In this document: positions 1-64,000 of the stretch, piece by piece
Position numbering within the stretch: the stretch's first letter is position 1
How the letters are laid out: each line of letters starts with the position of its first letter
Assembly: GCF_900199375.1 (NCBI RefSeq)
Contig: NZ_LT900217.1
Location: 2,232,001 to 2,296,000, forward strand
Length of the DNA stretch: 64,000 nucleotides
Direction of reading: 5' to 3'
Source of the DNA: Gordonibacter urolithinfaciens
GTDB lineage: Bacteria > Actinomycetota > Coriobacteriia > Coriobacteriales > Eggerthellaceae
The notes under the pieces: model-generated
The model's input: the letters and a program-made list of their open reading frames with translations, nothing else
Database searches by the model: none
Told to the model about the DNA's origin: nothing
Made by a program: the position numbers and the translations under genes

Positions 1-401
1 TTGTTATGGTCGAGGTAGAGGAAGTCGTTCGTGGCGCTCTGCAGCACAGGAAGGTTCACATCGGTGCCGGGAACGTGGATCCACGCGTAGATATCGGGGT
101 TCTCCTGCTTCAGCGACGTGAAGTCGATGGGGTTTTCCACCCGGTTGTCGGCGGTATCCTGTGCGGGTTGCTCCACCACCGGTTCCGGCGTGTTCTTCAT
201 CTCCTCGGCCACGCGGTCGAGCTCGGCTTGCTGCCAGATCAGATAGCCGCACCCGGCGGCGACGCCGCACAGGAGAAAGGCGAGGAGCACCGCGAGGATG
301 ATAATGGAGCGCTTCTTCTTCCTCGCCTCGAGGGGGCTGGCGGCCTTCGCGTGCTTGGGCTGGAGGTCGTCGCTTCGTTGTTCCAAAGGCGCTTTCGGCA
401 T
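1..401 (-). CDS. srtB: Class B sortase, N-terminal part (truncated by window edge)
   Basis: Cysteine transpeptidase that anchors proteins to the cell wall; only the first 133 codons lie in the window. Read on the minus strand from the ATG at 401, it has a basic N-terminus, one membrane segment at about residues 32-55, and then the start of the sortase barrel with the stretches NPIDFTSLKQENPDIYAWI and VPGTDVNLPVLQ, which are typical of class B enzymes. The catalytic His, Cys and Arg would lie beyond the edge. No good Shine-Dalgarno sequence is visible before the ATG. It lies downstream of a sorting-signal protein on the same strand, a likely substrate, with a hairpin terminator between them. 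Confidence 0.85.
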   Translation of the reverse strand, partial: MPKAPLEQRSDDLQPKHAKAASPLEARKKKRSIIILAVLLAFLLCGVAAGCGYLIWQQAELDRVAEEMKNTPEPVVEQPAQDTADNRVENPIDFTSLKQENPDIYAWIHVPGTDVNLPVLQSATNDFLYLDHN

Positions 402-481
402 AGGAAGGACCGCTCGCTTTCGTAAAGGTGTTTCGTACCTCAAGTGTTGAGGCTATGGTAGCAAACCGTTTGCCCATAAAA

Positions 482-511
482 GAAGAGACCTGTTGTAAAA
501 CAGGTCTCTTC
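482..511 (-). terminator. Rho-independent terminator after the surface-protein gene
   Basis: Perfect 13-bp inverted repeat (482-494 with 499-511) around a 4-nt loop, followed on the minus strand by TTTT. It separates the surface-protein gene from the sortase gene, so the sortase probably has its own promoter or depends on read-through. Confidence 0.8.
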
Positions 512-546
512 GATACAAGTTCTATATAAGACTTGCGGTGTGCTTG

Positions 547-1107
547 CTACTCGGTGACCTTCTTGCGCAGGGCCACGAAGACAGCGCCGGCGGCGATGGC
601 CGTCACGACGGTGGCGCCGGCAACGGTGCCGAGGTCAATGCCGGTCTGCGGGGAGGTGGAACCCGTGTTGGCCGTCGAGGAGGAAACGACGTCGCCGATC
701 ACCACGGAGAAGATGGAGAGGCTGGGGGCCGTGAACGTCAGCGTGCCGTCGGAGGCAACAACGCCCGTGATGTTCTCGCCGGCTTCGCCGTTGCCATACT
801 CAACGTAGACCGTGAAAGCGTGGTTGGCGTACTGGCTGCCAACGTTAAAGGAGAACGTCACGTTCGTGCCCGTGCCGTCGACCACAAACGACATCAGCGG
901 GGTAACGCCCTCGGGAACCGTCTTGGCCGGCTTGTCAGAGGCGACAGGCGCGCTGACGGTGCCATTCTCGGCCTTGACGGTAACGGTGATGCCGCCAACG
1001 TTACCCGTTTCATTATTGCCGCTCGGGCTCGGGGCTGCCCATGCAAGCGTCGGAAGCGCAAGCATGAGAGCTGCAGCACAAGCAATCGCTGCAATCCTCT
1101 TCTTCAT
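547..1107 (-). CDS. Secreted small surface protein with C-terminal sortase sorting signal
   Basis: 186-residue predicted cell-wall protein. An N-terminal signal peptide (MKKR, then a hydrophobic core ending WAA near residue 25) precedes an ectodomain of about 125 residues. That is followed by SPQTG at about residues 152-156, a hydrophobic membrane segment and a basic tail (RKKVTE), which together form a standard sorting signal. The ATG at 1107 is chosen over the one at 1137 because AAGGA lies six bases upstream and the signal peptide begins there. The ectodomain is not recognised; it contains short beta-strand-like stretches. The neighbouring class B sortase is the obvious partner. A strong promoter lies upstream (1170-1199). 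Confidence 0.8.
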   Translation of the reverse strand: MKKRIAAIACAAALMLALPTLAWAAPSPSGNNETGNVGGITVTVKAENGTVSAPVASDKPAKTVPEGVTPLMSFVVDGTGTNVTFSFNVGSQYANHAFTVYVEYGNGEAGENITGVVASDGTLTFTAPSLSIFSVVIGDVVSSSTANTGSTSPQTGIDLGTVAGATVVTAIAAGAVFVALRKKVTE

Positions 1108-1169
1108 TAAATCCTTCTTTCCTTGGGTGCTCTTCACGCGAACACAGTTTTACAGCCTTGCCCTTCTGA

Positions 1170-1199
1170 ATGATAGCGGCCGTTCGACGCGTTTGTCAA
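1170..1199 (-). promoter_or_regulatory. Sigma-70-type promoter of the surface-protein gene
   Basis: On the minus strand, TTGACA (1199-1194) is followed after 18 bp by TATCAT (1175-1170), about 60 bp upstream of the ATG at 1107. This is a near-consensus housekeeping promoter. Confidence 0.7.
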
Positions 1200-1412
1200 T
1201 GAGAAATTGATCTTTTGCCTCGTAAACGTAGTAATTCCTCTTTAACGGGGCGTTCTTCGTGTTGTGCAACAAAGAGGCTCGCCAACGGTTGCGGGCAGCT
1301 TGCCGGCGTCAATGGCGGGGAAGGGGGGAGAGGCGGCTTGCAGATTCTCCATACGACAACCATATAAGACCGGTTCGTACAACCGTTCTGAAATTGTTGG
1401 TTGAGGAAAAGC

Positions 1413-1424
1413 GGGGGGGGGGGG
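1413..1424 (+). repeat. Homopolymeric 12-G tract upstream of the glycan operon
   Basis: Twelve consecutive G residues in the otherwise gene-free stretch 1200-1885, about 80 bp upstream of the likely -10 element of the glycan operon. Such tracts can change length by slipped-strand mispairing. The rest of 1200-1412 shows no gene. Confidence 0.9.
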
Positions 1425-1502
1425 CTTGATCGAGAAAAACGACTCCTGGAAAAAGAATCTTCACATTTGGCGTTGCTAAACTGTAAACCTCAACCTATCA
1501 TT

Positions 1503-1885
1503 TATAATGACAACCGCCAGTTTTATCAGGGAATACATAATCTTTTGCTATGCATTTGAAGTTGTATTTCCATGGCGGCTGGTAAAAGGCCGGTTTTGGA
1601 ATGTCTGCGTTCTCGTAGGGACGTGCTTTCCAAAACGACGAAGCGAATCCGCGGAAATCATAAAGGGCTGCGCGAGCGCAAGCTGATCGTGCGCGCCCCT
1701 CCGCTTCTTTCGAGTCGTTCCGGTCGTGGCGGTTGAACCGCCGGGCATATCTTACAAGCGAGGGATCGTCGCTGGGTGCGCGTCTCGTTGCGAGTAGGAG
1801 GATGAATAACGTTGTCGTTTCGCATCGCCTTTCGGCGCATGGCGAAGCCTTACCTTTGTATAAGCCCTTCGGCAGGAGGCTGGCT
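1503..1885 (+). promoter_or_regulatory. Candidate promoter and long structured 5' leader of the LoaP-led glycan operon
   Basis: A consensus TATAAT lies at 1503-1508 with no convincing -35 box, leaving an untranslated leader of about 370 nt before the antiterminator gene. The leader can fold: a 9-bp stem pairs 1593-1601 with 1628-1636, and a tight GC hairpin pairs 1728-1733 with 1737-1742. LoaP-type NusG paralogues are known to act on hairpins in the leaders of their own long operons; assigning these hairpins that role is inference. Confidence 0.45.
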
Positions 1886-2410
1886 ATGTGGTATGTCGTG
1901 CAGGTCGTCGGCGGCAGGGAGCGCCGTGTCCTCCATCTGGTGGAGCAGCTCGTCGATGATGACGTGCTGCAGGAGTGCTTCATCCCCCAGTACGAGATCA
2001 TGAAGAAGATCAAGGGCGAGTGGAAGCGCCGCTCCGAGATCCTGCTTCCCGGATACCTGTTCCTTATTACCGATAAGGTTGACCAGGCCGCGGACGAGCT
2101 CCGCAAGGTTCCCGCGTTCACCAAGCTCCTGGGAAACGACAACGCGTTCATTCCCCTTAACGCAGATGAGATAGCCTTCATCGATTCCTTTACGACCAAA
2201 GACCACCGCGTGGTGGAAATGTCGGAGGGCGTGATAGAAGGCGACGAGATCAGCATAACGAAAGGCCCGCTGGTCCACCAAACCGCCCTGGTCAAGAAGA
2301 TCAACCGCCACAAGCGCCTGGCATACGTGGAAACAACGATGTTTGGCCGCAAGCTGAACCTCAAAGTCGGACTAGAGATTGTCAGAAAACACAACAACAA
2401 ACCAGTTTGA
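1886..2410 (+). CDS. loaP: LoaP-type NusG-family transcription antiterminator
   Basis: 174-residue NusG paralogue that associates with RNA polymerase and helps it read long biosynthetic operons. The N-terminus MWYVVQVVGGRE and the stretch LLPGYLFLIT are characteristic of the NGN domain (about residues 1-105); the C-terminal part resembles the KOW domain. ATG 1886 is chosen because AGGAGG (1874-1879) sits six bases upstream; the frame is open further upstream but lacks a plausible start. It is the first gene of the polysaccharide operon and overlaps the next start by 32 bp. LoaP proteins are typically encoded at the head of capsule or natural-product operons, which matches. A specialised RfaH/NusG-type label would also fit. 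Confidence 0.85.
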   Translation: MWYVVQVVGGRERRVLHLVEQLVDDDVLQECFIPQYEIMKKIKGEWKRRSEILLPGYLFLITDKVDQAADELRKVPAFTKLLGNDNAFIPLNADEIAFIDSFTTKDHRVVEMSEGVIEGDEISITKGPLVHQTALVKKINRHKRLAYVETTMFGRKLNLKVGLEIVRKHNNKPV

Positions 2411-3254
2411 AGATTCTCCCAACCTGTCGGCTGAGGCCTCCCTCCCTTTCGATGGCTTCGATGTCGAGTTGTCCGAGTCGTCGCCGGCAGTGTATTGTCC
2501 CTTCCTCTCACTTCTTGATGACGGAACTGCCGCCGTCGCAGTTGGCGAAAACCCCTTTGTCGATCCCGAAGTCGCGCGTGCTGCTTATTCTCGCGAGGAG
2601 GGTCGGCTTGCATACCGCTTCCTAAAGAGGGCGTTCGACATCGTCTTCTCGCTGGGTGTGATAGCCGTGCTGCTGGTGCCATCGCTCCTGCTGTGCCTGG
2701 CCATCCGCCTGGAGAGTCCTGGCTGCCCCATCTACTCCTAGAAGCGCGTGGGCCGCGTGGGCAAGAGTGGCGAGGTCGAGACCTTCGACATGTTCAAGTT
2801 CAGGAGCATGCACGCCGACGCCGACGACCGTCTGGCCGACTTGCAGGACCTCAACGAGGCTGATGGCCCCCTCTTCAAGATCAAGGACGACCCCCGCGTG
2901 ACGCGCATCGGCCGGTTCATCCGCAAGCACTCCATAGACGAGCTCCCGCAGTTCCTGAACTGCCTGCTCGGGCAGCTCTCCTGCGTCGGCCCGCGCCCGC
3001 CTTTGCCCTCCGAGGTCGCCCAGTACGACGAGCGCGCCATGCGCCGCCTCTCCGTCAAGCCCGGCCTCACCGGCTACTGGCAGGTGAGCGGCCGCAGCGA
3101 CACGACCTTCGACGACATGGTGGAGCTGGACCTCAAGTACATAGAGGAGCAGGGCGTATTGACTGATCTCAAGGTGATCGCCCGCACGGTCGGAATCATG
3201 CTCACGGGGGGGCGCTTACTAGAGGCGCCCCTCCGACCCTGCTGCGGGCGGTGA
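2379..3254 (+). pseudogene. Initiating sugar-1-phosphate transferase (monotopic PGT) broken by an in-frame amber codon
   Basis: This frame encodes a WcaJ/PglC-like phosphoglycosyl transferase that would load the first sugar phosphate onto undecaprenyl phosphate. The N-terminal part has an acidic extension of about 75 residues, then YRFLKRAFDIVFS and a membrane hairpin. The frame then meets TAG at 2739-2741 exactly where the family has Gln; the intact paralogue downstream reads YSQERVG at this place. After the stop the same frame continues with KFRSM, the catalytic SIDELPQFLN region and GPRPPLPSE. Near the end, a 7-G run (3206-3212) moves the frame past the expected TGGAY terminus and adds about 15 residues; six Gs would restore it. 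A recent loss, an amber-suppressed gene or a sequencing error are all possible. Confidence 0.8.
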
Positions 3255-3260
3255 CGCCCC

Positions 3261-3893
3261 GTGGCTAGGAACGGGAGCCTCTTCTACAGGGCATGCAAAA
3301 GGACCTTCGACATAGCGTTCAGCGCGGCTGCGATCGTCCTCCTCGCAGCGCCTATGGCGGTGCTGTGCGCGATGATCTCCGCGGAGTCGCCGGGCGCTCC
3401 GCTCTACTCGCAGGAGCGCGTGGGCCAAGGCGGGAGGCTGATCCGCGTGATTAAGGTGCGCACCATGGTCGCCGACGCCGATGACGTGACGAGGCACCTG
3501 ACGCCCGAGCAGCTGGAGCAGTGGGAGAAGGAGCGCAAGGTGGAGGGCGATCCCCGCGTGACAAGGGTGGGGAGGGTTCTCCGGGCCACCTCGCTTGACG
3601 AGGTGCCCCAGTTCCTCAACGTCCTCAAAGGCGACCTGTCGGTGATCGGGCCCAGGCCGATCACGCAAGACGAGCTCGCCTGGTTCGGCGATGACGCGGA
3701 GGAGTACCTGAGCGTCCCCATGGGCATCACGGGCCTCTGGCAGGCCACCACGCGAAACGACGCCACCTTCGAGTCGGGTGAGCGCCAGCGCATCGAGCTT
3801 GAGTACGTGCGCAACGCCGGCTTCAAGATGGACGCCCGCTGCTTCCTCGGCACGTTCGGGGCTATGTTCGGCAAGAGAAGGAGCGGGCGATGA
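3261..3893 (+). CDS. Undecaprenyl-phosphate sugar-1-phosphate transferase (monotopic PGT)
   Basis: 210-residue bacterial sugar transferase that attaches the first sugar phosphate of the repeat unit to undecaprenyl phosphate at the inner membrane face. CKRTFDIAFS precedes the re-entrant membrane helix; YSQERVG, the catalytic SLDEVPQFLNVLKGDLS and VIGPRPIT follow in the order usual for the family. The start is GTG at 3261. Relative to the broken upstream paralogue it lacks the N-terminal extension, which is normal for short PGTs. It may carry the initiating activity alone. It overlaps the next gene by four bases (ATGA), consistent with translational coupling. Confidence 0.88.
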   Translation: MARNGSLFYRACKRTFDIAFSAAAIVLLAAPMAVLCAMISAESPGAPLYSQERVGQGGRLIRVIKVRTMVADADDVTRHLTPEQLEQWEKERKVEGDPRVTRVGRVLRATSLDEVPQFLNVLKGDLSVIGPRPITQDELAWFGDDAEEYLSVPMGITGLWQATTRNDATFESGERQRIELEYVRNAGFKMDARCFLGTFGAMFGKRRSGR

Positions 3894-4771
3894 CGGCAGA
3901 AAATCGGAGTCGGGGTGGAGTGTTTCCGCCCTACTCTTGTCTGATCAGTGTTTACTACAAAGAAAATGCCGCATTTCTTAAAAACTGTCTCGATTGCATT
4001 TTAGCTCAAACGGTCAAACCAGATGAGATTCTCGTCGTCAAGGATGGCCCTTTGACAGAAGAGTTGGATGGTGTTCTAAGTGAATACGACAATGATTATC
4101 CCGGTCTTTTTACATTCTTTTGCTATCCCGAGAACAAGGGTCTTTGGCATGCCTTAAGTGTCGGCATTCCTGTATGTCGCAATGAGTTCATCATGCGAAT
4201 GGACGTTGATGATTGGTCGATTCCTGATCGTGCGGAAAAACAGCTCACGCTGTTTGAATGTCACCCGGAGCTTGGTTGTGTTGGAAGCACGGTGCTGGAA
4301 TTCGAAGATAACATAGGCAACATCGTTTCACTGGTTGATCTGCCAGAGGCCAATGAAGAAATAGTCCAATTTGGCCAAAAACGTTGCCCCTTCAGGCACC
4401 CCTCGCTTATGTATCGAAAAAGCATTTTGAAGAAGGCGGGCGGTTACCAGTGTATGCCATACTTCGAGGACTATGACCTGTATATGCGGCTAAAAAATAC
4501 AGGATGTGTTTTCCATAATATCCAAGAGCCGCTTGTCTATGTGCGCGTAAGTCGAGATTTCTATGCGCGTAGAGGTGGATTTTCTTACATGCGCGATATG
4601 CTTCGCTTCAAGTCGGCTTGCCTCAAACGTAGAGACTACGGCTTGCTCGAGTTCTTGGCATGTACGACCCCTCATATTCTAGTTTGTCTCATGCCAAATA
4701 TTCTGCGCACTTGGGTCTACAAGAGATTTCTTCGAGCTTCGGCCCCTGCAGATTTACGGGTGGTTGAGTAG
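3890..4771 (+). CDS. Family 2 glycosyltransferase
   Basis: 293-residue GT-A fold transferase adding a sugar to the lipid-linked repeat unit. The N-terminus shows SCLISVYYKENAAFLKNCLD, the usual GT2 opening. MDVDD at about residue 104 is the metal-binding DXD, and YFEDYDLYMR carries the acidic catalytic region. A hydrophobic stretch near the C-terminus may attach it to the membrane. It overlaps both coding neighbours closely (4 bp upstream, 2-bp gap downstream). From here to 13148 codon use is clearly richer in A and T than in the flanking genes, a sign that the transferase block was acquired. Donor and acceptor cannot be read from the sequence. Confidence 0.88.
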   Translation: MTAENRSRGGVFPPYSCLISVYYKENAAFLKNCLDCILAQTVKPDEILVVKDGPLTEELDGVLSEYDNDYPGLFTFFCYPENKGLWHALSVGIPVCRNEFIMRMDVDDWSIPDRAEKQLTLFECHPELGCVGSTVLEFEDNIGNIVSLVDLPEANEEIVQFGQKRCPFRHPSLMYRKSILKKAGGYQCMPYFEDYDLYMRLKNTGCVFHNIQEPLVYVRVSRDFYARRGGFSYMRDMLRFKSACLKRRDYGLLEFLACTTPHILVCLMPNILRTWVYKRFLRASAPADLRVVE

Positions 4772-4773
4772 CT

Positions 4774-5922
4774 GTGAATGTGATCAGGAACGTGAAAAGC
4801 GGGTTGCGTTTTGCGGTGAATGAGGCAACAAGGGCTCTTATCTGGGATGAGGCGCTGCGCAAGTGTCTTGCAGAATGTTATTATGCGTGGGCGGCACGGC
4901 GGGTGAATGCACGGGAAGGATTTGCCGCCCGGACTGCATCCGATCTCCTTGATTGGCGCGCTACAATGGGTTTTCGTTTCGAGTGCTCCCGTGAAGTTTA
5001 TCGAGCTAATAGCTTCTATGGCATAGGGGAAGCTCTGCGCACGTTCTCTGGAGCGCAGAGTTGCATCAAAGCATGCGTGGAACATGGTGTCCATTTCGGC
5101 AGTTACGTAAACGGGCAAGAACTCGAGGGAAGTGGGCTTCCATGTCTCATCACCTTCAGTCCTGCCCGCTTGGAACATATCCGAGCTGTATCTGATGTGC
5201 CGGTGGCGATGGTGGGTCCGTATATTGCTTACGCTCCGGATTACCTCGACGAAATTGAAATGGAAAAAGCGCGTGATGAGCTAGGGAAGACACTCCTTGT
5301 CTTCCCTAGCCATTCGGTGGATCGAGTGAAGGTCACCTACGAGCTTGCATGTCTCGTTTCAGAAATCGAACGGGTGAAGAGGGAGCAGGAAATTGATAGT
5401 GTTCTGATCTGCCTCTACTACCGAGATTTATTGAATGGCGTTGCTGGAGATTACGAGGGCCTTGGCTATCATGTGGTCACTGCGGGCTATCGCGAAGATG
5501 CGCTTTTTCTGGCGCGACAGCGAAGCCTCATTTTTCTTGCCGATCTCGCTATGTCCAACAGCGTGGGAACGCAAGTAGGCTACTGCGGTTATCTCGAAAG
5601 GCCACATTATATTTTCGATCAAGAGAAGCGTTACGGTTCCGATAGCGCGCTCGATGATTCTGAGTTCAACAATGCCTATGCGAGAAGTCAGGCAGCGGAG
5701 AAGGCCGAGGTTGCTGCTGAATTTTCCGTGTTGACTGACTCGCTGACCGGTAAACAGCGCGAGTTGCTGGAGCGTTATTGGGGCTTCTCGAAAGTTAGGT
5801 CAAGGGATGAGATGGGCGGTCTCCTCGCTGTCTGCGAGGAGGCGTATCGCGCTAGGTCGAAGGATAGGCAGCGATCTCTTCGAAGCAATCCGCGCCTTGG
5901 GCAGTTGCCGTTTGAGGTGTGA
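4774..5922 (+). CDS. Unassigned glycan-operon protein, possibly GT-B-like transferase
   Basis: 382-residue protein with a GTG start. No family is confidently recognised. It has no signal peptide or obvious membrane helix. Features that suggest a GT-B-type or polysialyltransferase-like fold are an early HGVHFG, a central Rossmann-like segment (TLLVFPSHSVDRVKVTYE) and, late in the chain, SNSVGTQVGYCGYLERP, which resembles the small-residue, nucleotide-facing loop of such enzymes. Its place between a GT2 gene and the polymerase supports a role in assembling or modifying the repeat unit. The function remains inference. Confidence 0.55.
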   Translation: MNVIRNVKSGLRFAVNEATRALIWDEALRKCLAECYYAWAARRVNAREGFAARTASDLLDWRATMGFRFECSREVYRANSFYGIGEALRTFSGAQSCIKACVEHGVHFGSYVNGQELEGSGLPCLITFSPARLEHIRAVSDVPVAMVGPYIAYAPDYLDEIEMEKARDELGKTLLVFPSHSVDRVKVTYELACLVSEIERVKREQEIDSVLICLYYRDLLNGVAGDYEGLGYHVVTAGYREDALFLARQRSLIFLADLAMSNSVGTQVGYCGYLERPHYIFDQEKRYGSDSALDDSEFNNAYARSQAAEKAEVAAEFSVLTDSLTGKQRELLERYWGFSKVRSRDEMGGLLAVCEEAYRARSKDRQRSLRSNPRLGQLPFEV

Positions 5923-5923
5923 T

Positions 5924-7261
5924 ATGGGAAATACTATGCGTTTAGGTATGCCGCGTTCGAAGAGCACTAGGAAGAAACGCATTGTCGAGTGGGTCCCGGG
6001 CGAGTGGGCTTGGTGCCTAACACTGCTGTTCATGTTTATCCGCTTCTTCACTCAAATATCGACTGTATATCTTTATGTGACTTACACGGCGCTTATGGTC
6101 ATGCTGGCTCTATTGCACTTAAATGGATCTGAAGAGACTTCTCGTGTGGGCAATGTGAAGCTTAACGGCGCTGTTCTCGGACTCTGCTTTTCCATTTTGG
6201 TCATACTTGCATTTAGCCCGTATTCTAAGGAACAGCTCGTTAAGTTCTGTTTGCTGCTTATGGACGTATATATCCTTGTTGCAGTTCTGAAGGTTAATGA
6301 AATGGAGTCTGCCACCAAGGTGTTCTATTGGGCAAGCATGGTGGTGGTCGCGGGTACTTTTGTGATGTATCTTGTGTCGCCTGCTTTCTTTTCGAGCATC
6401 GAAGGTGCGTTTCAGGGGCTGTTTTACTCTCCTGTCTTTTTTGGCGTACCGGACAATAACGACACCGCAGTTGCTATGTTCCTTCTGGTTTGCTTAGCTT
6501 ACAAGAAGGGTTGGAAAACAGGGCTAATTCTTGGCAGCATCTACCCATTCCTGTATTTTGGTAGGCAGTACATTCTAATGTGCTTGATTGTTGTTGCCCT
6601 TTCGCTACTAGCGATGTTAAAACTCCGTAAAGCGTCATGGCTTCGCGACCAAAAGATCGACGAAAAACTGACCGCAAAGTTCTTCTATTGTGTGTTCGCT
6701 GTTTCCACGATTGTCATCATTGGGTTTAGCTATTTCTGGGTTAATGTGATCGTGGAGGACGGTACGTCGTCGTACAAAGAGTCTTTAAACGACTCATCTA
6801 ACGCAATCCGCATGAATTCAAACGTATATTGTTTTGAATTGATGACAAGAACCCCTGATTTTTTGTTTTACGGGTACGATAGTGATGTATTTGACGAGCT
6901 TGGTATTTCGTCAACAGATTATTCAAGTACCGCAAACTACCTTATAAGCGGACGATATCGACTGGTTCAACCGCACGAAGAGGTTTTAAACCTTGTGCTG
7001 AAAGAAGGGTTGCTCTTCGCAATTTTTTACTACTTCATTGTCGCCCATCTTCTCAGCAAGATTAAATGGGGAGAAAAAGGTAAGGCGATCCTTGTCGCCT
7101 TCTTTATCGGGAGCCTTTTCCTTTCTGGTTTCTTCAGAGATTTTCGACTCCTTGCGTTTGTGATGATCGGGCTTAGCAGTGAAATTCCCTTACGCTCCTT
7201 TGCGATTGGAATCACGAGAAACCGCAAAAGGACGGCCACTTCGGGGCAGGTGGCTCGATGA
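5924..7261 (+). CDS. Wzy-like O-antigen/polysaccharide polymerase
   Basis: 445-residue polytopic membrane protein with roughly ten or more hydrophobic helices and a long extracytoplasmic loop (about residues 270-355) containing a Tyr- and Arg-rich segment, the usual architecture of Wzy polymerases that join lipid-linked repeat units. Sequence similarity among Wzy proteins is low, so the call rests on topology and position next to the flippase. The ATG at 5924 is taken because it lies one base after the preceding stop; the frame extends upstream inside the previous gene. A second ATG at 5936 is possible. It overlaps the flippase gene by four bases. Confidence 0.75.
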   Translation: MGNTMRLGMPRSKSTRKKRIVEWVPGEWAWCLTLLFMFIRFFTQISTVYLYVTYTALMVMLALLHLNGSEETSRVGNVKLNGAVLGLCFSILVILAFSPYSKEQLVKFCLLLMDVYILVAVLKVNEMESATKVFYWASMVVVAGTFVMYLVSPAFFSSIEGAFQGLFYSPVFFGVPDNNDTAVAMFLLVCLAYKKGWKTGLILGSIYPFLYFGRQYILMCLIVVALSLLAMLKLRKASWLRDQKIDEKLTAKFFYCVFAVSTIVIIGFSYFWVNVIVEDGTSSYKESLNDSSNAIRMNSNVYCFELMTRTPDFLFYGYDSDVFDELGISSTDYSSTANYLISGRYRLVQPHEEVLNLVLKEGLLFAIFYYFIVAHLLSKIKWGEKGKAILVAFFIGSLFLSGFFRDFRLLAFVMIGLSSEIPLRSFAIGITRNRKRTATSGQVAR

Positions 7262-8661
7262 GCTTGCTTCAGAAGATGAATAATAGTCTTTCCGGGCGAG
7301 CATTCATTTACACAGTTGGAAACTTTGTGTTAGGCGCTTCCAATTTTCTTGCCTCCGCAATATTTGTACGGATGATGAGCACTTCCGACTATGGTCTCGC
7401 AAGTGTATATATCACCTGGGTGGCGCTCGTCTCGCAAATAATTGGCCTTCGGATAGAAGGAACGATTCAAAATGCGAAGCTGACGTACGGAAAAGAGAGT
7501 TTAAAGGCCTACTGCTCGTCGATCCTGTTCCTTGACCTGGTTGTCTTTTTGGTGGTTCTTGTTCTGTCGATAATATTCATCGAGCCAGTAGCGTTTTTAC
7601 TGAACCTTGATCAGGGTGTTTGGTTGCTCGCTGTAATCACTGCGTTTTTTTTAACATGTTCGAATCTTCGTAAATGCTATTGCTCGGCGATTAAGAATGC
7701 TCCTGGCGATCTGCTCATATCTTGTATCCTGGCTTTCGCGCAGATCGGTTTGTCTGTTTTGCTCATTTTGTTTTCTGTATGTGACAATTCTTACTTTGAT
7801 CGTGTTTGGGGCTATTCTGTTCCAACCGTTGCCGTTGGTGTGGGTGTGTGCGTGTTCTTTTTCTTCAAAGGAAAGAGGTTCGTTGCACCCAAGCAATGGA
7901 AATTCTGCCTCAGCTTTTCCATTCCGATGATCTTCAACGGCATAGCCTATCTTGTGATCAATCAGAGTGACCGTCTTATGCTCAATTCGATGGTTGGTTC
8001 GGATGCGGCGGGAATATATTCATTTGTATACAATATTGCCTTGCCTATCAGCGTGATTACCCAATCTCTTGGGGCAGCTTGGCAGCCTGAATACTATGAG
8101 CTGAAGGCGCAAGGCGATGAGGACGCACTGAAAACTCATGAGCGTAGGTATACGTTGAATGTGCTGATAATCACTGTGATATTGATGTGCGTATCGCCGG
8201 AAATTCTGAAGTTGCTCGGAACGCAGGATTATTACTCGGGTCTTGTTATCTTGCCGGTGGTTATAGCTGGCTATTTCTTCCAGTTTTTGTATACATGGCC
8301 GCTGAACTGCGAGCTTTACCATCGCAATACTGTCGGCATAGCTCTTGCGACACTTGTTGCGGCGGCTTTCAACATTGCGCTTAACATCTTTTTGATACCA
8401 ATTTGGGGGATGGTTGGCTCGGCTGTCGCGACCTGCGCGGCCTTCGTTCTGCTCTTTGTCATGCATCATATATCCGCGCGGATTATGGTAGACGAATACA
8501 CTATGACGCTTAAATGGTTTGCTCCCTATGTGATAGCTTGCGTGTGTGCAACCGCTGCACTCACCTTTCTTGTCGATGTACTCGCAGCGCGCTGGGCTTT
8601 GAGCTTAGTCCTATGCGTCCTGCTTGTTGTGAGGTTCAAGAAGAATCGATCGATTATTTGA
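7258..8661 (+). CDS. Wzx-like polysaccharide flippase (MOP superfamily)
   Basis: 467-residue polytopic protein with about 12-14 hydrophobic helices. The N-terminal GRAFIYTVGNFVLGASNFL and the segment INQSDRLMLNSM around the middle are typical of the polysaccharide-export branch of the MATE/MOP transporters. It would move undecaprenyl-linked repeat units to the outer face for the polymerase encoded just upstream. ATGA overlap with the polymerase gene indicates coupled translation. Confidence 0.85.
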   Translation: MSLLQKMNNSLSGRAFIYTVGNFVLGASNFLASAIFVRMMSTSDYGLASVYITWVALVSQIIGLRIEGTIQNAKLTYGKESLKAYCSSILFLDLVVFLVVLVLSIIFIEPVAFLLNLDQGVWLLAVITAFFLTCSNLRKCYCSAIKNAPGDLLISCILAFAQIGLSVLLILFSVCDNSYFDRVWGYSVPTVAVGVGVCVFFFFKGKRFVAPKQWKFCLSFSIPMIFNGIAYLVINQSDRLMLNSMVGSDAAGIYSFVYNIALPISVITQSLGAAWQPEYYELKAQGDEDALKTHERRYTLNVLIITVILMCVSPEILKLLGTQDYYSGLVILPVVIAGYFFQFLYTWPLNCELYHRNTVGIALATLVAAAFNIALNIFLIPIWGMVGSAVATCAAFVLLFVMHHISARIMVDEYTMTLKWFAPYVIACVCATAALTFLVDVLAARWALSLVLCVLLVVRFKKNRSII

Positions 8662-8673
8662 TGACGATAAGGG

Positions 8674-10443
8674 GTGATTCTCTTGTTTTTCATTGATTAT
8701 AGAAGGCGGTTCGACGGCGAAGTTTTACTTGAATCCGATGTTGTTGAGCGTTCTGTTCCGTCGAGTTTGAAGAGATCTTCCAATGGGAAGTCATTCTTCG
8801 TTGGCGAGTTGTTTGAGTGCAGCGAATCTGACTTTTTTAGTAGCCAATGGGAGGAGGAGCCAGATCGGCTGAACGAAGGCTGCTCGGCGCTCTATGCGGT
8901 CACTTATGATGAAAAGAGCTGCGTGTTCGCTGCCGACATCAGCGGCAGGGAGCTTCTGTTTTACTACCATACTAATGATCGTCTTGTTCTTTCTGATTCG
9001 CTATGGGGTGTGTTGAAGCGAATACAGCCCGGTTTTGAGGGTGTTGACAAGGACTCTCTGGCTGAATCGATTGTCATGGGTGGGGGATTTCCTTGCGATC
9101 ATTCAACTCCTGTCAAGAACCTCAAGTGGCTCGGGGCGAACTGCATCGGGAGATTCGATGCGCGCTCATGGGCTCTCGACGTGCATTCCTATGGTGATAT
9201 CCGGAGAAGCGGCGATATTGTGGACGTGGATGAGGCGGTTGAACAGTTCGATGCAGCCATGAGACATATGGCTTGTTGCTTAGGTGAGAGGCATCCTGAT
9301 GCTGTTTTTGGGTTGGGGCTTTCCGGCGGACTTGATTCAAGAACTGCTCTTCATTATTTGTCGGATGCTGGGCTCGAGCTGGAATGCTTCAACGTTGGTA
9401 AGGCGAGGCCCCACGGAGTTCTGCTTGCATCGAGTTTGAAAAGGGCACATGAGCTCGCAAATACTTCAAGAACCAACTATTGCAACGTTGAGTGGCAACC
9501 CCACTCTATTCGTTCGAAGATGGATTTAATGCTCGAAAACCAACCTCTTGGCACTGGGGGACATTACACGAACGCTTATAAATACGAAAGCGAAGGGCGC
9601 CCGAGATTCGACGTGCTTGTCGGAGGGGGGCAGGCTATAGGGCCTATGCTCGTGGGAGTTTCAGCGTTTAACCATTCGGACAAGATGAGCGTCGATGACT
9701 TGTGCGCATATCTTCTTCATTTGGCCATTGGCGAGGTAAGGGCCTATGCCTATACGGAAAATTCCTTTCGAAAGCAGATGCGTCAGTTGGGCGCGAGTGG
9801 GGTTGATATCGAGGGCGGCAAGAACCGCGAGCAGTGGGATGCCATCGTTGGAAAGGGGGCTTATGGGAGGACAGCGCGAAAGGTACGCTCATTCGTAGAA
9901 GATTGCGCTTTGCGAGGTTATAGGCCGGCCGATATCACGCTGGATTATAGGACGCGAGCGCTTGGCCCAACGGGTCGCAACGGAGCTTATGAGAGCGGAC
10001 TCGGTACTGAAAAGAGTTACACAATATATACGCCTTTTCTGATTCGCGATGCTTTGAGGTGGGATGCTCCGCTCGTTGAAGAGAGGCGCGTTCTCAAGGA
10101 GCTTATTGCCGCGAAAATGCCGGAATACACAGAAATCGGCGAGGAAACGTTTGGGTCTACCAAGATGAATCAATCGAATCTGTCCCTGTTCGCACAGAAA
10201 GTTGCCTTCGCGATGCGCGGCAGCGGCATTATGACAGACGACTGGTACTCTAGGCACCCCGCCATACGCAAAGCGTTCCTTGAAGATATGACGAGTCCTT
10301 GCAAGTGGTTCTATGAGCTGTTTCCTAGCGCAAGGGATTACGAAGGTATATGGAATATGAGCCCTTCGCGCATGAATTCTCTTTGGGAGGCTAAACGCGT
10401 CGTCGACTGTATGGAAAGCAAGCGATATCTCGAATTCAAGTAG
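8674..10443 (+). CDS. Asparagine-synthase-like protein with inactive glutaminase domain
   Basis: 589-residue protein of the AsnB-like superfamily. The PP-loop LSGGLDSR at residues 216-223 marks the ATP-pyrophosphatase domain, which adenylates a carboxylate for amide formation. The N-terminal region has the length of a class II glutamine amidotransferase domain, but there is no Cys at position 2, so glutamine hydrolysis is unlikely and ammonia or another amine would be the donor. Such proteins occur in surface-glycan clusters and may amidate a uronic or nonulosonic acid; that role is inferred. The start is either GTG 8674 or TTG 8683; the latter has better spacing from AAGGGG. The next gene begins immediately after the stop. 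Confidence 0.75.
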   Translation: MILLFFIDYRRRFDGEVLLESDVVERSVPSSLKRSSNGKSFFVGELFECSESDFFSSQWEEEPDRLNEGCSALYAVTYDEKSCVFAADISGRELLFYYHTNDRLVLSDSLWGVLKRIQPGFEGVDKDSLAESIVMGGGFPCDHSTPVKNLKWLGANCIGRFDARSWALDVHSYGDIRRSGDIVDVDEAVEQFDAAMRHMACCLGERHPDAVFGLGLSGGLDSRTALHYLSDAGLELECFNVGKARPHGVLLASSLKRAHELANTSRTNYCNVEWQPHSIRSKMDLMLENQPLGTGGHYTNAYKYESEGRPRFDVLVGGGQAIGPMLVGVSAFNHSDKMSVDDLCAYLLHLAIGEVRAYAYTENSFRKQMRQLGASGVDIEGGKNREQWDAIVGKGAYGRTARKVRSFVEDCALRGYRPADITLDYRTRALGPTGRNGAYESGLGTEKSYTIYTPFLIRDALRWDAPLVEERRVLKELIAAKMPEYTEIGEETFGSTKMNQSNLSLFAQKVAFAMRGSGIMTDDWYSRHPAIRKAFLEDMTSPCKWFYELFPSARDYEGIWNMSPSRMNSLWEAKRVVDCMESKRYLEFK

Positions 10444-12075
10444 ATGGGACACGGTTCTGAAATGTCGACAATGAGCATCCTTGCTGTCATTCCTGCACGT
10501 GCGGGATCGAAGGGCATTCCCAATAAGAACATACGCTTGGTGGGAGGGCGCCCGCTTGTGTACTATGCTATTAGAAATGCACTTGATTCCGAGTTCGTTA
10601 CCAATGTGGTTGTGACGACGGACTCCCCTGAAGTGCGCATCATTGCTCAGCAGATGGGTGCACGGGTGCATTGGAGGGAGGCTGCACTGTGCACCGACGA
10701 CGTGGCGCTCGATGCGGTGGTGGCAGATGCGGCATTCGAGGGCGCATGGGACTGGGTGGTCACCATGCAGCCAACATCACCGACGCTTACGACTGCGACG
10801 CTGGACTCTGCTATTCGGCGTGCGATTGACGAAGACTTCGATACTCTCATTTCTGTTGTGAACGATCCGCGCCTTTCGTGGGGAGAGAATGCTGAAGGGG
10901 GCATAAGCCCGAACTATGCCGAGCGGCTGAATCGCCAGTGGCTACCTGCTGACTATGCGGAAACCGGGGCATTTGTGATCTCGCGTGCCTCTGTTGTGAC
11001 GCCGCAGACGCGTATTGGCGAAAAGGTAGGTGTGTTCGAGGTGCCGTCTGGTGAGGGGATAGATGTGGACACGTTCGACGACCTGCGATGCGCGACTGCG
11101 CACTTGAGGCGTGAAAGCGTTGCCATCTATGTGAACGGCAATAACATGCGTGGCATCGGGCATATCTATCGTGCTCTTGAGATGGCAGATGAGTTCTATT
11201 CAAAGCCCGATATCTATTACGATGTGAACCAGACCGATCCGATTGTGTTTGGTCGTACCGCCCACGAGCTCATCGGTGTGGACGGTATCGCTGATCTGTT
11301 CGAACGCTGCCGCAACAAGGACTACACTCTTTTCGTAAACGATATACTTTCCACTTCCATTGACTATATGATCGGATTGCGCTCCGTAGTTCCCGAGGCG
11401 AAGATTGTAAATTTTGAGGATGATGGAGAAGGGGCTCTTAAGGCCGACCTTGTATTCAACGCTCTCTATCATGATGATGAATTACCTCATGTTAAAGCGG
11501 GTGAGAGGTATTACATCTCGTCGAAAACCTTTCTATTCTACCATCCTATCGAGATCAAGCAGAGGGTAGAGCGTGTGTTTGTGTCATTTGGGGGTGCCGA
11601 CCCGCAGAACTATTCAGACAGGCTGCTCGCCATTGTCGCAGGGGACGACAAGTACGAGGATGTGGATTTCACCGTAGTGCTTGGACGCGCGAAGCACAAT
11701 GTCGATGGGTTGTTGGAATATAACTCGCTGCCGAACATTGAGGTCCTCTACGACATGGCCAACATGCCAGAGCTCATGAGCGCGTGCGATGTGGCTGTTA
11801 CCTCTCGTGGTCGAACCGGCTATGAACTTGCGCTCATGGGAATCCCGTCCATTGCGATGGCTCAGAACAAACGAGAGGAGAAGCATGGCTTTGTTTGCAA
11901 CGAGAACGGTTTTACCTATCTGGGTTTAAATCCTCCCGATGAAATTCTGAAATCGAATCTTGATATGTACTTAACGTTATCGCGCGAAGCGCGCCAGCGT
12001 TTCCAGGACATGCTGCTTTCCCACGATCTGCGTAATGGCCGCAGGCGCGTCATGGGCCTTATAAATAGTCTTTAA
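10444..12075 (+). CDS. Fusion of CMP-nonulosonate synthetase and PseG-like hydrolase/transferase domain
   Basis: 543-residue two-domain protein. Residues about 10-225 form a CMP-sialate-type cytidylyltransferase: LAVIPARAGSKGIPNKN is the CTP-binding signature, and TMQPTSPT follows. From about residue 229 the chain continues as a GT-B-like domain similar to PseG: NGNNMRGIGHIYR matches its G-x-GH-xxR opening, with VSFGGADP and VTSRGRTGYELALMGIP further on. PseG removes UDP from a 2,4-diacetamido sugar just before condensation by the NeuB/PseI synthase encoded next. The fusion therefore joins the step before and the step after that synthase. Start codons at 10444, 10462 or 10471 are possible. 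Confidence 0.85.
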   Translation: MGHGSEMSTMSILAVIPARAGSKGIPNKNIRLVGGRPLVYYAIRNALDSEFVTNVVVTTDSPEVRIIAQQMGARVHWREAALCTDDVALDAVVADAAFEGAWDWVVTMQPTSPTLTTATLDSAIRRAIDEDFDTLISVVNDPRLSWGENAEGGISPNYAERLNRQWLPADYAETGAFVISRASVVTPQTRIGEKVGVFEVPSGEGIDVDTFDDLRCATAHLRRESVAIYVNGNNMRGIGHIYRALEMADEFYSKPDIYYDVNQTDPIVFGRTAHELIGVDGIADLFERCRNKDYTLFVNDILSTSIDYMIGLRSVVPEAKIVNFEDDGEGALKADLVFNALYHDDELPHVKAGERYYISSKTFLFYHPIEIKQRVERVFVSFGGADPQNYSDRLLAIVAGDDKYEDVDFTVVLGRAKHNVDGLLEYNSLPNIEVLYDMANMPELMSACDVAVTSRGRTGYELALMGIPSIAMAQNKREEKHGFVCNENGFTYLGLNPPDEILKSNLDMYLTLSREARQRFQDMLLSHDLRNGRRRVMGLINSL

Positions 12076-12104
12076 AACCGCATCCAAATGACGGAAGGAG
12101 CGAA

Positions 12105-13148
12105 ATGAGAGCCACAACCCCGTATCTGATCGCCGAGATGGGTGTCAATTTCTATGACACTGCGAAGGTTGAGGGGATATCTCCCGTAGATGCTGCCAAG
12201 CGCTACATCGACGGAGCGGCGGAGGCGGGTTGCGACTGCGCAAAGTTTCAGTCCTACAAGGCGGAAACCATCGTATCGAAGGACTCGCCGGCTTATTGGG
12301 ACATCACCAAAGAGCCTACTAAGACCCAGTACGAGTTATTTCAGAAGTATGATTCGTTCAACGAAGCCGAGTTTGCAGAACTTTGCGAATATGCACACTT
12401 CAAAGGGATGGACTTTACCGCTACGCCGTTCGACTATGCCAGTGCTGACTATCTAGAACGTTATGTCGACTTCTATAAAATATCGTCGTCGGATGCGTCG
12501 AACCTTCCCTTTCTCGAGCATGTTGGTTCAAAAGGAAAGCCCGTGGTGCTAAGCGTGGGGGCGAGCTGGTTGTCGGAAGTGGACGAGGCTGTGCGGACTT
12601 TGGAGCGTTCGGGTTGCACAGACATTACGATCTTGCATTGTGTGCTGAGTTATCCTACGGACCCAGCTAATGCGAACTTACGTGTAATCGAAACACTTGC
12701 CCAAGACTTTCCGAGGCATAAGGTGGGGTATTCGGACCACGTGGCACCCGACTCCGCCATGCAGGTGCTTTCTGCGGCATATCTATTGGGAGCGCAAGTG
12801 ATCGAGAAGCACTTCACGTTGGATAAAGGTCTTTCTGGCAACGACCACTATCATTCGGGTGATATCGCCGATTTTAAGCATGCGGTTGAAAACTTCCGAC
12901 TTATCGATAGTGTGCTGGGGAGCGCAGACAAGGTAGTGTTGCCCTGCGAGGAGGAGTCCCGTCGTGAGGCTAGGCGCTCGCTGGTGCTGACACGCGATAT
13001 GTATACAGGCGAGGTTATAGGTGTGGACGACCTGATGCCCAAACGCCCGGGTACAGGTATTGCGCCCGCCTTTGTTGACGTGATAATTGGGCGGACGGTG
13101 AAGATGGATCTTGCAGAGGACACTGTTCTTACATGGAATATGGTGTAG
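12105..13148 (+). CDS. NeuB/PseI-family nonulosonic acid synthase
   Basis: 347-residue enzyme condensing phosphoenolpyruvate with a hexose derivative to form a sialic-acid-like nine-carbon sugar. The TIM-barrel part opens with YLIAEMGVNFYD and includes DCAKFQSYKAETI, FTATPFD, KISSSDASNLP and EKHFTLDKGLSGNDHYHS, all family hallmarks. The last 60 residues (RRSLVLTRDMYTGEVI through MPKRPGTGI) form the SAF antifreeze-like domain. AAGGAG precedes the ATG. Whether the product is pseudaminic, legionaminic or neuraminic acid cannot be decided: the dehydratase, aminotransferase and acetyltransferase for making the precursor are absent from the window. Last gene of the glycan operon; 13149-13339 after it shows no gene. 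Confidence 0.88.
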   Translation: MRATTPYLIAEMGVNFYDTAKVEGISPVDAAKRYIDGAAEAGCDCAKFQSYKAETIVSKDSPAYWDITKEPTKTQYELFQKYDSFNEAEFAELCEYAHFKGMDFTATPFDYASADYLERYVDFYKISSSDASNLPFLEHVGSKGKPVVLSVGASWLSEVDEAVRTLERSGCTDITILHCVLSYPTDPANANLRVIETLAQDFPRHKVGYSDHVAPDSAMQVLSAAYLLGAQVIEKHFTLDKGLSGNDHYHSGDIADFKHAVENFRLIDSVLGSADKVVLPCEEESRREARRSLVLTRDMYTGEVIGVDDLMPKRPGTGIAPAFVDVIIGRTVKMDLAEDTVLTWNMV

Positions 13149-13339
13149 GTTGATTCGACTTGAATGAGATGGTATTGATTCTATGTTGAGTGAGGGGCTG
13201 TGCTGCGGAGGGATTTTGCCACTAGCTTCGTTCAGTTGCCCTTACTCGGGTTTTCGGCAGTATGTTACTGGGACGGATCGGGTACGTCCGCATGTTATGT
13301 CTGTAATGGCAGAGGGAAGTTGCAAGGTGTTTGGCCGTA

Positions 13340-13760
13340 TCAATCCATGAGAGCGGTGGCGAACAGCCCGATCTCGTTGTCGTGGTGCTTGGCGTAGTCG
13401 GGGTTCCGCTCCACGGGGAAACGGTAGCTGTTGTCTCCGAATCCTATCTGTTTGAGCGCCTTTTTAAAGTTTGCACAGTGCTCTGAATCTTCTCGATGTT
13501 TCGACTTCTGCTTGGAAAGGAAGTCGTTTCCAAGCTGCTCGATGGTGCTTGCATGTGCCTCTTTGGACTTGACGCGGTATTGCCGATTTGAGTTGGTGAA
13601 TTAGCTGCTCGGTTTTCTCCGTCGCTCCGTACAGCACGCCAAAGGTGTCGGACGCGCCAAGGCCCTTTTCGCTCGATACTGCCTTCAGTGATGAGTGGGT
13701 GTCGTGCACATACGAGAACCCTCTGAGCGGCTTATCAGCTAGGAGGTCGGCGAGCGGTTG
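13340..13760 (-). pseudogene. Decayed gene fragment, frameshifted
   Basis: Read on the minus strand from about 13760, the frame gives PLADLLADKPLRGFSYVHDT and SSLKAVSSEKGLGASDTFGV with coding character. Near 13570 the frame is lost and coding sense resumes in another frame with KEAHASTIEQLGNDFLSK, then FGDNSYRFPVERNPDY, ending at a TGA at 13340-13342. There is no start codon, and a stop immediately precedes the readable part. The family is not recognised; it could derive from a mobile element. It lies at the junction between the AT-rich glycan island and the normal chromosome. Confidence 0.55.
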
Positions 13761-13872
13761 CTACCCCCCCCATGTCATTATGTCAGCGAAAAAGTGATAA
13801 TTTCATTGCGGGGTGGTTTTCTCGATGTTTGGCTGGCTGCTCGATGGTTGGATTGTTGGGCTCGGCTGAAAC

Positions 13873-14106
13873 CTACCTCTCCCCAAAGAACTCCGAGTCG
13901 AAAAACTCCGCCAGCGACACGCCGAGGCCTTTGGCTATCTTCTCCAGGTTGACCGCTGCCACGTTGCGCTTGCCGGTCTCCACCTCGCCGAAGTAGGAGC
14001 GCGACATGCCTATGAGGTTGGCGAACTCCTCCTGGCTCACCCCGCGCTCGGCGCGCAGCTCCTTGATGCGCAGGCCTATCTTGCTCCGGATGTCGTAGTC
14101 GCTCAT
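13873..14106 (-). CDS. Small XRE-family helix-turn-helix regulator
   Basis: 77-residue protein that is almost entirely a Cro/C1-type DNA-binding domain: IGLRIKELRAERGVSQEEFA, then GMSRSYFGEVETGKRN (recognition helix region) and NLEKIAKGLGVSLAEFF. ATG 14106 is chosen because AAGGGG lies a few bases upstream; the open frame starts at 14133. It has no effector domain, so it may act with a partner or as the antitoxin-like part of a lost pair. It stands alone on the minus strand between a decayed gene and the LysR gene. Confidence 0.8.
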   Translation of the reverse strand: MSDYDIRSKIGLRIKELRAERGVSQEEFANLIGMSRSYFGEVETGKRNVAAVNLEKIAKGLGVSLAEFFDSEFFGER

Positions 14107-14224
14107 GCCGCCCCTTTCGCCTTTTCCTCCCATGATTCCCTAAGGCCCGCTATAAGTTGACTCGCTATGGGCGGCATTCTGCGGGGTCGGGCGAATCGGG
14201 AGAACGTGCGGGAGGGGAGCGCCC

Positions 14225-15127
14225 CTAGCGGCTCGGAGGCGCGCCCTTGGCGCGCTCTTCCCCAACCCAAGCCTGCGCAACCTCCACGAACGCCCTCGCT
14301 GCGGCGCTGGCCTCTTCGCCTGGGCGCAGGCAGAGGGCTATCTCGCGGTCGACGGGAACCTCGGGCGGCAGGGCGGCCAGGGGGAAGGGGGCGTTCTCGA
14401 GGATGAGTGAGGACAGGACGCTGAAGCCCAGGCCGGCACTTGCCAGCGACATGGCGGCATAGTCGCTCACGATGGAGAACCTTACGCGCGGTTCCACGCC
14501 GTTTGCGCGGAACACCCCGTCCATCTCCGACGAAGCTCCGCTCTCCAGCCTGATATAGGGCTCGCTGGACAGGGCCGAGGTGGGGAAGAAGGGTGCTTTC
14601 GCCAGCGGGTGGTCGGGCGCCACGGCTACGAGCAGCGGGTCGCGAGCGAGAGGCACGGTGCGCAGGTTCAGCCTGACGGGCAGCACGGCGAAGCCAACGT
14701 CGTAGTCGCCCCTCCATACAGCCTCCTCGAGTTCGGCCTGATCGTCGATGCAGGCCAGGTCGAGCTCGACGGAGGGGTGCAGGAGCCCGAACTTCTTGGC
14801 AATGCCGGGGAGCCATTGGATGGCCGTGCTGGTGAACGTGACCACGCGCACGTTGCCGCCCTCGAGATGGTGCAGGTCGGCCGCGCGGGCATGCAGCCGG
14901 CGCTCGGCATTGCAGACGTCCTGGACGAGCGGTGCCAGGTCCGCCCCCTCGGCAGTGGGCCGTGCGCCCCCGTAGTCGCGCACGAGCAAGGTGGTGTCCA
15001 GCTCCTTCTCCAGCGAGTTCACCAGGTAGCTCATGCCGGCCTGCGTATAGCCCAGCTCTCGCGCGGCCTCCTTGAAGCTGCCGGTCTCCAAAACTTTCAG
15101 GAACGCCTCGTATTTCTGGTTGGCCAT
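14225..15127 (-). CDS. LysR-type transcriptional regulator
   Basis: 300-residue regulator. The winged helix at residues 1-60 contains FLKVLETGSFKEAARELGYTQ and SYLVNSLEKEL; the remaining 230 residues form the periplasmic-binding-protein-like effector domain, with typical features such as VAVAPDHPLAKAP and a late GLGFSVLSSL. It is divergent from an EamA transporter gene, and two 12-bp direct repeats lie between them, so it probably regulates that gene and itself in response to a small molecule. Start ATG 15127 is preceded by GAAGGGG at slightly long spacing; a further-upstream start would add about 14 residues. Confidence 0.88.
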   Translation of the reverse strand: MANQKYEAFLKVLETGSFKEAARELGYTQAGMSYLVNSLEKELDTTLLVRDYGGARPTAEGADLAPLVQDVCNAERRLHARAADLHHLEGGNVRVVTFTSTAIQWLPGIAKKFGLLHPSVELDLACIDDQAELEEAVWRGDYDVGFAVLPVRLNLRTVPLARDPLLVAVAPDHPLAKAPFFPTSALSSEPYIRLESGASSEMDGVFRANGVEPRVRFSIVSDYAAMSLASAGLGFSVLSSLILENAPFPLAALPPEVPVDREIALCLRPGEEASAAARAFVEVAQAWVGEERAKGAPPSR

Positions 15128-15173
15128 GGTTTTCGATCCCCTTCGTAAAGCTGTGATCGGTAGTAACAAGAAA

Positions 15174-15216
15174 TACTTTCAATTGTATAAAGAAAGTCTC
15201 GTTTTACTTTCAATTG
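15174..15216. promoter_or_regulatory. Candidate LysR operator: 12-bp direct repeat with 31-bp period
   Basis: TACTTTCAATTG occurs at 15174-15185 and again at 15205-15216, three helical turns apart, inside the divergent intergenic region. The first copy continues into an inverted arrangement, CTTTC (15176-15180) with GAAAG (15192-15196). LysR tetramers typically bind two sites on one face of the helix, which fits. Confidence 0.55.
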
Positions 15217-15329
15217 GACTAAGCATACCATAGGTGCAATCCGGAACAGAGACCGAGGGCCCTGCCAGGCGACAGGGCGTTGCTCTGCGCTGTCCAACGA
15301 CAGGGCGGAAACAAGAGAGGAGGCGGGAC

Positions 15330-16397
15330 GTGGCGCGCATCATGGACATACGCGGGATATGCATTGCGAGCGTCGTGCTGCAAACCGTCATCTTCGGCTC
15401 CGGCAGCGCCTTCACGAAGCTCGCCTACGAGAGCATCTCGCCCCTTTGGGCGCTTGCCATCCGCTTCGGGCTGGCGTCGGCGGTGTTCGCCGTGCTGTTC
15501 GGGCCGCGCATCGTGCGGGGGCTGCGCGGCGCGCGCTTGGGCGACTGGCTGCCGGCGGCGCTGTGCATGGCGGTGTCGTACATCTCCTGCAACGTGGCGC
15601 TCGACCTGACCACAGCCACGAACGTGGGGTTCCTCATGGCGCTTCCCGTGGTGTTCACGCCCATCTTGGCAGCCGTGGTGCTGCGCCGGCGCTACCGGCT
15701 GGTCCACTTGCCGTTCCAGGCGGCGGTCGTGGGCGGGCTGTACCTGCTGTGCTCGAGCGGCGGGTCGTTCGCGTTCGGTTGGGGCGAGCTCTGCGGGTTG
15801 CTCACGGCTGTGTCGCTGGCCGGCGCGCTCGTGTTCGGCGAGCGGGGGCTTGCGCGCATGGACGTGGTCACCGTGTCGGCAACCCAGATATTCGCGACGT
15901 TCGTGTTCTCGCTGGCCGGCGCGCTGCTGTTCGACCGGCCGCTCGACGTTGCGGCGGTGCAGCCCCTCGCGTGGGGAACCGTGGCGTTCCTGGCGCTGGC
16001 CAGCACGTGCCTGACGTTCGCGCTCCAGAACATGGCGTTGAAGCGGCTGCCGTCCGCCACCGTGTCCATGCTGCTCACGGGCGAGCCCATCTTCACGGCG
16101 CTGTTCTCGTGGGGCGTGCTCGACGAGACGCTTTCCACGGCGGGGCTTGTGGGCGCGGCCGTCATCGTCGTGTGCGTGGTGGCGGAGACCTGGGTGGACG
16201 GGCGTCTGGACGAGAAAGCCGGTGCAGCAGAAGGGGCTGCGGCGGATGCGCTTCCCGCGACAGCGCCTGCGCCTGCCTTCGGCGGCGAGCCGGCGTCGCT
16301 GGGCGAGCCCGCCTATGCGGCTGCCACGTCGGTGCGCGGGGCGGTGGCCCTGCCTGCGGCGTTCGTTCCTCCGCATCCGGCATACGAGCAGGAATGA
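15330..16397 (+). CDS. EamA/DMT-family transporter
   Basis: 355-residue drug/metabolite transporter superfamily protein with about ten hydrophobic helices in two EamA repeats; FGSGSAFTKLAYESISPLWALAIRF and, in the second half, TFALQNMALKRLPSATVSML with GEPIF are typical. The last 60 residues form a long Ala/Pro-rich cytoplasmic tail that is unusual for the family. GTG 15330 is chosen because GAGGAGG lies six bases upstream; an in-frame ATG at 15342 is the alternative. The substrate is unknown; the divergent LysR gene probably controls it. A perfect 19-bp hairpin follows the gene. Confidence 0.85.
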   Translation: MARIMDIRGICIASVVLQTVIFGSGSAFTKLAYESISPLWALAIRFGLASAVFAVLFGPRIVRGLRGARLGDWLPAALCMAVSYISCNVALDLTTATNVGFLMALPVVFTPILAAVVLRRRYRLVHLPFQAAVVGGLYLLCSSGGSFAFGWGELCGLLTAVSLAGALVFGERGLARMDVVTVSATQIFATFVFSLAGALLFDRPLDVAAVQPLAWGTVAFLALASTCLTFALQNMALKRLPSATVSMLLTGEPIFTALFSWGVLDETLSTAGLVGAAVIVVCVVAETWVDGRLDEKAGAAEGAAADALPATAPAPAFGGEPASLGEPAYAAATSVRGAVALPAAFVPPHPAYEQE

Positions 16398-16402
16398 CGG
16401 TC

Positions 16403-16450
16403 TTCCGGCAGCGAGGCCCGCGCCAAAAGATGCGGGCCTCGCTGCCGGAA
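16403..16450 (+). terminator. Perfect 19-bp hairpin after the transporter gene
   Basis: 16403-16421 pairs without mismatch with 16432-16450 around a 10-nt loop, six bases after the stop codon. There is no U-tract, so it may act with Rho or mainly stabilise the mRNA end. The rest of 16451-16702 holds no recognisable gene. Confidence 0.65.
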
Positions 16451-16702
16451 AGAGCGGTGCGGGGCGTCCGGCCGGAAAAAGCCCTGCGGGCGCCCGGCGT
16501 GCGACCGTAGAAGGCGCTCCGGTCGCGAAGGACCGAGCCGTCCTGCACGCAGGCCGTTTCAGCTGCATCTTTCCCCGGCGTTCTCTTTTCCCTACAAACC
16601 TCCGCCGCTCATTGCCCTTTTCGCGGATTTGGTGCATCATGGTTCAAAGAGCCCGACAGCGCTGCGGCGCAGCGGGCTGAACCGCGACGAAGGAGGCTTC
16701 TC

Positions 16703-17143
16703 ATGGCTACCATAGGCGACGGATTCAAGGACATCTTCCTGGCGGGCATCGGAGCGATGGCCATCACCGCCGAGAAATCGAAGGACCTGGTGGACCAGCT
16801 CATCTCGAAGGGCGAGCTCACGGTGGACCAGGGCAAGCAGATCAACACCGAGCTCAAGCACAAGGCCGAGGACGTGGCCAGCACGCTGCGCTACGACGCC
16901 CTCGAGGCCCGCATGGCCGCCATGACGCCCGAGGAGCGCGCGGCGTTCGCGGCCAAGGCGGCCGAGATCGCCGCGAAGCAGAGCGCGCAGGCGCCGGTCG
17001 CAACGCCGGCCGAGGGCGCCCCTGCAGCCAAGGCCGAGGTGGGCGACGCCTCTCCTGTGGAGACGTCGGCCGCGAAGTCGGCCGCGGTGGAGATCCCCAT
17101 CGAGGGCGGCTCGCCTGCGTCTCCCCAGACGCCCGGCGCGTAG
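16703..17143 (+). CDS. Phasin-like coiled-coil protein
   Basis: 146-residue soluble protein. The N-terminal half, GFKDIFLAGIGAMAITAEKSKDLVDQLISKG followed by LTVDQGKQINTEL, resembles the phasin/PhaF-type amphipathic helix; in this family such proteins coat granules or membranes. The C-terminal half is a low-complexity Ala/Pro-rich tail. AAGGAGG precedes the ATG. It sits 37 bp upstream of a UbiB-family kinase gene and is probably co-transcribed. No polyhydroxyalkanoate genes are visible, so a role as membrane or kinase adaptor is as plausible as granule binding. Confidence 0.65.
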   Translation: MATIGDGFKDIFLAGIGAMAITAEKSKDLVDQLISKGELTVDQGKQINTELKHKAEDVASTLRYDALEARMAAMTPEERAAFAAKAAEIAAKQSAQAPVATPAEGAPAAKAEVGDASPVETSAAKSAAVEIPIEGGSPASPQTPGA

Positions 17144-17180
17144 CCGCGGCCCTGCGCGCGTTCGAGAGAGGCGCCCGCCC

Positions 17181-18839
17181 ATGGCCATGGCCGACAACAC
17201 GCTGCTCAAGTACTTCTTCAGCTCCGGCGCGGAGATCGATCCGGAAGGGCGGTTCAATCTCAGCCGCAAGACGCGCACGCGCCGGCTGAAGGAGATCTAC
17301 TCCATCCTCCAGAAGCACCATTTCCTGCGCGGCTTCTCGCCGGAAGAGTTCCGCGCCATGCTGGAAGACCTGGGCCCCAGCTTCGTGAAGATCGGCCAGA
17401 CGCTGTCCACGCGCTCGGAGATCCTCCCGAAGGCCTACTGCGACGAGCTGGCAAAACTCCAGATGGAGTGCGATCCGCTGCCGTTCGACCAGATGCTCGA
17501 GGCCCTCGACGACATCTACGGCGAACGTCAGGGCGACATCTTCGACGCCATCGATCCCACGCCGCTCGGCAGCGCGTCGCTTGCGCAGGTGCACAAGGCG
17601 CGCCTCGCGAACGGCGATGTCGTGGCGGTGAAGATCCAGCGGCCCGGCGTGAAGGCCACCATGGCGCTCGACATCGACATCATGCGCATGGTGGCGCGCC
17701 AGGCGTCGCGCTTCATGAAGGACGACCAGATGCTCGACCTGCGCGACGTGGTGGAGGAGCTGTGGGCCACGTTCCTCGAGGAGACGGACTTCCAGCGCGA
17801 GGCGGCGAACCTCCAGGAGTTCGCGCGGCTGAACAAGGACGTGGCGTTCATCGACAGCCCGCACGTGTACCCGGAACTTTGCGGCGAGTACGTGCTGGTC
17901 ATGGAGTACATCGACGGCATACCCATCCTGGCGACCGACCGGTTGCGGGCCGCCGGTTACGATCTGGAGGAGATCGGCGAGAAGATCCTCGATAACTACG
18001 CCACCCAGATCCTCGATCACGGCTTCTTCCACGCCGACCCGCATCCGGGGAACCTCCTTATCCGCAACGGGAAGGTCGTCTACATCGATCTGGGGATCAT
18101 GGGACGCCTGTCGCCGCACGACCGCGCCGGGTTCGGCAACATCATCCAGGCCGTGGGCATGCAGAGCGCTACCGAGCTCAAAACGGCGCTCATGTCCTTC
18201 GCCATCGCGAAGGACAACGCGGCCATCGACCACACGCGCTTCCTGGCCGACCTTGACCTCCTGCTGGAGGACTACGGCTCGTGCGACGTGGCCGACATCG
18301 ACATCGGCATGTTCCTGAACGACATCCTCATGCTCACGCGCTCGTGCAAGGTCACGCTGCCGTCGTCCATCACGAGCGTGTCGCGCGGGCTGGTGACGCT
18401 GGAGGGCACCATCCTGCCGTTCATCCCGAACGAGAACGTGGTGTCCATCATCAACGCGCACATCCAGCGCACGAAGGATCCGGCCGAGGAGCTGGCAGGG
18501 GCCATGGAGGACCTGGCGCTGGCGCTGCGCTCGTCGGCACGCGGCTCGATGGACGCCGCCCAGTACTCCGGCGAGGCATTGAAGATGCTCACGCGCGGCC
18601 AGCTGAAGGTGAACACCGAGGTGCTGGGCAGCGAGGCGCCGCTCTCGCATCTGGGAAAGATCGTGAACCGGCTGACCATCGGCATCATCATCGCGGGGCT
18701 GTTCATCGGCTCGAGCATGCTGTCGCTCTCGAGCATGGAGCCGCGCCTTTTGGGCGTGCCGGTGCTCGCGTTCTTCGGTTACCTGGGCGCCGCGATCCTG
18801 TCCCTCTGGGTGGTCGTGGACATCGCACGGAAAAAGTAA
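17181..18839 (+). CDS. ABC1/UbiB-family atypical kinase
   Basis: 552-residue protein of the AarF/UbiB/COQ8 family. KxGQ is present as VKIGQTL (K70, Q73), followed by GSASLAQVHKARL, the Ala-rich nucleotide loop, VKIQRPGV, EETDFQREAAN, and the catalytic HADPHPGN and DLGIMG. Two hydrophobic helices lie at the C-terminus. UbiB proteins support isoprenoid-quinone synthesis or lipid transport in other bacteria. In an anaerobe that respires with menaquinone, support of quinone metabolism or membrane lipids is the reasonable inference. The phasin-like gene upstream likely shares its transcript. Confidence 0.9.
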   Translation: MAMADNTLLKYFFSSGAEIDPEGRFNLSRKTRTRRLKEIYSILQKHHFLRGFSPEEFRAMLEDLGPSFVKIGQTLSTRSEILPKAYCDELAKLQMECDPLPFDQMLEALDDIYGERQGDIFDAIDPTPLGSASLAQVHKARLANGDVVAVKIQRPGVKATMALDIDIMRMVARQASRFMKDDQMLDLRDVVEELWATFLEETDFQREAANLQEFARLNKDVAFIDSPHVYPELCGEYVLVMEYIDGIPILATDRLRAAGYDLEEIGEKILDNYATQILDHGFFHADPHPGNLLIRNGKVVYIDLGIMGRLSPHDRAGFGNIIQAVGMQSATELKTALMSFAIAKDNAAIDHTRFLADLDLLLEDYGSCDVADIDIGMFLNDILMLTRSCKVTLPSSITSVSRGLVTLEGTILPFIPNENVVSIINAHIQRTKDPAEELAGAMEDLALALRSSARGSMDAAQYSGEALKMLTRGQLKVNTEVLGSEAPLSHLGKIVNRLTIGIIIAGLFIGSSMLSLSSMEPRLLGVPVLAFFGYLGAAILSLWVVVDIARKK

Positions 18840-18998
18840 CGGGCGCCTTTCCTGTCTTTAGCCAACGTTTTACCAGATCAGATAGCCCGCAACCAATAAT
18901 TGCGGAAAAATCCAACTGGAAGCGGTCGCGCGGCGATTCCCGCAACCGTACCCTTTTGAGTACGCTATGATGAATGAAACGAGAAAGGGTTCGGAACC

Positions 18999-20258
18999 AT
19001 GAACGTCGAGATCGCCCAGCGCCTGTCGGCGCGTCGCAAGCAATCGGGACTGTCGCAGGAAGCGCTCGCGGAGAAGCTGGGCGTGTCGCGCCAGGCTGTG
19101 TCGAAGTGGGAGCGCTCGGAGTCGTCGCCCGACACCGACAACCTCATCGCGCTCGCGCAGCTCTACGGCGTGTCGCTCGACGAGCTGTTGTATGTGGACG
19201 ACGAGATGCGCGACGACGTGGCGTTCGAGGCCGTCGACCGCGCTGCCGAGCGCGCGGCGGCTGCCGACGCGCCGAAGCCGGCATCGGGAACGGATGCAGG
19301 CGCGGCTCCAGCAGCAGGAGAGGGCGCCTCGGATAAGCCGGGAACCGACGGGGAGGCGGACGGTACGGCGGCTCCGGAGCCTGGATCCGCCGACGGCAAG
19401 GAGTCCAAGGTGCGTATCGGGCTGGGAGGCATCCATGTGCTCGATGGCGACGACTACGTGCACGTGTCATGGCGTGATGGCGTGCACGTGAAGGATTCCA
19501 AGAAGGGCGACGAGGTGCATGTGGGCTGGAACGGCATCCACGTGAAGGAAGGATCCGTTGCGAGCGTGCAGGGCGCGTGCGAAGGGGACGCCGCCGAGCC
19601 CGGTGCCGACGCGAAGAGGTCAAGCAGTCGCTGCACGCTCGAGGACGACGACGGCAGCCAGGTGGTCATCGACGACGACGGCGTGGTCATCAACGGCGAA
19701 CGCTTCGACAGCTGGCGCGACGCGAACGAGCGCTACGGGTACGGGCACATCCACGAGGAGCGCTGGAACGAGCCCTGCGGCTACACGGTGAACGGGGAGC
19801 GCTTCGACACGCTTGACGATGCGAAGGCCAAGTACGGCCCAGAGGTGGGCCGTACCATTCCCGTTCGCAAGCATTACCTGCGCGCGTTCGAAAAGGAGTG
19901 GGTGAAGTTCCCCTATCCGCTGGTGATAATCGTAGTGTACCTGCTGTTGGGCATCTTGAACGGCGCATGGGGCGTGGGGCTGTTCCTGTTCCTGACCGTC
20001 CCCGTGTACTATATGGTGGGCCACGCCATCGGGCGCCGGCGTATAGCGCCGTTGGTGTCGGGCGTGTATCCTATCGCCGTGGTGGCATGGTTTTGCTATA
20101 TGGCGTTCCTGCTGAACCAGCCGCATCCCGCCTGGGTGGCGTTCCTCACCATCCCGCTGGTGGAATGGCTCGTGCACAGCCTTTCGCGCTGGTGGCGCAT
20201 CCGCAAGAGCGAGCGCGCGGCCGCGAAGAACGCGCCTATCGACGTGGAGCCGCAGTAG
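18999..20258 (+). CDS. XRE-family regulator fused to a repeat region and membrane domain
   Basis: 419-residue protein. Residues 1-70 are an XRE helix-turn-helix (RLSARRKQSGLSQEALAEKL, GVSRQAVSKWERSESSP). After an Ala/Gly-rich linker comes a region with internal repeats: three of the type GIHV, with HVSWRDGVHVKD and HVGWNGIHVKEG, and then two copies of VNGERFDS/T-xx-DA-xx-YG. Three hydrophobic helices near the C-terminus (about residues 305-400) anchor it in the membrane. A membrane-bound regulator that senses an envelope signal is the natural reading. A terminator with a T-run follows at 20421. Confidence 0.8.
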   Translation: MNVEIAQRLSARRKQSGLSQEALAEKLGVSRQAVSKWERSESSPDTDNLIALAQLYGVSLDELLYVDDEMRDDVAFEAVDRAAERAAAADAPKPASGTDAGAAPAAGEGASDKPGTDGEADGTAAPEPGSADGKESKVRIGLGGIHVLDGDDYVHVSWRDGVHVKDSKKGDEVHVGWNGIHVKEGSVASVQGACEGDAAEPGADAKRSSSRCTLEDDDGSQVVIDDDGVVINGERFDSWRDANERYGYGHIHEERWNEPCGYTVNGERFDTLDDAKAKYGPEVGRTIPVRKHYLRAFEKEWVKFPYPLVIIVVYLLLGILNGAWGVGLFLFLTVPVYYMVGHAIGRRRIAPLVSGVYPIAVVAWFCYMAFLLNQPHPAWVAFLTIPLVEWLVHSLSRWWRIRKSERAAAKNAPIDVEPQ

Positions 20259-20420
20259 GGGAGCGGGGGGACGTTCTGCGCCGATCTCGCTTGCGAGTGC
20301 AAGGAGCGATTGCGGAAGAATCGTAACAAAGGCTCCGCTGCCATTGCGGCGTTGCGCCGCACGCTGCTATACGAGATGACAGCAGCGCTCGCTTCACCGG
20401 GTGGTGCCGGTCATTTACTT

Positions 20421-20456
20421 AACCCGGGGGCGTTTCGTCGCGTTCCCGGGTTTTTT
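20421..20456 (+). terminator. Rho-independent terminator
   Basis: AACCCGGG (20421-20428) pairs with CCCGGGTT (20445-20452), followed by a run of T. It ends transcription from the XRE-membrane gene about 160 bp after its stop. Confidence 0.75.
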
Positions 20457-20700
20457 CTCTGCCCTCTTTTCCCATTCGCCTTATCTGGTGAGCACTTTGA
20501 TCGCGACCAAAAGAATCCAGATCGCAACCTGAACAATAGTCGCCGTTGCGGCAAGTCAAATACGTCCCATCAAGGCACTTCGCTTTCGTCGGGGCACCAT
20601 CCGGCAGGCAAACGCTGCTGCTGCCGTCATTCTGGCAAGCGAGACGGTTGGCACACCCTCATTTTATCCTTAAAATAGAACAATATGACTCCTTAATAAA

Positions 20701-20768
20701 ACCATTAAACTATGGTACTATGACAATAGTTCAATAGGACAATGATAGGCATTCTAATAAGGAATGCC
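20701..20768 (+). promoter_or_regulatory. AT-rich control region of molybdoenzyme operon 1
   Basis: This segment is strikingly AT-rich compared with its surroundings. It contains a small palindrome (ACCAT 20701-20705 with ATGGT 20712-20716), two copies of GACAAT about 16 bp apart, and a hairpin pairing GGCATTC (20748-20754) with GAATGCC (20762-20768). It lies 130-200 bp upstream of the operon 1 start codon and probably binds a specific regulator. 20457-20700 contains no supported gene. Confidence 0.45.
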
Positions 20769-20899
20769 GTCGAGTCCGTTCCGGGGAGGCGCGTTGTGGG
20801 GACGCGTGCGAGAAGCGAAGGGGGATGGTCTATGCGACAACCTCTCATCTGCTATTTCAACATGGAGAACGCGAGAGAACGAGGAATGGGGAGGAACGA

Positions 20900-23320
20900 A
20901 TGAATAGTGATGCTACGTTTTCGCGGCGAACGTTTCTGAAGGGGACGGCTGCCCTCGGTGCGATGGCGGCGCTCACCGGCTGCGCGAGCCAGGAGGCGCT
21001 CAAACCGAGCCCCGCCGGCGAGGCCGGTGTCGCATCCGGTGAGGTGCAAGTCCGCCACAACTGGTGCCAGATGTGCGGTCCGGCGAAGACGAAGTGCTCG
21101 ACGCTTTGCTACGTGAAGGACGGCAAGTTCACGAACGTCGAGGGCAATCCCGAGGCTGGCAACAACTACGGTGTGGGCAGCAGATCGCTGTGCTCTAAGG
21201 CGAACGCGGCCGTTCAGGTACCCTATTCGCCGCTGCGCATCATGTACCCCATGAAGCGCACGGGTGAGAAGGGCGAGGGCAAGTTCGAACGTATCACCTG
21301 GGAGGAAGCGCTCGACATCATCAGCACCAAGCTGCTCGAGACCAAGGAGAAATACGGCCCTGAGTGCTTCGCTGCCCTGTCACCGCAGGAATTCGCGGTA
21401 CAGGGAACGATTGCCCAGCGGTTCCTAAACGTGCACGGCACGCCGAACTACATGCACAGCTCCATCTGCATGACGCAGCGCACCTGGGGCGCGCAGGTGA
21501 CAGTGGGCGGCAAGGCGCTGAATGCCGTGACCCCCATCGGTCCGGGCGAGATGGACAAGACGAAGCTGTACGTCAACTGGGGTGAGAACCTCGAGAACTC
21601 CGCGTGCAACCAGGGCGGCCCCTTCAAGCGCGTGGACAACAAGCAGAAGAACGGTATGAAGATCATCGACATCCGCCCGATGCTCGATCCGCTGGCTTCC
21701 AAGGCGGACGTGTGGGTTCCCGTACGCCCCGGCACCGACTGCGCACTGGCGTTGGCCATTCTCCACGTCATCATCGGCGAGGACTTGTATGACCACGACT
21801 TCTGCAGTAACTGGGTTAACGGCTTCGACAAGCTGGCTGAGCACGTCAAGCAGTTCCCGCCCTCCTGGGCGTCTCCTATCACGGGCGTACCCGAGGAGCA
21901 GATCTACGAGGTCGCCCGTATGATGGGCACCATCAAGCCCATGGGTATCGGCTTCGGCAACGGTGTTGGCGACCAGGCGAGCGACGGTACGTCCACCATC
22001 CAGGCCATCTGCTCGATCGAGGCCATCACGGGCAACATGGGTATCGCGGGAGGCGGCAACAAGGGCAAGGTCCTGCCTCCCTCGCTGATCAAGACCAAGC
22101 CGTTCGACCGTCTCTCCGACCGACTGCCCGAGAGCGAGGAGGACAAGGCGAACGGCTGGCACCCCGGTGCGAGCAAGCTGGTCGCTCCCGAGATCCCCCG
22201 TTGGTACCAGGGCCCGCACTCGTGGCACTGCGGATTGACGAGCGCGTACTTCAAGGGCATCATGAGCGTTTTGACGGAGAAGCCCTATCCGATTCGGTGC
22301 CTGCTGGCGCAGTCGACCAACCCGCTCTCGGCGACCCGCCAGCCCCAGAAGGTGGTGGAGGCGCTGAAGAAGATCGAGTTCTACTTCGTGATGGACACTA
22401 CGTGGAACTCGTCGTGCAACTACGCCGACGTGGTTCTCCCCGCTTTGACGCACTACGAGACGAGCGACCAGTTCAACGTGAAGAACATGGCTGGGGGCAC
22501 GGCCATCGGCATCAACCAGGGGGTCATCGAGCCCATCGGCGAGGGTCGTTCCGACTGGCGCTTCTACTGCGACTTAGCGGTAAAGATGGGCTATGGCGAG
22601 GATTTCTGGAACGGCGATTTCGACCAGAACCTGCGCGAGCAACTCGAGCCGTCGGGCATCTCGCTGGAAGAGTTGCGAGAGAAGGGCTGGATCTTCGTCG
22701 AGCGCACCGACGGTGCCAAGCCGAGCGACCCTCCGTACAAGGATTACGCGAACATGTTCGCGAGTCTGCCGAACGGCAAGGTGCAATGCTACAACGAGCT
22801 GATTGGCGGCAAGCCCGACACGCTCGACATGGGCACCATCGGCTACCTGCCCGAGTACGTTGGACCCACGGAGAGCGTCGCGAGAACGCCTGAGCTTGCG
22901 CAGGAGTATCCGATCGTATTCTCGGACGTCCACGCGTATCGTCTGTGCAACCACAGCTACTATCAGGACCTTCCCTACACCCGCGAGCTGCAGAAGTTGC
23001 CGTGGGCGAAGGTCAACCCTGCCACGGCAAAGAAGTACGGGATTGCGAACGGAGAGTGGATGAAGATTGAGTCTCCCCATGGCTGGATCAAGCTGACAGC
23101 CGAGTACTTCGAGGGCATTGCGCCAGATGTGATCATGGCGAAGCGCGGTTGGTGGCAATCATGCGAGGAGCTCGGGCTCCCCGGGTACGATTTCCTCGAT
23201 GGCGGGTGCGAGGCCAACGTCCTGTACGACGGGACTCCGGAGAACTTCGACCCGTTCACTTCCTCCATGGGCAAGCAGACGCTCGTGAAGATCAGCAAGC
23301 TCGAGGGAGGGGATGAATAA
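20900..23320 (+). CDS. Tat-exported molybdopterin oxidoreductase catalytic subunit (operon 1)
   Basis: 806-residue DMSO-reductase-superfamily enzyme acting outside the cytoplasmic membrane. The N-terminus has a Tat motif (SRRTFLKG) followed by LTGC, so it may be lipid-anchored. Cysteines in WCQMCGPAKTKC and STLC, with SLCSKANA later, suit an N-terminal [4Fe-4S] cluster. The molybdopterin-binding regions include LYVNWGENLENSA and, near the C-terminus, the guanine-dinucleotide domain. A Cys in SSICMTQR is a possible Mo ligand, but this is tentative. ATG 20900 is preceded by GGAGGAA. The next gene starts on its stop codon. The substrate cannot be named; it differs clearly from the enzymes of operons 2 and 3. 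Confidence 0.88.
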   Translation: MNSDATFSRRTFLKGTAALGAMAALTGCASQEALKPSPAGEAGVASGEVQVRHNWCQMCGPAKTKCSTLCYVKDGKFTNVEGNPEAGNNYGVGSRSLCSKANAAVQVPYSPLRIMYPMKRTGEKGEGKFERITWEEALDIISTKLLETKEKYGPECFAALSPQEFAVQGTIAQRFLNVHGTPNYMHSSICMTQRTWGAQVTVGGKALNAVTPIGPGEMDKTKLYVNWGENLENSACNQGGPFKRVDNKQKNGMKIIDIRPMLDPLASKADVWVPVRPGTDCALALAILHVIIGEDLYDHDFCSNWVNGFDKLAEHVKQFPPSWASPITGVPEEQIYEVARMMGTIKPMGIGFGNGVGDQASDGTSTIQAICSIEAITGNMGIAGGGNKGKVLPPSLIKTKPFDRLSDRLPESEEDKANGWHPGASKLVAPEIPRWYQGPHSWHCGLTSAYFKGIMSVLTEKPYPIRCLLAQSTNPLSATRQPQKVVEALKKIEFYFVMDTTWNSSCNYADVVLPALTHYETSDQFNVKNMAGGTAIGINQGVIEPIGEGRSDWRFYCDLAVKMGYGEDFWNGDFDQNLREQLEPSGISLEELREKGWIFVERTDGAKPSDPPYKDYANMFASLPNGKVQCYNELIGGKPDTLDMGTIGYLPEYVGPTESVARTPELAQEYPIVFSDVHAYRLCNHSYYQDLPYTRELQKLPWAKVNPATAKKYGIANGEWMKIESPHGWIKLTAEYFEGIAPDVIMAKRGWWQSCEELGLPGYDFLDGGCEANVLYDGTPENFDPFTSSMGKQTLVKISKLEGGDE

Positions 23321-23844
23321 TGGCCAAGCAATACGGCTTCTATATGGACACCGAGCGCTGCATCAAGTGCTGGGCGTGCGAGATCGCTTGCAAGCAGTGG
23401 AACGGCATCAAAGCAGGAACCATTGCGCGCCGCAAGGTGCACGAGGTGACGAGCGGCACCTTCCCGAACGTCACGCGCACGTTCGTGTCGATGTCGTGCA
23501 TGCACTGCGGCGAGCCGGCCTGCGCGAAGGTGTGTCCGGCGGGCGCCATCACGAAGCGCGGAGAGGACGGCATCGTGGTGGTGGACAAAGAGAAGTGCAT
23601 CGGGTGCCACTACTGCTTCTTCGCCTGCCCGTTCGGCGTGCCGCAGTACACCGACGAGGGCATGGACAAGTGCGACTGCTGCATCGGCAACGGCGTGGAG
23701 CCCGGCGACATGCCCCACTGCGTGGCCACGTGCCCGACGCAGGCGCTGCAGTTCGGCACCATGGACGAGCTGGCCGAAAAGGTGGGCGACAAGAAGGCCA
23801 GGCAGATGGCGGCCGACGCGAAGCCCTCGGTCGTCGTGTCGTGA
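23320..23844 (+). CDS. DmsB-like four-cluster ferredoxin subunit (operon 1)
   Basis: 174-residue electron-transfer subunit. Four Cys groups are visible: CIKCWACEIAC near residue 14, CMHCGEPACAKVCP, CIGCHYCFFACP, and CDCC with CVATCP, enough for four [4Fe-4S] clusters as in DmsB/NrfC/PsrB. It lacks its own Tat signal, so it would be carried outward with the catalytic subunit. It passes electrons between the NrfD subunit and the molybdenum site. Start ATG overlaps the preceding stop by one base. Confidence 0.92.
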   Translation: MAKQYGFYMDTERCIKCWACEIACKQWNGIKAGTIARRKVHEVTSGTFPNVTRTFVSMSCMHCGEPACAKVCPAGAITKRGEDGIVVVDKEKCIGCHYCFFACPFGVPQYTDEGMDKCDCCIGNGVEPGDMPHCVATCPTQALQFGTMDELAEKVGDKKARQMAADAKPSVVVS

Positions 23845-23919
23845 AAAAGCGGTGCCGAGAGCGCGGGGCTGCGTGTCCCATGGCGCTCTCGGCCGACATG
23901 ACGGAAAGGAAGAACGACC

Positions 23920-24897
23920 ATGGTTGAGTTGCAGACGACCTGGAGCTGGCTGCCGGCGATATACCTGTTCCTCGGCGGTTTGGGCGCGGGCGCGTTTCTG
24001 ACGGCGTCCATCTTGCGCCTGGCGAAGCCGGGGCGATTCAAGAAGACCGTGACGGGAGGCGTGTGGACGGCCGTGGCGGCGCTGGCCATCGGGTTGCTGG
24101 CGCTCGTGTCCGAGGTGGAGAAACCCTTCCAGGCCATGATACTGTTCAAGAGCTTCGTGAACGGCTCGTCGTGGATGACCGTCGGCGCGTGGCTGCTGCT
24201 GGTCACGTTCATCGTGTTCGTGCTGAGCGCGCTGTTCACCACCGACAAGATCGCCGACTGGCTGTCTTCGGCGTGCAAGCCCCTCGGACAGGCGCGCGCG
24301 GGCATCAACAAGGTGCTCGCGGTGGTCGGCATCCCGCTTGCGCTCGCGGTAGCGGTGTACACCGGCGTGCTTCTGGGCGCGGCGCCCGCCATCCCCCTGT
24401 GGGGAACGTGGCTGCTGCCGGCACTGTTCACCGTGTCGGCGCTCGACACGGGCGTGGCGGCGGTGTCCATCTTCGCGGCCGTTATTGACCGCGACGAGGG
24501 CATCGAGCGCGTGCGTGCGACGCTGGAGAAGGCGGTTGTCGGCTTGGTGGTGCTGGAGGCTGCGGTGCTCGCCGCCTTCGTGATCAACATGCAGGGCGCC
24601 GGTACCGACGAGGCCCGGGCGATCGGGCTGCTCACCGAGGGCGCGCTGGGCGTGCAGTTCTGGCTGCTCGTGGTGGCCGTGGGGCTGGGGTGCCCGCTCA
24701 TCGCGGCCATAACCCAGCTCGTGGCGTCGAGGCAGAAGGACAAGATCGGCCCGGCCGTGCCGGTGGGAGGCGCCGCGTGCGCGCTCATCGGCGGGTTCAC
24801 GCTGCGTTTCGTGGTGCTGGCTGCCGGCCTGCATGCCGCGCTCGTCAGCCCCGCGGCGCTGCAGGCGGTGCAGGGCGCGCTGATGCTGGTTTCGTAA
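23920..24897 (+). CDS. NrfD/DmsC-like membrane anchor and quinol-interacting subunit (operon 1)
   Basis: 325-residue polytopic protein with about nine hydrophobic segments. The opening WSWLPAIYLFLGGLGAGAFL is characteristic of NrfD/PsrC-type subunits, which exchange electrons with membrane quinones without binding heme. TGVLLGAAPAIPLWGTWLLP in the middle is a further family feature. AAGGAA precedes the ATG. It completes a catalytic-FeS-membrane trio with the two genes upstream, followed by a TorD chaperone gene. Confidence 0.9.
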   Translation: MVELQTTWSWLPAIYLFLGGLGAGAFLTASILRLAKPGRFKKTVTGGVWTAVAALAIGLLALVSEVEKPFQAMILFKSFVNGSSWMTVGAWLLLVTFIVFVLSALFTTDKIADWLSSACKPLGQARAGINKVLAVVGIPLALAVAVYTGVLLGAAPAIPLWGTWLLPALFTVSALDTGVAAVSIFAAVIDRDEGIERVRATLEKAVVGLVVLEAAVLAAFVINMQGAGTDEARAIGLLTEGALGVQFWLLVVAVGLGCPLIAAITQLVASRQKDKIGPAVPVGGAACALIGGFTLRFVVLAAGLHAALVSPAALQAVQGALMLVS

Positions 24898-24954
24898 ACG
24901 ACGGTTCGATGGGGGCGCCCGCTTCGGTGGGCGCCCGCGAGGGGGAGGGCGATC

Positions 24955-25581
24955 ATGGACATGCGCGAACGCAACGCCGAGGCCGAGGCTCGGGAGCTCA
25001 CGTACTCGTTTCTGTCCCATCTGTTCCTCGAGGAGGTGTCGGAGGATTTCCTTGCGCGGCTCGCCGAGGAGCCGCCGTCGCTCGAGGGCGAGCTCGGGCG
25101 CTACGCGGCCGGGCTCGCGGGCGCGAACCTCGCGGCGGCGCGCACGGAGGCGGCAGCGGAGTTCGCGGCGCTGCTGCTGAACATGTCGGCCGATCCGGTG
25201 TTCCCTTACGAGTCGGTGTACACGAGCGCCGAGCACCTGCTCATGCAGCGCTCGCGCGACGAGGTGCTCGCGGCGTACCGGGCTCAAGGGTTCGAGCGTT
25301 CGGGAGATTTGAACGTTCCCGAGGACCACGCGGGCATAGAGCTGGCGTTCATGGCGCGCCTCTGCCGCAAGGAAGCCGATGCGCTGGCTGCCGGCGACGA
25401 AGTTGGAGCCGAGGCTGCACGCGAGACGCAGCGGGTGTTTCTGCGCGACCACGTGCTGGCCTGGTTTCCGCAGCTCTGCGCCGATCTGGAGAAGCGGGCG
25501 AAGCGGGGTCTTTACCGGGGCCTCGCCGAGACCGTGCGCCAGTTCCTTGCGTTCGAGCGCGAGGAGCTGGGCGTCGGGTAG
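24955..25581 (+). CDS. TorD/DmsD-family molybdoenzyme maturation chaperone (operon 1)
   Basis: 208-residue all-helical chaperone that binds the twin-arginine leader of the catalytic subunit and holds it until cofactor insertion. NMSADPVFPYESVYTSAEHLL and PEDHAGIELAFMARL match the conserved segments of the family (the latter its E-P-x-DH signature), and DHVLAWFPQLCADL is typical of the C-terminal helix. GGAGGG precedes the ATG. Its stop codon lies inside the left arm of the operon terminator. Confidence 0.9.
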   Translation: MDMRERNAEAEARELTYSFLSHLFLEEVSEDFLARLAEEPPSLEGELGRYAAGLAGANLAAARTEAAAEFAALLLNMSADPVFPYESVYTSAEHLLMQRSRDEVLAAYRAQGFERSGDLNVPEDHAGIELAFMARLCRKEADALAAGDEVGAEAARETQRVFLRDHVLAWFPQLCADLEKRAKRGLYRGLAETVRQFLAFEREELGVG

Positions 25582-25616
25582 GGGCGTCGGCCGCTCACGG
25601 CGGCCGACGCCCCTAC
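25578..25616 (+). terminator. Strong hairpin terminator of molybdoenzyme operon 1
   Basis: A perfect 17-bp GC-rich stem (25578-25594 with 25600-25616) with a 5-nt loop overlaps the TorD stop codon. No T-run follows. Confidence 0.7.
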
Positions 25617-25739
25617 CCGCGGGCTCCGCGCGGCCGGCCTTCCCTCCCTCCCGGGTCGGCCGTGCGGGGTCTCGCGCTTTGCGGCCCCGTGCGGCAAGCG
25701 GGGCGAGGAATGCTATCATATGACGATACTACTTGGCGA

Positions 25740-26168
25740 ATGAAGGTGGGGGACTATCCGAGCGTGAGCGCCGCCAATCAAACCGTGCAGATCACCATAG
25801 ACAGCGACAGCGGCATCCCGCTGTGGCTCCAGTTGCGCAACCGCTTGATCTACCTGATAGCGTCCGGCCGGTTCAAGGCGGGCGACAAGCTGCCAACGGT
25901 GCGCGAGCTGGCCGTTGACCTAGGCGTCAACTACAACACGGTGAGCAAGGTGTACCAGGACATCGAGCGCGACGGCTATATCGTGTCCAAGCGCGGCAAG
26001 GGCACGTTCGTGGCAGAGCGGGGTCCCGCCGAAGCCGAGGCGGCCAAGTCCGAGGTTGATTTTTTGGCCGACGAGTTCATCCGCCAGTGCCGCGAGCTCG
26101 GCGTGCCGCGTCAGGACATCGCCGATTTGGTGGCGGGGAGGCTCGCAGCGGCGGACGAGACGGAGTGA
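25740..26168 (+). CDS. YtrA-subfamily GntR regulator, module copy 1
   Basis: 142-residue short GntR regulator. SGIPLWLQLRNRLIYLIASG, GDKLPTVRELAVDLGVNYNTVSKVY and ERDGYIVSKRGKGTFV form the winged helix. Only about 60 residues follow, too few for an effector-binding domain, which is the YtrA arrangement; ligands are usually sensed through partner proteins. ATG 25740 is used; GTG 25746 or GTG 25764 are alternatives. CATATGAC (25717-25724) just upstream matches one half of the palindrome in front of module copy 2. It probably forms an operon with the SPFH gene 25 bp downstream. Confidence 0.85.
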   Translation: MKVGDYPSVSAANQTVQITIDSDSGIPLWLQLRNRLIYLIASGRFKAGDKLPTVRELAVDLGVNYNTVSKVYQDIERDGYIVSKRGKGTFVAERGPAEAEAAKSEVDFLADEFIRQCRELGVPRQDIADLVAGRLAAADETE

Positions 26169-26193
26169 GCGACGGAGAGGCGGAGGAGCGACG

Positions 26194-27120
26194 ATGGGAC
26201 TGTTCAGGCGTAACCGGATCGAGCACGACGCGCAGGGCGAGCGGAAGGTTGCCGAGACGGAGCTCGAGGCCAACGAGGCCTCTCGTGGCGGCGTGTACCT
26301 GTTCTTCCTCGTCATGTTCGCCGTGGGCTTCCTCGTGCCGTTCCTGCTCACGTTCGCGTTCGTGTCGCCGCTGACCATCGCTGCGTCGGCGGCGGTCGGC
26401 TTCGTCGTGGCCACTTCGGTTCGCATCGCGCCGCAGTGGGAGCGCGTGGCCGTGCTGCGCTTCGGCCGCTTCAACCGCATCGCGGGCCCGGGCATCTACT
26501 GCTGCATCCCGTTCGCGGAGTACGCGGCCATCCACGTGGACCAGCGCATTATGACGGCCTCGTTCTCCGCCGAGGCCGCGCTCACGGCCGATCTCGTTCC
26601 CGTCGACGTTGACGCCATCCTGTTCTGGATGGTGTGGGACGCCGAGAAGGCGTGCCTCGAGGTGGAGAACTATCCGAAGGCCGTGCTGCGCTCGGCCCAG
26701 ACGGCCATGCGCGACGTCATCGGCCAGCTCAACCTTGCCGACATATCCATGCGACGCAAGCAGATCGACCGCGACCTCGAGGAGATATTGGGCAAGAAGT
26801 GCGAGCAGTGGGGCGTGACCGTCATGTCGGTGGAGATCCGCGACATCATGATCCCCAAGGAGCTGCAGGATGCGCTGTCGAAGGAAGCCCAGGCCGAGCG
26901 CGAGCGCAACGCCCGCATCATCCTGGCCGAGGTGGAGAAGGACATCTCCGAGATGTTCGTGGAGGCCGCCGAGGTGTACGACCGCAACCCCCGCGCCATG
27001 AAGCTGCGCGCCATGAACCTGGCCTACGAAGGGGCGAAGGACTCGAAGGGCGTGCTGCTCGCGCCCAGCGCGCTGGCGGACGGGTTCAACATCGGCCAGC
27101 GGGCAGGAGGGGGAGAGTAG
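26194..27120 (+). CDS. SPFH/Band 7 (slipin-like) membrane protein, module copy 1
   Basis: 308-residue stomatin/slipin-type protein. Two adjacent hydrophobic segments at about residues 30-80 form the membrane anchor. The SPFH domain then runs from QWERVAVLRFGRFNRIAGPG through VDQRIMTASFSAEAALTADLVPVDVDA to WGVTVMSVEIRDIMIPKELQ, followed by a Glu/Arg-rich helix suited to oligomerisation. Such proteins form membrane microdomains or cages that scaffold or protect other membrane complexes. GGAGG lies 8 bp upstream of the ATG. The same GntR/SPFH pair occurs twice more in the window. Confidence 0.9.
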   Translation: MGLFRRNRIEHDAQGERKVAETELEANEASRGGVYLFFLVMFAVGFLVPFLLTFAFVSPLTIAASAAVGFVVATSVRIAPQWERVAVLRFGRFNRIAGPGIYCCIPFAEYAAIHVDQRIMTASFSAEAALTADLVPVDVDAILFWMVWDAEKACLEVENYPKAVLRSAQTAMRDVIGQLNLADISMRRKQIDRDLEEILGKKCEQWGVTVMSVEIRDIMIPKELQDALSKEAQAERERNARIILAEVEKDISEMFVEAAEVYDRNPRAMKLRAMNLAYEGAKDSKGVLLAPSALADGFNIGQRAGGGE

Positions 27121-27141
27121 CGCGGCGGCTCTTTCCCTGCG

Positions 27142-27177
27142 AACGACGACGAGCCGCTTATGCGGCTCGTCGTCGTT
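27142..27177. terminator. Bidirectional hairpin between convergent genes
   Basis: A 16-bp perfect stem (27142-27157 with 27162-27177) and a 4-nt loop lie in the 70-bp gap between the SPFH gene and the convergent helicase gene. Confidence 0.75.
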
Positions 27178-27191
27178 GTACCTTTGCGGAG

Positions 27192-28799
<1,608 letters not shown>

Positions 28800-29161
28800 A
28801 AGGGTATTCCGTTTCTCTTCGACGGGCGTCCGCCTCTGCGGAACCGCTCCGTGGTCGCACCCGCTCCAGCGGCGTGCCTTGCGCTTGACTCGAGCCGCTT
28901 TCTGCATCTGTGAGCGTCATCAGCGTGCGCAAAAGAGAAACAAGAAAGAATTTCGTGCAAAGCGACTTACCAGTATGGGGGTTTGCGGGGCGCGCAGCGA
29001 CGGGAATCTCGCGAAACCGCCCGGTTATGCGCGAAACTCCACAATTGGCGGAGGGGGGCGAGTCGTATCAAAAAAATCTCAGTTCGTGGCTTTTCCAACA
29101 GATTATTCCGAAATAAATATTATTCTCATATTAGTATATATTTTGAAGGGGCAAGGGGACT
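28800..29161. promoter_or_regulatory. Divergent intergenic region with AT-rich promoter of the importer operon
   Basis: 362 bp between divergent genes with no supportable coding sequence. The last 70 bp (about 29090-29146) are very AT-rich against a GC-rich background and include ATATATT-type -10 candidates and an imperfect dyad AAATAT...ATATTT (about 29115-29145), which could bind a metal-dependent repressor. No riboswitch was recognised. Confidence 0.4.
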
Positions 29162-30184
29162 ATGACTTCGAAACGTTCGTCAGCGGGAGCGATCGTCATC
29201 GCGGTGGCGGTGATGGTTGTGCTGTTCTTCGGCTCGTTCATGGTCGGGCAGTATCCCATCGATCCGGTGGGGGTTGTCGAGATCATTGGGGCCCAGCTGT
29301 TCGGCTTCGACTGCTCGCAAAGCGACATGGCCCAGACCATTGTGTGGAAAGTGCGCCTGCCTCGCATCTGCGCCGCGCTGCTGGTGGGCGCAGCGCTCTC
29401 CATTGCCGGCGCCGTGTACCAAGGGCTTTTCAAGAACCCCATGGTTTCGCCCGACATATTGGGTGCCTCGTCGGGTGCGGGCTTCGGCGCGGCGCTGGCC
29501 ATCCTTTTGTCGCTTCCTTATGCGTTCATCCAAGTGAACGCATTCGCGTTCGGCATCGTGGCCGTGGGGCTGGCCTACTTCGTGTGCCAGCGCGTCAGCC
29601 GTGGCAAGGATGCCATTCTCATGTTGGTGCTGGGCGGCATGATAGTGTCCACCCTGTTCTCGTCGTTCATCACGTTGACGAAGTACGTGGCCGATCCTGA
29701 TAGCAAGCTGCCCGAGATCACGTACTGGCTCATGGGCAGCCTGTCCACAGTGAACCTGCAAGACATCTTGTTCTTGCTGCCGCCCCTTCTCGTCGGCATC
29801 GCACCTTTGGCCTTCCTGCGCTGGCAGCTTAACGCCATGGCGTTCGGCGACGAGGAGGCGCAGGCCATGGGCTTGAACGTGAAGCGGTTGCGCGGGCTGT
29901 TCATCCTGTGCGCGACGCTGCTCACGGCGGCCTCGGTGGCCATCGCCGGCATGATAGGGTGGATAGGGCTCATCATCCCGCATATGGCCCGGTTCATCGT
30001 GGGACCGAACTGCAAGGTGCTCCTGCCCATGTCGTTCTTGGTGGGCGGCAGCTTCCTCTTGCTGGTGGACAACGTGGCGCGCAACCTGTTCACCGTCGAG
30101 ATCCCGCTGGGCATCCTCACGTCCATCGTTGGCGCGCCGTTCTTCTTCTACCTATTGCTGAAGAGAAAGAAGGAACAGCTATGA
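29162..30184 (+). CDS. FecCD-family ABC importer permease
   Basis: 340-residue inner-membrane permease of the BtuC/FecD/FhuB type, with about ten hydrophobic helices. WKVRLPRICAALLVGAALSIAGAVYQGLFKNPMVSPDILGASSGAG is split over the conserved N-terminal family motif, and GWIGLIIPHMARFIVGPN contains the second signature, where the ATPase docks. The substrate class is iron-siderophore, heme, cobalamin or a related metal complex. AAGGGG lies ahead of the ATG. It overlaps the ATPase gene by four bases. Confidence 0.92.
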   Translation: MTSKRSSAGAIVIAVAVMVVLFFGSFMVGQYPIDPVGVVEIIGAQLFGFDCSQSDMAQTIVWKVRLPRICAALLVGAALSIAGAVYQGLFKNPMVSPDILGASSGAGFGAALAILLSLPYAFIQVNAFAFGIVAVGLAYFVCQRVSRGKDAILMLVLGGMIVSTLFSSFITLTKYVADPDSKLPEITYWLMGSLSTVNLQDILFLLPPLLVGIAPLAFLRWQLNAMAFGDEEAQAMGLNVKRLRGLFILCATLLTAASVAIAGMIGWIGLIIPHMARFIVGPNCKVLLPMSFLVGGSFLLLVDNVARNLFTVEIPLGILTSIVGAPFFFYLLLKRKKEQL

Positions 30185-31032
30185 TCTTGGAGGCACGCGG
30201 CGTATGCGCCGGGTACCGCGACGTCGACATCGTGCACGACGTGAGCTTCGAGCTGGAGAGCGGGGAGGTGCTGTGTCTGCTGGGACCTAACGGCGTGGGG
30301 AAGACGACGCTGTTCAAGTCGCTTCTGGGCTTCATTCCATTCTCGGCAGGCGGGCTGTATGTGGACGGGCGTGCGGTGGACCACCGTCGCCGGAAGGAGA
30401 CGGCCTCGCTCATCGGCTACGTGCCGCAGGTGCACGAGCCGCCATTCCCATTCGTGGTCATCGATGTGGTGGTCATGGGATCCATCGCACGGGCCGATGC
30501 GTTCGCGGGACCGGGGCGCGACGCGTTCGACGAAGCCGACGAGCTGCTGGAGCTGCTGGGCATAGCGTATCTGCGCAACCGTGTGTACACCGAGATCAGT
30601 GGCGGAGAGCGGCAAATGGTACTCATCGCCCGCGCGCTCATGCAGAACCCGTCGTTCCTCATGATGGACGAGCCTACGTCCAGTCTGGACTTCGGCAACC
30701 AAATGCGGGTGCTCGCGCAGATCTGCGCGCTCGCTCATCGCGGCGTGGGGATCATCATGACGTCGCACTTCCCCGACCATGCGTTCCTGTGCTGCGACAA
30801 GGCTGCGGTCATGAGCCGCACGAGCCCGTTTCGCGTGGCGGACGTGGGCGACATCGTGTGCGAGGAGACTTTGGAGGAGGCGTACGGCATTCCCGTGAAG
30901 GTGGCGTCCATCGACGTGCCGGAGCATCCCGACGGGACGGTGACCACGTGCGTGCCGCTGTTGAAGACGAAGGCGCATTCGTGTCCGTGCGGGGAAGAGG
31001 GCTTGTTCGGCGTTGACGGGAGGGTGCGGTGA
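30181..31032 (+). CDS. FecE-type ABC importer ATPase
   Basis: 283-residue ATP-binding subunit. Walker A is GPNGVGKTT (residues 35-43), the Q-loop YVPQVHEP, the signature ISGGERQMVLIARAL, Walker B LMMDEPTSSLD and the switch histidine in MTSHFPDH. After the ATPase core it has a Cys-containing tail (TKAHSCPCGEEG) that is not typical of the family and could bind metal. It pairs with the FecCD permease just upstream. Confidence 0.92.
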   Translation: MILEARGVCAGYRDVDIVHDVSFELESGEVLCLLGPNGVGKTTLFKSLLGFIPFSAGGLYVDGRAVDHRRRKETASLIGYVPQVHEPPFPFVVIDVVVMGSIARADAFAGPGRDAFDEADELLELLGIAYLRNRVYTEISGGERQMVLIARALMQNPSFLMMDEPTSSLDFGNQMRVLAQICALAHRGVGIIMTSHFPDHAFLCCDKAAVMSRTSPFRVADVGDIVCEETLEEAYGIPVKVASIDVPEHPDGTVTTCVPLLKTKAHSCPCGEEGLFGVDGRVR

Positions 31033-31973
31033 TGAGCGGTAAGGCGAACGGCTTCGTGGCGGCAGACGCGCCTTGTAGCTTGCATGAGCTGATCGAGGAA
31101 ACGCTGCACATCACCTGCGCAGATGGTCTGATGCCTACCGTGAGGCGCTTGTGTTTCGGCGCGCGGTGGGCTGTAGTGGAGCTGTCGGATGGACGTGCGG
31201 GGCGTGCGTTCACGTTCAACGGGCAGCATGCGGTGTATGGGGCGCTCGACTTCGAGTACATGAGGAGCTTGCAGAGCTTAACGGGCGTGTATGCGGACGA
31301 TGCGGTGGCGCAGCTATTGGACGAGCACGAGCATGGGGCTGTCGTCGGGGCCGCCGATGATGCGGCGTACCGCTCGCTTCGCCGCAGCGTGGCGCTGGCG
31401 GTTGCGAACGCGCTTTCGTGCGAGGTGAATGCACCCGAAGCGCTGACTGAGCGCGGCTTTGTCGTCTCGGATTCGTCCGACCGGTCGTTTTTCCGCCCCG
31501 ACGACGCCGTGGTGCTGGTGGGCGCGGGCATGCTGCTGCGGGAGGCGGCCGCCATGTGCGCCTCGCTCGACGTGGTGGACCTGCGTCCGCGTGCTGCGCT
31601 GCAGAGCGTGCTCCTGGATGCCGATGGCGTGCGCACGGGTCCGGGCACGGTGCGGTTCCATGACGTGGAGAACACCGGGGCGCTTGTCGCGCAGGCCGAT
31701 GTCGTGGGTATAACGGGATGCGCGCTGGAGAACGACAGCCTGTTCGATATCGCTCGCCTGCCGCGGCGCGCGCGGGAGTTCGTGATGTTCGGGCCGTCCG
31801 CGCAAGCGCCGATGGAGTTGTTCGCCGCTCTGGGTGCAACGCGCGTTGTGGCAAGCCGCATTGTGGATGCGGATGCCCTTATCGAGGGCATGCTGGAGGC
31901 CTTCGACGCCGCCGGACCGCGCAGCGCGACCGAAGGCTATGTGGTGACCATGCCCGAGCAGGGCAGGGAGTAA
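31032..31973 (+). CDS. DUF364-like (putative heavy-metal chelation) protein
   Basis: 313-residue soluble protein. The N-terminal part has the feel of the DUF4213 domain (GARWAVVELSDGRAGRAFTF), and the C-terminal half of DUF364, with DDAVVLVGAGMLLREAA, a nucleotide-binding-like glycine loop, followed by ADVVGITGCALENDSLFDIARL and VMFGPSAQAPMELFAALG. Proteins of this type are linked with metal or metal-chelate metabolism, but no reaction has been firmly assigned. The start is ATG 31032, overlapping the ATPase stop; GTG 31029 is also possible. It sits inside the importer operon, suggesting it acts on the imported ligand. Confidence 0.7.
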   Translation: MSGKANGFVAADAPCSLHELIEETLHITCADGLMPTVRRLCFGARWAVVELSDGRAGRAFTFNGQHAVYGALDFEYMRSLQSLTGVYADDAVAQLLDEHEHGAVVGAADDAAYRSLRRSVALAVANALSCEVNAPEALTERGFVVSDSSDRSFFRPDDAVVLVGAGMLLREAAAMCASLDVVDLRPRAALQSVLLDADGVRTGPGTVRFHDVENTGALVAQADVVGITGCALENDSLFDIARLPRRAREFVMFGPSAQAPMELFAALGATRVVASRIVDADALIEGMLEAFDAAGPRSATEGYVVTMPEQGRE

Positions 31974-31991
31974 CGGGAGGAAGGGAGCGCC

Positions 31992-33092
31992 ATGAATGGG
32001 GGATTTCGCATGCTGTCGAGGAGATGTTTCGTCCAGCTCATTATGGCGGCGGGCGCGGTCACGGTGGGCGCGGCGGCGCTGAGCGGTTGCTCGCAGGGCA
32101 GTGGGGAAGACGGCGCTGGAGCAGGTGACGGTGCCAAGCAAGGCGGTGCGGACACGGTGAAGATCGCGCGTCCGGCTACGGTGACGGACGCGAAGGGCCG
32201 CGAGGTGGCGGTGCCGGAACGCATCGAGCGCATCGGCATCACGTGCATGGGCGGAGCGCTCCAAACGATGAGCGTGCTGGGTGGGGCCGACCGCGTGGTA
32301 GTGGCGCCGTCGCCGGCCAAGTCCTCGCCGCTTCTGTTGGAGATATTCCCGCAGTACGAAAGCCTTCCCGACGCCGGTACGTTCGATGACGTCAACATCG
32401 AGACCATTGCCGCTGCCGAGCCCGACTTCGTGTTCGTGTCCAGCACGTCGGACAAGGGCAACGCGCAGATAGAGGATATCGGCATTGCCACGTACACGCT
32501 TTCGACGGCGAACGCATCCGCCGAATCGCTGCGACAGGAATATCAAAACGTTGGCGTGCTGCTGGGCACCGAGGACATCGCGGCCGAGCTCGTGGGGTTC
32601 TGGGACGATTTGATGGGGCGCGTGGAGAAGGGCGTGTCCGCTCTGCCCGAGGGCGAGCGGCTCACGGTGTACCGCTGCGCCGCCGCCATCACGAAGGCGA
32701 GTCATACGCCGTGGGCCTCGAATTGGATACGCACAGCGGGCGGTGTTCCCGTGGCCGATGACGGCACGACGGGCGACGTGAGCCTGGAGAAGATTGCCGC
32801 ATGGGATCCTGATGTCATCAGCACCTCGGCGAAGGTGGAGGGACTGCTGAACGATCCGAGCCTGCAGAAGCTGAAAGCCATCAAAAACGGTGCCGTGTAC
32901 AAGAGTCCGAAGGGTTGCATGGGCTGGGACACGCCGTCTCCCGAGGTTCCTCTCGGGTTCGCGTGGCTGGCGCAGATGCTCTATCCCGATCGTTTCGAAG
33001 ATATCGACCTCGAGAAGGAGGCGAAAGGCTTCTACGAGAGGTTCTACCACTACGACCTTACTGACGAGGGCTACCAGGCATTCTTCAAATAA
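31992..33092 (+). CDS. Tat-dependent ABC substrate-binding lipoprotein, copy 1
   Basis: 366-residue solute receptor of the FepB/BtuF class for the FecCD importer. The N-terminus carries SRRCFVQL (Tat) and ends in LSGC, a lipobox, so the protein is exported folded and lipid-anchored. The mature part has two lobes joined by a helix; TVTDAKGREVAVPERIERIGI and the segment following are typical. AGGAAGGGAG precedes the ATG. A second, similar receptor gene follows 60 bp downstream. Folded export hints at a tightly bound ligand or cofactor. Confidence 0.88.
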   Translation: MNGGFRMLSRRCFVQLIMAAGAVTVGAAALSGCSQGSGEDGAGAGDGAKQGGADTVKIARPATVTDAKGREVAVPERIERIGITCMGGALQTMSVLGGADRVVVAPSPAKSSPLLLEIFPQYESLPDAGTFDDVNIETIAAAEPDFVFVSSTSDKGNAQIEDIGIATYTLSTANASAESLRQEYQNVGVLLGTEDIAAELVGFWDDLMGRVEKGVSALPEGERLTVYRCAAAITKASHTPWASNWIRTAGGVPVADDGTTGDVSLEKIAAWDPDVISTSAKVEGLLNDPSLQKLKAIKNGAVYKSPKGCMGWDTPSPEVPLGFAWLAQMLYPDRFEDIDLEKEAKGFYERFYHYDLTDEGYQAFFK

Positions 33093-33152
33093 ACGCCAAC
33101 ATGCGGTCGCGGGGATAGCCTGCGGTCGCGGGAAAGAAAGGATGTGCTACCG

Positions 33153-34250
33153 ATGGACCAGAACATGAATCTGCTCACGCGCCGGCGTTTCGTCGAGCTG
33201 CTAATGGCAACCGGCGTCGTTGCTGTGGGGTCAGCTACGCTCGGGGGTTGTGCGCAGGGTGGCGATGCCGGCCAGAAGGGCGATGCCGCGAAGGATGAGG
33301 CGGATGCAGGGGCGCAGGCCGAGGCGTCAATTGTCGTGGACGCGAAGGGCAACGAGTTCGCCATACCCGACAGTGTGGAGCGCATCGCCATCACGTGCAA
33401 TGGCGGCACCACCCACGAGGTGGCCATCTTCGGCGCGGCGGACAAGATCGTGGCACAGCCCTCCATGAAGAAGTTCCCGCAGCTGCTGAAGATGTATCCG
33501 CAGTTCAACAACGTGGTGAACGCCGGCTCGTTCGACGACCTCAACATTGAGGCCCTGGTGGCAACCGAGCCCGACGTGGCGCTAGTGGGCGTGAGCTCCG
33601 ACAAGGGCAACGCGCAGATCGCCGAGGTGGGAATCCCCACCTACGTCATGCTCATCGGATGGGCGGCCATCGATACGCTCAAGCAGGAGTTCCTGAACGT
33701 GGGCAAGATCCTCGGCAACGAGGAGAAGGCACAACGGCTGGTCGACCACTGGAACGCCACGCTGGGCGATTTGGAGAAGAAGGTTGCGAAGATACCTGCG
33801 GGCGACCGCAAAAAGGTGTATTACCTAAGCGGTGCCGACATCACGAAGGCGAACACCGGCGACTGGGGCCGCACGTGGATCGATGCGATAGGCGCCGACT
33901 TCGCCGTGCCCGAGACCGACCTCAACGGCGACGTGACCGTGGAGAAGGCGCTCGAATGGGATCCGGATATCATCGTCGTGCAGGGCGGCAGCAATCTCGA
34001 CGAGCTCTACGGCGCCGAGCAGGTGCAGGATCTCAAGGCCATCAAGAACAAGCAGGTATTCTCCATCCCCATCGGCGGCTTTTGGTGGGATCGCCCGAGC
34101 CCCGAGGCGACGCTCGGCTTCTTATGGCTGGCCCAGACGGTGTATCCCGAGTATATGGGGGACATCGACCTGGCGGCAGAGACCAAGGACTTCTTCAAGG
34201 AGTTCTACGGCTACGATCTCTCCGACGACGAGTACGCGTCGTTCTTCTAA
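33153..34250 (+). CDS. Tat-dependent ABC substrate-binding lipoprotein, copy 2
   Basis: 365-residue paralogue of the preceding receptor. It has TRRRFVELL (Tat), then LGGC as lipobox, and shares the order VVDAKGNEFAIPDSVERIAITCNGG and SSDKGNAQIAEVGIPTYV. The two receptors have clearly diverged in the binding-lobe segments (for example around the NTGDWGRTW region), so they may deliver related but different ligands to one permease. ATG 33153 is preceded by AAGGA at longish spacing; GTG 33144 is an alternative. The operon ends at a hairpin at 34272. Confidence 0.88.
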   Translation: MDQNMNLLTRRRFVELLMATGVVAVGSATLGGCAQGGDAGQKGDAAKDEADAGAQAEASIVVDAKGNEFAIPDSVERIAITCNGGTTHEVAIFGAADKIVAQPSMKKFPQLLKMYPQFNNVVNAGSFDDLNIEALVATEPDVALVGVSSDKGNAQIAEVGIPTYVMLIGWAAIDTLKQEFLNVGKILGNEEKAQRLVDHWNATLGDLEKKVAKIPAGDRKKVYYLSGADITKANTGDWGRTWIDAIGADFAVPETDLNGDVTVEKALEWDPDIIVVQGGSNLDELYGAEQVQDLKAIKNKQVFSIPIGGFWWDRPSPEATLGFLWLAQTVYPEYMGDIDLAAETKDFFKEFYGYDLSDDEYASFF

Positions 34251-34271
34251 GCGTTCCCCTTCCCTGGAACG

Positions 34272-34311
34272 GCCCCGGGTGCTGTGCCGAAGCCGCCGCA
34301 GCGCCCGGGGC
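34272..34311. terminator. GC-rich hairpin between convergent genes
   Basis: 34272-34284 pairs with 34299-34311 (13 bp, one G-U-type position) between the receptor gene and the convergent Crp/Fnr gene. Confidence 0.65.
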
Positions 34312-34340
34312 GTAAGCAGCTGCGGGGACGAGGGAGGCGG

Positions 34341-35009
34341 CTACGACAGGCGGTGGAGCTCGAAATGCTTGCGGGAGAAGGTGAGGTAGCCGTCTTTCTG
34401 GAGGCGGCTCAGCTCGTGGGAAAGGGCGCTGCGCTCCACGTAGAGCGCGTCGGCGAGTTCTTGCCGGGTGTAGGGGATGTCGAATGCGGAGCTGCCGTGG
34501 AGCGCGGCCTGGTCGGACAGATAGGCAAGTACCTTCTCGCGCGTGGAGCGGTTCGATACGATGCCCAGCTTGCCTAGCAAATCGGCGTTCATCTGCAGGG
34601 TGATGCGGGCCAGGTTCTCGCGGATGCGGTTGACGTGCACCATGCAGCACGGCTTGGCTTCCACATGCCGCTCGAGGTTGAACTGCAGCAGCGTGCACGG
34701 GCTGCTGGCAACGACGTCGGCAGGCAAAGGGAGATTTAGCTTGAAGAACTGCTCGGCTGCGAGTACCGAGCCGGCGGCGTATTCGCCCAAGATGGAGCGG
34801 TTGCCCCAGTAGTCGTTGCTCACAAGCTGGGCGCGCCCCTCGCAGAGGTAGCCGGTGCTGCGCTGTGCCTCGCCGCGGCCCAGGATGCGCTCGTGCTTGC
34901 TGAACGTGGCGAGCGTCGCATTGAGGCAGGAGAGCACATGGGGAACCTTTTCGGCCGGAACGCCTTCGAACAGCGGGAGGTTGACGGGGAGGGCGGCAAG
35001 GTCGGACAC
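34341..35009 (-). CDS. Crp/Fnr-family transcription regulator
   Basis: 222-residue regulator: residues 1-140 form a cyclic-nucleotide-binding-type beta roll (LFEGVPAEKVPHVLSCL, RILGRGEAQRSTGYLCEG), and the C-terminal 75 residues form the winged helix with TRQELADALYVERSALSHELSRLQKDG. It lacks the clustered N-terminal cysteines of classical FNR, though CC in AKPCCMVHVN could be redox- or metal-active. It is divergent from the nitrogenase-like operon and convergent with the importer operon, so it may control both. A dyad at 35029-35044 lies at its own promoter. Confidence 0.85.
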   Translation of the reverse strand: MSDLAALPVNLPLFEGVPAEKVPHVLSCLNATLATFSKHERILGRGEAQRSTGYLCEGRAQLVSNDYWGNRSILGEYAAGSVLAAEQFFKLNLPLPADVVASSPCTLLQFNLERHVEAKPCCMVHVNRIRENLARITLQMNADLLGKLGIVSNRSTREKVLAYLSDQAALHGSSAFDIPYTRQELADALYVERSALSHELSRLQKDGYLTFSRKHFELHRLS

Positions 35010-35028
35010 GGGGCAGCTCCTTCGGCTT

Positions 35029-35044
35029 TTGGTGGTAAAACCAA
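35029..35044. promoter_or_regulatory. Candidate Crp/Fnr operator
   Basis: TTGGT (35029-35033) and ACCAA (35040-35044) form a perfect dyad with a 6-bp spacer, 20 bp in front of the Crp/Fnr start codon and about 105 bp from the NifH-like start. The layout suits autoregulation and joint control of the divergent operon. Confidence 0.45.
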
Positions 35045-35148
35045 CTGAAATTATCCTGGTTTATGCATTATCTTACTTCAAGGATTAATGAGAGGCAAGA
35101 TTGGCTCGGGATTTCGCAGGGAAGCGCACGGAGAAGGGACAGGATGCG

Positions 35149-36030
35149 ATGTTGAGAATCGCGGTGTACGGAAAAGGCGGCATCGGGAAGTCGACGACGG
35201 TGTCCAACCTGGCGGCCGTACTGGCGCTGCGGGGCTACACGGTCATGCAGATCGGGTGCGATCCGAAGGCCGACTCCACGTACGTGCTCATGCACGGCGA
35301 GCGCATTCCCTCGGTGCTCGACCTCATGCGGAAGGCGGCGAACCCCACGCTTGAGGACGCCGTGCACCGCGGTTTTGCAGGCGTGCTGTGCGTGGAGGCG
35401 GGCGGGCCGACGCCGGGCACGGGATGCGCGGGGCGCGGTGTCATTACGGCGTTCGAGCAGCTTGCCGCGCTGCATGCCTACGAGGAGCTCGCGCCGGATA
35501 TCGTGCTGTACGACGTGCTGGGAGATGTGGTGTGCGGCGGCTTCTCGCTGCCGCTGCGCGGCGAGCACTCCGACGTGGTGTACGTGGTCACGTCGGGTGA
35601 GATGATGTCGATGTATGCGGCTTCGAACATCGCGCAGGCCCTTGAGCGGTTCAAGGCGCGCGACTACGCGCGCTTCGGCGGCCTGGTGCTGAACCGGCGC
35701 GACGTGGCAGATGAGCGCGCACTGGTGGAGAGTCTGGCAGACGAGCTGGGGACGGGCATTGTGGCCGATGTTCCTCGCTCGGCAGACGTCCACGCGTGCG
35801 AGCAGGAAACGCTCACGGTGATCGAAGGCGCCCCTGCAAGCGCGGCGGCGCGTGCCTATGGGGCCCTGGCCGATGCCGTGCTGGACGAGGCGGGGTTGCC
35901 CCGCGCGAAGGCGGGAATTGCAGGGGAGCCGAGCGAGAAGGCTGCCGTGCCAACGTCGAATGCGAAAGCGGCCGCTGCGGTGGCGCTTGCGGACGGGCCC
36001 AAGGCGGAGGGGGACGGCCGTGGCCTCTGA
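35149..36030 (+). CDS. NifH-like reductase ATPase of a nitrogenase-like system
   Basis: 293-residue homologue of nitrogenase iron protein. The P-loop GKGGIGKST (residues 8-16), GCDPKADST, the first cluster ligand region TGCAGRGVITA (Cys93) and the second DVLGDVVCGGF (Cys129) are all present, so a homodimer bridging one [4Fe-4S] cluster is expected. ATP hydrolysis would drive low-potential electrons to the component-1-like partners encoded next. The last 45 residues are an Ala/Lys-rich extension. ATG 35149 is used; the frame continues upstream to a weak TTG. No nif assembly genes are nearby, and the importer and MoeA neighbours argue against nitrogen fixation. Confidence 0.9.
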   Translation: MLRIAVYGKGGIGKSTTVSNLAAVLALRGYTVMQIGCDPKADSTYVLMHGERIPSVLDLMRKAANPTLEDAVHRGFAGVLCVEAGGPTPGTGCAGRGVITAFEQLAALHAYEELAPDIVLYDVLGDVVCGGFSLPLRGEHSDVVYVVTSGEMMSMYAASNIAQALERFKARDYARFGGLVLNRRDVADERALVESLADELGTGIVADVPRSADVHACEQETLTVIEGAPASAAARAYGALADAVLDEAGLPRAKAGIAGEPSEKAAVPTSNAKAAAAVALADGPKAEGDGRGL

Positions 36031-37306
36031 CCTGTCGTACTTCATCCCGCACCACGGCCGTCCCAAGGTGTCGCTGCGCATTCCGGAGAGCTTCAACCTG
36101 TATGTGTGCCCTCCCTCCTGCGTGCGGCGCGTGTCGATCCGCGCACTGCGCAACGACACGCGTGGGGCGATGGGCTTTTTGTTCCTCACCGAGGCCGACG
36201 TGGCCACAGGCGCGTACGAGCACGCCGTTGCCGTGGCTGTCGCCGAGGCGCTAACAACGCTCGAACGGCCTCCACGCGCGTTCTTCATCCATCTGAACTG
36301 CATCGATGACTTTCTCGGCACTGATGAGGACGCCCTGCTTGACGAGCTGCGCGGACGGTTTCCGGGCTTCGGATTCGCCGTGGTGCGCATGAACCCCATT
36401 GCCGCCGACCGGGGGCTGTCTACGGGGTTGCGTATCCATGATAGGCTCTACAGCATGTTGGAGCCAACGCCGCACCGCGACAGCGCGGTGAATCTTGTGG
36501 GCACGTTCGCCGATATCGGAGATGACTGCGAACTGTTCGGGGTGATGCGGGCCTGGGGGGTGCGCGAGGTGCGCCAGCTGTTCTCGTGTGCGGACTTCGA
36601 GGCGTACCAGCGGTTGGCGTCAAGCCGGCTGAACGTGGTGTTGGCGCATATCGGCTCGTATGCGGCGGCAAACATGGAGAGGCGCCTGGGCATTCCGCGC
36701 GTCGACGCGCCGGTGTCCTACGACTTGGACGAGGTAGGGCAGCAGTACCGCGCGATCGGCTCGGCGCTTGGGCGGGCCGGCGGGGTGGTCGATGGGACGT
36801 GCTCGCAAGAGGGTCGGGCGTTCGAAGGGTGCCAGGCGCCGGGAGTGGCGGCCGATGACAAGGCGGCCCGTCTGCTTGCGCAGGCCGAGGGTGCGGCACG
36901 GGATGCGATCGCGCATGCGCGCGAGGTTTTGGGCGACACGCCGGTCATTGTGGACTCCTCTGCCGCCATGCGCCCGTTCGCGTTGGCGAAGGCGTTGGCG
37001 GGTTACGGGTTCTCCGTGTGCGCTGTGTTCGCGTTACATGAGAAGGACGATGATGCCGAGGAGCGAGCCTGGGTTGCTGCTCAGGCGCCCGGCATCGTCG
37101 TCGTGCGCGGCGAGAGCTACGAGGGCATCCTCGATCTGGGGCTGCCTGCCGATGCCATATGCATCGGCTTCGACTGTGCCTATCTGCTGAAGGCGCGGCG
37201 CTTCGTGGACGTGCAAAAGGACGAGGGCTTGTTCGGATACCAGGCCGTGCGGCGGCTCATGCGGCTGATGGAAGCCGCACTCGATGGCGATACGGTTTGG
37301 GAGTGA
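36020..37306 (+). CDS. Nitrogenase component-1-like subunit A
   Basis: 428-residue protein of the NifD/NifE/BchN-like superfamily, recognised from gene context and weak hallmarks: an early YVCPPSC with two Cys that could ligate a cluster, three Rossmann-like segments (DSAVNLVGTFADIGDD, LNVVLAHIGSYAAANME, GDTPVIVDSSAAMRPFALAKAL) and a late GFDCAYLLKARRFVDVQKDEGLFGYQA. It begins with GTG 36020 behind GGAGGGGG and overlaps the NifH-like gene by 11 bp. It probably forms a heterotetramer with the next gene product; the active-site cofactor and substrate are unknown. Confidence 0.75.
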   Translation: MASDLSYFIPHHGRPKVSLRIPESFNLYVCPPSCVRRVSIRALRNDTRGAMGFLFLTEADVATGAYEHAVAVAVAEALTTLERPPRAFFIHLNCIDDFLGTDEDALLDELRGRFPGFGFAVVRMNPIAADRGLSTGLRIHDRLYSMLEPTPHRDSAVNLVGTFADIGDDCELFGVMRAWGVREVRQLFSCADFEAYQRLASSRLNVVLAHIGSYAAANMERRLGIPRVDAPVSYDLDEVGQQYRAIGSALGRAGGVVDGTCSQEGRAFEGCQAPGVAADDKAARLLAQAEGAARDAIAHAREVLGDTPVIVDSSAAMRPFALAKALAGYGFSVCAVFALHEKDDDAEERAWVAAQAPGIVVVRGESYEGILDLGLPADAICIGFDCAYLLKARRFVDVQKDEGLFGYQAVRRLMRLMEAALDGDTVWE

Positions 37307-37312
37307 TGCGCT

Positions 37313-38644
37313 ATGGCCCGATTGTCCCTGTTCCTGCCCTCGTTCGCCGCCGACTACTCCGGCGTGTGCTCGTGCCTGTTCGATCTTGATGCCCTGGTGG
37401 TGGTGGCCGACGCTGCGTGTTGCACGCGCAACTATATCGACTACGACGAGCCGCGCTGGTCGCGCGGCAAGACCACCACGCTGTGCGCGCAACTGCGCAC
37501 TTTGGACGTGGTCATGGGCGACGAGGCCAAGACCGTGGCGAAGGTGGCCGCCGCGGCGCGCGAGCTGGAGCCGCGCATGGTGGCGCTGCTGGGGTCGCCG
37601 GTGCCGGCCATCACCGGCATGGACTTCCGCGGAATGGCGCATGACATCGAAGACGCGACGGGCGTGCCGGCGCTCGGCTTCGCCACTACGGGCTTCGCCA
37701 CCTATGAGAGCGGCTTGGATCTGGCGCACCGGGAGCTGGCGGAGCGGTTCGGGCCCGCAGGCGACGGGATGCTGCGCGGCGGCGGCGACGGACGTCCTGC
37801 GCTTGCTCTTCCGGCCAGGCCGACTGCGGACGGGCGGCCGGAGGGGACGGGCCCGTGCGGGCTGGCAGCCTCTCTGGAACGGCCGGCCGTGAACGTGCTC
37901 GGACTGACGCCGCTCGATTTCGGAGGGGGTCCGAATGCAGAAGACCTGCGGGAATGCCTTGATGGCGCCGGGCTTGCGGTGAACGCCACATGGTGCATGG
38001 GCTTGTCGCTTGAAGGCGTGGCGCAGGTCGAAAAGGCTTCGGTCAACCTCGTGGTTTCGGCGGGGGCGCTCGGGGTCGCCCGGGTTCTTGAGCGAGCATA
38101 CGGCACGCCGTATGTGGTGGGTCTTCCCCTGGCGGGCGCGCAGGCCGGCCTCGTGTGCGAGGCGCTGCGCCGGGCCGCATGTGGCGGCGCGTCGTCATAC
38201 GCGTTCGCAGGCGGTTTGCATGCTGAAGGCTTCGATGCGGGGGTGCTGCCAGGGACTTCGCGAATTGCATTTGACGCGCGGATAGATGCGTCCGACGCAG
38301 GGGGCGAGGCGGTACTCGTAGTGGGCGACTGGGTGTGCGCTGCCTCGGTGCGCTCGGCGCTGCGTCTTTCCGGCTGGAGCGGCCCTGTGACGGTGGCGAG
38401 CCTGTTCGGGCAGCGTCCCGGATTCGCCGAGCCAGGCGACGTTGCCTTGGCGGGCGATGCCGACCTAGCCGTCCTCGTGGCACGCGGCGGGTTCTCCGTT
38501 GTGGTGGGAGACCCGCTGCTCGCCCGTATCCCCGGCGTGCCGGGTGCGCGCCACGTGCGGACGGCGCACCCGGCCGTATCCAGCGATCTTTTCGCCAAGG
38601 AGGTGCCACGCTACTTCGTTGACGATATCGTGCGGAGGCTCTAG
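37313..38644 (+). CDS. Nitrogenase component-1-like subunit B
   Basis: 443-residue protein of the nitrogenase component 1 superfamily. YSGVCSCLFDLDALVVVADAACCTRNY followed by YDEPRW (given here as adjoining parts) corresponds to the N-terminal cluster-binding region of NifD/K-like proteins, with Cys at about residues 18, 20, 35 and 36. Later segments VALLGSPVPAITGMDF and NVLGLTPLDFGG resemble the Rossmann units of the fold. About 40 residues near position 150 are Gly/Pro-rich and look like an insertion. It lies 7 bp after subunit A. Confidence 0.8.
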   Translation: MARLSLFLPSFAADYSGVCSCLFDLDALVVVADAACCTRNYIDYDEPRWSRGKTTTLCAQLRTLDVVMGDEAKTVAKVAAAARELEPRMVALLGSPVPAITGMDFRGMAHDIEDATGVPALGFATTGFATYESGLDLAHRELAERFGPAGDGMLRGGGDGRPALALPARPTADGRPEGTGPCGLAASLERPAVNVLGLTPLDFGGGPNAEDLRECLDGAGLAVNATWCMGLSLEGVAQVEKASVNLVVSAGALGVARVLERAYGTPYVVGLPLAGAQAGLVCEALRRAACGGASSYAFAGGLHAEGFDAGVLPGTSRIAFDARIDASDAGGEAVLVVGDWVCAASVRSALRLSGWSGPVTVASLFGQRPGFAEPGDVALAGDADLAVLVARGGFSVVVGDPLLARIPGVPGARHVRTAHPAVSSDLFAKEVPRYFVDDIVRRL

Positions 38645-38676
38645 GTTCATACCGGCAGACAACAAGGAGGACGACG

Positions 38677-39873
38677 ATGAAATTCGATCATGAGAAGGCG
38701 CTGACGCGCGCCGAGGTGCTGAAGGCGCTGAAAGCGCGCTGGGAGTTCGAGAAGCGTACCGAGCGCGTGCCGGTGGGCGAGGCATGCGGGCGCGTGCTTG
38801 CACAGGATTGCCATGCGGCGTACGATCTGCCGCGGCATCGCGTGTCGTCGTTCGATGGCATCGCCGTGCGGGCGGCCGACTTTGCGCAGGGCGTCCCCGA
38901 CACCTGCGAATGGGTGCGTGGCGTGCACTTCACCCAGGCCGATACCGGCGATGACTTCCCCGACGAGTTCGACACGATCATAGCGGCGGAGGACGTGGGA
39001 TACGACGAGGCGGGGCGGCTCATACTCAATTCTGCCCTCGAGGTCAAGGTGGGCAACGCTATCAAGCGCGCGGGCGCCACGATGGGCAAGGGCGAGCTGC
39101 TCTACGAGGCGGGCACGCTGCTCGGGCCCGAGGCCCTGGCTATTCTGGCGGCCGGCGGCTGGGCCGAGGTGCCCGTGGTTGCGCGCTTGAAGGTGGCCTA
39201 CCTTCCTACCGGCACGGAGCTGGTGCCCGTGGGCACTGTGCCCGAGCGTGGGCAGAACGTGCAGACGAACTCGCTTATGCTGGGCGCCTATTTCGCGCAA
39301 TGGGGCGCGGAGATGATTGCCTATGACATCGTGGCGGACGATCGCGCGGCCCTGAGCATCGCCATCGACCGTGCGCTGGCCGAGGCCGACGTGGTGCTGG
39401 TCAACGGGGGTTCGTCGCGCGGCTCGGAAGATTTCAACTCGGAGCTTCTGCAGGAGTGCGCGTCGTGGTTCTCGCACGGTGTGAAGGCGGTTCCCGGACG
39501 TCCCATCGGCCTGGCAGTTATCGAAGGCAAGCTGGCCATCAACGTTCCCGGACCTATGATTGCGGCATATCTGGCGGCCGACTGGCTGGTGAGGGGCCTA
39601 GTGTGCCACTACTATGGCCAGCCGATGCCGCAGCGCGTGAAGGTGCCCGCCGTGCTCGATGCGCCGCTGGGCGCCCGCCCCGGTTTCGAGCACCTGGCGC
39701 GTCTCGTGGCTCATGACGTGGGCGGTGTGCTGCATGCGGCGCCGGTTCCGAACTCGGCAACGTTGGCCGAGAACATTCGCTCGGTGAACGCCTTCTTGGC
39801 CGTCCCTGCCGGCGTGCGTTACGAGGCCGGCGATGTGGCCGACATAGAGCTGCTGGGCACGAAAGCGAGGTAG
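38677..39873 (+). CDS. Divergent MoeA-like molybdotransferase
   Basis: 398-residue MoeA/gephyrin-E homologue, the family that inserts molybdate into adenylylated molybdopterin. Family marks include VPVGEACGRVLAQDCHA, VSSFDGIAVRAAD, PTGTELVPVG and GGSSRGSEDF; the last deviates from the usual GG-x-S-x-GD pattern. PGRPIGLAVIEGKLAINVPG, normally the Pro-rich catalytic loop, is also altered. AAGGAGG precedes the ATG. It follows the nitrogenase-like genes by 32 bp, so it may serve that system (metal insertion) and not the general cofactor pathway, or it may support the window's many molybdoenzymes. Confidence 0.82.
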   Translation: MKFDHEKALTRAEVLKALKARWEFEKRTERVPVGEACGRVLAQDCHAAYDLPRHRVSSFDGIAVRAADFAQGVPDTCEWVRGVHFTQADTGDDFPDEFDTIIAAEDVGYDEAGRLILNSALEVKVGNAIKRAGATMGKGELLYEAGTLLGPEALAILAAGGWAEVPVVARLKVAYLPTGTELVPVGTVPERGQNVQTNSLMLGAYFAQWGAEMIAYDIVADDRAALSIAIDRALAEADVVLVNGGSSRGSEDFNSELLQECASWFSHGVKAVPGRPIGLAVIEGKLAINVPGPMIAAYLAADWLVRGLVCHYYGQPMPQRVKVPAVLDAPLGARPGFEHLARLVAHDVGGVLHAAPVPNSATLAENIRSVNAFLAVPAGVRYEAGDVADIELLGTKAR

Positions 39874-39902
39874 AGCGGAGGCCGACGAGCACCGCTTATG
39901 AA

Positions 39903-39945
39903 GAAAAGGCTGGAGGTCGTTGAGGGCCCCAGCCTTTTCCTTTTT
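39903..39945 (+). terminator. Rho-independent terminator of the nitrogenase-like operon
   Basis: GAAAAGGCTGG (39903-39913) pairs with CCAGCCTTTTC (39929-39939) and is followed by TTTTT at 39941-39945. Confidence 0.88.
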
Positions 39946-40013
39946 CGCATGTGCGATGTTCTTCGTGTTGCTCCGGCGTCGCGCGTGGCGTCCCGGATCG
40001 TGTCGCTGTTGCG

Positions 40014-40034
40014 CATATGACACCCTGTCATATG
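40014..40034. promoter_or_regulatory. Perfect 21-bp palindromic operator of module copy 2
   Basis: CATATGACA and TGTCATATG flank CCC. A plausible -10 box GATACT lies at 40054-40059, so the palindrome covers the -35 region, an ideal repressor position. Its left half recurs as CATATGAC at 25717-25724 before the GntR gene of module copy 1. The GntR encoded at 41135 is the most likely binder. Confidence 0.65.
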
Positions 40035-40157
40035 CAGCGCGCCTGTTTTGTGGGATACTGGCAGAGGAGTATGCGCGATGCGCGCGGTGTTTCCATCCAG
40101 AGCGATTACTGCGTCCGGGCGCGGCGCCGCACTTGGGCAATGACGAGGGGAGGGGAT

Positions 40158-41132
40158 GTGCTCGGCGAACTGGCGGTGGGCTACCTGTTCCTCGGCGGGA
40201 CCGGGGCCGGGGCGATCGCGGTCGCGTCCGTGCTCGACCTGGCTCTCGTGCGCGCGCCCTTCGGGACGGATGCCCGCGTGTCCGCGGACGAGGCGCCGCC
40301 GTGCGAGCGGGTCGTCGCCTTCGCCCTGCTCGCCGGCTTTGCGGCGCTCGCGCTGGGCGTGCTGTGCCTGCTGTTCGACCTGGGGCGCATCGATCGGGCG
40401 CTCGACCTCTTCCTGCGGCCGTCGCCTACGTATCTGACCGTCGGTTCCTTTGCGCTGGCCGCGCTGGTCGCGTGCGGGGCGTTCCTCGCGCTCGTGCGGT
40501 TCGCCTACCTGCCGTTCGCGCCGCGTGCGGCGGTGGTTGCCGTCGAGGCGGTTGCCGTGGCGGTGGGGCTGGTGGTCGTGGTGTACACGGGGCTCTTGCT
40601 GCAGGGGCTGGGGGCGGTGGCGTTATGGCGGTCGCCGTTCGTACCGTTGCTGTTCGCGCTGTCGTCGCTGTCGTGCGGTATCGCCGTGGTGCTGGCGGCG
40701 GCGTTTTTTGCCGACCCGGACGGGGCTGCGGACCGCGTCGTGCATCCGCTCGTGCGGGCGGATGCCGCGATCATCGTGCTGGAGGCCGTGGCGGCCGCGC
40801 TGTTCGCGTGCCTGGCGCTGGCAAGCGACCATCCGGGCGCCGCGGCGTCGGCGGTCCAGCTGGTGAGAGGAGGCGGGGCGCTGGCGTGGTGGGGCGGTTT
40901 CGTGGTGTGCGGCCTGGCGGCGCCCCTGGCCGTCGAGCTGGCGCTCGCTGCTCGCGTCCGTGCTCGGGCGCAGGAGCGGGCCCAGCAGCCGGCCCTTCGG
41001 GCGGCCCTCGCCGTGGCGGCGGTGCTCGTGCTGGTGGGCGGGCTCGGCATGCGCGGGGCCATCGTGGACGCGGGCATGCACCGCAACTTGGAGCTTGAAG
41101 AGCCGAGCGCGCAGGCGCTTAGATTGGAATAG
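40158..41132 (+). CDS. Orphan NrfD-like membrane protein, module copy 2
   Basis: 324-residue polytopic protein, about nine hydrophobic helices. AVGYLFLGGTGAGAIAV at the start, CLLFDLGRIDRALDLFLRPS and VVVYTGLLLQGLGAVALW mark the NrfD/PsrC quinone-interacting family. GTG 40158 is preferred because GAGGGGAGGGG stands just before it and because copy 3 begins at the same place in the alignment; ATG 40140 is an alternative. Unlike normal NrfD genes it has no catalytic or FeS partner in its own operon; GntR and SPFH genes follow at once (2 bp and 19 bp). Confidence 0.82.
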   Translation: MLGELAVGYLFLGGTGAGAIAVASVLDLALVRAPFGTDARVSADEAPPCERVVAFALLAGFAALALGVLCLLFDLGRIDRALDLFLRPSPTYLTVGSFALAALVACGAFLALVRFAYLPFAPRAAVVAVEAVAVAVGLVVVVYTGLLLQGLGAVALWRSPFVPLLFALSSLSCGIAVVLAAAFFADPDGAADRVVHPLVRADAAIIVLEAVAAALFACLALASDHPGAAASAVQLVRGGGALAWWGGFVVCGLAAPLAVELALAARVRARAQERAQQPALRAALAVAAVLVLVGGLGMRGAIVDAGMHRNLELEEPSAQALRLE

Positions 41133-41134
41133 AA

Positions 41135-41557
41135 ATGGCGGACGACGTGGCCCTGTTCGAGATCAACGAGAAGAGCAGCATCCCCATCTGGCTGCAGCTG
41201 AAGAACCGGTTTATCTACCTCATCACCTCGGGGTACTACAAGCCGGGCGACCAGCTGCCCACGGTGCGGGGCCTGGCCGCCGACGTCGAGGTGAACTACA
41301 ACACCGTGAGCAAGGTGTACATGAGCCTGGAGCAGGACGGCTACATACAGTCGAAGCGCCGCCAGGGCGCGTTCGTGCTGGACGTGAGCGGCAAGCCGGG
41401 CGTGAGCATATCCACCACGGCCGAGATCGTGACGCAGGAGTACCTCAAACGCTGCTTCGAGCTGGGCATGTCGCTGGAGGACATCGAGGAGCAGTTCGCA
41501 CAGAGCATGAGCGACGAGAAGAGCAAACGGGACGCGGCCGTCGGCGCGTGGGCCTGA
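41135..41557 (+). CDS. YtrA-subfamily GntR regulator, module copy 2
   Basis: 140-residue regulator similar to copies 1 and 3: SSIPIWLQLKNRFIYLITSG, GDQLPTVRGLAADVEVNYNTV and QDGYIQSKRRQGAFV make the winged helix; the C-terminal 60 residues are helical and without an effector domain. It begins 2 bp after the NrfD-like gene and ends 19 bp before the SPFH gene. The 21-bp palindrome at 40014 is its likely target. Confidence 0.87.
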   Translation: MADDVALFEINEKSSIPIWLQLKNRFIYLITSGYYKPGDQLPTVRGLAADVEVNYNTVSKVYMSLEQDGYIQSKRRQGAFVLDVSGKPGVSISTTAEIVTQEYLKRCFELGMSLEDIEEQFAQSMSDEKSKRDAAVGAWA

Positions 41558-41576
41558 TCGCGGAAAAGGAGCAAGC

Positions 41577-42563
41577 ATGGGACGCAGCAAACGTGCCGGT
41601 ACGTCGCACGGCGGAGCGCAGGGGGCGCCGGGCGCCGCGCCGGCCGTGGCGCCGGGCGCGCAGTTCTCGACGGCCGGGCACATCGACACGGGAAGGCGTC
41701 GCGCCTCGCGCAACGGCGCCGTCGTGTTCGCCATCGTGTTTTTCGCGGTTGCGTTCGGACTGGTGCTTGCCGCGGCGCAGGCCCTGCTCGGCGGCATAGG
41801 CTTGGGCGCGCTCGTTGCGGCGGCCATCGTGGGATGGCTCGCTTCGTCGTCCATCCACATCGTGCTGGAGTGGGAGAAGGCCGTGGTGCTGCGCCTGGGC
41901 AAGTTCAACCGCGTGGCGGGACCGGGCGTCGTGTTCACCATCCCCATCGTGGAGTTCTACACGCTGCGTGTCGACCAGCGCGTTTCGGCCACGTACTTCG
42001 GCGCCGAGGAGACGCTTACGGGCGACCTCGTGCCCATCAACGTGGACGCCGTGGTGTTCTGGATGGTGTGGAGCGCAAAGAGCGCTGCCGTGGAGGTGGA
42101 GGACTACGCGTCGGCCGTGTCATGGATCGCGCAGACGGCCATGCGCAAGGCCATCGGGCGCGCCACCGTGGCCGAGGTGGCCACGCGTCGCGACCAGCTG
42201 GACGAGGAGCTGAAAGGGGCCATCGAGGAGAAGCTCAACCCCTGGGGCATCACGATCATCGACGTGGAGATCCGCGACATCGTGCTGCCGAAGGAGCTGC
42301 AGGAGGCCATGGCGCAGGAGGCCGTGGCCGAGCGCAAGAAGAGCGCCCGCATGGTGCTGGCCGAGGCCGAGAAGGATATCTCCGAGATGCTCATGGACGC
42401 ATCAGAGGTGTACGCCGGCGACGCCGACGCCATGAAGCTGCGCACCATGCACCTGGCCTACGAGAGCGTGGAGAAGTCCGGCGGCACGCTCGTGGTGCCG
42501 AGCGCCTTCAGCGAGGGGTTCGTGCCCGACGCGCCTGGCGGGGAAGGTGGGGGAGCGAAGTAG
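41577..42563 (+). CDS. SPFH/Band 7 (slipin-like) membrane protein, module copy 2
   Basis: 328-residue slipin-like protein with two adjacent hydrophobic segments after a basic, Ala/Gly-rich N-terminus of about 45 residues, then the SPFH domain (EWEKAVVLRLGKFNRVAGPG, VDQRVSATYFGAEETLTGDL, VWSAKSAAVEVEDY, WGITIIDVEIRDIVLPKELQ). The C-terminal coding stretch 42466-42515 is repeated exactly at 44378-44427, beyond the ATPase gene. Confidence 0.9.
   Translation: MGRSKRAGTSHGGAQGAPGAAPAVAPGAQFSTAGHIDTGRRRASRNGAVVFAIVFFAVAFGLVLAAAQALLGGIGLGALVAAAIVGWLASSSIHIVLEWEKAVVLRLGKFNRVAGPGVVFTIPIVEFYTLRVDQRVSATYFGAEETLTGDLVPINVDAVVFWMVWSAKSAAVEVEDYASAVSWIAQTAMRKAIGRATVAEVATRRDQLDEELKGAIEEKLNPWGITIIDVEIRDIVLPKELQEAMAQEAVAERKKSARMVLAEAEKDISEMLMDASEVYAGDADAMKLRTMHLAYESVEKSGGTLVVPSAFSEGFVPDAPGGEGGGAK
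42466..42515 (+). repeat. 50-bp direct repeat, copy A (inside the SPFH gene)
   Basis: Encodes VEKSGGTLVVPSAFSE near the C-terminus of the SPFH protein. It is identical base for base with 44378-44427, 1.9 kb downstream. Confidence 0.9.
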
Positions 42564-42578
42564 CTGGCGAATTATCTT

Positions 42579-42640
42579 CCGAAAAATGCTGTAAGATACA
42601 CTTTTTGGAACCAAAAAATGTAAATCGTTACACTTTTCGG
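42579..42640 (+). promoter_or_regulatory. Array of four 10-12-bp half-sites before the ATPase gene
   Basis: TACACTTTTTGG (42597-42608), CCAAAAAATGTA (42611-42622, inverted), TACACTTTTCGG (42629-42640) and a weaker inverted CCGAAAAATG (42579-42588) alternate within 62 bp. The central pair forms an 11-of-12 bp dyad around AA. It is strongly AT-rich and ends 44 bp before the ATPase start, suggesting cooperative binding of a repressor. Confidence 0.6.
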
Positions 42641-42683
42641 CATGTATGTTATCATCTTCCTATCGAGCGAAGGAGATGATGGC

Positions 42684-43982
42684 ATGGAGCGCAACGCCCT
42701 CGACGATCTTGAGGTATGGAGGCGGGATCCGCGTCGGAAGCCGTTGCTTATGTACGGCGCACGTCAAGTGGGGAAAACCTACCTGCTGAAGGAATTCGGC
42801 GCGCGCAACTTCGAGGAGGTGGCCTACTTCGATCTGGAGAAGCAGGCGGACGCTCGCGCAGCCTTCCAAGGGAACCTCGCGCCCGAAACCATCGTGTCGA
42901 ATCTTTCCCAAGTGTCAGGATGGTCTATCGATGTGTCGAGGACGCTCATAGTGTTCGATGAAGTGCAGGCTTCGAATCGCGCACTCGCTTCGCTGAAGTA
43001 CTTCTACGAGGATATGCCGGAAGCGTGTGTCGTGGCGGCCGGAAGCCTTTTGGGTGTTGCGGTGAATCGCGAAGGCTATTCCGCGCCTGTCGGCAAGGTG
43101 GACACTTACACCCTGCATCCCATGACCTTCGACGAGTTCTTGCGTGCGGTCGGACAGGGGGCCCTTGTTGAAGGGATTCGGAACGGTTTTGAGCGCGACG
43201 AGCCGTATTTCCTCCATGAACGAGCACTCGATCTGTATCGCACGTATGTGCTGGTTGGGGGGATGCCCGAAGCCGTGCTCGTGTACGACGAGACGAAGGA
43301 CTTCAACGAGGTTGCGGCCGTGCAGAACAACATCCTCGACCTCTACGTGGCGGATATGGCCAAATACGCCCAACCTTTCGAGACGGCGCGCATTGTGGAG
43401 GCGTGGAGAAGCATGCCTGCCCAGCTGGCGAAGGAAAACAAGAAATTCCAGTACAAAACGGTACGGTCGGGCGGTCGTGCCAGCCAGTACGAGACGGCCC
43501 TCGCTTGGTTGGAGACGGCCGGGCTGGTGAATCGCTGCGTGCAGATCGTCTCCGGGCAGTTGCCCCTCTCGCTTCACGAGAACCGGGGCGCGTTCAAGAT
43601 GTACCTTGCCGACACGGGCTTGCTTTCCGCTCGCATGCAGGTGCGCGCTGCCATGCTTTTCGACGAGGAGGGGAGGAAGGAGCTCGACGCGGGAGCGCTC
43701 ACCGAGAACTATGTCGCCCAGGTTCTGACCTCGCGAGGGTTCGACCTCTTATACTGGGTGAGCCAGGGCAAGGCCGAAGTCGATTTCGTCATCGACGTCG
43801 GTATGCAGAAGGCCGTGCCCATCGAGGTGAAGTCGTCGCGCAACGTGCGGTCGAAGAGCCTGTCGGTGTACCGCGAGAAGTACGAGCCCCCGTATGCCAT
43901 CCGGCTATCCACCAGGAATTTCGGCTTCGAGGGAGGCGTGAAGAGCGTTCCTCTCTACGCAGCGTTCTGCCTTCGACGTTGA
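42684..43982 (+). CDS. AAA ATPase with C-terminal DUF4143 domain
   Basis: 432-residue protein. The N-terminal ATPase shows Walker A in MYGARQVGKTYLLKEFG (about residues 23-31) and Walker B in TLIVFDEVQ. The C-terminal half is DUF4143, with YKTVRSGGRASQYETALAWLETAGLV, FKMYLADTGLLSARM, and ENYVAQVLTSRGFDLLYWVSQGKAEVDFVIDV, which resembles a PD-(D/E)XK-type nuclease fold. AGGAG stands 8 bp before ATG 42684. The family is widespread and often mobile; its function is unknown. A broken second copy lies downstream. Confidence 0.88.
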   Translation: MERNALDDLEVWRRDPRRKPLLMYGARQVGKTYLLKEFGARNFEEVAYFDLEKQADARAAFQGNLAPETIVSNLSQVSGWSIDVSRTLIVFDEVQASNRALASLKYFYEDMPEACVVAAGSLLGVAVNREGYSAPVGKVDTYTLHPMTFDEFLRAVGQGALVEGIRNGFERDEPYFLHERALDLYRTYVLVGGMPEAVLVYDETKDFNEVAAVQNNILDLYVADMAKYAQPFETARIVEAWRSMPAQLAKENKKFQYKTVRSGGRASQYETALAWLETAGLVNRCVQIVSGQLPLSLHENRGAFKMYLADTGLLSARMQVRAAMLFDEEGRKELDAGALTENYVAQVLTSRGFDLLYWVSQGKAEVDFVIDVGMQKAVPIEVKSSRNVRSKSLSVYREKYEPPYAIRLSTRNFGFEGGVKSVPLYAAFCLRR

Positions 43983-44074
43983 TAGCTACAGCCCGTGCGC
44001 GTGCTTGCGTCGCGCAGCTTCGCGGTACACTTCGTCGTCGGTTCGCATGCCGATGACGGTAGTGTTCGGATGGG

Positions 44075-44367
44075 ATGCCCCCCGTTCGCTCGAAGTCTCG
44101 CGTGCGTACTGAGCCGAAGCGCTACTTCGCCGACCCCTCGAGCTTCGCGATGGCCGATGGGCGGGCATCGAAGTGAAGTTGGGCGAAAACAAGGTTCCCG
44201 ACGGCGTTGCGAATCTCAATCGCCTGCGCAGGAAGGTGCTTTCGAGCCCGGCCGCGCGCAATAGGGAGCCGTCGTTCATGGCGGTCGTAACCGCCAGCTC
44301 GCCGTTTGCGCGTTACGATCGCGAGAACGACGTATATGTGTTCCCCATAACCGCGCTTCGGCCATAA
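44075..44367 (+). pseudogene. Remnant of a second AAA/DUF4143 ATPase
   Basis: The frame from 44075 gives PPVRSKSRVRTEPKRYFADPS, a DUF4143 middle segment; after an internal deletion and frame change near 44137 it continues as LELRDGRWAGIEVKLGEN, then VANLNRLRRKVLSSP, PSFMAVVTASSPFARYD and VYVFPITALRP, the standard C-terminus of the family. The ATPase half is missing. The segment differs from the intact gene, so it is a separate decayed family member, not a simple copy. Confidence 0.75.
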
Positions 44368-44377
44368 GCGATCCTGG

Positions 44378-44427
44378 GCGTGGAGAAGTCCGGCGGCACG
44401 CTCGTGGTGCCGAGCGCCTTCAGCGAG
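44378..44427 (+). repeat. 50-bp direct repeat, copy B (SPFH gene fragment)
   Basis: Exact copy of 42466-42515. It reads VEKSGGTLVVPSAFSE in one frame but ends in ERT and a stop; nothing else of the SPFH gene is present. Together with copy A it brackets the ATPase and its decayed relative. Confidence 0.9.
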
Positions 44428-44508
44428 AGGACGTAGAGGGCGGGTCGAGAAGGCAGCCAAGGAAGGCCATCAAGCGTAGATAATCGCTCGCTGTCACATG
44501 CTTCCGAT

Positions 44509-44596
44509 ACCATGACTGATCATATCATGGTGTAAAAACCCTGTTCAATTGATATTATTCGAAAAAAAGAATAATACTTTGTCATAGCCTGTCATA
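44509..44596 (+). promoter_or_regulatory. Control region of molybdoenzyme operon 2
   Basis: Three elements lie in this AT-rich stretch: a dyad ACCATGA (44509-44515) with TCATGGT (44525-44531); a hairpin ATTATTC (44554-44560) with GAATAAT (44569-44575); and direct repeats TGTCATA at 44580-44586 and 44590-44596, exactly one helical turn apart. The last look like activator-binding sites. The operon 2 start codon is 200 bp further on. Confidence 0.5.
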
Positions 44597-44798
44597 CTTC
44601 TGTATTGATAATCATAGTGACGTATGGCAGACTATGGCACGGAGGGAATCGGCCGATTTCTGATATGAGGGGAAATCTCGGAAACGCACCGGGTGCGCCT
44701 GCGCCTGCCGTGCGATCGAAGGGGACTGCCGTTCGCAGAACGCTCGCCTTCGTCCGATGCGCCCCAAGGCATTCTGCATCAAGAATGGAGGAGGAGAC

Positions 44799-47261
44799 AT
44801 GTCGGAAACGAAGAGCCCGCATAGCGGACTCACGCGCAGGAGCTTCCTGAAGACGACGGGCGCCGCTGCCGCGGCGACGGCGGTGGTAGGCTCCGGCGCA
44901 GCCCTGACCGGTCTTGCCGAGACTGGCGAGGCTCTGGCAGACGAGGCGGCCCAGGGCGAAACCACGTTCAGGAGCCAGTGTCGCGGCAACTGCGGCAGCC
45001 GCTGTCCGTTGAAGGTGACCGTGCGCGAAGGCCGCGCCGTCAAGGTTACCGCAATGGAATACCCGGGCGAGGACGCGCATCGCCGCCGCCTGTGCGTCAA
45101 GGGCTTCAGCCAGCCGCAGCGCGTCTACGACGCCGACCGTTTGAAGTACCCCCTGAAGCGCGTCGGAGAGCGCGGCGCGGGCGAATGGGAGCGCATCGAG
45201 TGGGACGAGGCGCTCGAGATCATCGCCGGCAAGATGAAGACGGCCCTGGCCGAGCACGGCGGCACGTCGCTGGGCTTCTGGTCTTCCTACGGCTCCTACG
45301 GCTCGCTGAACGGCGCCATGGGCGGCTTCATGTCCGTTGCGTACGGCCGCTTCTGCACGGCCACGGGCGCGGTCATCTTCGGGGCGGGCGCCGACACGGC
45401 GCAGCAGCATGTGCAGTCCACGCTGCTCGGCAACAAGGGCAACGATTTCGCCGACGCGGTCAATGCCAAGACCATCATCACCTGGGGCGGCAACCCCGCA
45501 GAGGCGTACGTGCACGCATGGCAGTACGTGTGCCAGGCGCGCGAGAAGGGCGCCAAGCTCATCACCATCGATCCGCAGTTCACGGCTTCCGCCGCGCATT
45601 CCGACACCTACGTGCCCATCACCCCCGGCACCGACGGCGCCATGATGCTGGCCATGGCCAACTACATCATCGAGAACAACCTGATGGACGTCGCGTACAT
45701 GAAGAGCAGCACGGTGTCTCCGTTCCTGGTGAAGGAGGACGGCACGTACCTGCGCCTGAGCGATTTCGGCGTCGCCCCCACGGAGGGTCCCGTCAACCCG
45801 CAGACCGGCCAGCCCACCAAGATCGATCCGGTCATGGTGTGGGACGAGGCGACAGGCGACAAGGCCCCGCTTCCGAAGGCTGCCGACCCTGCCGTCGAGG
45901 GCTCGTTCGAGATCGAGGGCGTTACGTACAAGACGGTGTTCCAGACCGTCAAGGACAGCATCAAGGACTACTCCCTCGCCAAGGCATCGGGCATCTGCGG
46001 CGTTCCCGAGAGCACGATCGAGGAGCTCGCGCGCATCTACGCCACGGAGGGTCCCGTTTACGTCATGACGTTCCAGGGCCTGGGCCATCACGCGAACTCG
46101 CATCATAACTACAAGAACCTCGCGTTCTTGGCTGCTTTGACCGGCAACGCCGGCAAGCCGGGTGCGGCCATCTGCGGCAACCCTGCCCCGTTCAGCATGG
46201 TTCCCTACAACACGAAGGCGTTCATGGCCGGCAAGCCCGGACCGCGCATCTGCGGCATGTACCTGCCCGAGATCGTGGCGAACAAGAAGTTCGGCCAAGA
46301 CGACATCGACCTGCAGGTGCTGTGGATTCACAACGGCAACGTGCTTTCCTGCGAGTCCGGCCGCCAGGAGCTTATCGAGGCGGTTAAGAAGATCGACTTC
46401 GTGGTATGCGCCGACGTGAACATGAACGACTCCGCGCAGTGGGCCGACATCGTGCTTCCCGTGCCGCATGCCTTCGAGATGGAGGATATCGACCCGGTCG
46501 GCTCCACGCCGTTCCCCGCCTATTACGAGAAGGGCCTCGAGCCGCTGTACGAATGCAAGACCGATGTCGAGATCATGCGCCTTCTGTCCCAGAAGATGGG
46601 CATGGAGAAGATCTACGCCAAGAGCGACCAGGACTTCCTGCGCGACGTGTACAACACGGATACCAACAAGAAGGCCGGCGTGAGCTACGACGACTTCGCC
46701 TCGGGCGAGTTCGTGCGCAACCCCATGACCAAGCCGGAGAACCTCGTTCCGACGTACGGTCCCGCCGAGGGAACGCGCCTGAAGTACTACATCGAGAAGC
46801 CGACTCCGCGCAACAGCTTCGGCCAGGAGATTGCCGATTACGAGAAGCTTCCCTACTACGAGCATGCGAACGAGGCGTATTTGGACAACCCGCTGCGCGA
46901 GAAGTACCCGCTTCTAGGCTGCAGCGAGCACAACAAGTACCACGTGCACTCCCAGCTTGCCGTGACGCCGGTTATCCGCGAGCTCGAGCCCGAGCCCATG
47001 ATCAAGATCAATGCCGCCGATGCCGCCGCTCGCGGCATCAAGCAGGGCGATCTGGTGCGCGCGTACAACGACCATGGGTACGCGGTCGTGAAGGCGCTGG
47101 TAACCGAGGGCATCATGCCCGGCGTGGTTTCGATCCCGCACGGCTTCCAAGCTACCCAGTACGTCGAGGGCCACACGCAGGACCTGACGAACGTGTTCAT
47201 GAACGATTTCTGCTCGAACAGCGCATTCTACGACTTCCTGTGCGAAGTCGAGAAGTGCTAA
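44799..47261 (+). CDS. Tat-exported molybdopterin oxidoreductase catalytic subunit (operon 2)
   Basis: 820-residue DMSO-reductase-superfamily enzyme. TRRSFLKTT near residue 15 is the Tat motif; CRGNCGSRCPLKVTVREG and RRRLCVKGFSQP provide the four Cys of an N-terminal [4Fe-4S] cluster. IITWGGNPAEAYVHAW and VLWIHNGNVLSCE lie in the molybdopterin-binding domains; the final 120 residues form the cofactor-capping domain. GGAGGAGGAG precedes ATG 44799. The enzyme resembles the catalytic subunit of operon 3 more than that of operon 1, but differs enough that another substrate is likely. The acceptor or donor is not identifiable. Confidence 0.9.
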   Translation: MSETKSPHSGLTRRSFLKTTGAAAAATAVVGSGAALTGLAETGEALADEAAQGETTFRSQCRGNCGSRCPLKVTVREGRAVKVTAMEYPGEDAHRRRLCVKGFSQPQRVYDADRLKYPLKRVGERGAGEWERIEWDEALEIIAGKMKTALAEHGGTSLGFWSSYGSYGSLNGAMGGFMSVAYGRFCTATGAVIFGAGADTAQQHVQSTLLGNKGNDFADAVNAKTIITWGGNPAEAYVHAWQYVCQAREKGAKLITIDPQFTASAAHSDTYVPITPGTDGAMMLAMANYIIENNLMDVAYMKSSTVSPFLVKEDGTYLRLSDFGVAPTEGPVNPQTGQPTKIDPVMVWDEATGDKAPLPKAADPAVEGSFEIEGVTYKTVFQTVKDSIKDYSLAKASGICGVPESTIEELARIYATEGPVYVMTFQGLGHHANSHHNYKNLAFLAALTGNAGKPGAAICGNPAPFSMVPYNTKAFMAGKPGPRICGMYLPEIVANKKFGQDDIDLQVLWIHNGNVLSCESGRQELIEAVKKIDFVVCADVNMNDSAQWADIVLPVPHAFEMEDIDPVGSTPFPAYYEKGLEPLYECKTDVEIMRLLSQKMGMEKIYAKSDQDFLRDVYNTDTNKKAGVSYDDFASGEFVRNPMTKPENLVPTYGPAEGTRLKYYIEKPTPRNSFGQEIADYEKLPYYEHANEAYLDNPLREKYPLLGCSEHNKYHVHSQLAVTPVIRELEPEPMIKINAADAAARGIKQGDLVRAYNDHGYAVVKALVTEGIMPGVVSIPHGFQATQYVEGHTQDLTNVFMNDFCSNSAFYDFLCEVEKC

Positions 47262-47273
47262 GGGGGTGCAAGC

Positions 47274-47894
47274 ATGCATTACGGAATGGTAATCGACACC
47301 AAGCGCTGCGTTGGCTGCAACGCGTGCACGGTGGCGTGCAAAATGGCGAACAACGTGCCCCAGGATATTTTCTGGACGCGTGCGCTTACTGACGGCGGCG
47401 ACATGATGGACACCCCGGCTGGGGAGTTCCCCGACATCTCCATGCGCTACATCACGGTTTCGTGCCAGCACTGCGAGAATCCGGCGTGCGCGAAGGTGTG
47501 CCCGGTGGGCGCCACCTACAAGGATCCGGAGACCGGCGTCGTGCGCCAGGACTACGACAAGTGCATCGGCTGCCGCATGTGCATGTCGGCCTGCCCCTAC
47601 ACGGGCGTGCGCTCGTTCAACTGGGAAGAGCCCCGCTACCCCATGGACTTCGCCCTGGGCGACGCGGACGCTCCCAAGCACCAGAAGCACGTGGTGGAGA
47701 AGTGCATCTTCTGCTACCAGCGCCTTGCTCGTGGCGAAACCCCCGCCTGCATGGATCTGTGCCCTGCGCGCGCCCGCCACTTCGGCGACCTGGACGATCC
47801 GAATTCCGAGGTTTCCCAGCTCATCAGGGAGCGCTCGTACGAGCAGCTTCTGCCGAGCGAGGGTACCAAGCCGTCCGTCTACTACCTCGTGTAA
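47274..47894 (+). CDS. NrfC/DmsB-like four-cluster ferredoxin subunit (operon 2)
   Basis: 206-residue electron-transfer subunit with four [4Fe-4S] Cys groups: CVGCNACTVAC near the start, CQHCENPACAKVCPVGA, CIGCRMCMSACPYTG, and CIFCYQRL with CMDLCPARA. It is very similar to the operon 3 counterpart and transfers electrons between NrfD and the molybdenum subunit. GGGGG and GCAAGC precede the ATG 12 bp after the catalytic gene. Confidence 0.92.
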   Translation: MHYGMVIDTKRCVGCNACTVACKMANNVPQDIFWTRALTDGGDMMDTPAGEFPDISMRYITVSCQHCENPACAKVCPVGATYKDPETGVVRQDYDKCIGCRMCMSACPYTGVRSFNWEEPRYPMDFALGDADAPKHQKHVVEKCIFCYQRLARGETPACMDLCPARARHFGDLDDPNSEVSQLIRERSYEQLLPSEGTKPSVYYLV

Positions 47895-47909
47895 GGCGAA
47901 AGGAGAATC

Positions 47910-49136
47910 ATGACTGAAAACACCTCGGCGACCCAGTCGCCCAAGGCTCCTGCTGCCAAGTTCGGGGGCAAGGGGCTCAACATCGCCATCGTCGTGGCCG
48001 GCCTGCTCACCGTCATGGGCCTGGCGCTGTGGTTCGTGCAGCTCAACGGCGGCATGGTCCAGACCGGCATGCGCAACCTCGACTCGTGGGGCCTCTACAT
48101 CACCATGTTCATGTTCCTGGTGGGCCTGTCGGCCGGCGGCCTGATCATCTCGAGCGCTCCGCGCGTGCTCGGCGTGGAGGGCTTCGGCGGCATCTCGAAG
48201 GTGGCCGTGTGGACGTCCATCTGCTGCACGGTGCTCGCCATCGGCTTCGTGGTGGTGGACCTGGGTCAGCCGCTTCGCCTGTGGGAGCTGTTCGCCTACT
48301 CCAACCTGGGGTCGCCCCTCATGTGGGACATCGTCGTGCTGGGCACCTACCTGATCCTGTCGATCGCGTACCTGTGGGCCACGCTGCGCTTCGAGGGCGG
48401 CAAGGGCTCGGCTGCGTCCTTGCGCGTGATCAGCGCCGTCGCGCTCGTGTGCGCCATCCTGGTGCACTCCGTGACCGCCTGGATCTTCGGCCTGCAGCAG
48501 GGCCGCGAGATGTGGAACACGGCGCTTCTGGCCCCGTGGTTCGTGTCCTCCGCGCTCGTGTGCGGCGTCGCGCTCGTGCTGGTGGTCGTCATCGCGCTGC
48601 GCCGCGCGGGCTACCTGGAGCTCGACCAGTCCTTCGTCGTGAAGATGGCCAAGCTCCTGGGCGTGTTCGTGTGCGTCGACCTGTACTTCTTCGGCTGCGA
48701 CCTCTTGACCGAGGGCTTCCCCGGCGGGCACGGCGCGGAGATAGTCGCCATGCTGACCACGGGCCAGCTCGCCCCGTTCTTCTGGGTCGAAGTCATCGGC
48801 TGCATCCTGTGCGCCGTCGTGTGCTTCACGCCGAAGCTGCGCACGAACCCGCTTATCGTGGTGGCGTCGCTGCTGGCCATCGCGGGCATCTTCTGCAAGC
48901 GCGTGCAGCTGCTCGTGGGCGGGTTCCAGATCCCGAACCTGGACTACGTGGGCCCCGTTTCGCAGTACACGGTGACGGGCTGGGAGTCGGGCATGGTCGG
49001 CGCCTACCAGGGCATGGTCTACTGGCCGACCCTGCTCGAGTTCGGCGTGGCGCTCGGCGTGCTGGGCCTGGGCGCGCTGCTGCTGCTCGTGGGCCTGAAG
49101 CACCTGCCGCTCAAGCCGACCGAGAAGTCGCACTAG
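47910..49136 (+). CDS. NrfD-family quinone-interacting membrane subunit (operon 2)
   Basis: 408-residue polytopic protein with about ten hydrophobic helices. DSWGLYITMFMFLVGLSAGGLIISSAPR is split between the first two helices and is the family signature; WDIVVLGTYLILSIAYLWATLR and GWESGMVGAYQGMVYWPTLLEFG follow. Its nucleotide sequence is close to that of the operon 3 copy (62056). AAAGGAG precedes the ATG. Two overlapping hairpins follow at 49163-49228 before the radical SAM gene. Confidence 0.92.
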   Translation: MTENTSATQSPKAPAAKFGGKGLNIAIVVAGLLTVMGLALWFVQLNGGMVQTGMRNLDSWGLYITMFMFLVGLSAGGLIISSAPRVLGVEGFGGISKVAVWTSICCTVLAIGFVVVDLGQPLRLWELFAYSNLGSPLMWDIVVLGTYLILSIAYLWATLRFEGGKGSAASLRVISAVALVCAILVHSVTAWIFGLQQGREMWNTALLAPWFVSSALVCGVALVLVVVIALRRAGYLELDQSFVVKMAKLLGVFVCVDLYFFGCDLLTEGFPGGHGAEIVAMLTTGQLAPFFWVEVIGCILCAVVCFTPKLRTNPLIVVASLLAIAGIFCKRVQLLVGGFQIPNLDYVGPVSQYTVTGWESGMVGAYQGMVYWPTLLEFGVALGVLGLGALLLLVGLKHLPLKPTEKSH

Positions 49137-49162
49137 GTCCGCTTCGAAGGCAACGTGAATTG

Positions 49163-49228
49163 GGAGCCCGTCCTTCGGCGGGCTCCGACAGGCGGGTGCG
49201 GCTGGTGGCGGCCGCATCCGCCTGTCGG
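49163..49228 (+). terminator. Two overlapping hairpins in the middle of operon 2 (possible attenuator)
   Basis: GGAGCCCG (49163-49170) pairs with CGGGCTCC (49179-49186). An 18-bp stem pairs 49185-49202 with 49211-49228. The two structures share two bases, so only one can be fully formed. There is no U-tract. They may lower expression of the downstream genes relative to the structural subunits or protect the upstream mRNA. Confidence 0.55.
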
Positions 49229-49259
49229 ATATACGGTTCGTTCCTTGGAAGGGGAACTC

Positions 49260-50546
49260 ATGGACGATATGGTTTCCGCCCGGCCCACGCTGGCCGCATG
49301 GCTCGAGGAATATGCCGCCATCGAGCGCGAGTTCGTCGATGCGGTGGCTGCCGAGGGGCCGGTTTTCGCGCCGCGCGCTGCAGGTCGCTCGCGTACGGAC
49401 GAGCTGCGGGAGGCCTTGCGCGAGCGTGGCGCGCGCTTCATGAACGGTGGGGCCAGCGTGTCGTCCGGGTTCCTGTCGAGCGCATGCGCCGCGTGCGTGG
49501 GCGGCTGTGGAAGCCGCACGTTCTACATCAACCTGCGGTGCAATCGGGACTGCTACTTCTGCTTCAACCCCAACCAGGCCGACTTCGAGGAGCACTGCGC
49601 CTGCGATACCCCGTGGCGCGAGGAGCTCGAGGCGTTCGGTGCCGCGGTGCCGGAGGTCACGCACATCGGCCTCACGGGCGGCGAGCCCTTGCTTTGCAGC
49701 GACGAGGCGCTGGCGTTCTTCGCCCGCGCCCGCGAGCTCTATCCAGCCGCGCATCTGCGCCTCTACACGTCGGGCGCAGGCCTCGATGAGGCCTTCTGCG
49801 CTGCGGCGGCCGAGCGCGGACTGGACGAGGTCCGCTTCAGCGTGAAGCTGGACGAGGGGGAGGGCTCGGTCGAGGAGGTCCTCAGGGCCATCGCGCTCAC
49901 GCGCCGGTTTTCCTTCGACGTCATGGTGGAGATGCCGGTGGTTCCCTCCGAGCTCGGGCGCATGAAGCTGCTGCTGCGGCAACTGGACGACCTTGGCGTG
50001 CGCGGCATCAACCTGCTGGAGCTGTGCTATCCGTACCGCAACTGGGATGAGTTTGCCCGGCGCGGCCTCGCGTTGAAGAACCCGCCCTTCGAGGTGCTCT
50101 ACGACTACGGCTACGCGGGCGGCTTGGCCGTGGCCGGCAGCGAGGATGCGTGCCTGGAGCTCGTGCTGTTCGCGATGGAGGAGGGCCTGTCCCTGGGAGT
50201 GCATTACTGCTCGTTGGACAACAAGAACCGCGAGCAAGTGCTGCAGGGGAACCGTGCCGCCGCGCTCGACCCCGAGGTCTACGAGCTGGCCGACGACTGT
50301 TTCTACCTGACGGCGAAGGTGTTCGACGGCGATAGGGAGAAGGTCGGCGCCTACTTGGACGGAATCGGCGCGCGCTACGGCGTGGAGGACGACTGCGTGT
50401 CGTTCCATCCTGCTCGCGTCGCCGAGGCGGCCGAGCTAGGCGCCCTTCCCGTCCTCTCGTGGAACGTTATCGAGGGGCAGGGCGCCGATGCGTATGTTCG
50501 CGAACTGAAGCTCCAGGTAGCCGATGGCTCGGGGCTGCCGTGGTGA
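49260..50546 (+). CDS. Radical SAM protein in a molybdoenzyme operon
   Basis: 428-residue radical SAM enzyme. The SAM-cluster motif is CNRDCYFC (Cys94, Cys98, Cys101), preceded by an unusual Cys group CAACVGGC (76, 79, 83) and followed by HCACDTP, so one or more extra FeS clusters are likely. The barrel shows THIGLTGGEPLL, the SAM-binding GGE motif. AAGGGGA precedes ATG 49260. It lies between NrfD and a small protein with two CX4CH motifs and overlaps that gene by four bases. It may modify the small heme-like protein or another subunit. It is absent from the otherwise parallel operon 3. Confidence 0.85.
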   Translation: MDDMVSARPTLAAWLEEYAAIEREFVDAVAAEGPVFAPRAAGRSRTDELREALRERGARFMNGGASVSSGFLSSACAACVGGCGSRTFYINLRCNRDCYFCFNPNQADFEEHCACDTPWREELEAFGAAVPEVTHIGLTGGEPLLCSDEALAFFARARELYPAAHLRLYTSGAGLDEAFCAAAAERGLDEVRFSVKLDEGEGSVEEVLRAIALTRRFSFDVMVEMPVVPSELGRMKLLLRQLDDLGVRGINLLELCYPYRNWDEFARRGLALKNPPFEVLYDYGYAGGLAVAGSEDACLELVLFAMEEGLSLGVHYCSLDNKNREQVLQGNRAAALDPEVYELADDCFYLTAKVFDGDREKVGAYLDGIGARYGVEDDCVSFHPARVAEAAELGALPVLSWNVIEGQGADAYVRELKLQVADGSGLPW

Positions 50547-50896
50547 GGAAGCTGGCGCTGACCCTGCTCACGTTCGCGCTGGCGGGTGGGCTGGTGCTGG
50601 CTGCCGGCGTCGCGGCCGAGCCGGCGACGGGGGTGCGTGCGGTGACGGCCGAGTCGCCCTGTCCGGTGACGGGGTGCGCGAACGGCGCATGCCATGGGTT
50701 CGACGACGTGCCGGAGCCCGACGGCATTACCGAGATGACGTGTCCCGAGGCGGGGTGCGCGAGCGTGGAGTGCCATGCGTGGGATTCCCTGACGACGCGC
50801 TACCATCAGGCATCGGATGCGAGCTTGAACCTTTGGCTGCTCGCGCCGGTGGCGCTCGTGGTAGGGCTCGTGCTGATCGTGCGGAAGGTGGGGTGA
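50543..50896 (+). CDS. Small bitopic protein with two CX4CH heme-binding-like motifs (operon 2)
   Basis: 117-residue protein: an N-terminal hydrophobic helix (signal or anchor), a Cys-rich extracytoplasmic domain of about 60 residues and a C-terminal helix with a basic end. The domain holds CANGACH and CASVECH, both CX4CH, a known variant of the c-type heme site, plus further Cys in SPCPVTG and TCPEAG and a conserved RYHQASDASLNLW. The homologue in operon 3 keeps every one of these residues. A diheme or FeS/heme electron carrier outside the membrane is inferred. GTG 50543 overlaps the radical SAM stop; GTG 50540 is also possible. Confidence 0.75.
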   Translation: MRKLALTLLTFALAGGLVLAAGVAAEPATGVRAVTAESPCPVTGCANGACHGFDDVPEPDGITEMTCPEAGCASVECHAWDSLTTRYHQASDASLNLWLLAPVALVVGLVLIVRKVG

Positions 50897-50899
50897 GCG

Positions 50900-51340
50900 A
50901 TGGACAAGAAGAACCTCGCTATCGACGTTGCCGCCCTCGCGGTCTTCCTGGCGGTTGTCAACCCCGCCCTCACGGGCATCGGCGTCCACGAGTGGCTGGG
51001 CCTGGGGATGCTCCTGGTATTCTTCGTCCACGCGCTGCTGCACGCGGACTGGGCGGTTGGGGCCTTGCGGGGGTCGATCGCGCGCCCGTCATGGGGCCGC
51101 ACGGGCAATCTGGTGCTGGACGCGCTGATCCTCGTTGCGCTCATGGCGGTGACGGTGTCGGGCATCATGGTTTCCGGAGCGGTCCTGCCGACGTTCAGAT
51201 GGTATGCGCAGGGCTACTATTTTTGGGACCCGCTGCACGCGATGAGCGCGAAGGCGCTCTTGGCGCTTCTGCTGGTTCATGTCGTGGTGCATGGGAAATG
51301 GCTCGCGAGAGTCTTCAAGAAGGGGGAGAAGCATGGATGA
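50900..51340 (+). CDS. DUF4405-like membrane cytochrome b subunit (operon 2)
   Basis: 146-residue protein with four hydrophobic helices. His residues in HEWLGLGMLL, FFVHALLHADW, DPLHAMSAKA and LLVHVVVHGKW are placed in helices so as to ligate two b-type hemes, as in DUF4405/cytochrome b561-like proteins. Together with the CX4CH protein 3 bp upstream it could form an additional quinol-linked electron path. The TorD gene begins before its stop codon. Confidence 0.8.
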   Translation: MDKKNLAIDVAALAVFLAVVNPALTGIGVHEWLGLGMLLVFFVHALLHADWAVGALRGSIARPSWGRTGNLVLDALILVALMAVTVSGIMVSGAVLPTFRWYAQGYYFWDPLHAMSAKALLALLLVHVVVHGKWLARVFKKGEKHG

Positions 51341-51959
51341 GATCGACTGGGCGACGAGGGCAACGGCCTGGGAGCTGGCGGCGCTGTCCTTCCGCTATCC
51401 GGGCCCGGAGCTCGAGGGCGCCGTGGCATCCGGCGAGTGGGCGGAGGCGGCGCGCGAGATAGCGGGGGCGTTGGGCTTGGCGCTGCCGGAGGGCTTCGGC
51501 GCGGGCGCGTCCGCGGAGGGGCTGCGCCCCGAGGCCACGCGCCTGTTCGTGGGCGCGCCCGAGCCCGCGGTCTCGCCCTACGAGGGCGTATGGCGCGCGG
51601 CCGACGACGGGGTGCAGGCGCTCCTGTTCGTGAACCCGCACTCCATGGAGGTGGAGCGCTTCATGCGAGGGTGCGGCCTCGGGCGTCCCGAGGGCACGAA
51701 CGAGCCGCTGGACCATGTGGCCACGGAATGCGAGCTCATGGAGCACCTGGCCCTGCGCGCCGCCGGCGCGGAGCCGCCCGGGGGAGCGCCCGCCGGCGCC
51801 GACCTCCCCGGCGGCTCGCCCGAGGCGGCCTACGGGGCCTTCCTCGAGGGGCACGCCCGGACCTGGATGCCCCGCTTCGCCGAGCGCGTCGCCGCGGAGA
51901 CGCGTGCCCCCTTCTACCGCGACGCGGCCACGTTCCTCGGCGCGCTCGTTGCACAATAA
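51333..51959 (+). CDS. TorD-family maturation chaperone (operon 2)
   Basis: 208-residue all-helical chaperone for the Tat-exported catalytic subunit. AVSPYEGVWRAADDGVQALLF and EPLDHVATECELMEHLALRA correspond to the central conserved segments; the second holds the E-P-x-DH signature. A Gly/Pro-rich insertion of about 25 residues lies near position 150. ATG 51333 overlaps the previous gene by eight bases. Last gene of operon 2. Confidence 0.87.
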   Translation: MDEIDWATRATAWELAALSFRYPGPELEGAVASGEWAEAAREIAGALGLALPEGFGAGASAEGLRPEATRLFVGAPEPAVSPYEGVWRAADDGVQALLFVNPHSMEVERFMRGCGLGRPEGTNEPLDHVATECELMEHLALRAAGAEPPGGAPAGADLPGGSPEAAYGAFLEGHARTWMPRFAERVAAETRAPFYRDAATFLGALVAQ

Positions 51960-51980
51960 GCTTCCGTGCTCCCGACGATT

Positions 51981-52081
51981 GCCAAACTGGTAGTTTTTTG
52001 ACAGAACAAAACAGGCCAATGAACAGGTAAAATACAATATATTACCTGTTCATTGGCCTGTCAAAAAACACTCGGTTTGGC
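51981..52081. repeat. 101-bp nested inverted repeat between convergent genes
   Basis: Three pairs of arms nest: GCCAAAC (51981-51987) with GTTTGGC (52075-52081); 51993-52004 with 52058-52069 (12 bp); and a perfect 19-bp central stem 52012-52030 with 52042-52060 around an 11-nt AT loop. It includes T-runs on both sides (51994-51999 and, on the other strand, 52063-52068). It can serve as terminator in both directions; its size also suits a miniature inverted-repeat element. Confidence 0.75.
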
Positions 52082-52124
52082 AATCGCCGCAGCATCTCCA
52101 GGATTTCGCGTTTTGCTTCTCGGC

Positions 52125-53327
52125 CTACCCGTCCCAGATGACGCACGAGGGCTGGGGGATGGCGATGCGCGCCTCCTCGCGAGGAGCGCCCGTGGCCGGG
52201 TCGAGGGCGAATATGACCACCTCGTTGTTGTCCTGGTTCGCCACGGCCAGGTGCCGCCCCTCGGGGGAGAGCGAGAAATGGCGCGGGCCGCGCCCGCCGC
52301 ACGGGCAGTCGGCGAGCGGGGTTGCGGCGCCGTCCTGGTCGATGTCGAACAGCGCCAGACGGTCGCTGCCGCGCACGGACACGTAAAGGCGCCGCCCGTC
52401 CGGCGAGAACGCGGGATGCGCCGCCAGTACGGGATGCCCGGCGATGGCCTGGGCATGCGCCTCACCCTCCGACGGCCCGTCCGCCGATGACGCGGCATGG
52501 GTGGAAGGCGCACCCCGCCCTTCGGCCGCGGTCGGGAGCGCCAGGTGCCCTGCCAGCCTCCAGCCCGTGCCTGCCCGGTCGTACCGGTACAGCAGCACGT
52601 CGTTCGCCAGCTCGTTCACCAGGGCCGCCAGCGGCAGGTGGGGATGGAACGCCAGCATGCGCGGGCCCGAGCCGGGCGGCACGCGCACGGTTTCCACCGG
52701 CGGGGTCTCGAGCGTTCCGGTGGCCTCGGCCCGGTAGAGCGTCACGGTGTCGATCCCCAGGTCAACCACGGCCAGCAGGTTCGTGCCGGGCACGAAGCAT
52801 GCCGAGTGCACGTGCGGCGCGCCCTGCCGCGCGCGGTTCGGTCCGCTTCCCGCATGGCGCACCGACGGCAGGCCGCCGCAGGGGTTTCCGTTGGCGTCGA
52901 GCAGGCACAGCCCCACCGAGCCGCTTGCGTAGTTCGCGCCGTAGAGGCAGCGCCCGTCGGGATGCACGGCGGCGAAGCAGGTTCCGGCATCCGCGGGCGA
53001 CGAGCACGTGCCCCGGCAGCAGAGCATCCCGTCCTCGGCTGCCTCGTAGGCGGTCAGGCAGCTGCGGTCGGCCAGCTCGTGAGCTGCGTACAGGGTGCTC
53101 GCCGCGCTTCCGCCGAGCTTCGTCTGCGCGCCGGCCTCCGCGCCCGCCTGCTCGCCGGTCGGCTGCGCGCGCACGAGGTACGAGGGGTTCGGTGCATGCG
53201 TTCCGGCGTTCACGATGTGCAGGCGGCGCCCGCCCTCGTCGAACGCGAGCACGTAGATGCCCTCGCTCGCGGTGCCCTCGGTGTAGGTTCCCACGAACAG
53301 GCGCCGCTTCGCCCTCGCTCGCTCCAT
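52125..53327 (-). CDS. Lactonase family protein (YbhE/6-phosphogluconolactonase-type beta propeller)
   Basis: 400-residue seven-bladed propeller enzyme that opens sugar lactones. RLFVGTYTEGTASEGIYVLAFD at the start, YLVRAQP..., RCLYGANYASGSVGL, PHVHSACFVPGTNLLAVVDLGID, GPRMLAFHPHLPLAALVNEL, AAHPAFSPDGRRLYVSVRGSD and GRGPRHFSLSPEGRHLAVANQDNNEV are blade signatures of the family. AAAGGAG lies 8 bp before ATG 53327. Several insertions are Ala/Gly-rich and Cys-containing. With the SDR two genes upstream it could make a sugar acid from a sugar: dehydrogenase to lactone, then hydrolysis. Confidence 0.85.
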   Translation of the reverse strand: MERARAKRRLFVGTYTEGTASEGIYVLAFDEGGRRLHIVNAGTHAPNPSYLVRAQPTGEQAGAEAGAQTKLGGSAASTLYAAHELADRSCLTAYEAAEDGMLCCRGTCSSPADAGTCFAAVHPDGRCLYGANYASGSVGLCLLDANGNPCGGLPSVRHAGSGPNRARQGAPHVHSACFVPGTNLLAVVDLGIDTVTLYRAEATGTLETPPVETVRVPPGSGPRMLAFHPHLPLAALVNELANDVLLYRYDRAGTGWRLAGHLALPTAAEGRGAPSTHAASSADGPSEGEAHAQAIAGHPVLAAHPAFSPDGRRLYVSVRGSDRLALFDIDQDGAATPLADCPCGGRGPRHFSLSPEGRHLAVANQDNNEVVIFALDPATGAPREEARIAIPQPSCVIWDG

Positions 53328-53354
53328 GGCGCAGACTCCTTTCATACGGTGCCG

Positions 53355-54032
53355 TTAACCGCGCTCCTGCGCCAACTCTTCCCGGTTCAGCACGTGGAAG
53401 CGCCGGTAGAGCCGAAGCGTGGCCACTCGGTTCCATGCGGTGATCAGGGGCCCGGTCATGAAGGCGGCCACTACGGTGAACACCCCGATGGGCCCGCCGG
53501 CGAAGAGGGCCACCACGGTCACGAGGATGTCCTGGGCCATGCGCACGGGCGTGTAGGAGAACCGCGTGCGCGCCACGATCACGGGCGCGACGGCGTCGAT
53601 GGGTGCCACGCCCATGCGGGTCTTCAGGTAGAGCGACACGCCCAGCGTGAACAGCAGCGTTCCGATCACCAGGTGCGCGCCCGCGCTCGCGAGGCCCGAC
53701 GGCTGCCACGGCAGCAGGCCGTACAGCCAGGTGAAGAGCTCGATCAAGTACCCCACGAACACCATGTTGATGATGGTGCCCAAGCCTATCTGCCACTTGT
53801 CGAGTGCGAACACCGCCACGAGTATCACGAGGTTCACCAACAGCTGGAACGTGCCGAAGTCCATGCCGACGAGCGCGCTCAGCCCCAGGTTCATGGCCGT
53901 GAACGGATCCACGCCCACGTTGCCCACGCGGCACACGGTGGTGCCCAGCGCGATGCATACCACGCCGATGCACGAGAACAGCAGCTTGCCCTTCAGGTTG
54001 TACGTGTGGCGCAGGTCCATCCACCGCGCCAT
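53355..54032 (-). CDS. YitT/YczE-family membrane protein
   Basis: 225-residue protein with five or six hydrophobic helices. GTTVCRVGNVGVDPFTAMNLGLSAL and LGVSLYLKTRMGVAPIDAVAP are characteristic of the YczE/YyaS/YitT family, whose transport role is unproven. ATG 54032 overlaps the SDR stop codon (TGATG), and the lactonase gene follows 27 bp downstream, so the three genes form one operon. A sugar or sugar-acid transporter is a guess from context. Confidence 0.8.
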   Translation of the reverse strand: MARWMDLRHTYNLKGKLLFSCIGVVCIALGTTVCRVGNVGVDPFTAMNLGLSALVGMDFGTFQLLVNLVILVAVFALDKWQIGLGTIINMVFVGYLIELFTWLYGLLPWQPSGLASAGAHLVIGTLLFTLGVSLYLKTRMGVAPIDAVAPVIVARTRFSYTPVRMAQDILVTVVALFAGGPIGVFTVVAAFMTGPLITAWNRVATLRLYRRFHVLNREELAQERG

Positions 54033-54829
54033 CAGCCATCGCCCCGCTCGAACGACGGGTACAGCGCCATGCCGCCGTCCACGAACAGGCTCGTGCCGGT
54101 GACGTAGCTCGACTCGTCCGATGCGAGCCAGGCTGCGGCGGCGGCCACCTGCTCCACCGTGCCAATGCGGTGCATCGGGATCATGCGCTCCGTCTGGGCG
54201 CGCGCCTCGGGGTCCTCGAACTTCTCGGCGTTGATGGGCGTCTCGATGGCGCCCGGCGCGATGCAGTTCACGCGGATTCCGCGGTGCGCGTACTCGAGCG
54301 CGATGGTCTCGCTGAACAGTTTCACGCCGCCCTTGCTGGCCGCGTAGTGCGCGAACGTGGGCCAGGGAATGCGCTCGTGGACGGATGACAGGTTGATGAT
54401 GCAGCCTTTCCGGTCCTGCTCGACGAAGTGCTCGAGCGCCGCCTTCGAGCCCAGGAACACGCCGGTCAGGTTGACGGCGAGCGTCTTCTCCCACACGTCG
54501 AGGGGCAGCTCGTGGGTGGGGTGGCGCGACTCGATGCCGGCGTTGTTCACCCATACGTCGATGCCGCCGAAGTGCTCGAGCGCGGCTTCGCGGAGCTTGG
54601 GCGCGCCGTCCTCCTGCGAGATGTCCGCCTGCACGAGCACGACGTGCGCGGTCTCGCCCGGCGCGTTGAACTCGTCGGCGAGTTTCTGGGCCTCGCCGCG
54701 GTGCTTGTCGCTGTGGAAGTTGACGACGACGCTCATGCCCTCCTGCAAGAATCGCCGCGCGATGCCGTGGCCGAGGCCGACGGATGCGCCGGTGACTACG
54801 GCGGTCTTGCCGTTGAGGTCGGGATACAT
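54032..54829 (-). CDS. Short-chain dehydrogenase, glucose 1-dehydrogenase-like
   Basis: 265-residue SDR. TGASVGLGHGIARRF is the glycine-rich NAD(P) motif, VNNAG follows at about residue 95, the catalytic Ser lies in IINLSSVHE, and Y-x-x-x-K in HYAASKGGVK; IAPGAIETPIN and VTGTSLFVDGGMAL close the chain. The overall pattern matches bacillary glucose 1-dehydrogenases. GGAGG stands before ATG 54829. Its co-occurrence with a lactonase supports oxidation of an aldose. First gene of the minus-strand operon. Confidence 0.87.
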   Translation of the reverse strand: MYPDLNGKTAVVTGASVGLGHGIARRFLQEGMSVVVNFHSDKHRGEAQKLADEFNAPGETAHVVLVQADISQEDGAPKLREAALEHFGGIDVWVNNAGIESRHPTHELPLDVWEKTLAVNLTGVFLGSKAALEHFVEQDRKGCIINLSSVHERIPWPTFAHYAASKGGVKLFSETIALEYAHRGIRVNCIAPGAIETPINAEKFEDPEARAQTERMIPMHRIGTVEQVAAAAAWLASDESSYVTGTSLFVDGGMALYPSFERGDG

Positions 54830-55066
54830 GGTGTACCTCCTTTGAAGGGGCCGATTCGCAGAAGTATGGAGGTGTTCGGCGCCGCGCTTGCCTTGCAGAG
54901 GGGGAGCGTGGCGCTCTTGTCACGGCATTGCCACGCGCCCGGCACCGGCCGAGGGAAACCAGCCGAGTGCGGCGGGTGGGCGGGTGGGCGGCGGGGTGAC
55001 GTCTCCTTCTGCCGTGCCGCCGCTGCGCTGCTGGGCGCGCTTGTCGGGTAGGGGAGGCGCTTTTTG

Positions 55067-55167
55067 GCCATAGCCTCGATTCTCGTCCACATGATCGCAG
55101 ATTCTTGAACAGGGGAAATGATACGTTTCGCCTGATCAAGAGTGTGGACGAGAATCGAGGCTATGGC
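55067..55167. repeat. Perfect 25-bp inverted repeat around a 51-bp centre
   Basis: 55067-55091 and 55143-55167 are exact reverse complements; inside, CTTGAACAGG (55109 region) and CCTGATCAAG (55131 region) form a second, 9-of-10 bp stem. It lies in the 600-bp divergent gap between the SDR operon and module copy 3. There is no gene in 54830-55432. It could be an RNA hairpin, a MITE-like element or a short invertible segment. Confidence 0.85.
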
Positions 55168-55256
55168 AGCGGCGGGGCTGCCCGGCGATGGTCGGCGGCG
55201 CTTCTGGGTGATTGGCGGGATGCGGGCGCGGGGTCGCCGTTCCGTTACGATGGTGC

Positions 55257-55290
55257 TATAATACCTATGATTTGTTACATTGCGACAAAT
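55257..55290 (+). promoter_or_regulatory. Extended -10 promoter and operator of module copy 3
   Basis: TGC-TATAAT (box at 55257-55262) is an extended -10 element with a weak -35. Directly downstream, ATTTGT (55270-55275) and ACAAAT (55285-55290) form a dyad that would cover the transcription start. The spacer includes TGCGACAA, which recurs inverted as TTGTCGCA before operon 3. Confidence 0.6.
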
Positions 55291-55432
55291 AAGATGCTGT
55301 CGGGCGTGATGCGAGCGCCATTCGCGGCAGTCGGCGTGCTCGTCGCAAGAGCGCATCCGCGGCGGAGGGCGACCAGCGGTCTGAGGGGCCGGCCTGCCGC
55401 GCCTGCAGGCTGCACAGGGGGTCGAGATACGT

Positions 55433-56359
55433 ATGTTCAACCTGCTCACGACAGGTTATCTGTTCCTCGGCGGAGCCGGGGCGGGGGCGCTCGTCGTGTT
55501 GGGCGCGCTCGAATGCGCCAACGTGCGGCGTCGGTTCGCGCTCCCTCCCGCCCGGGCTGCGCGCGTCGAGCGGGCGCTCGCGCTGCCCGACGAGTTCTTC
55601 GCACGCGGCTGGCCCGTGTGCTTCGTGGCCCTGGCGGCGGGCATGCTCTGCCTGCTCGTGGATCTCGGCCGCCCGGAGCGCCTGCTGAGCCTGCTCACGT
55701 CCCCGGAGCCGTCGGCCATCGCCGTGGGCGCCTACGCGCTGGTTCTCGCGCTTGCCTGCGCCGGCGTGTTCTCGCTGGTTGAGCTGCTGGACGGGGTGCG
55801 CGTCCGGCCCGCTGTTGTGTGGGGAGCGGCCGTGGCCGGCGTGGCGGCGGGGCTCGTGGCCGTGGCGTACACGGGCGTGCTGCTGCAGGGGTTGGCGTCG
55901 GTGCTGTTCTGGCAGACGCCGCTTCTGCCGATGCTGTTCTCGCTGTCCTCGCTGTCGTGCGGCATCGCCTGCGCCTTCCTGGGCGCCGCGTTCGTCGAGA
56001 CGCGTCGGCCCATCACGCGCCCGCTCGCTCGCCTGGCGCTCGTCGACGGAGTACTGCTGGTGCTGGAGGCCCTGGTGATGGCTGGCTATCTAGCCTGGGC
56101 GTTTGCAGGAGAGGGCACGGCGCTCGCAGCGCAGGCGCTCGTCGCGGGCGATCTGCGCTGGGCGTTCTGGGGCGGTGCGGTCCTGTGCGGCCTGGCGGCT
56201 CCGTTCGCGCTCGAGCGCTGCCTCACGCACGGCAACAGCCGCACGCAGCTTCTGTGGATCGCGGCGGCGCTTCTGGCGGGTGGGTTCGCGCTTAGGTTCT
56301 GCCTCGTGGGCGCCGGGGCCTACGATGCGACGCAGCTACCCGGCCTGCTGTTCGGTTGA
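55433..56359 (+). CDS. Orphan NrfD-like membrane protein, module copy 3
   Basis: 308-residue polytopic protein, about nine hydrophobic helices. TTGYLFLGGAGAGALVV, CLLVDLGRPERLLSLLTSPE and VAYTGVLLQGLASVLFWQTP follow the same order as in module copy 2, with which it shares clear similarity over the whole length. No catalytic or FeS gene accompanies it; SPFH and GntR genes follow in this order (the reverse of copy 2). Confidence 0.82.
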   Translation: MFNLLTTGYLFLGGAGAGALVVLGALECANVRRRFALPPARAARVERALALPDEFFARGWPVCFVALAAGMLCLLVDLGRPERLLSLLTSPEPSAIAVGAYALVLALACAGVFSLVELLDGVRVRPAVVWGAAVAGVAAGLVAVAYTGVLLQGLASVLFWQTPLLPMLFSLSSLSCGIACAFLGAAFVETRRPITRPLARLALVDGVLLVLEALVMAGYLAWAFAGEGTALAAQALVAGDLRWAFWGGAVLCGLAAPFALERCLTHGNSRTQLLWIAAALLAGGFALRFCLVGAGAYDATQLPGLLFG

Positions 56360-56381
56360 CGATAGGATGAGAGGCAAAGCC

Positions 56382-57383
56382 ATGAGACGAAGCAAAGCCG
56401 ACCGCACCATGCGGGACGCCCCCTACGAGCTCACCGACAAGGAGGCCGAGATCAGGGCCGCCACCTCGTACGTGCCGCGCAAGTCATCGCGCAACGGCGC
56501 GGTCATCTTCAGTATCGCCGTGTTCGTGATGACGGGCGCTGTCGTGCTGGGCGTCGCCCTCGTCGCGACCGGCGGCATCGGCCTCGCTGCCATCGTCGCT
56601 GCGCTGCTCACGGCGTTGCTCGTGCTGTCCTCCACGCACATTGCGCTCTCCTGGGAGAAGGTGGTGGTGCTGCGCTTCGGCAAGCTGGCACGCGTCGTGG
56701 GGCCGGGCCTGTACTTCACCATTCCCCTCATCGAGCACGGCACCATCCGCGTGGACCAGCGCACCATCGCCACGCCGTTCTACGCCGAGAAGACGCTCAC
56801 GGCCGACCTCGTGCCGGTGACGGTGGACGCGGTGCTGTTCTGGGTGGTGTGGGATGCCGAGAAGGCGTGCACCGAAGTGGAGGACTACTACGCCGCCGTG
56901 TCGTTTCTCGCCCAGACGGCCATGCGCGAGGCTGTGGGCCGTTCGACCGTGGCCGAGGTGGCGCTGCGCCGCGACCAGCTGGATATCGAGATAAAGGAGG
57001 ACATTGAGAAGGAGGCGGCCAACTGGGGCGTCGACATCATCTCGGTGAAGGTGCGCGACATCGTGATCCCCGACGAGCTGCAGGAGGCCATGAGCCTGGA
57101 GGCCCAGGCCGACCGCGAGAAGAACGCGCGCATGTCCGTGGCCAGCGTGGAGAGCGACCTGGCCGAGATGCTGGCCGAGGCCGCGCGCATCTACGGCGAT
57201 CCCGACGCGGCCCTGAAGCTGCGCACGATGCTCATGCAGTACGACACCGTGAAGAAGTCAAAGAGCGCCGTGGTCACGGTGCCGAGCTCGTTCTCGGACG
57301 GCTTCGCCGACGCCGCGGACAAGGCCGGTGCCGACGGGCTCGGCAGGGCGCCGTCGGACGCGGTGAGGGGCGGCCGGCAATGA
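56382..57383 (+). CDS. SPFH/Band 7 (slipin-like) membrane protein, module copy 3
   Basis: 333-residue slipin-like protein: a polar N-terminus of about 40 residues, two hydrophobic segments, then SWEKVVVLRFGKLARVVGPG, VDQRTIATPFYAEKTLTADL, VWDAEKACTEVEDY and WGVDIISVKVRDIVIPDELQ. The C-terminal helix and tail (VVTVPSSFSDGF) align with copy 2 (VVPSAFSEGF). ATG 56382 follows GAGAGGC. It lies 22 bp after the NrfD-like gene. Confidence 0.9.
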   Translation: MRRSKADRTMRDAPYELTDKEAEIRAATSYVPRKSSRNGAVIFSIAVFVMTGAVVLGVALVATGGIGLAAIVAALLTALLVLSSTHIALSWEKVVVLRFGKLARVVGPGLYFTIPLIEHGTIRVDQRTIATPFYAEKTLTADLVPVTVDAVLFWVVWDAEKACTEVEDYYAAVSFLAQTAMREAVGRSTVAEVALRRDQLDIEIKEDIEKEAANWGVDIISVKVRDIVIPDELQEAMSLEAQADREKNARMSVASVESDLAEMLAEAARIYGDPDAALKLRTMLMQYDTVKKSKSAVVTVPSSFSDGFADAADKAGADGLGRAPSDAVRGGRQ

Positions 57384-57560
57384 GCCCGGCTATCGGGGCG
57401 GCAACCGAAAGCCGTCCCGCCCCGGTGCGGAACGGAGTGCTCGAAGAGGCACTGGTTCGGGGAAAAGCGGTGGTCGGCATGGGGATTGAACCGTTTACCC
57501 GAGGGGCGTCTCTCATACGGATCGTTCGCCCGCGGCACTCCCGTTGCGGGGATTGCGCGA

Positions 57561-57591
57561 ACGTTGCAAGGCCTGCAACCTGCGGCAACGT
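57561..57591. promoter_or_regulatory. Nested palindromes before the GntR gene of module copy 3
   Basis: ACGTTGC (57561-57567) pairs with GCAACGT (57585-57591), and inside it GTTGCA (57563-57568) pairs with TGCAAC (57574-57579). TATGAT at 57600-57605 is a likely -10 box. An autoregulatory operator is probable. The remaining part of 57384-57637 has no supported gene. Confidence 0.55.
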
Positions 57592-57637
57592 GGTTCTGTT
57601 ATGATGAAAGCTAACCGACACCGTGAGAGAAAGCCCC

Positions 57638-58036
57638 ATGAGCCCGCTTGAGTCGTTCGAAATAGATTACAGCAGCGGCCTGCCCGTATGGATACAGGTG
57701 AAGAACCGCATCGCCTATCTCATAGGCTCGGGCGCCTACGTTCCGGGCGACCGCCTGCCCACGGTGCGCGCGCTGGCCGTGGACCTGGACATCAGCTACA
57801 ACACGGTGAACCGCGCCTACATGGACCTCGAGCGCGAGGGCTACATCTCCACCCGCAAGGGCAGGGGAACATTCGTGGCCGAGCGCCATTCCGTGGGCGC
57901 CGACCTGGCTGCGAACAGCCCCGTGGAGCTGCTGGTGGACGACATGATCCGGGCCTGCGCCAACGCCGGCCTCGCCGACGACGACATCATCGCCATGGTG
58001 GCCGCCCGACTGGCGAACAAGAAACTTGCGCACTAG
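57638..58036 (+). CDS. YtrA-subfamily GntR regulator, module copy 3
   Basis: 132-residue regulator: SGLPVWIQVKNRIAYLIGSG, GDRLPTVRALAVDLDISYNTV and EREGYISTRKGRGTFV make the winged helix, followed by a short helical tail containing VDDMIRACANAGLADDDI, comparable with the tails of copies 1 and 2. ATG 57638 is used; GTG 57623 is in frame. In contrast to copy 2 it is encoded after the SPFH gene and has its own promoter region. Confidence 0.87.
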   Translation: MSPLESFEIDYSSGLPVWIQVKNRIAYLIGSGAYVPGDRLPTVRALAVDLDISYNTVNRAYMDLEREGYISTRKGRGTFVAERHSVGADLAANSPVELLVDDMIRACANAGLADDDIIAMVAARLANKKLAH

Positions 58037-58155
58037 GCGCCCGCCCGCCCGACGTGTCGTTGCCGATCGGGGGCAATAGCGCGAAAACCCTTGACCGTTC
58101 CCGATCGGTAATAGTGTTCTCAAGTCGCTGGGTTCATCCCGAACGGGAACGCGGT

Positions 58156-58648
58156 ATGAATCGAATACTCTCGGCAGGTGACTTTGGCGCGATCGTTCGT
58201 GCGCGACGGAAACAGCTCGGTTATTCCCAGCACCAGCTTGATGCTGTACAACTATTTGATCAGCAATTGCGGCGCGCATCTTAAAAACTATTCGCTTGCC
58301 TGGACTGGCTCCAACTCCGTGCGCTTTGTTCCGGCCTATGATCTTGTGTCGACAGCGGTGTACGACGGTCGGCGCGGAGCCAAACTGAGTCGCAGCATGG
58401 GCCTGCGCGTGGGGGAACATCTGAATATCGACAAGGTGAATGCCGACGACTTCGACCTGCTTGCGAAAGAGCTGAGGCAGCCAGCTTGGCAGGCTGCGGA
58501 CGAGCGTGCGCGCTTGCGACATGAGCTGCCCGATGCGCTGCGGCGTGCGGCGGAGCAGGCGGTATGCTCGGGCTTCGGCGAGGAAGCCGATGCATTGGCC
58601 GACCGCATCCTTTTCGGCGCCAAAGTTCGCATGAAGGCGTTCGGCTAG
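58156..58648 (+). pseudogene. hipBA toxin-antitoxin remnant (internal deletion)
   Basis: From ATG 58156 the frame gives the start of a HipB-like XRE antitoxin (SAGDFGAIVRARRKQLGYSQ). At about 58241 it runs, with a frame change, into the C-terminal third of a HipA-like kinase (NYLISNCGAHLKNYSLAW, VRFVPAYDLVSTAVYDG). The rest of HipB and the N-terminal kinase lobe are gone. Inverted CGTTCCCG and CGGGAACG before the ATG look like leftover HipB operators. Neither protein can function. Confidence 0.75.
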
Positions 58649-58709
58649 CACATCGTAGATGACCCTTCTATCTCCTTCTATCTCCGATCCGGCATAGTTT
58701 ATTCTATTG

Positions 58710-58741
58710 ATTGTCGCAAGACATTGTGATAATGTGACAAT
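58710..58741. promoter_or_regulatory. 32-bp nested dyad in front of molybdoenzyme operon 3
   Basis: ATTGTC (58710-58715) pairs with GACAAT (58736-58741) and ACATT (58721-58725) with AATGT (58731-58735). TTGTCGCA at its left edge is the reverse complement of TGCGACAA in the operator of module copy 3 (55281-55288), suggesting one shared regulator. It lies 130 bp before the start codon. Confidence 0.55.
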
Positions 58742-58870
58742 ATCGAGATTGGCCAATACGAGGATTAACAAGGGGGTATCCCGAAGGCCAAGCGAGGGGA
58801 GCGGAGGTGCGCACTACGTTTTCCCGAGCAGCTTTCTCCAGGGTATCCTGATGATCTTTGAGGAGGAGAT

Positions 58871-61402
58871 ATGTCAGGAAACGAACGCCCACATTCTGGG
58901 TTCACGCGCCGAAGCTTTCTCAAGACGACTGCCGTTGCGGCCGGTCTGGCCGCGGTCGGTACCGCCGCAACGCCGTCGCTCCAGGCCTTGGCGGCAAATT
59001 ACGAGTCAGGTCAGGATGAAACGAAGAGCGAACATGTATTCTGCGGAGTCTGCCGCGGCAATTGCTCTGGCACTTGCAAGCTCAACGTCCATGTTCGCGA
59101 TAACAAAATCGTAAAGACTTCAAAGCGCAAATTCAATTCCTTTCCGAACGGCGAGATCGATAGGATTTGTCTGCGTGGTTTAAGTCACCCCTACAACGTT
59201 TACGGTCCGAACAGGATCCAATATCCCTTGAGGCGTGTCGGAGATCGAGGCGCGGGAGAGTGGGAGCGCATCAGCTGGGATGAAGCTGTGACTGAAATTG
59301 CTGAAAAATGGCAGGCGATACGAGAGAAGTACGGCGACCAGGCAATTGCTTACACGCGAGGATCGGGCAATATGGGAACGATCAGCGGCGTTGCTTCTCC
59401 CATGTTCAATGTTTTCTTCAATAAGATCAATGCAACGCAGATCAAGATTGCTCGTGATCAGGCAAATACGCGTGGCGTCAATCGCGTTGTAGGCAGCCTG
59501 GGCGATTGGGTTCTTAATGATCCTTCGGACTTCAAGAATGCTAAAACGCTATTTGTCTGGGGAGCCAATATCACAGATGCCCAGATGCACGATTGGCATT
59601 TCATAGCGGAAGCTCAAGAATCAGGTACGAAGCTGGTGGTTATCGATCCAGTTTTAACGCAATTAGCTGCTAAAGCAGACAAATGGGTGCCGATACAGCC
59701 AGCAACCGATGCTGCGCTCGCGTTGTCTATGATGTATGTGATGGTGAGTGAGGAGCTTGAGAACAGGCCGTTTCTCAAGGAGCACACGTGCGCTCCGTTT
59801 CTAGTCAGAGAAGATACAGGGAAATTCCTTCGCATGAGTGATCTTGGGGTGGAGCCGACTGTTATCGAGGTAAGCAGAGAGCAGGTTTCGGCCGCCTCAA
59901 GTTCTAACAAGGGCGCCGCTGTTGGCCAGGGTTCGACGATAACGAAGATTGTAGACCAGCCGGCGGTGCTCGAATTCGACGGAAAGCCGGTCGGAGCTGA
60001 TGATGCCAAGGACCCCAGGCTAAGCGGAACGTATAACTTTAACGGGGTCACTTGTCGTACCGCATACGATCTTCTCGTTGCCGATATCATGGACTATTCA
60101 CCGGAAGCGGCCTCGAAGATATGCGATATCCCCGCTGATACTATTATCGAACTGGCCCATATGGCGGTGGATGGTCCGTGCATTCATCGACTCGGCTGGG
60201 GATCCAACTCATACACGAATGGCGTGCACGCCGCCCATGCCAATATAACCATGGCGGCTTTAACGGGGCAAATAGGTTATCCGGGTGCGGGTACCGGTAT
60301 TGGTGATTTTAAACCCTGTTGGGGCATCAATGCTTTGGTAAAGGGCATGGCGGCTGCAAAATATCCCATGATATCGGCGCTGTTTTTGCCCGAAATAATG
60401 CGTACTGGTAAGTATAAAGGACAGGATTATCCTATTAAGTCGCTCTACGTTTATTCAGGGAACCCCGTTTGCAATCAAGTAAACACTAATGAATACCTAC
60501 GCGATATTGTAGGAAATCTCGATTTTCTCGTCGTTGCCGATTATACGTTTACCGATACGGTCAAGTATGCCGACATCGTTCTTCCAGCTGCGCATTGGTT
60601 CGAGCAACAAGATGTGATTGCCATTTCGGCCACGCAATGCTTTATCTATAGTGAAAAAGCGATTGATCCTTTGTACGAGTCGAAGTCTGACTTGGATATC
60701 CTTCGCCTATTTGCCGAAAAGATGGGCCATCCTGACTTGCTTTCTCTTTCCGATGACCAATACATGGCACAGGTCATCAATACGCCGGCTTTGGAAAAGC
60801 TAGGTATAACCTGGGAAAACGTGAAAAAGAACGAAGACATGTATTGGTATCCAAGCAAGCCTTGGATACCGTGGGAGAATGCCGAATTCAAAACTCCTTC
60901 TGGGCGAATGGAGTTCTATGTAGAGAATCCGACCGTTCAGTTTGATATGGGGCAAGAATTCGATGTTGAACGCGAACACTTGCCGCGGTATTTCAATCCG
61001 ACTGAGGCGTACCAAGGAAGTCCTGCCTGGGATAAATACAAGCTCATTCTTTTGAGCGAACGTCCAAGATTCCGCGTGCATTCCATGTGGTCTGACAACC
61101 AGTACCTGCGCGAGCTCGACCCCGAGCCGACTATCAAAATGAATCCCGTCGATGCTGGCGAGCGCAATATAGCAGATGGCGACTATGTGGAAGTGTACAA
61201 CGATCGCGGCCACTGCGTTGCGAAAGCCATCCTTAACGATGCCGTTCGTCCCGGATGTACGGTGTACCCGAAAAGCTGGCAGCAAAACCAATTCAAAGCC
61301 GGATCGTGGTCGGAATTGCTGACTTCGGTCTACGATCCAGTTGGGGTGAATGAGAGCTATTTCGACAATCTGGTCGAGATTCGTGTCTGGAATGAGGGGT
61401 GA
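58871..61402 (+). CDS. Tat-exported molybdopterin oxidoreductase catalytic subunit (operon 3)
   Basis: 843-residue DMSO-reductase-superfamily enzyme. TRRSFLKTT at about residue 13 is the Tat motif; CGVCRGNCSGTC with RICLRGLSHP supplies the [4Fe-4S] Cys. LFVWGANITDAQMHDW and LYVYSGNPVCNQ lie in the molybdopterin domains. GGAGGAG precedes the ATG. Codon use is clearly more AT-rich than in the operon 1 and 2 catalytic genes, as is the FeS gene after it, while the NrfD gene returns to high GC. The domain order matches the operon 2 enzyme, but an insertion around residue 330-380 and many substitutions suggest a different substrate. Confidence 0.9.
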   Translation: MSGNERPHSGFTRRSFLKTTAVAAGLAAVGTAATPSLQALAANYESGQDETKSEHVFCGVCRGNCSGTCKLNVHVRDNKIVKTSKRKFNSFPNGEIDRICLRGLSHPYNVYGPNRIQYPLRRVGDRGAGEWERISWDEAVTEIAEKWQAIREKYGDQAIAYTRGSGNMGTISGVASPMFNVFFNKINATQIKIARDQANTRGVNRVVGSLGDWVLNDPSDFKNAKTLFVWGANITDAQMHDWHFIAEAQESGTKLVVIDPVLTQLAAKADKWVPIQPATDAALALSMMYVMVSEELENRPFLKEHTCAPFLVREDTGKFLRMSDLGVEPTVIEVSREQVSAASSSNKGAAVGQGSTITKIVDQPAVLEFDGKPVGADDAKDPRLSGTYNFNGVTCRTAYDLLVADIMDYSPEAASKICDIPADTIIELAHMAVDGPCIHRLGWGSNSYTNGVHAAHANITMAALTGQIGYPGAGTGIGDFKPCWGINALVKGMAAAKYPMISALFLPEIMRTGKYKGQDYPIKSLYVYSGNPVCNQVNTNEYLRDIVGNLDFLVVADYTFTDTVKYADIVLPAAHWFEQQDVIAISATQCFIYSEKAIDPLYESKSDLDILRLFAEKMGHPDLLSLSDDQYMAQVINTPALEKLGITWENVKKNEDMYWYPSKPWIPWENAEFKTPSGRMEFYVENPTVQFDMGQEFDVEREHLPRYFNPTEAYQGSPAWDKYKLILLSERPRFRVHSMWSDNQYLRELDPEPTIKMNPVDAGERNIADGDYVEVYNDRGHCVAKAILNDAVRPGCTVYPKSWQQNQFKAGSWSELLTSVYDPVGVNESYFDNLVEIRVWNEG

Positions 61403-62037
61403 GCACTGTGGTAAAAGAACGGCTCGGAATGACGATAGATACCAAGCGTTGCATAGCATGCAATTCATGTGCAGTCGCTTGCAAGATAGAAAATAATCTT
61501 CCTAACTTCAATTGGTGGAACCGGGTGATGACGGTCGGCGGCAATCACATGGATGCACCTTCAGGGATGTACCCGAATCTTGAAATGTACAACATAACGC
61601 TTGCCTGTCAGCATTGCGAAAACCCTGCGTGCGTGAAGGTGTGTCCGGTAGGGGCGACTTACAAGGATGAGGAAACGGGAGTCGTGCGTCAAGACTATGA
61701 CAAGTGTATCGGTTGTCGTATGTGCATGGCGGCCTGCCCTTACACGGGTGTGCGCTCGTTCAACTGGGAAGAGCCGAGGTATCATCTTGAATTCTCCGTC
61801 GGAGACTCCGATGTGCCTGGGCATCAGAAACATGTTGTAGAAAAATGCACCATGTGCTGGCATCGGCTTGCTAAGGGGTTAGCGCCTGCATGCGTTGAGG
61901 CTTGCTCTGCCCGTGCTCGGCATTTCGGGGATTTAAACGATCCTGACTCTGACGTCTCTCGCCTTATTCGCGAACGCGGATACCAGCAATTGCTGCCGGA
62001 GCGCGGAACGGAACCGTCCGTTTACTACCTCGTTTAG
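61399..62037 (+). CDS. NrfC/DmsB-like four-cluster ferredoxin subunit (operon 3)
   Basis: 212-residue FeS subunit with CIACNSCAVAC, CQHCENPACVKVCPVGA, CIGCRMCMAACPYTG, and CTMCWHRL with CVEACSARA, the same four-cluster plan as in operon 2. It starts with GTG 61399, overlapping the catalytic stop; GTG 61408 is possible. Lower GC than the operon 2 counterpart although the proteins are very similar. Confidence 0.92.
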   Translation: MSTVVKERLGMTIDTKRCIACNSCAVACKIENNLPNFNWWNRVMTVGGNHMDAPSGMYPNLEMYNITLACQHCENPACVKVCPVGATYKDEETGVVRQDYDKCIGCRMCMAACPYTGVRSFNWEEPRYHLEFSVGDSDVPGHQKHVVEKCTMCWHRLAKGLAPACVEACSARARHFGDLNDPDSDVSRLIRERGYQQLLPERGTEPSVYYLV

Positions 62038-62055
62038 CTTGGAAGGAGAACTATC

Positions 62056-63288
62056 ATGACCGAGGATATTTCGGCGACACCATCGCCTAGAGCTTCGTCG
62101 CCCAAGGTCCCTGCTGCCAAATTCGGGGGCAGGGGAATCAATATCGGCATCGCGGTCGCTGCCGTCGTGACCGTCGCGGGCCTCGCCCTGTGGGTCGTGC
62201 AGCTCTCCGGCGGCCTCGTGCAGACGGGGATGCGCAACTTCGACTCGTGGGGGCTCTACATCACCCTGTTCATGTTCCTGGTGGGCCTGTCGGCTGGCGG
62301 CCTCATCATCTCATCGGTGCCGCGCGCGTTCGGTATGAAGGGCTTCGGCGGCATCTCGAAGGTGGCTGTGTGGACGTCCATCTGCTGCACGGTGCTCGCC
62401 ATCGCCTTCGTGGTGGTGGACCTGGGGCACCCGGCGCGATTGTGGGAGCTGTTCGCGTACTCGAACCTCGGCTCGCCGCTCATGTGGGACATCGTCGTGC
62501 TGGGCACCTACCTCGTCCTTTCCATCGCGTACCTGTGGGCCACGCTGCGCTTCGAGGGCGGCAAGGGGTCCGAGAGGTCGCTGCGCGCCATCAGCGTGGT
62601 CGCGCTTGCGTGCGCCATCCTGGTGCACTCGGTGACGGCCTGGATCTTCGGCCTGCAGCAGAGCCACGAGATGTGGTACACGGCGCTTCTGGCCCCGTGG
62701 TTCGTGTCCTCGGCGCTCGTGTGCGGCACCTCGCTCGTGCTCGTGGTGGTCATCGCGCTGCGCCGGGCGGGCTACCTCGAGCTCGACCAGGCGAGCATCG
62801 TGAAGCTGGCGAAGATGCTGGGTGCGTTCGTGCTGGTGGACCTGTACTTCTTCGCCTGCGACCTCCTGACCGCCGGCTTCCCGAACGCCTCGGGCGCGGA
62901 GGTCGTCGCCATGCTGACCGCTGGGCCGCTCGCACCGTTCTTCTGGACCGAGGTCGTGGGCTGCATCCTCTGCGCCGTGGTGTGCTTCGTGCCGAGGCTG
63001 CGCACGAGCCCGCTCATCGTGGTGGCATCGCTGCTGGCCATCGTGGGCATCTTCTGCAAGCGCGTGCAGCTGCTGGTCGGTGGCTTCCAGATCCCGAACA
63101 TCGACATGGCCGGTCCCCTGACGCCTTACACCGTCACCGGCTGGGAGTCCGGCATGGCGGGCGCCTACCAGGGTATGGTCTACTTCCCGACGCCGCTCGA
63201 GTTCGGCGTGGCGCTGGGCGTGATGGGCCTGGGGGCGCTCCTTTTGCTGGCGGGACTGAAGTTCCTGCCGCTCAAGCCCGCGAAGTAA
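62056..63288 (+). CDS. NrfD-family quinone-interacting membrane subunit (operon 3)
   Basis: 410-residue polytopic protein nearly collinear with the operon 2 NrfD: DSWGLYITLFMFLVGLSAGG, WDIVVLGTYLVLSIAYLWATLR and GWESGMAGAYQGMVYFPTPLEFG. From about 62100 on, long nucleotide stretches match 47960-49130, while the preceding two genes have diverged in composition. This points to recombination or gene conversion at the front of this gene. AAGGAG precedes the ATG. Confidence 0.92.
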   Translation: MTEDISATPSPRASSPKVPAAKFGGRGINIGIAVAAVVTVAGLALWVVQLSGGLVQTGMRNFDSWGLYITLFMFLVGLSAGGLIISSVPRAFGMKGFGGISKVAVWTSICCTVLAIAFVVVDLGHPARLWELFAYSNLGSPLMWDIVVLGTYLVLSIAYLWATLRFEGGKGSERSLRAISVVALACAILVHSVTAWIFGLQQSHEMWYTALLAPWFVSSALVCGTSLVLVVVIALRRAGYLELDQASIVKLAKMLGAFVLVDLYFFACDLLTAGFPNASGAEVVAMLTAGPLAPFFWTEVVGCILCAVVCFVPRLRTSPLIVVASLLAIVGIFCKRVQLLVGGFQIPNIDMAGPLTPYTVTGWESGMAGAYQGMVYFPTPLEFGVALGVMGLGALLLLAGLKFLPLKPAK

Positions 63289-63310
63289 CGACGACTGTTC
63301 GTTCGAAGCG

Positions 63311-63340
63311 CGCCGGGTCCGACCCCCTCCCTGCCCGGCG
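63311..63340 (+). terminator. Hairpin between NrfD and the CX4CH gene in operon 3
   Basis: CGCCGGG (63311-63317) pairs with CCCGGCG (63334-63340), extendable with a bulge. It takes the place that the radical SAM gene holds in operon 2. The 63289-63423 gap contains no gene. Confidence 0.45.
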
Positions 63341-63423
63341 TGCCTTCGCAGTTCGACGGGCGTCTATCGTCGCTTGCGCGTTGTCGCGCGGCAGGCTCCC
63401 CGGATTGAAGGGCGATGGTTTTC

Positions 63424-63780
63424 ATGGTGAGAAAACTTGCGGTGACGTTGACGGTGTTTCTGCTGGTAGGCCTCTGCGTGTTCGGCGCAGGACTGGCGGT
63501 CGATGCCGCGGTGGGCCCGCCGCAGGCGATAACGGCCGATTCCCCCTGCCCGGCCGTCGGGTGCGTCTCGGGGGAGTGCCATGGGTTCGACAACGTGCCC
63601 GCGCCCGACGGCGTCCACGAGATGAGCTGCCCCGAGGCATCGTGCTCGAGCTTGGAATGCCATGCATGGGACACGTTGGCAACGCGCTACCACCAGGCGA
63701 GCGACGCGAGCCTGAACCTGTGGGTGCTCGCGCCGGTGGTGCTGGTGGTCGGCCTGGTGCTGATCGTACGGAAGCTTTAG
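63424..63780 (+). CDS. Small bitopic protein with two CX4CH motifs (operon 3)
   Basis: 118-residue homologue of the protein at 50543. It has an N-terminal helix (VRKLAVTLTVFLLVGLCVFG), CVSGECH and CSSLECH (both CX4CH), the extra Cys in SPCPAVG and SCPEAS, the RYHQASDASLNLW segment and a C-terminal helix ending RKL. Complete conservation of the Cys/His pattern in spite of changes elsewhere argues for cofactor binding. ATG 63424 is chosen by comparison with the operon 2 homologue; ATG 63415 is in frame. No radical SAM gene accompanies it here. Confidence 0.75.
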   Translation: MVRKLAVTLTVFLLVGLCVFGAGLAVDAAVGPPQAITADSPCPAVGCVSGECHGFDNVPAPDGVHEMSCPEASCSSLECHAWDTLATRYHQASDASLNLWVLAPVVLVVGLVLIVRKL

Positions 63781-63789
63781 GAGGGGGCT

Positions 63790-64000
63790 GTGGACGCCAG
63801 GAAAAACCTTGGGATCGATGCTCTCGCGCTGGGGATATACGCGGTTGCGGCCAATCCCGCCTTCACGGGTATCGCGGTGCACGAGTGGGCAGGGCTCGGG
63901 CTTGCGGTCGTGTTTGTGGTGCATGCGGCCGCCCATGCCGATTGGGCGGCCGATGCGGTGCGCTCGGCGTGGGGCGAGCCCTCGTGGGCGCGTACGGGCT
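63790..64000 (+). CDS. DUF4405-like membrane cytochrome b subunit (operon 3), cut by window edge
   Basis: The first 70 codons from GTG 63790 give LGIDALALGIYAVAANPAFT, HEWAGLGLAVVFVVHAAAHADW and SWARTG, collinear with the protein at 50900, including the His ligands of the first two helices. AGGAGG lies just upstream. A TorD gene may follow outside the window, as in operon 2. Confidence 0.82.
   Translation, partial: MDARKNLGIDALALGIYAVAANPAFTGIAVHEWAGLGLAVVFVVHAAAHADWAADAVRSAWGEPSWARTG

Follow-up and report, generated by a model that had tools for sequence, protein, structure and literature searches.

A nitrogenase-like complex encoded in Gordonibacter urolithinfaciens is accompanied by partners that look like molybdenum/tungsten genes, which is what is new here, and its gene neighborhood, its relatives and the control sites in common all suggest that it serves in the uptake or handling of Mo/W and not in N2 fixation. 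The locus lies at positions 29162 to 39873 of the window, the stretch of 64,000 nucleotides that was analyzed, and the complex belongs to a widespread, uncharacterised nitrogenase-like clade. The favored explanation, held tentatively and at somewhat less than an even chance, is an ATP-driven reductase that acts on an imported Mo/W species, which would then be handled by an altered MoeA, as the reductive part of a Mo/W acquisition unit.

Gene content of the locus

Window ORFs and domain profiles showed that the locus encodes an importer, a DUF364 protein and a pair of receptors, then a Crp/Fnr gene of opposite orientation, a NifH/D/K-like trio and an altered MoeA. On the forward strand, a FecCD/BtuC-type ABC permease (29162..30184; PF01032, 301.8 bits) was followed by the importer ABC ATPase (30187..31032; PF00005, 104.5 bits), a DUF4213 + DUF364 protein of putative heavy-metal chelation (31029..31973; PF04016, 54.3 bits; PF13938, 43.6 bits) and two substrate-binding lipoproteins (31992..33092 and 33144..34250; PF01497, 83.4 and 98.8 bits, respectively). 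The two receptors were 45% identical, and an RR motif and a lipobox Cys were read from the sequence of both. Permease, ATPase and class III receptor all scored over the cut-offs of PF01032, PF00005 and PF01497, which identifies a FecCD (BtuC-type) importer.

A Crp/Fnr-family regulator (34341..35009, reverse strand; PF00027, PF13545) lay divergent to nifH; its relatives were present at part of the other loci and also in L163. The NifH-like ATPase (35149..36030; PF00142, 288.7 bits) starts at the ATG at 35149 and was followed, again on the forward strand, by a NifD-like component-1 subunit (36020..37306; PF00148, 70.1 bits), which most likely starts at the GTG at 36020, a NifK-like subunit (37313..38644; PF00148, 62.4 bits) and the altered MoeA paralogue (38677..39873; PF03453/PF00994/PF03454). 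All genes described in the earlier sequence-only reading were real and in place: the permease, ATPase, DUF364 and two-receptor operon across the Crp/Fnr gene, the NifH-like ATPase with both cluster cysteines, the two component-1-like subunits and the MoeA homologue with altered signature loops were each borne out by domain profiles, alignment or motif changes.

The nitrogenase-like complex

In a 99-row alignment with the window among its rows, each row with a letter in the column of Cys93 or of Cys129 of the NifH-like protein had Cys in it (100% for both columns). Cys34 and Cys94 of the NifD-like protein were invariant in 22 sequences and Cys37 of the NifK-like protein in 20; these were the only invariant cysteines in the two sets, and the six P-cluster cysteines of NifHDK were absent. 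In a profile alignment to NifE, a residue other than Cys occupied the NifD-like position opposite the NifE cysteine that we take to be the equivalent of cofactor ligand Cys275; around the other ligand, His442, the alignment was unreliable. From the three invariant cysteines and the aligned cofactor position we infer that component 1 is a [4Fe-4S]-only enzyme. A search of the 3.29-Mb genome found one PF00148 (Oxidored_nitro) pair and no further component-1 genes, and there is therefore no NifE/N pair, as had been read earlier.

Among solved structures, NifE was the best match for the NifD-like profile (56.7 bits) and likewise for the NifK-like profile (88.7 bits), which speaks for an assembly scaffold. 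In such a scaffold, a NifEN-like pair would hold a metal cofactor or its precursor, the NifH-like ATPase would load the metal supplied through the importer, be it Mo/W or another, and MoeA-like and radical SAM partners would make the organic part. Some relatives indeed carried HmdB-like radical SAM genes (97-149 bits in the six scanned, below the cut-off of 321) or AIRS-domain genes, HypE-like by reading, and a coupling of metal transport to cofactor assembly is suggested in a passage of Dos Santos et al. 2012 (PMC3464626). A scaffold is nevertheless unlikely, given that the cofactor-holding Cys of NifE/NifD aligns with a non-Cys residue and that a search of this genome for an HmdB-like gene found none. 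The HmdB-like gene was also rejected as a required partner of the window locus, with no match in 9 of 12 genomes, this one included, and one of the three matches weak (1.3e-4).

Fold matches were found for the model of the NifD-like protein (pLDDT 85.4), and for the NifK-like model (pLDDT 77.9) the nearest structure was DPOR subunit B, with a Z of 31.0 and an rmsd of 3.6 (357 aligned), compared to Z 26.1 for the best NifEN chain and 25.6 for the best Mar chain. This likeness favors a tetrapyrrole reductase, to which the importer would deliver a metallated tetrapyrrole that is then reduced as by DPOR, COR or CfbCD. The best model for the permease was BtuC (247.5 bits, below the cut-off of 461), the best NCBIfam score of the NifH-like protein was with CfbC (322 bits, below the cut-off of 402), and DPOR (BchLNB) shares the NifH-type ATPase, the two component-1 subunits and, as predicted here, the restriction to [4Fe-4S]. 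However, the cysteine pattern differs from that of DPOR, the locus has no bch genes, and CfbCD has a single D-type subunit, whereas the window has a separate K gene at 37313-38644. No tetrapyrrole gene occurred among the annotated part of the neighbors, and MoeA, DUF364, the modA/moaA context and the operator point to Mo. The tetrapyrrole substrate entertained in the earlier reading is thus weakened, in spite of the NifK-like model, and a tetrapyrrole reductase is improbable.

The tree, in which NifH, CfbC and BchL were the references and BchX, MarH and IsrH were absent, separated the NifH-like protein from all three, with long BchL and CfbC branches; the BchL model gave 192.9 bits, below its curated cut-off of 345. 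The joint tree left out L003, L007 and other loci without one of H/D/K, L110 (broken frames) and, by choice, L120, L123 and L124. The CfbC model was set aside as an unspecific classifier: L138, L139 and L141, which fall in stretches L154, L156 and L157 (four Methanothrix-type genomes), scored 406-410 bits (cut-off 402), yet adjoin nifDK-type genes.

The best PDB match of the NifH-like protein was the NifH-type chain of the methylthio-alkane reductase (MarHDK) complex (242 bits; the next NifH scored 230), as might be expected of a Mar- or Isr-like reductase of organic sulfur or sulfonates. Such a function is extremely unlikely in view of the single invariant cysteine of K, the lack of Cys at the aligned cofactor position and the lack of a radical SAM gene beside HDK among the ten genes of the locus. 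In excerpts of its description (PMC12552129), Mar combines six P-cluster Cys with Cys270/His429 and carries an [Fe8S9C] cluster, whereas the window complex has no such invariant Cys set.

Conservation of the importer linkage

Among the best 80 loci, the importer was linked to the nitrogenase-like genes in 45 of 49 well-flanked relatives from several phyla, which is far above chance against three FecCD genes in the 3.29 Mb of this genome. The earlier view was to be given up if the importer were absent in related genomes or if the complex fell inside a characterised group; since the linkage is conserved across phyla and the complex lies outside NifH, CfbC and BchL, neither was found among the groups tested. 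The NifD-like protein was matched in 16 of 138 family genomes, so the locus is patchy, and had no match in three of the four other genus genomes searched.

The same association recurred with a second, Nif-type nitrogenase-like lineage, which adjoins a related MoeA/importer pair in four genomes (G039, G040, G085, G086). This recurrence and the linkage across phyla argue against two mere neighbors, that is, independent operons co-regulated within anaerobic respiration and without a common substrate. Coincidental adjacency is accordingly judged improbable, although the palindrome described below might be a Crp/Fnr-type site that molybdoenzyme operons have in general, and one genome (G058) has the importer without nitrogenase-like genes.

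The importer shares its fold with MolBCA, a molybdate importer with a class III receptor, and HI_1472, which we take to be MolA, was the second PDB match of receptor 2 after 4ovk. This likeness was rejected as proof of a Mo cargo, with three receptor classes, one of them from MoeA-less loci, scoring 131, 133 and 137 bits against HI_1472; because it is equal in nitrogenase-like loci without MoeA, it is no evidence for Mo. DUF364 was likewise rejected as a mark of nitrogenase-like genes, as it occurred in 2 of 49 relatives among the best 80 loci and a second FecCD-DUF364 operon of this genome has no nitrogenase-like genes.

On a plasmid of Sporomusa termitida, related NifHDK-like genes occurred with two FecCD permeases and, nearby, TonB-dependent receptors and a PF00756 esterase. 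Such a setting would suit iron-siderophore reduction, an ATP-driven stripping of Fe(III) from catecholate-type chelates at very low potential, to which the MoeA link would be secondary. For the window this is very unlikely, since the Sporomusa locus fell into a different subclade of the tree and the operator and partners in the window are Mo-linked.

The altered MoeA

Among the best 80 loci, MoeA was missing within 8 kb on the same strand in 43 of 49 relatives and was rejected as a general mark of importer-linked nitrogenase-like genes (6 of 49). Because most importer-linked relatives are without MoeA, the clade as a whole may serve a purpose other than Mo. One clade (SH-aLRT 96) had MoeA in all 11 of its 11 rows, of which two are identical. 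Of the 63 rows scored over the tree, 14 carried MoeA, and this distribution required at least three changes; rows of less than 4.5 kb on either side were left out. MoeA linkage mainly characterizes a single subclade, made up of Clostridia and Eggerthellaceae.

The paralogue has lost the basic residue before PGR/PGK, with V in its place, and PGNP was changed to PGPM and MTGAPVP to DTGDDFP. The basic residue was absent in 17 of 17 linked MoeA copies, and Arg in PGR occurred in 13 of 17. The best score against curated models was 242 bits (cut-off 534), with 168 against 440 for the MoeA model, so no equivalog was assigned. Asp228, which binds Mg in the canonical MoeA insertase according to part of PMC9458074, was kept and aligned with the Asp of VADD. 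As described in excerpts on the W-selective MoeA1 (PMC13197769) and a repurposed MoeA/Glp (PMC11733289), the paralogue occurs beside a canonical MoeA in the genome, and the W-type MoeA1 shares the Arg in PGR with the 13 of 17 linked copies (PMC13197769); unlike both, all 17 have lost the preceding basic residue. The loss of residues of the canonical insertase counts against the Mo/W reading.

Related units without nitrogenase-like genes

Orthologues of the permease were 88, 81 and 82% identical in G056, G058 and G047, respectively. In G058, the orthologous importer, a receptor, Crp and MoeA (70%) were kept as a unit, followed about 1.2 kb after MoeA by modA (109.3 bits against a cut-off of 62.5), a fused ABC transporter gene, moaA (350 bits over a cut-off of 284) and moaC (198 over 141.5). 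G058 had no Oxidored_nitro gene and partial PF00142 matches only; because the unit persists without them, the nitrogenase-like genes are dispensable for its role there, which weighs against the Mo/W reading of the complex. So does G047 (L190), where the importer stands alone with the palindrome and without MoeA or nitrogenase-like genes beside it. Three genomes of one genus (G120, G121, G125; 71-83% complete) carried the importer with two MoeA-type genes and DUF364, and no Oxidored_nitro gene was found in them. The earlier suggestion of an imported metal chelate with a Mo-dependent step gained partial support from the position of the importer-Crp-MoeA unit upstream of modA, moaA and moaC in G058 and from the shared palindrome.

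Putative operators

Tandem palindromic sites, forming a putative operator, lay before the importer operon (starts 29103 and 29120, 17 bp apart, span 29103..29139) and before nifH (starts 35051 and 35068, 17 bp apart, span 35051..35087). The palindrome also preceded modA as well as a MOSC gene, and four of its sites adjoined molybdoenzymes. Within the 64-kb window, the sites of at least 18 bits numbered four and preceded the importer, nifH and two molybdopterin oxidoreductases, a count seen in 0 of 300 shuffles. In the genome outside the window, 4 of 7 non-repeat places adjoined ModABC, a DMSO-reductase type enzyme, a pair of molybdoenzymes or a MOSC gene, in a genome whose molybdoenzymes may be many. 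That possible abundance tempers the Mo/W reading, as do the first picking of the palindrome by eye, the AT-richness of its sites and its absence from the clostridial loci scanned (L004-L006). The count left out three identical repeat copies at 219425, 231500 and 2711135, and the last of these lies inside the second FecCD-DUF364 operon, between those two genes.

Another palindrome, TTGGT-N6-ACCAA at 35029 between crp and nifH, may be a second site. It was exact in the window and in L110 of the same genus, had one mismatch by eye in L109 and was not found in six other loci scanned. It was set aside, as 9 of 100 window shuffles equaled its matches at one mismatch.

Proposed role

Under the favored explanation, a Mo or W species, either an oxyanion or, more likely, a chelator complex, would be imported by way of both lipoprotein receptors and the FecCD/ATPase transporter. 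At the expense of ATP, electrons would flow from the NifH-like dimer to a [4Fe-4S] cluster that the NifD- and NifK-like subunits hold between them, and the imported complex would be reduced in a cavity matching the protochlorophyllide site of DPOR, which would free the metal or ready it for insertion. Chelation may be aided by the DUF364 protein, the altered MoeA would receive the metal or a pterin intermediate, and both operons could be turned on jointly via the shared palindromes, either by the Crp/Fnr protein encoded between them or by a different Mo-linked regulator.

We know of no nitrogenase relative with a catalytic role in stripping or priming metal complexes. If true, the explanation would add metal-complex reduction to nitrogenase-family chemistry and explain the way in which gut bacteria with molybdoenzymes obtain Mo or W, which are scarce, and it is directly testable through its named partners, the natural knock-out G058 and the shared control site. 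A broader and more doubtful idea is a family of importer-coupled, ATP-powered metal-complex reductases, in which each clade would have its own FecCD importer and would strip or prime a different, tightly chelated metal (Fe in the Sporomusa type, Mo/W here), with the product here passing to the altered MoeA as a second route to the Mo/W cofactor.

No report tying nitrogenase-like genes to MoeA or Mo uptake was found in open-access titles and abstract openings, and no substrate for those of this clade was found in the literature. Nitrogenase-like genes, some beside ABC transporters, were already published in 2012 (PMC3464626). As far as excerpts of that paper go, the clades of Dos Santos et al. 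(Methanocorpusculum/Desulfitobacterium, Coprococcus/Dorea) comprise anaerobes whose D subunit has two conserved Cys and whose K subunit has one, with no FeMoco ligands; the window complex fits this definition by its D/K Cys and transporter, and it likewise has no Cys at the aligned ligand position; the links to MoeA, DUF364 and a Mo regulon found here go unmentioned in the same excerpts (PMC3464626). The genes of the clade are common in gut and other anaerobes and are probably among the 'pseudo-nifH' genes that parts of another study report from Clostridia, methanogens and guts (PMC8597730).

Gene content of the locus and its genome

Ten genes were identified at 29162-39873, each confirmed with Pfam models. 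The importer operon comprises five genes on the + strand, encoding a FecCD permease, an ATPase, a DUF4213+DUF364 protein, and a pair of class III receptors that each bear an RR motif and a lipobox cysteine. A Crp/Fnr gene of opposite orientation (34341-35009) lies between this operon and the nifH-like gene, and is followed by the NifH-, NifD-, and NifK-like genes and then a MoeA-like gene. Three FecCD, two DUF364, and three MoeA-type genes are present in the 3.29-Mb genome, a single contig, and no Oxidored_nitro (PF00148) gene was found in it beyond the pair of the locus. The NifD-like protein was matched in 16 of 138 genomes of the Eggerthellaceae, the family that the organism shares with Berryella and Curtanaerobium. 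In G067, a genome of the same genus, an insertion and several small indels disrupt the NifD- and NifK-like frames (L110, about 9400-12500) compared to those of the window; as G067 is 82% complete, decay and assembly error are equally likely causes.

Importer linkage across relatives

Relatives were collected by a NifH scan of genome contigs, from which the best 80 loci were taken; these are not a random sample and some are closely related to each other. They stem from Clostridia, spirochaetes, Methanothrix, Synergistaceae, and Actinomycetota and hold 83 NifH-like genes, 49 of them with at least 5 kb on both sides. Of these 49 genes, 45 have a permease, an ATPase, and a receptor gene no more than 8 kb away on their own strand. 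By this measure the importer was missing at L042, L074, and L081, which all carry AIRS-domain genes, and at L079. AIRS-domain genes (HypE-like by our own reading) adjoin nitrogenase-like genes in L042, L073, L074, L081, and L082, and L042, L074, and L081 hold two HD(K) sets each with no FecCD importer in view. On the Sporomusa termitida plasmid pSPTER (L149), nitrogenase-like HDK genes occur with two FecCD permeases, an AraC regulator, a PF00756 esterase, and TonB-dependent receptors nearby, the last two suggesting a siderophore unit there. Nitrogenase-like genes next to ABC transporters are already known (passages of PMC3464626), while a published tie of such genes to MoeA, DUF364, or a Mo-type regulon was not found in the limited literature searched (titles, abstract openings, and passages).

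Importer and MoeA outside the nitrogenase-like lineage of the window

In G058 (97% complete), the permease (81% identical), ATPase, receptor, Crp, and MoeA (70%) follow the gene order of the window. No Oxidored_nitro gene was found in this genome, and its PF00142 (Fer4_NifH) matches are partial only (best 40.5 bits, positions 5-74) and were read by us as ParA-like; G058 is a natural knock-out of the nitrogenase-like genes. A further group of genes begins about 1.2 kb past MoeA, with no called gene in the gap in a filtered ORF list: modA (109.3 bits against a cut-off of 62.5), a gene for a fused ABC transporter, moaA (350, cut-off 284), and moaC (198, cut-off 141.5). The ATPase half of the fused transporter matches many models, none over cut-off (ModC 185, cut-off 285; top model PhnT2 221, cut-off 458). 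Three genomes of one genus (G120, G121, G125) carry the importer, two MoeA-type genes, and DUF364, and Oxidored_nitro was not found in them at 71-83% completeness. A different NifHDK set, of Nif type (PF00148 scores in L186 of 203 and 282 bits), has a related importer (54-56%) and an altered MoeA next to it in G039, G040, G085, and G086. These loci show that MoeA accompanies the importer even without the window's nitrogenase-like lineage, and that two nitrogenase-like lineages have joined such a pair. Against the pairing, the orthologous importer of G047 has neither MoeA nor nitrogenase-like genes alongside (L190).

Nif-type HDK genes (PF00148 up to about 300 bits) next to FecCD importers were seen at five loci outside the window clade (L185-L188, L193), four of which also have the altered MoeA.

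Distribution and motifs of the altered MoeA

MoeA adjoins six of the 49 well-flanked NifH-like genes from the best 80 loci, and 9 of 16 NifH matches in the Eggerthellaceae loci examined, window included, a set in which L115 and L116 duplicate L012 and L024 (identical joint protein rows). The joint tree comprises 90 rows, 63 of them with enough flank; MoeA occurred in 14 of these 63, and at least three changes are needed. One clade carries it in 11 of 11 rows (two identical) and unites Eggerthellaceae with Sporobacter- and Pseudoflavonifractor-type Clostridia; its sister rows L008 (a short contig) and L024/L116 show no MoeA in view, which also counts against the pairing of MoeA with the importer. 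Outside this clade, MoeA occurs in L117 and in two Acetobacterium rows, the pair L011/L025.

In each of the 17 linked MoeA copies, the basic residue before PGR/PGK is missing and the GN of the canonical loop is replaced by GP; DTGDDFP occurred in 14 and the Arg in PGR in 13. The usual motifs are retained in the canonical MoeA of the window's genome (L135). The third MoeA of this genome (L136 6330-8343) has the same altered motifs as the linked copies and directly follows a MoaE-like gene (PF02391), with neither a nitrogenase-like gene nor an importer within its 15 kb. Tungsten selectivity of Methylorubrum MoeA1 was tied to Arg at the PGR place (passages of PMC13197769). A similar selectivity of the linked copies would be only a lead, since in them the neighbouring Lys is gone too.

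Shared palindrome and proposed role

A palindrome near TTATTCTTATATAAGAATAA was seen by reading the promoters of the window and its relatives. A matrix derived from three sites in genomes of other genera (G058, G047, G056) matched the 64-kb window with at least 18 bits at four places. These putative sites lie at 29120 before the importer, at 35051 before nifH, and at 20664 and 44555 before the molybdopterin oxidoreductase genes at 20825 and 44757. When AT-rich blocks were shuffled, the mean was 0.09 such blocks with a maximum of 2, and four were reached in 0 of 300 cases. Site pairs spaced by 17 bp (both at least 12 bits) occurred in the window at the importer and nifH only; the spacing recurs in L111, L112, L012, L163, and L190 (second L190 site 11 bits), and no palindrome site was found at the clostridial loci L004-L006.

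A looser pattern from the four window sites gave 19 genome matches in 14 places, compared to two for the reversed pattern. Ten places lie outside the window, three of them copies of one 20-base repeat, leaving seven. Four of these adjoin modA-modB (TIGR01256 110 bits and TIGR02141 216 bits, both above cut-off; ModC below cut-off), a gene of the DMSO-reductase type, a molybdoenzyme pair, and a MOSC gene. Of the other three, one is close to a phosphoglucomutase, one is close to a MarR gene, and one has no called gene nearby. With 5% of promoters assumed to be Mo-linked, at least four of seven would occur with a probability of 0.0002. Because the first sites were picked by eye, these palindrome statistics serve as a guide and do not amount to proof.

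Our tentatively favoured reading is a Mo/W unit: the nitrogenase-like complex would reduce an imported Mo/W species with ATP-gated electrons, after which MoeA would handle the metal or pterin. The resemblance between the receptors and MolA was discounted as evidence for Mo because it is equal in loci without MoeA.

The window holds three Tat-type molybdopterin oxidoreductases (20825-24894, 44757-49133, 58871-61402), the first two followed by Fe-S and NrfD genes and preceded by the palindrome. A second receptor-ATPase-FecCD-DUF364 operon of the same genome (L133 4706-9417, about 2.708-2.712 Mb) has two weaker palindrome copies (7858, 7891) upstream of its FecCD gene, and nitrogenase-like genes are absent from its 16 kb.

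Cysteines, fold, and phylogeny of the nitrogenase-like complex

Cys93 and Cys129 are present in the NifH-like protein; in an alignment of 99 rows, both positions are Cys in 100% of those rows that have a residue at them. The only invariant component-1 cysteines are Cys34 and Cys94 of the NifD-like subunit D (22 sequences) and Cys37 of the NifK-like subunit K (20 sequences), the pattern given by Dos Santos et al. for the Methanocorpusculum, Desulfitobacterium, and Coprococcus clades (passages of PMC3464626). Together with residues other than Cys at the NifE/NifD cofactor-Cys position of the family, this makes a [4Fe-4S]-only enzyme likely.

AlphaFold models of D (pLDDT 85.4) and K (pLDDT 77.9) have the component-1 fold. 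Several families are tied for D (Z 22-23). The nearest structure to K is subunit B of DPOR (Z 31.0 and rmsd 3.6 over 357 aligned residues), followed at lower Z by the best NifEN (26.1) and Mar (25.6) chains. A NifEN-like scaffold is the strongest rival to the Mo/W reductase unit, yet we regard it as unlikely. A tetrapyrrole reductase appears less probable still and is retained because of the DPOR-like K fold.

In the NifH tree of 110 rows, the window falls inside a 98-row group (SH-aLRT 97), outside of which are seven NifH, two CfbC, one BchL, and two Methanothrix rows; the BchL and CfbC branches are long (tool warning), and the reference groups covered were NifH, CfbC, and BchL. The NifH-type genes at the Methanothrix-type loci L138, L139, and L141 (in L154, L156, and L157) adjoin nifDK-type genes and exceed the cut-off of the CfbC model NF033200, which can therefore misname NifH. 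At L053 (8073-9847) and L065 (4904-6677), a pair of adjoining similar genes lies between the importer and the nifH-like genes, and the one scanned is SIR2-like (its score is below the cut-off of Pfam) and partially matches Avs5.
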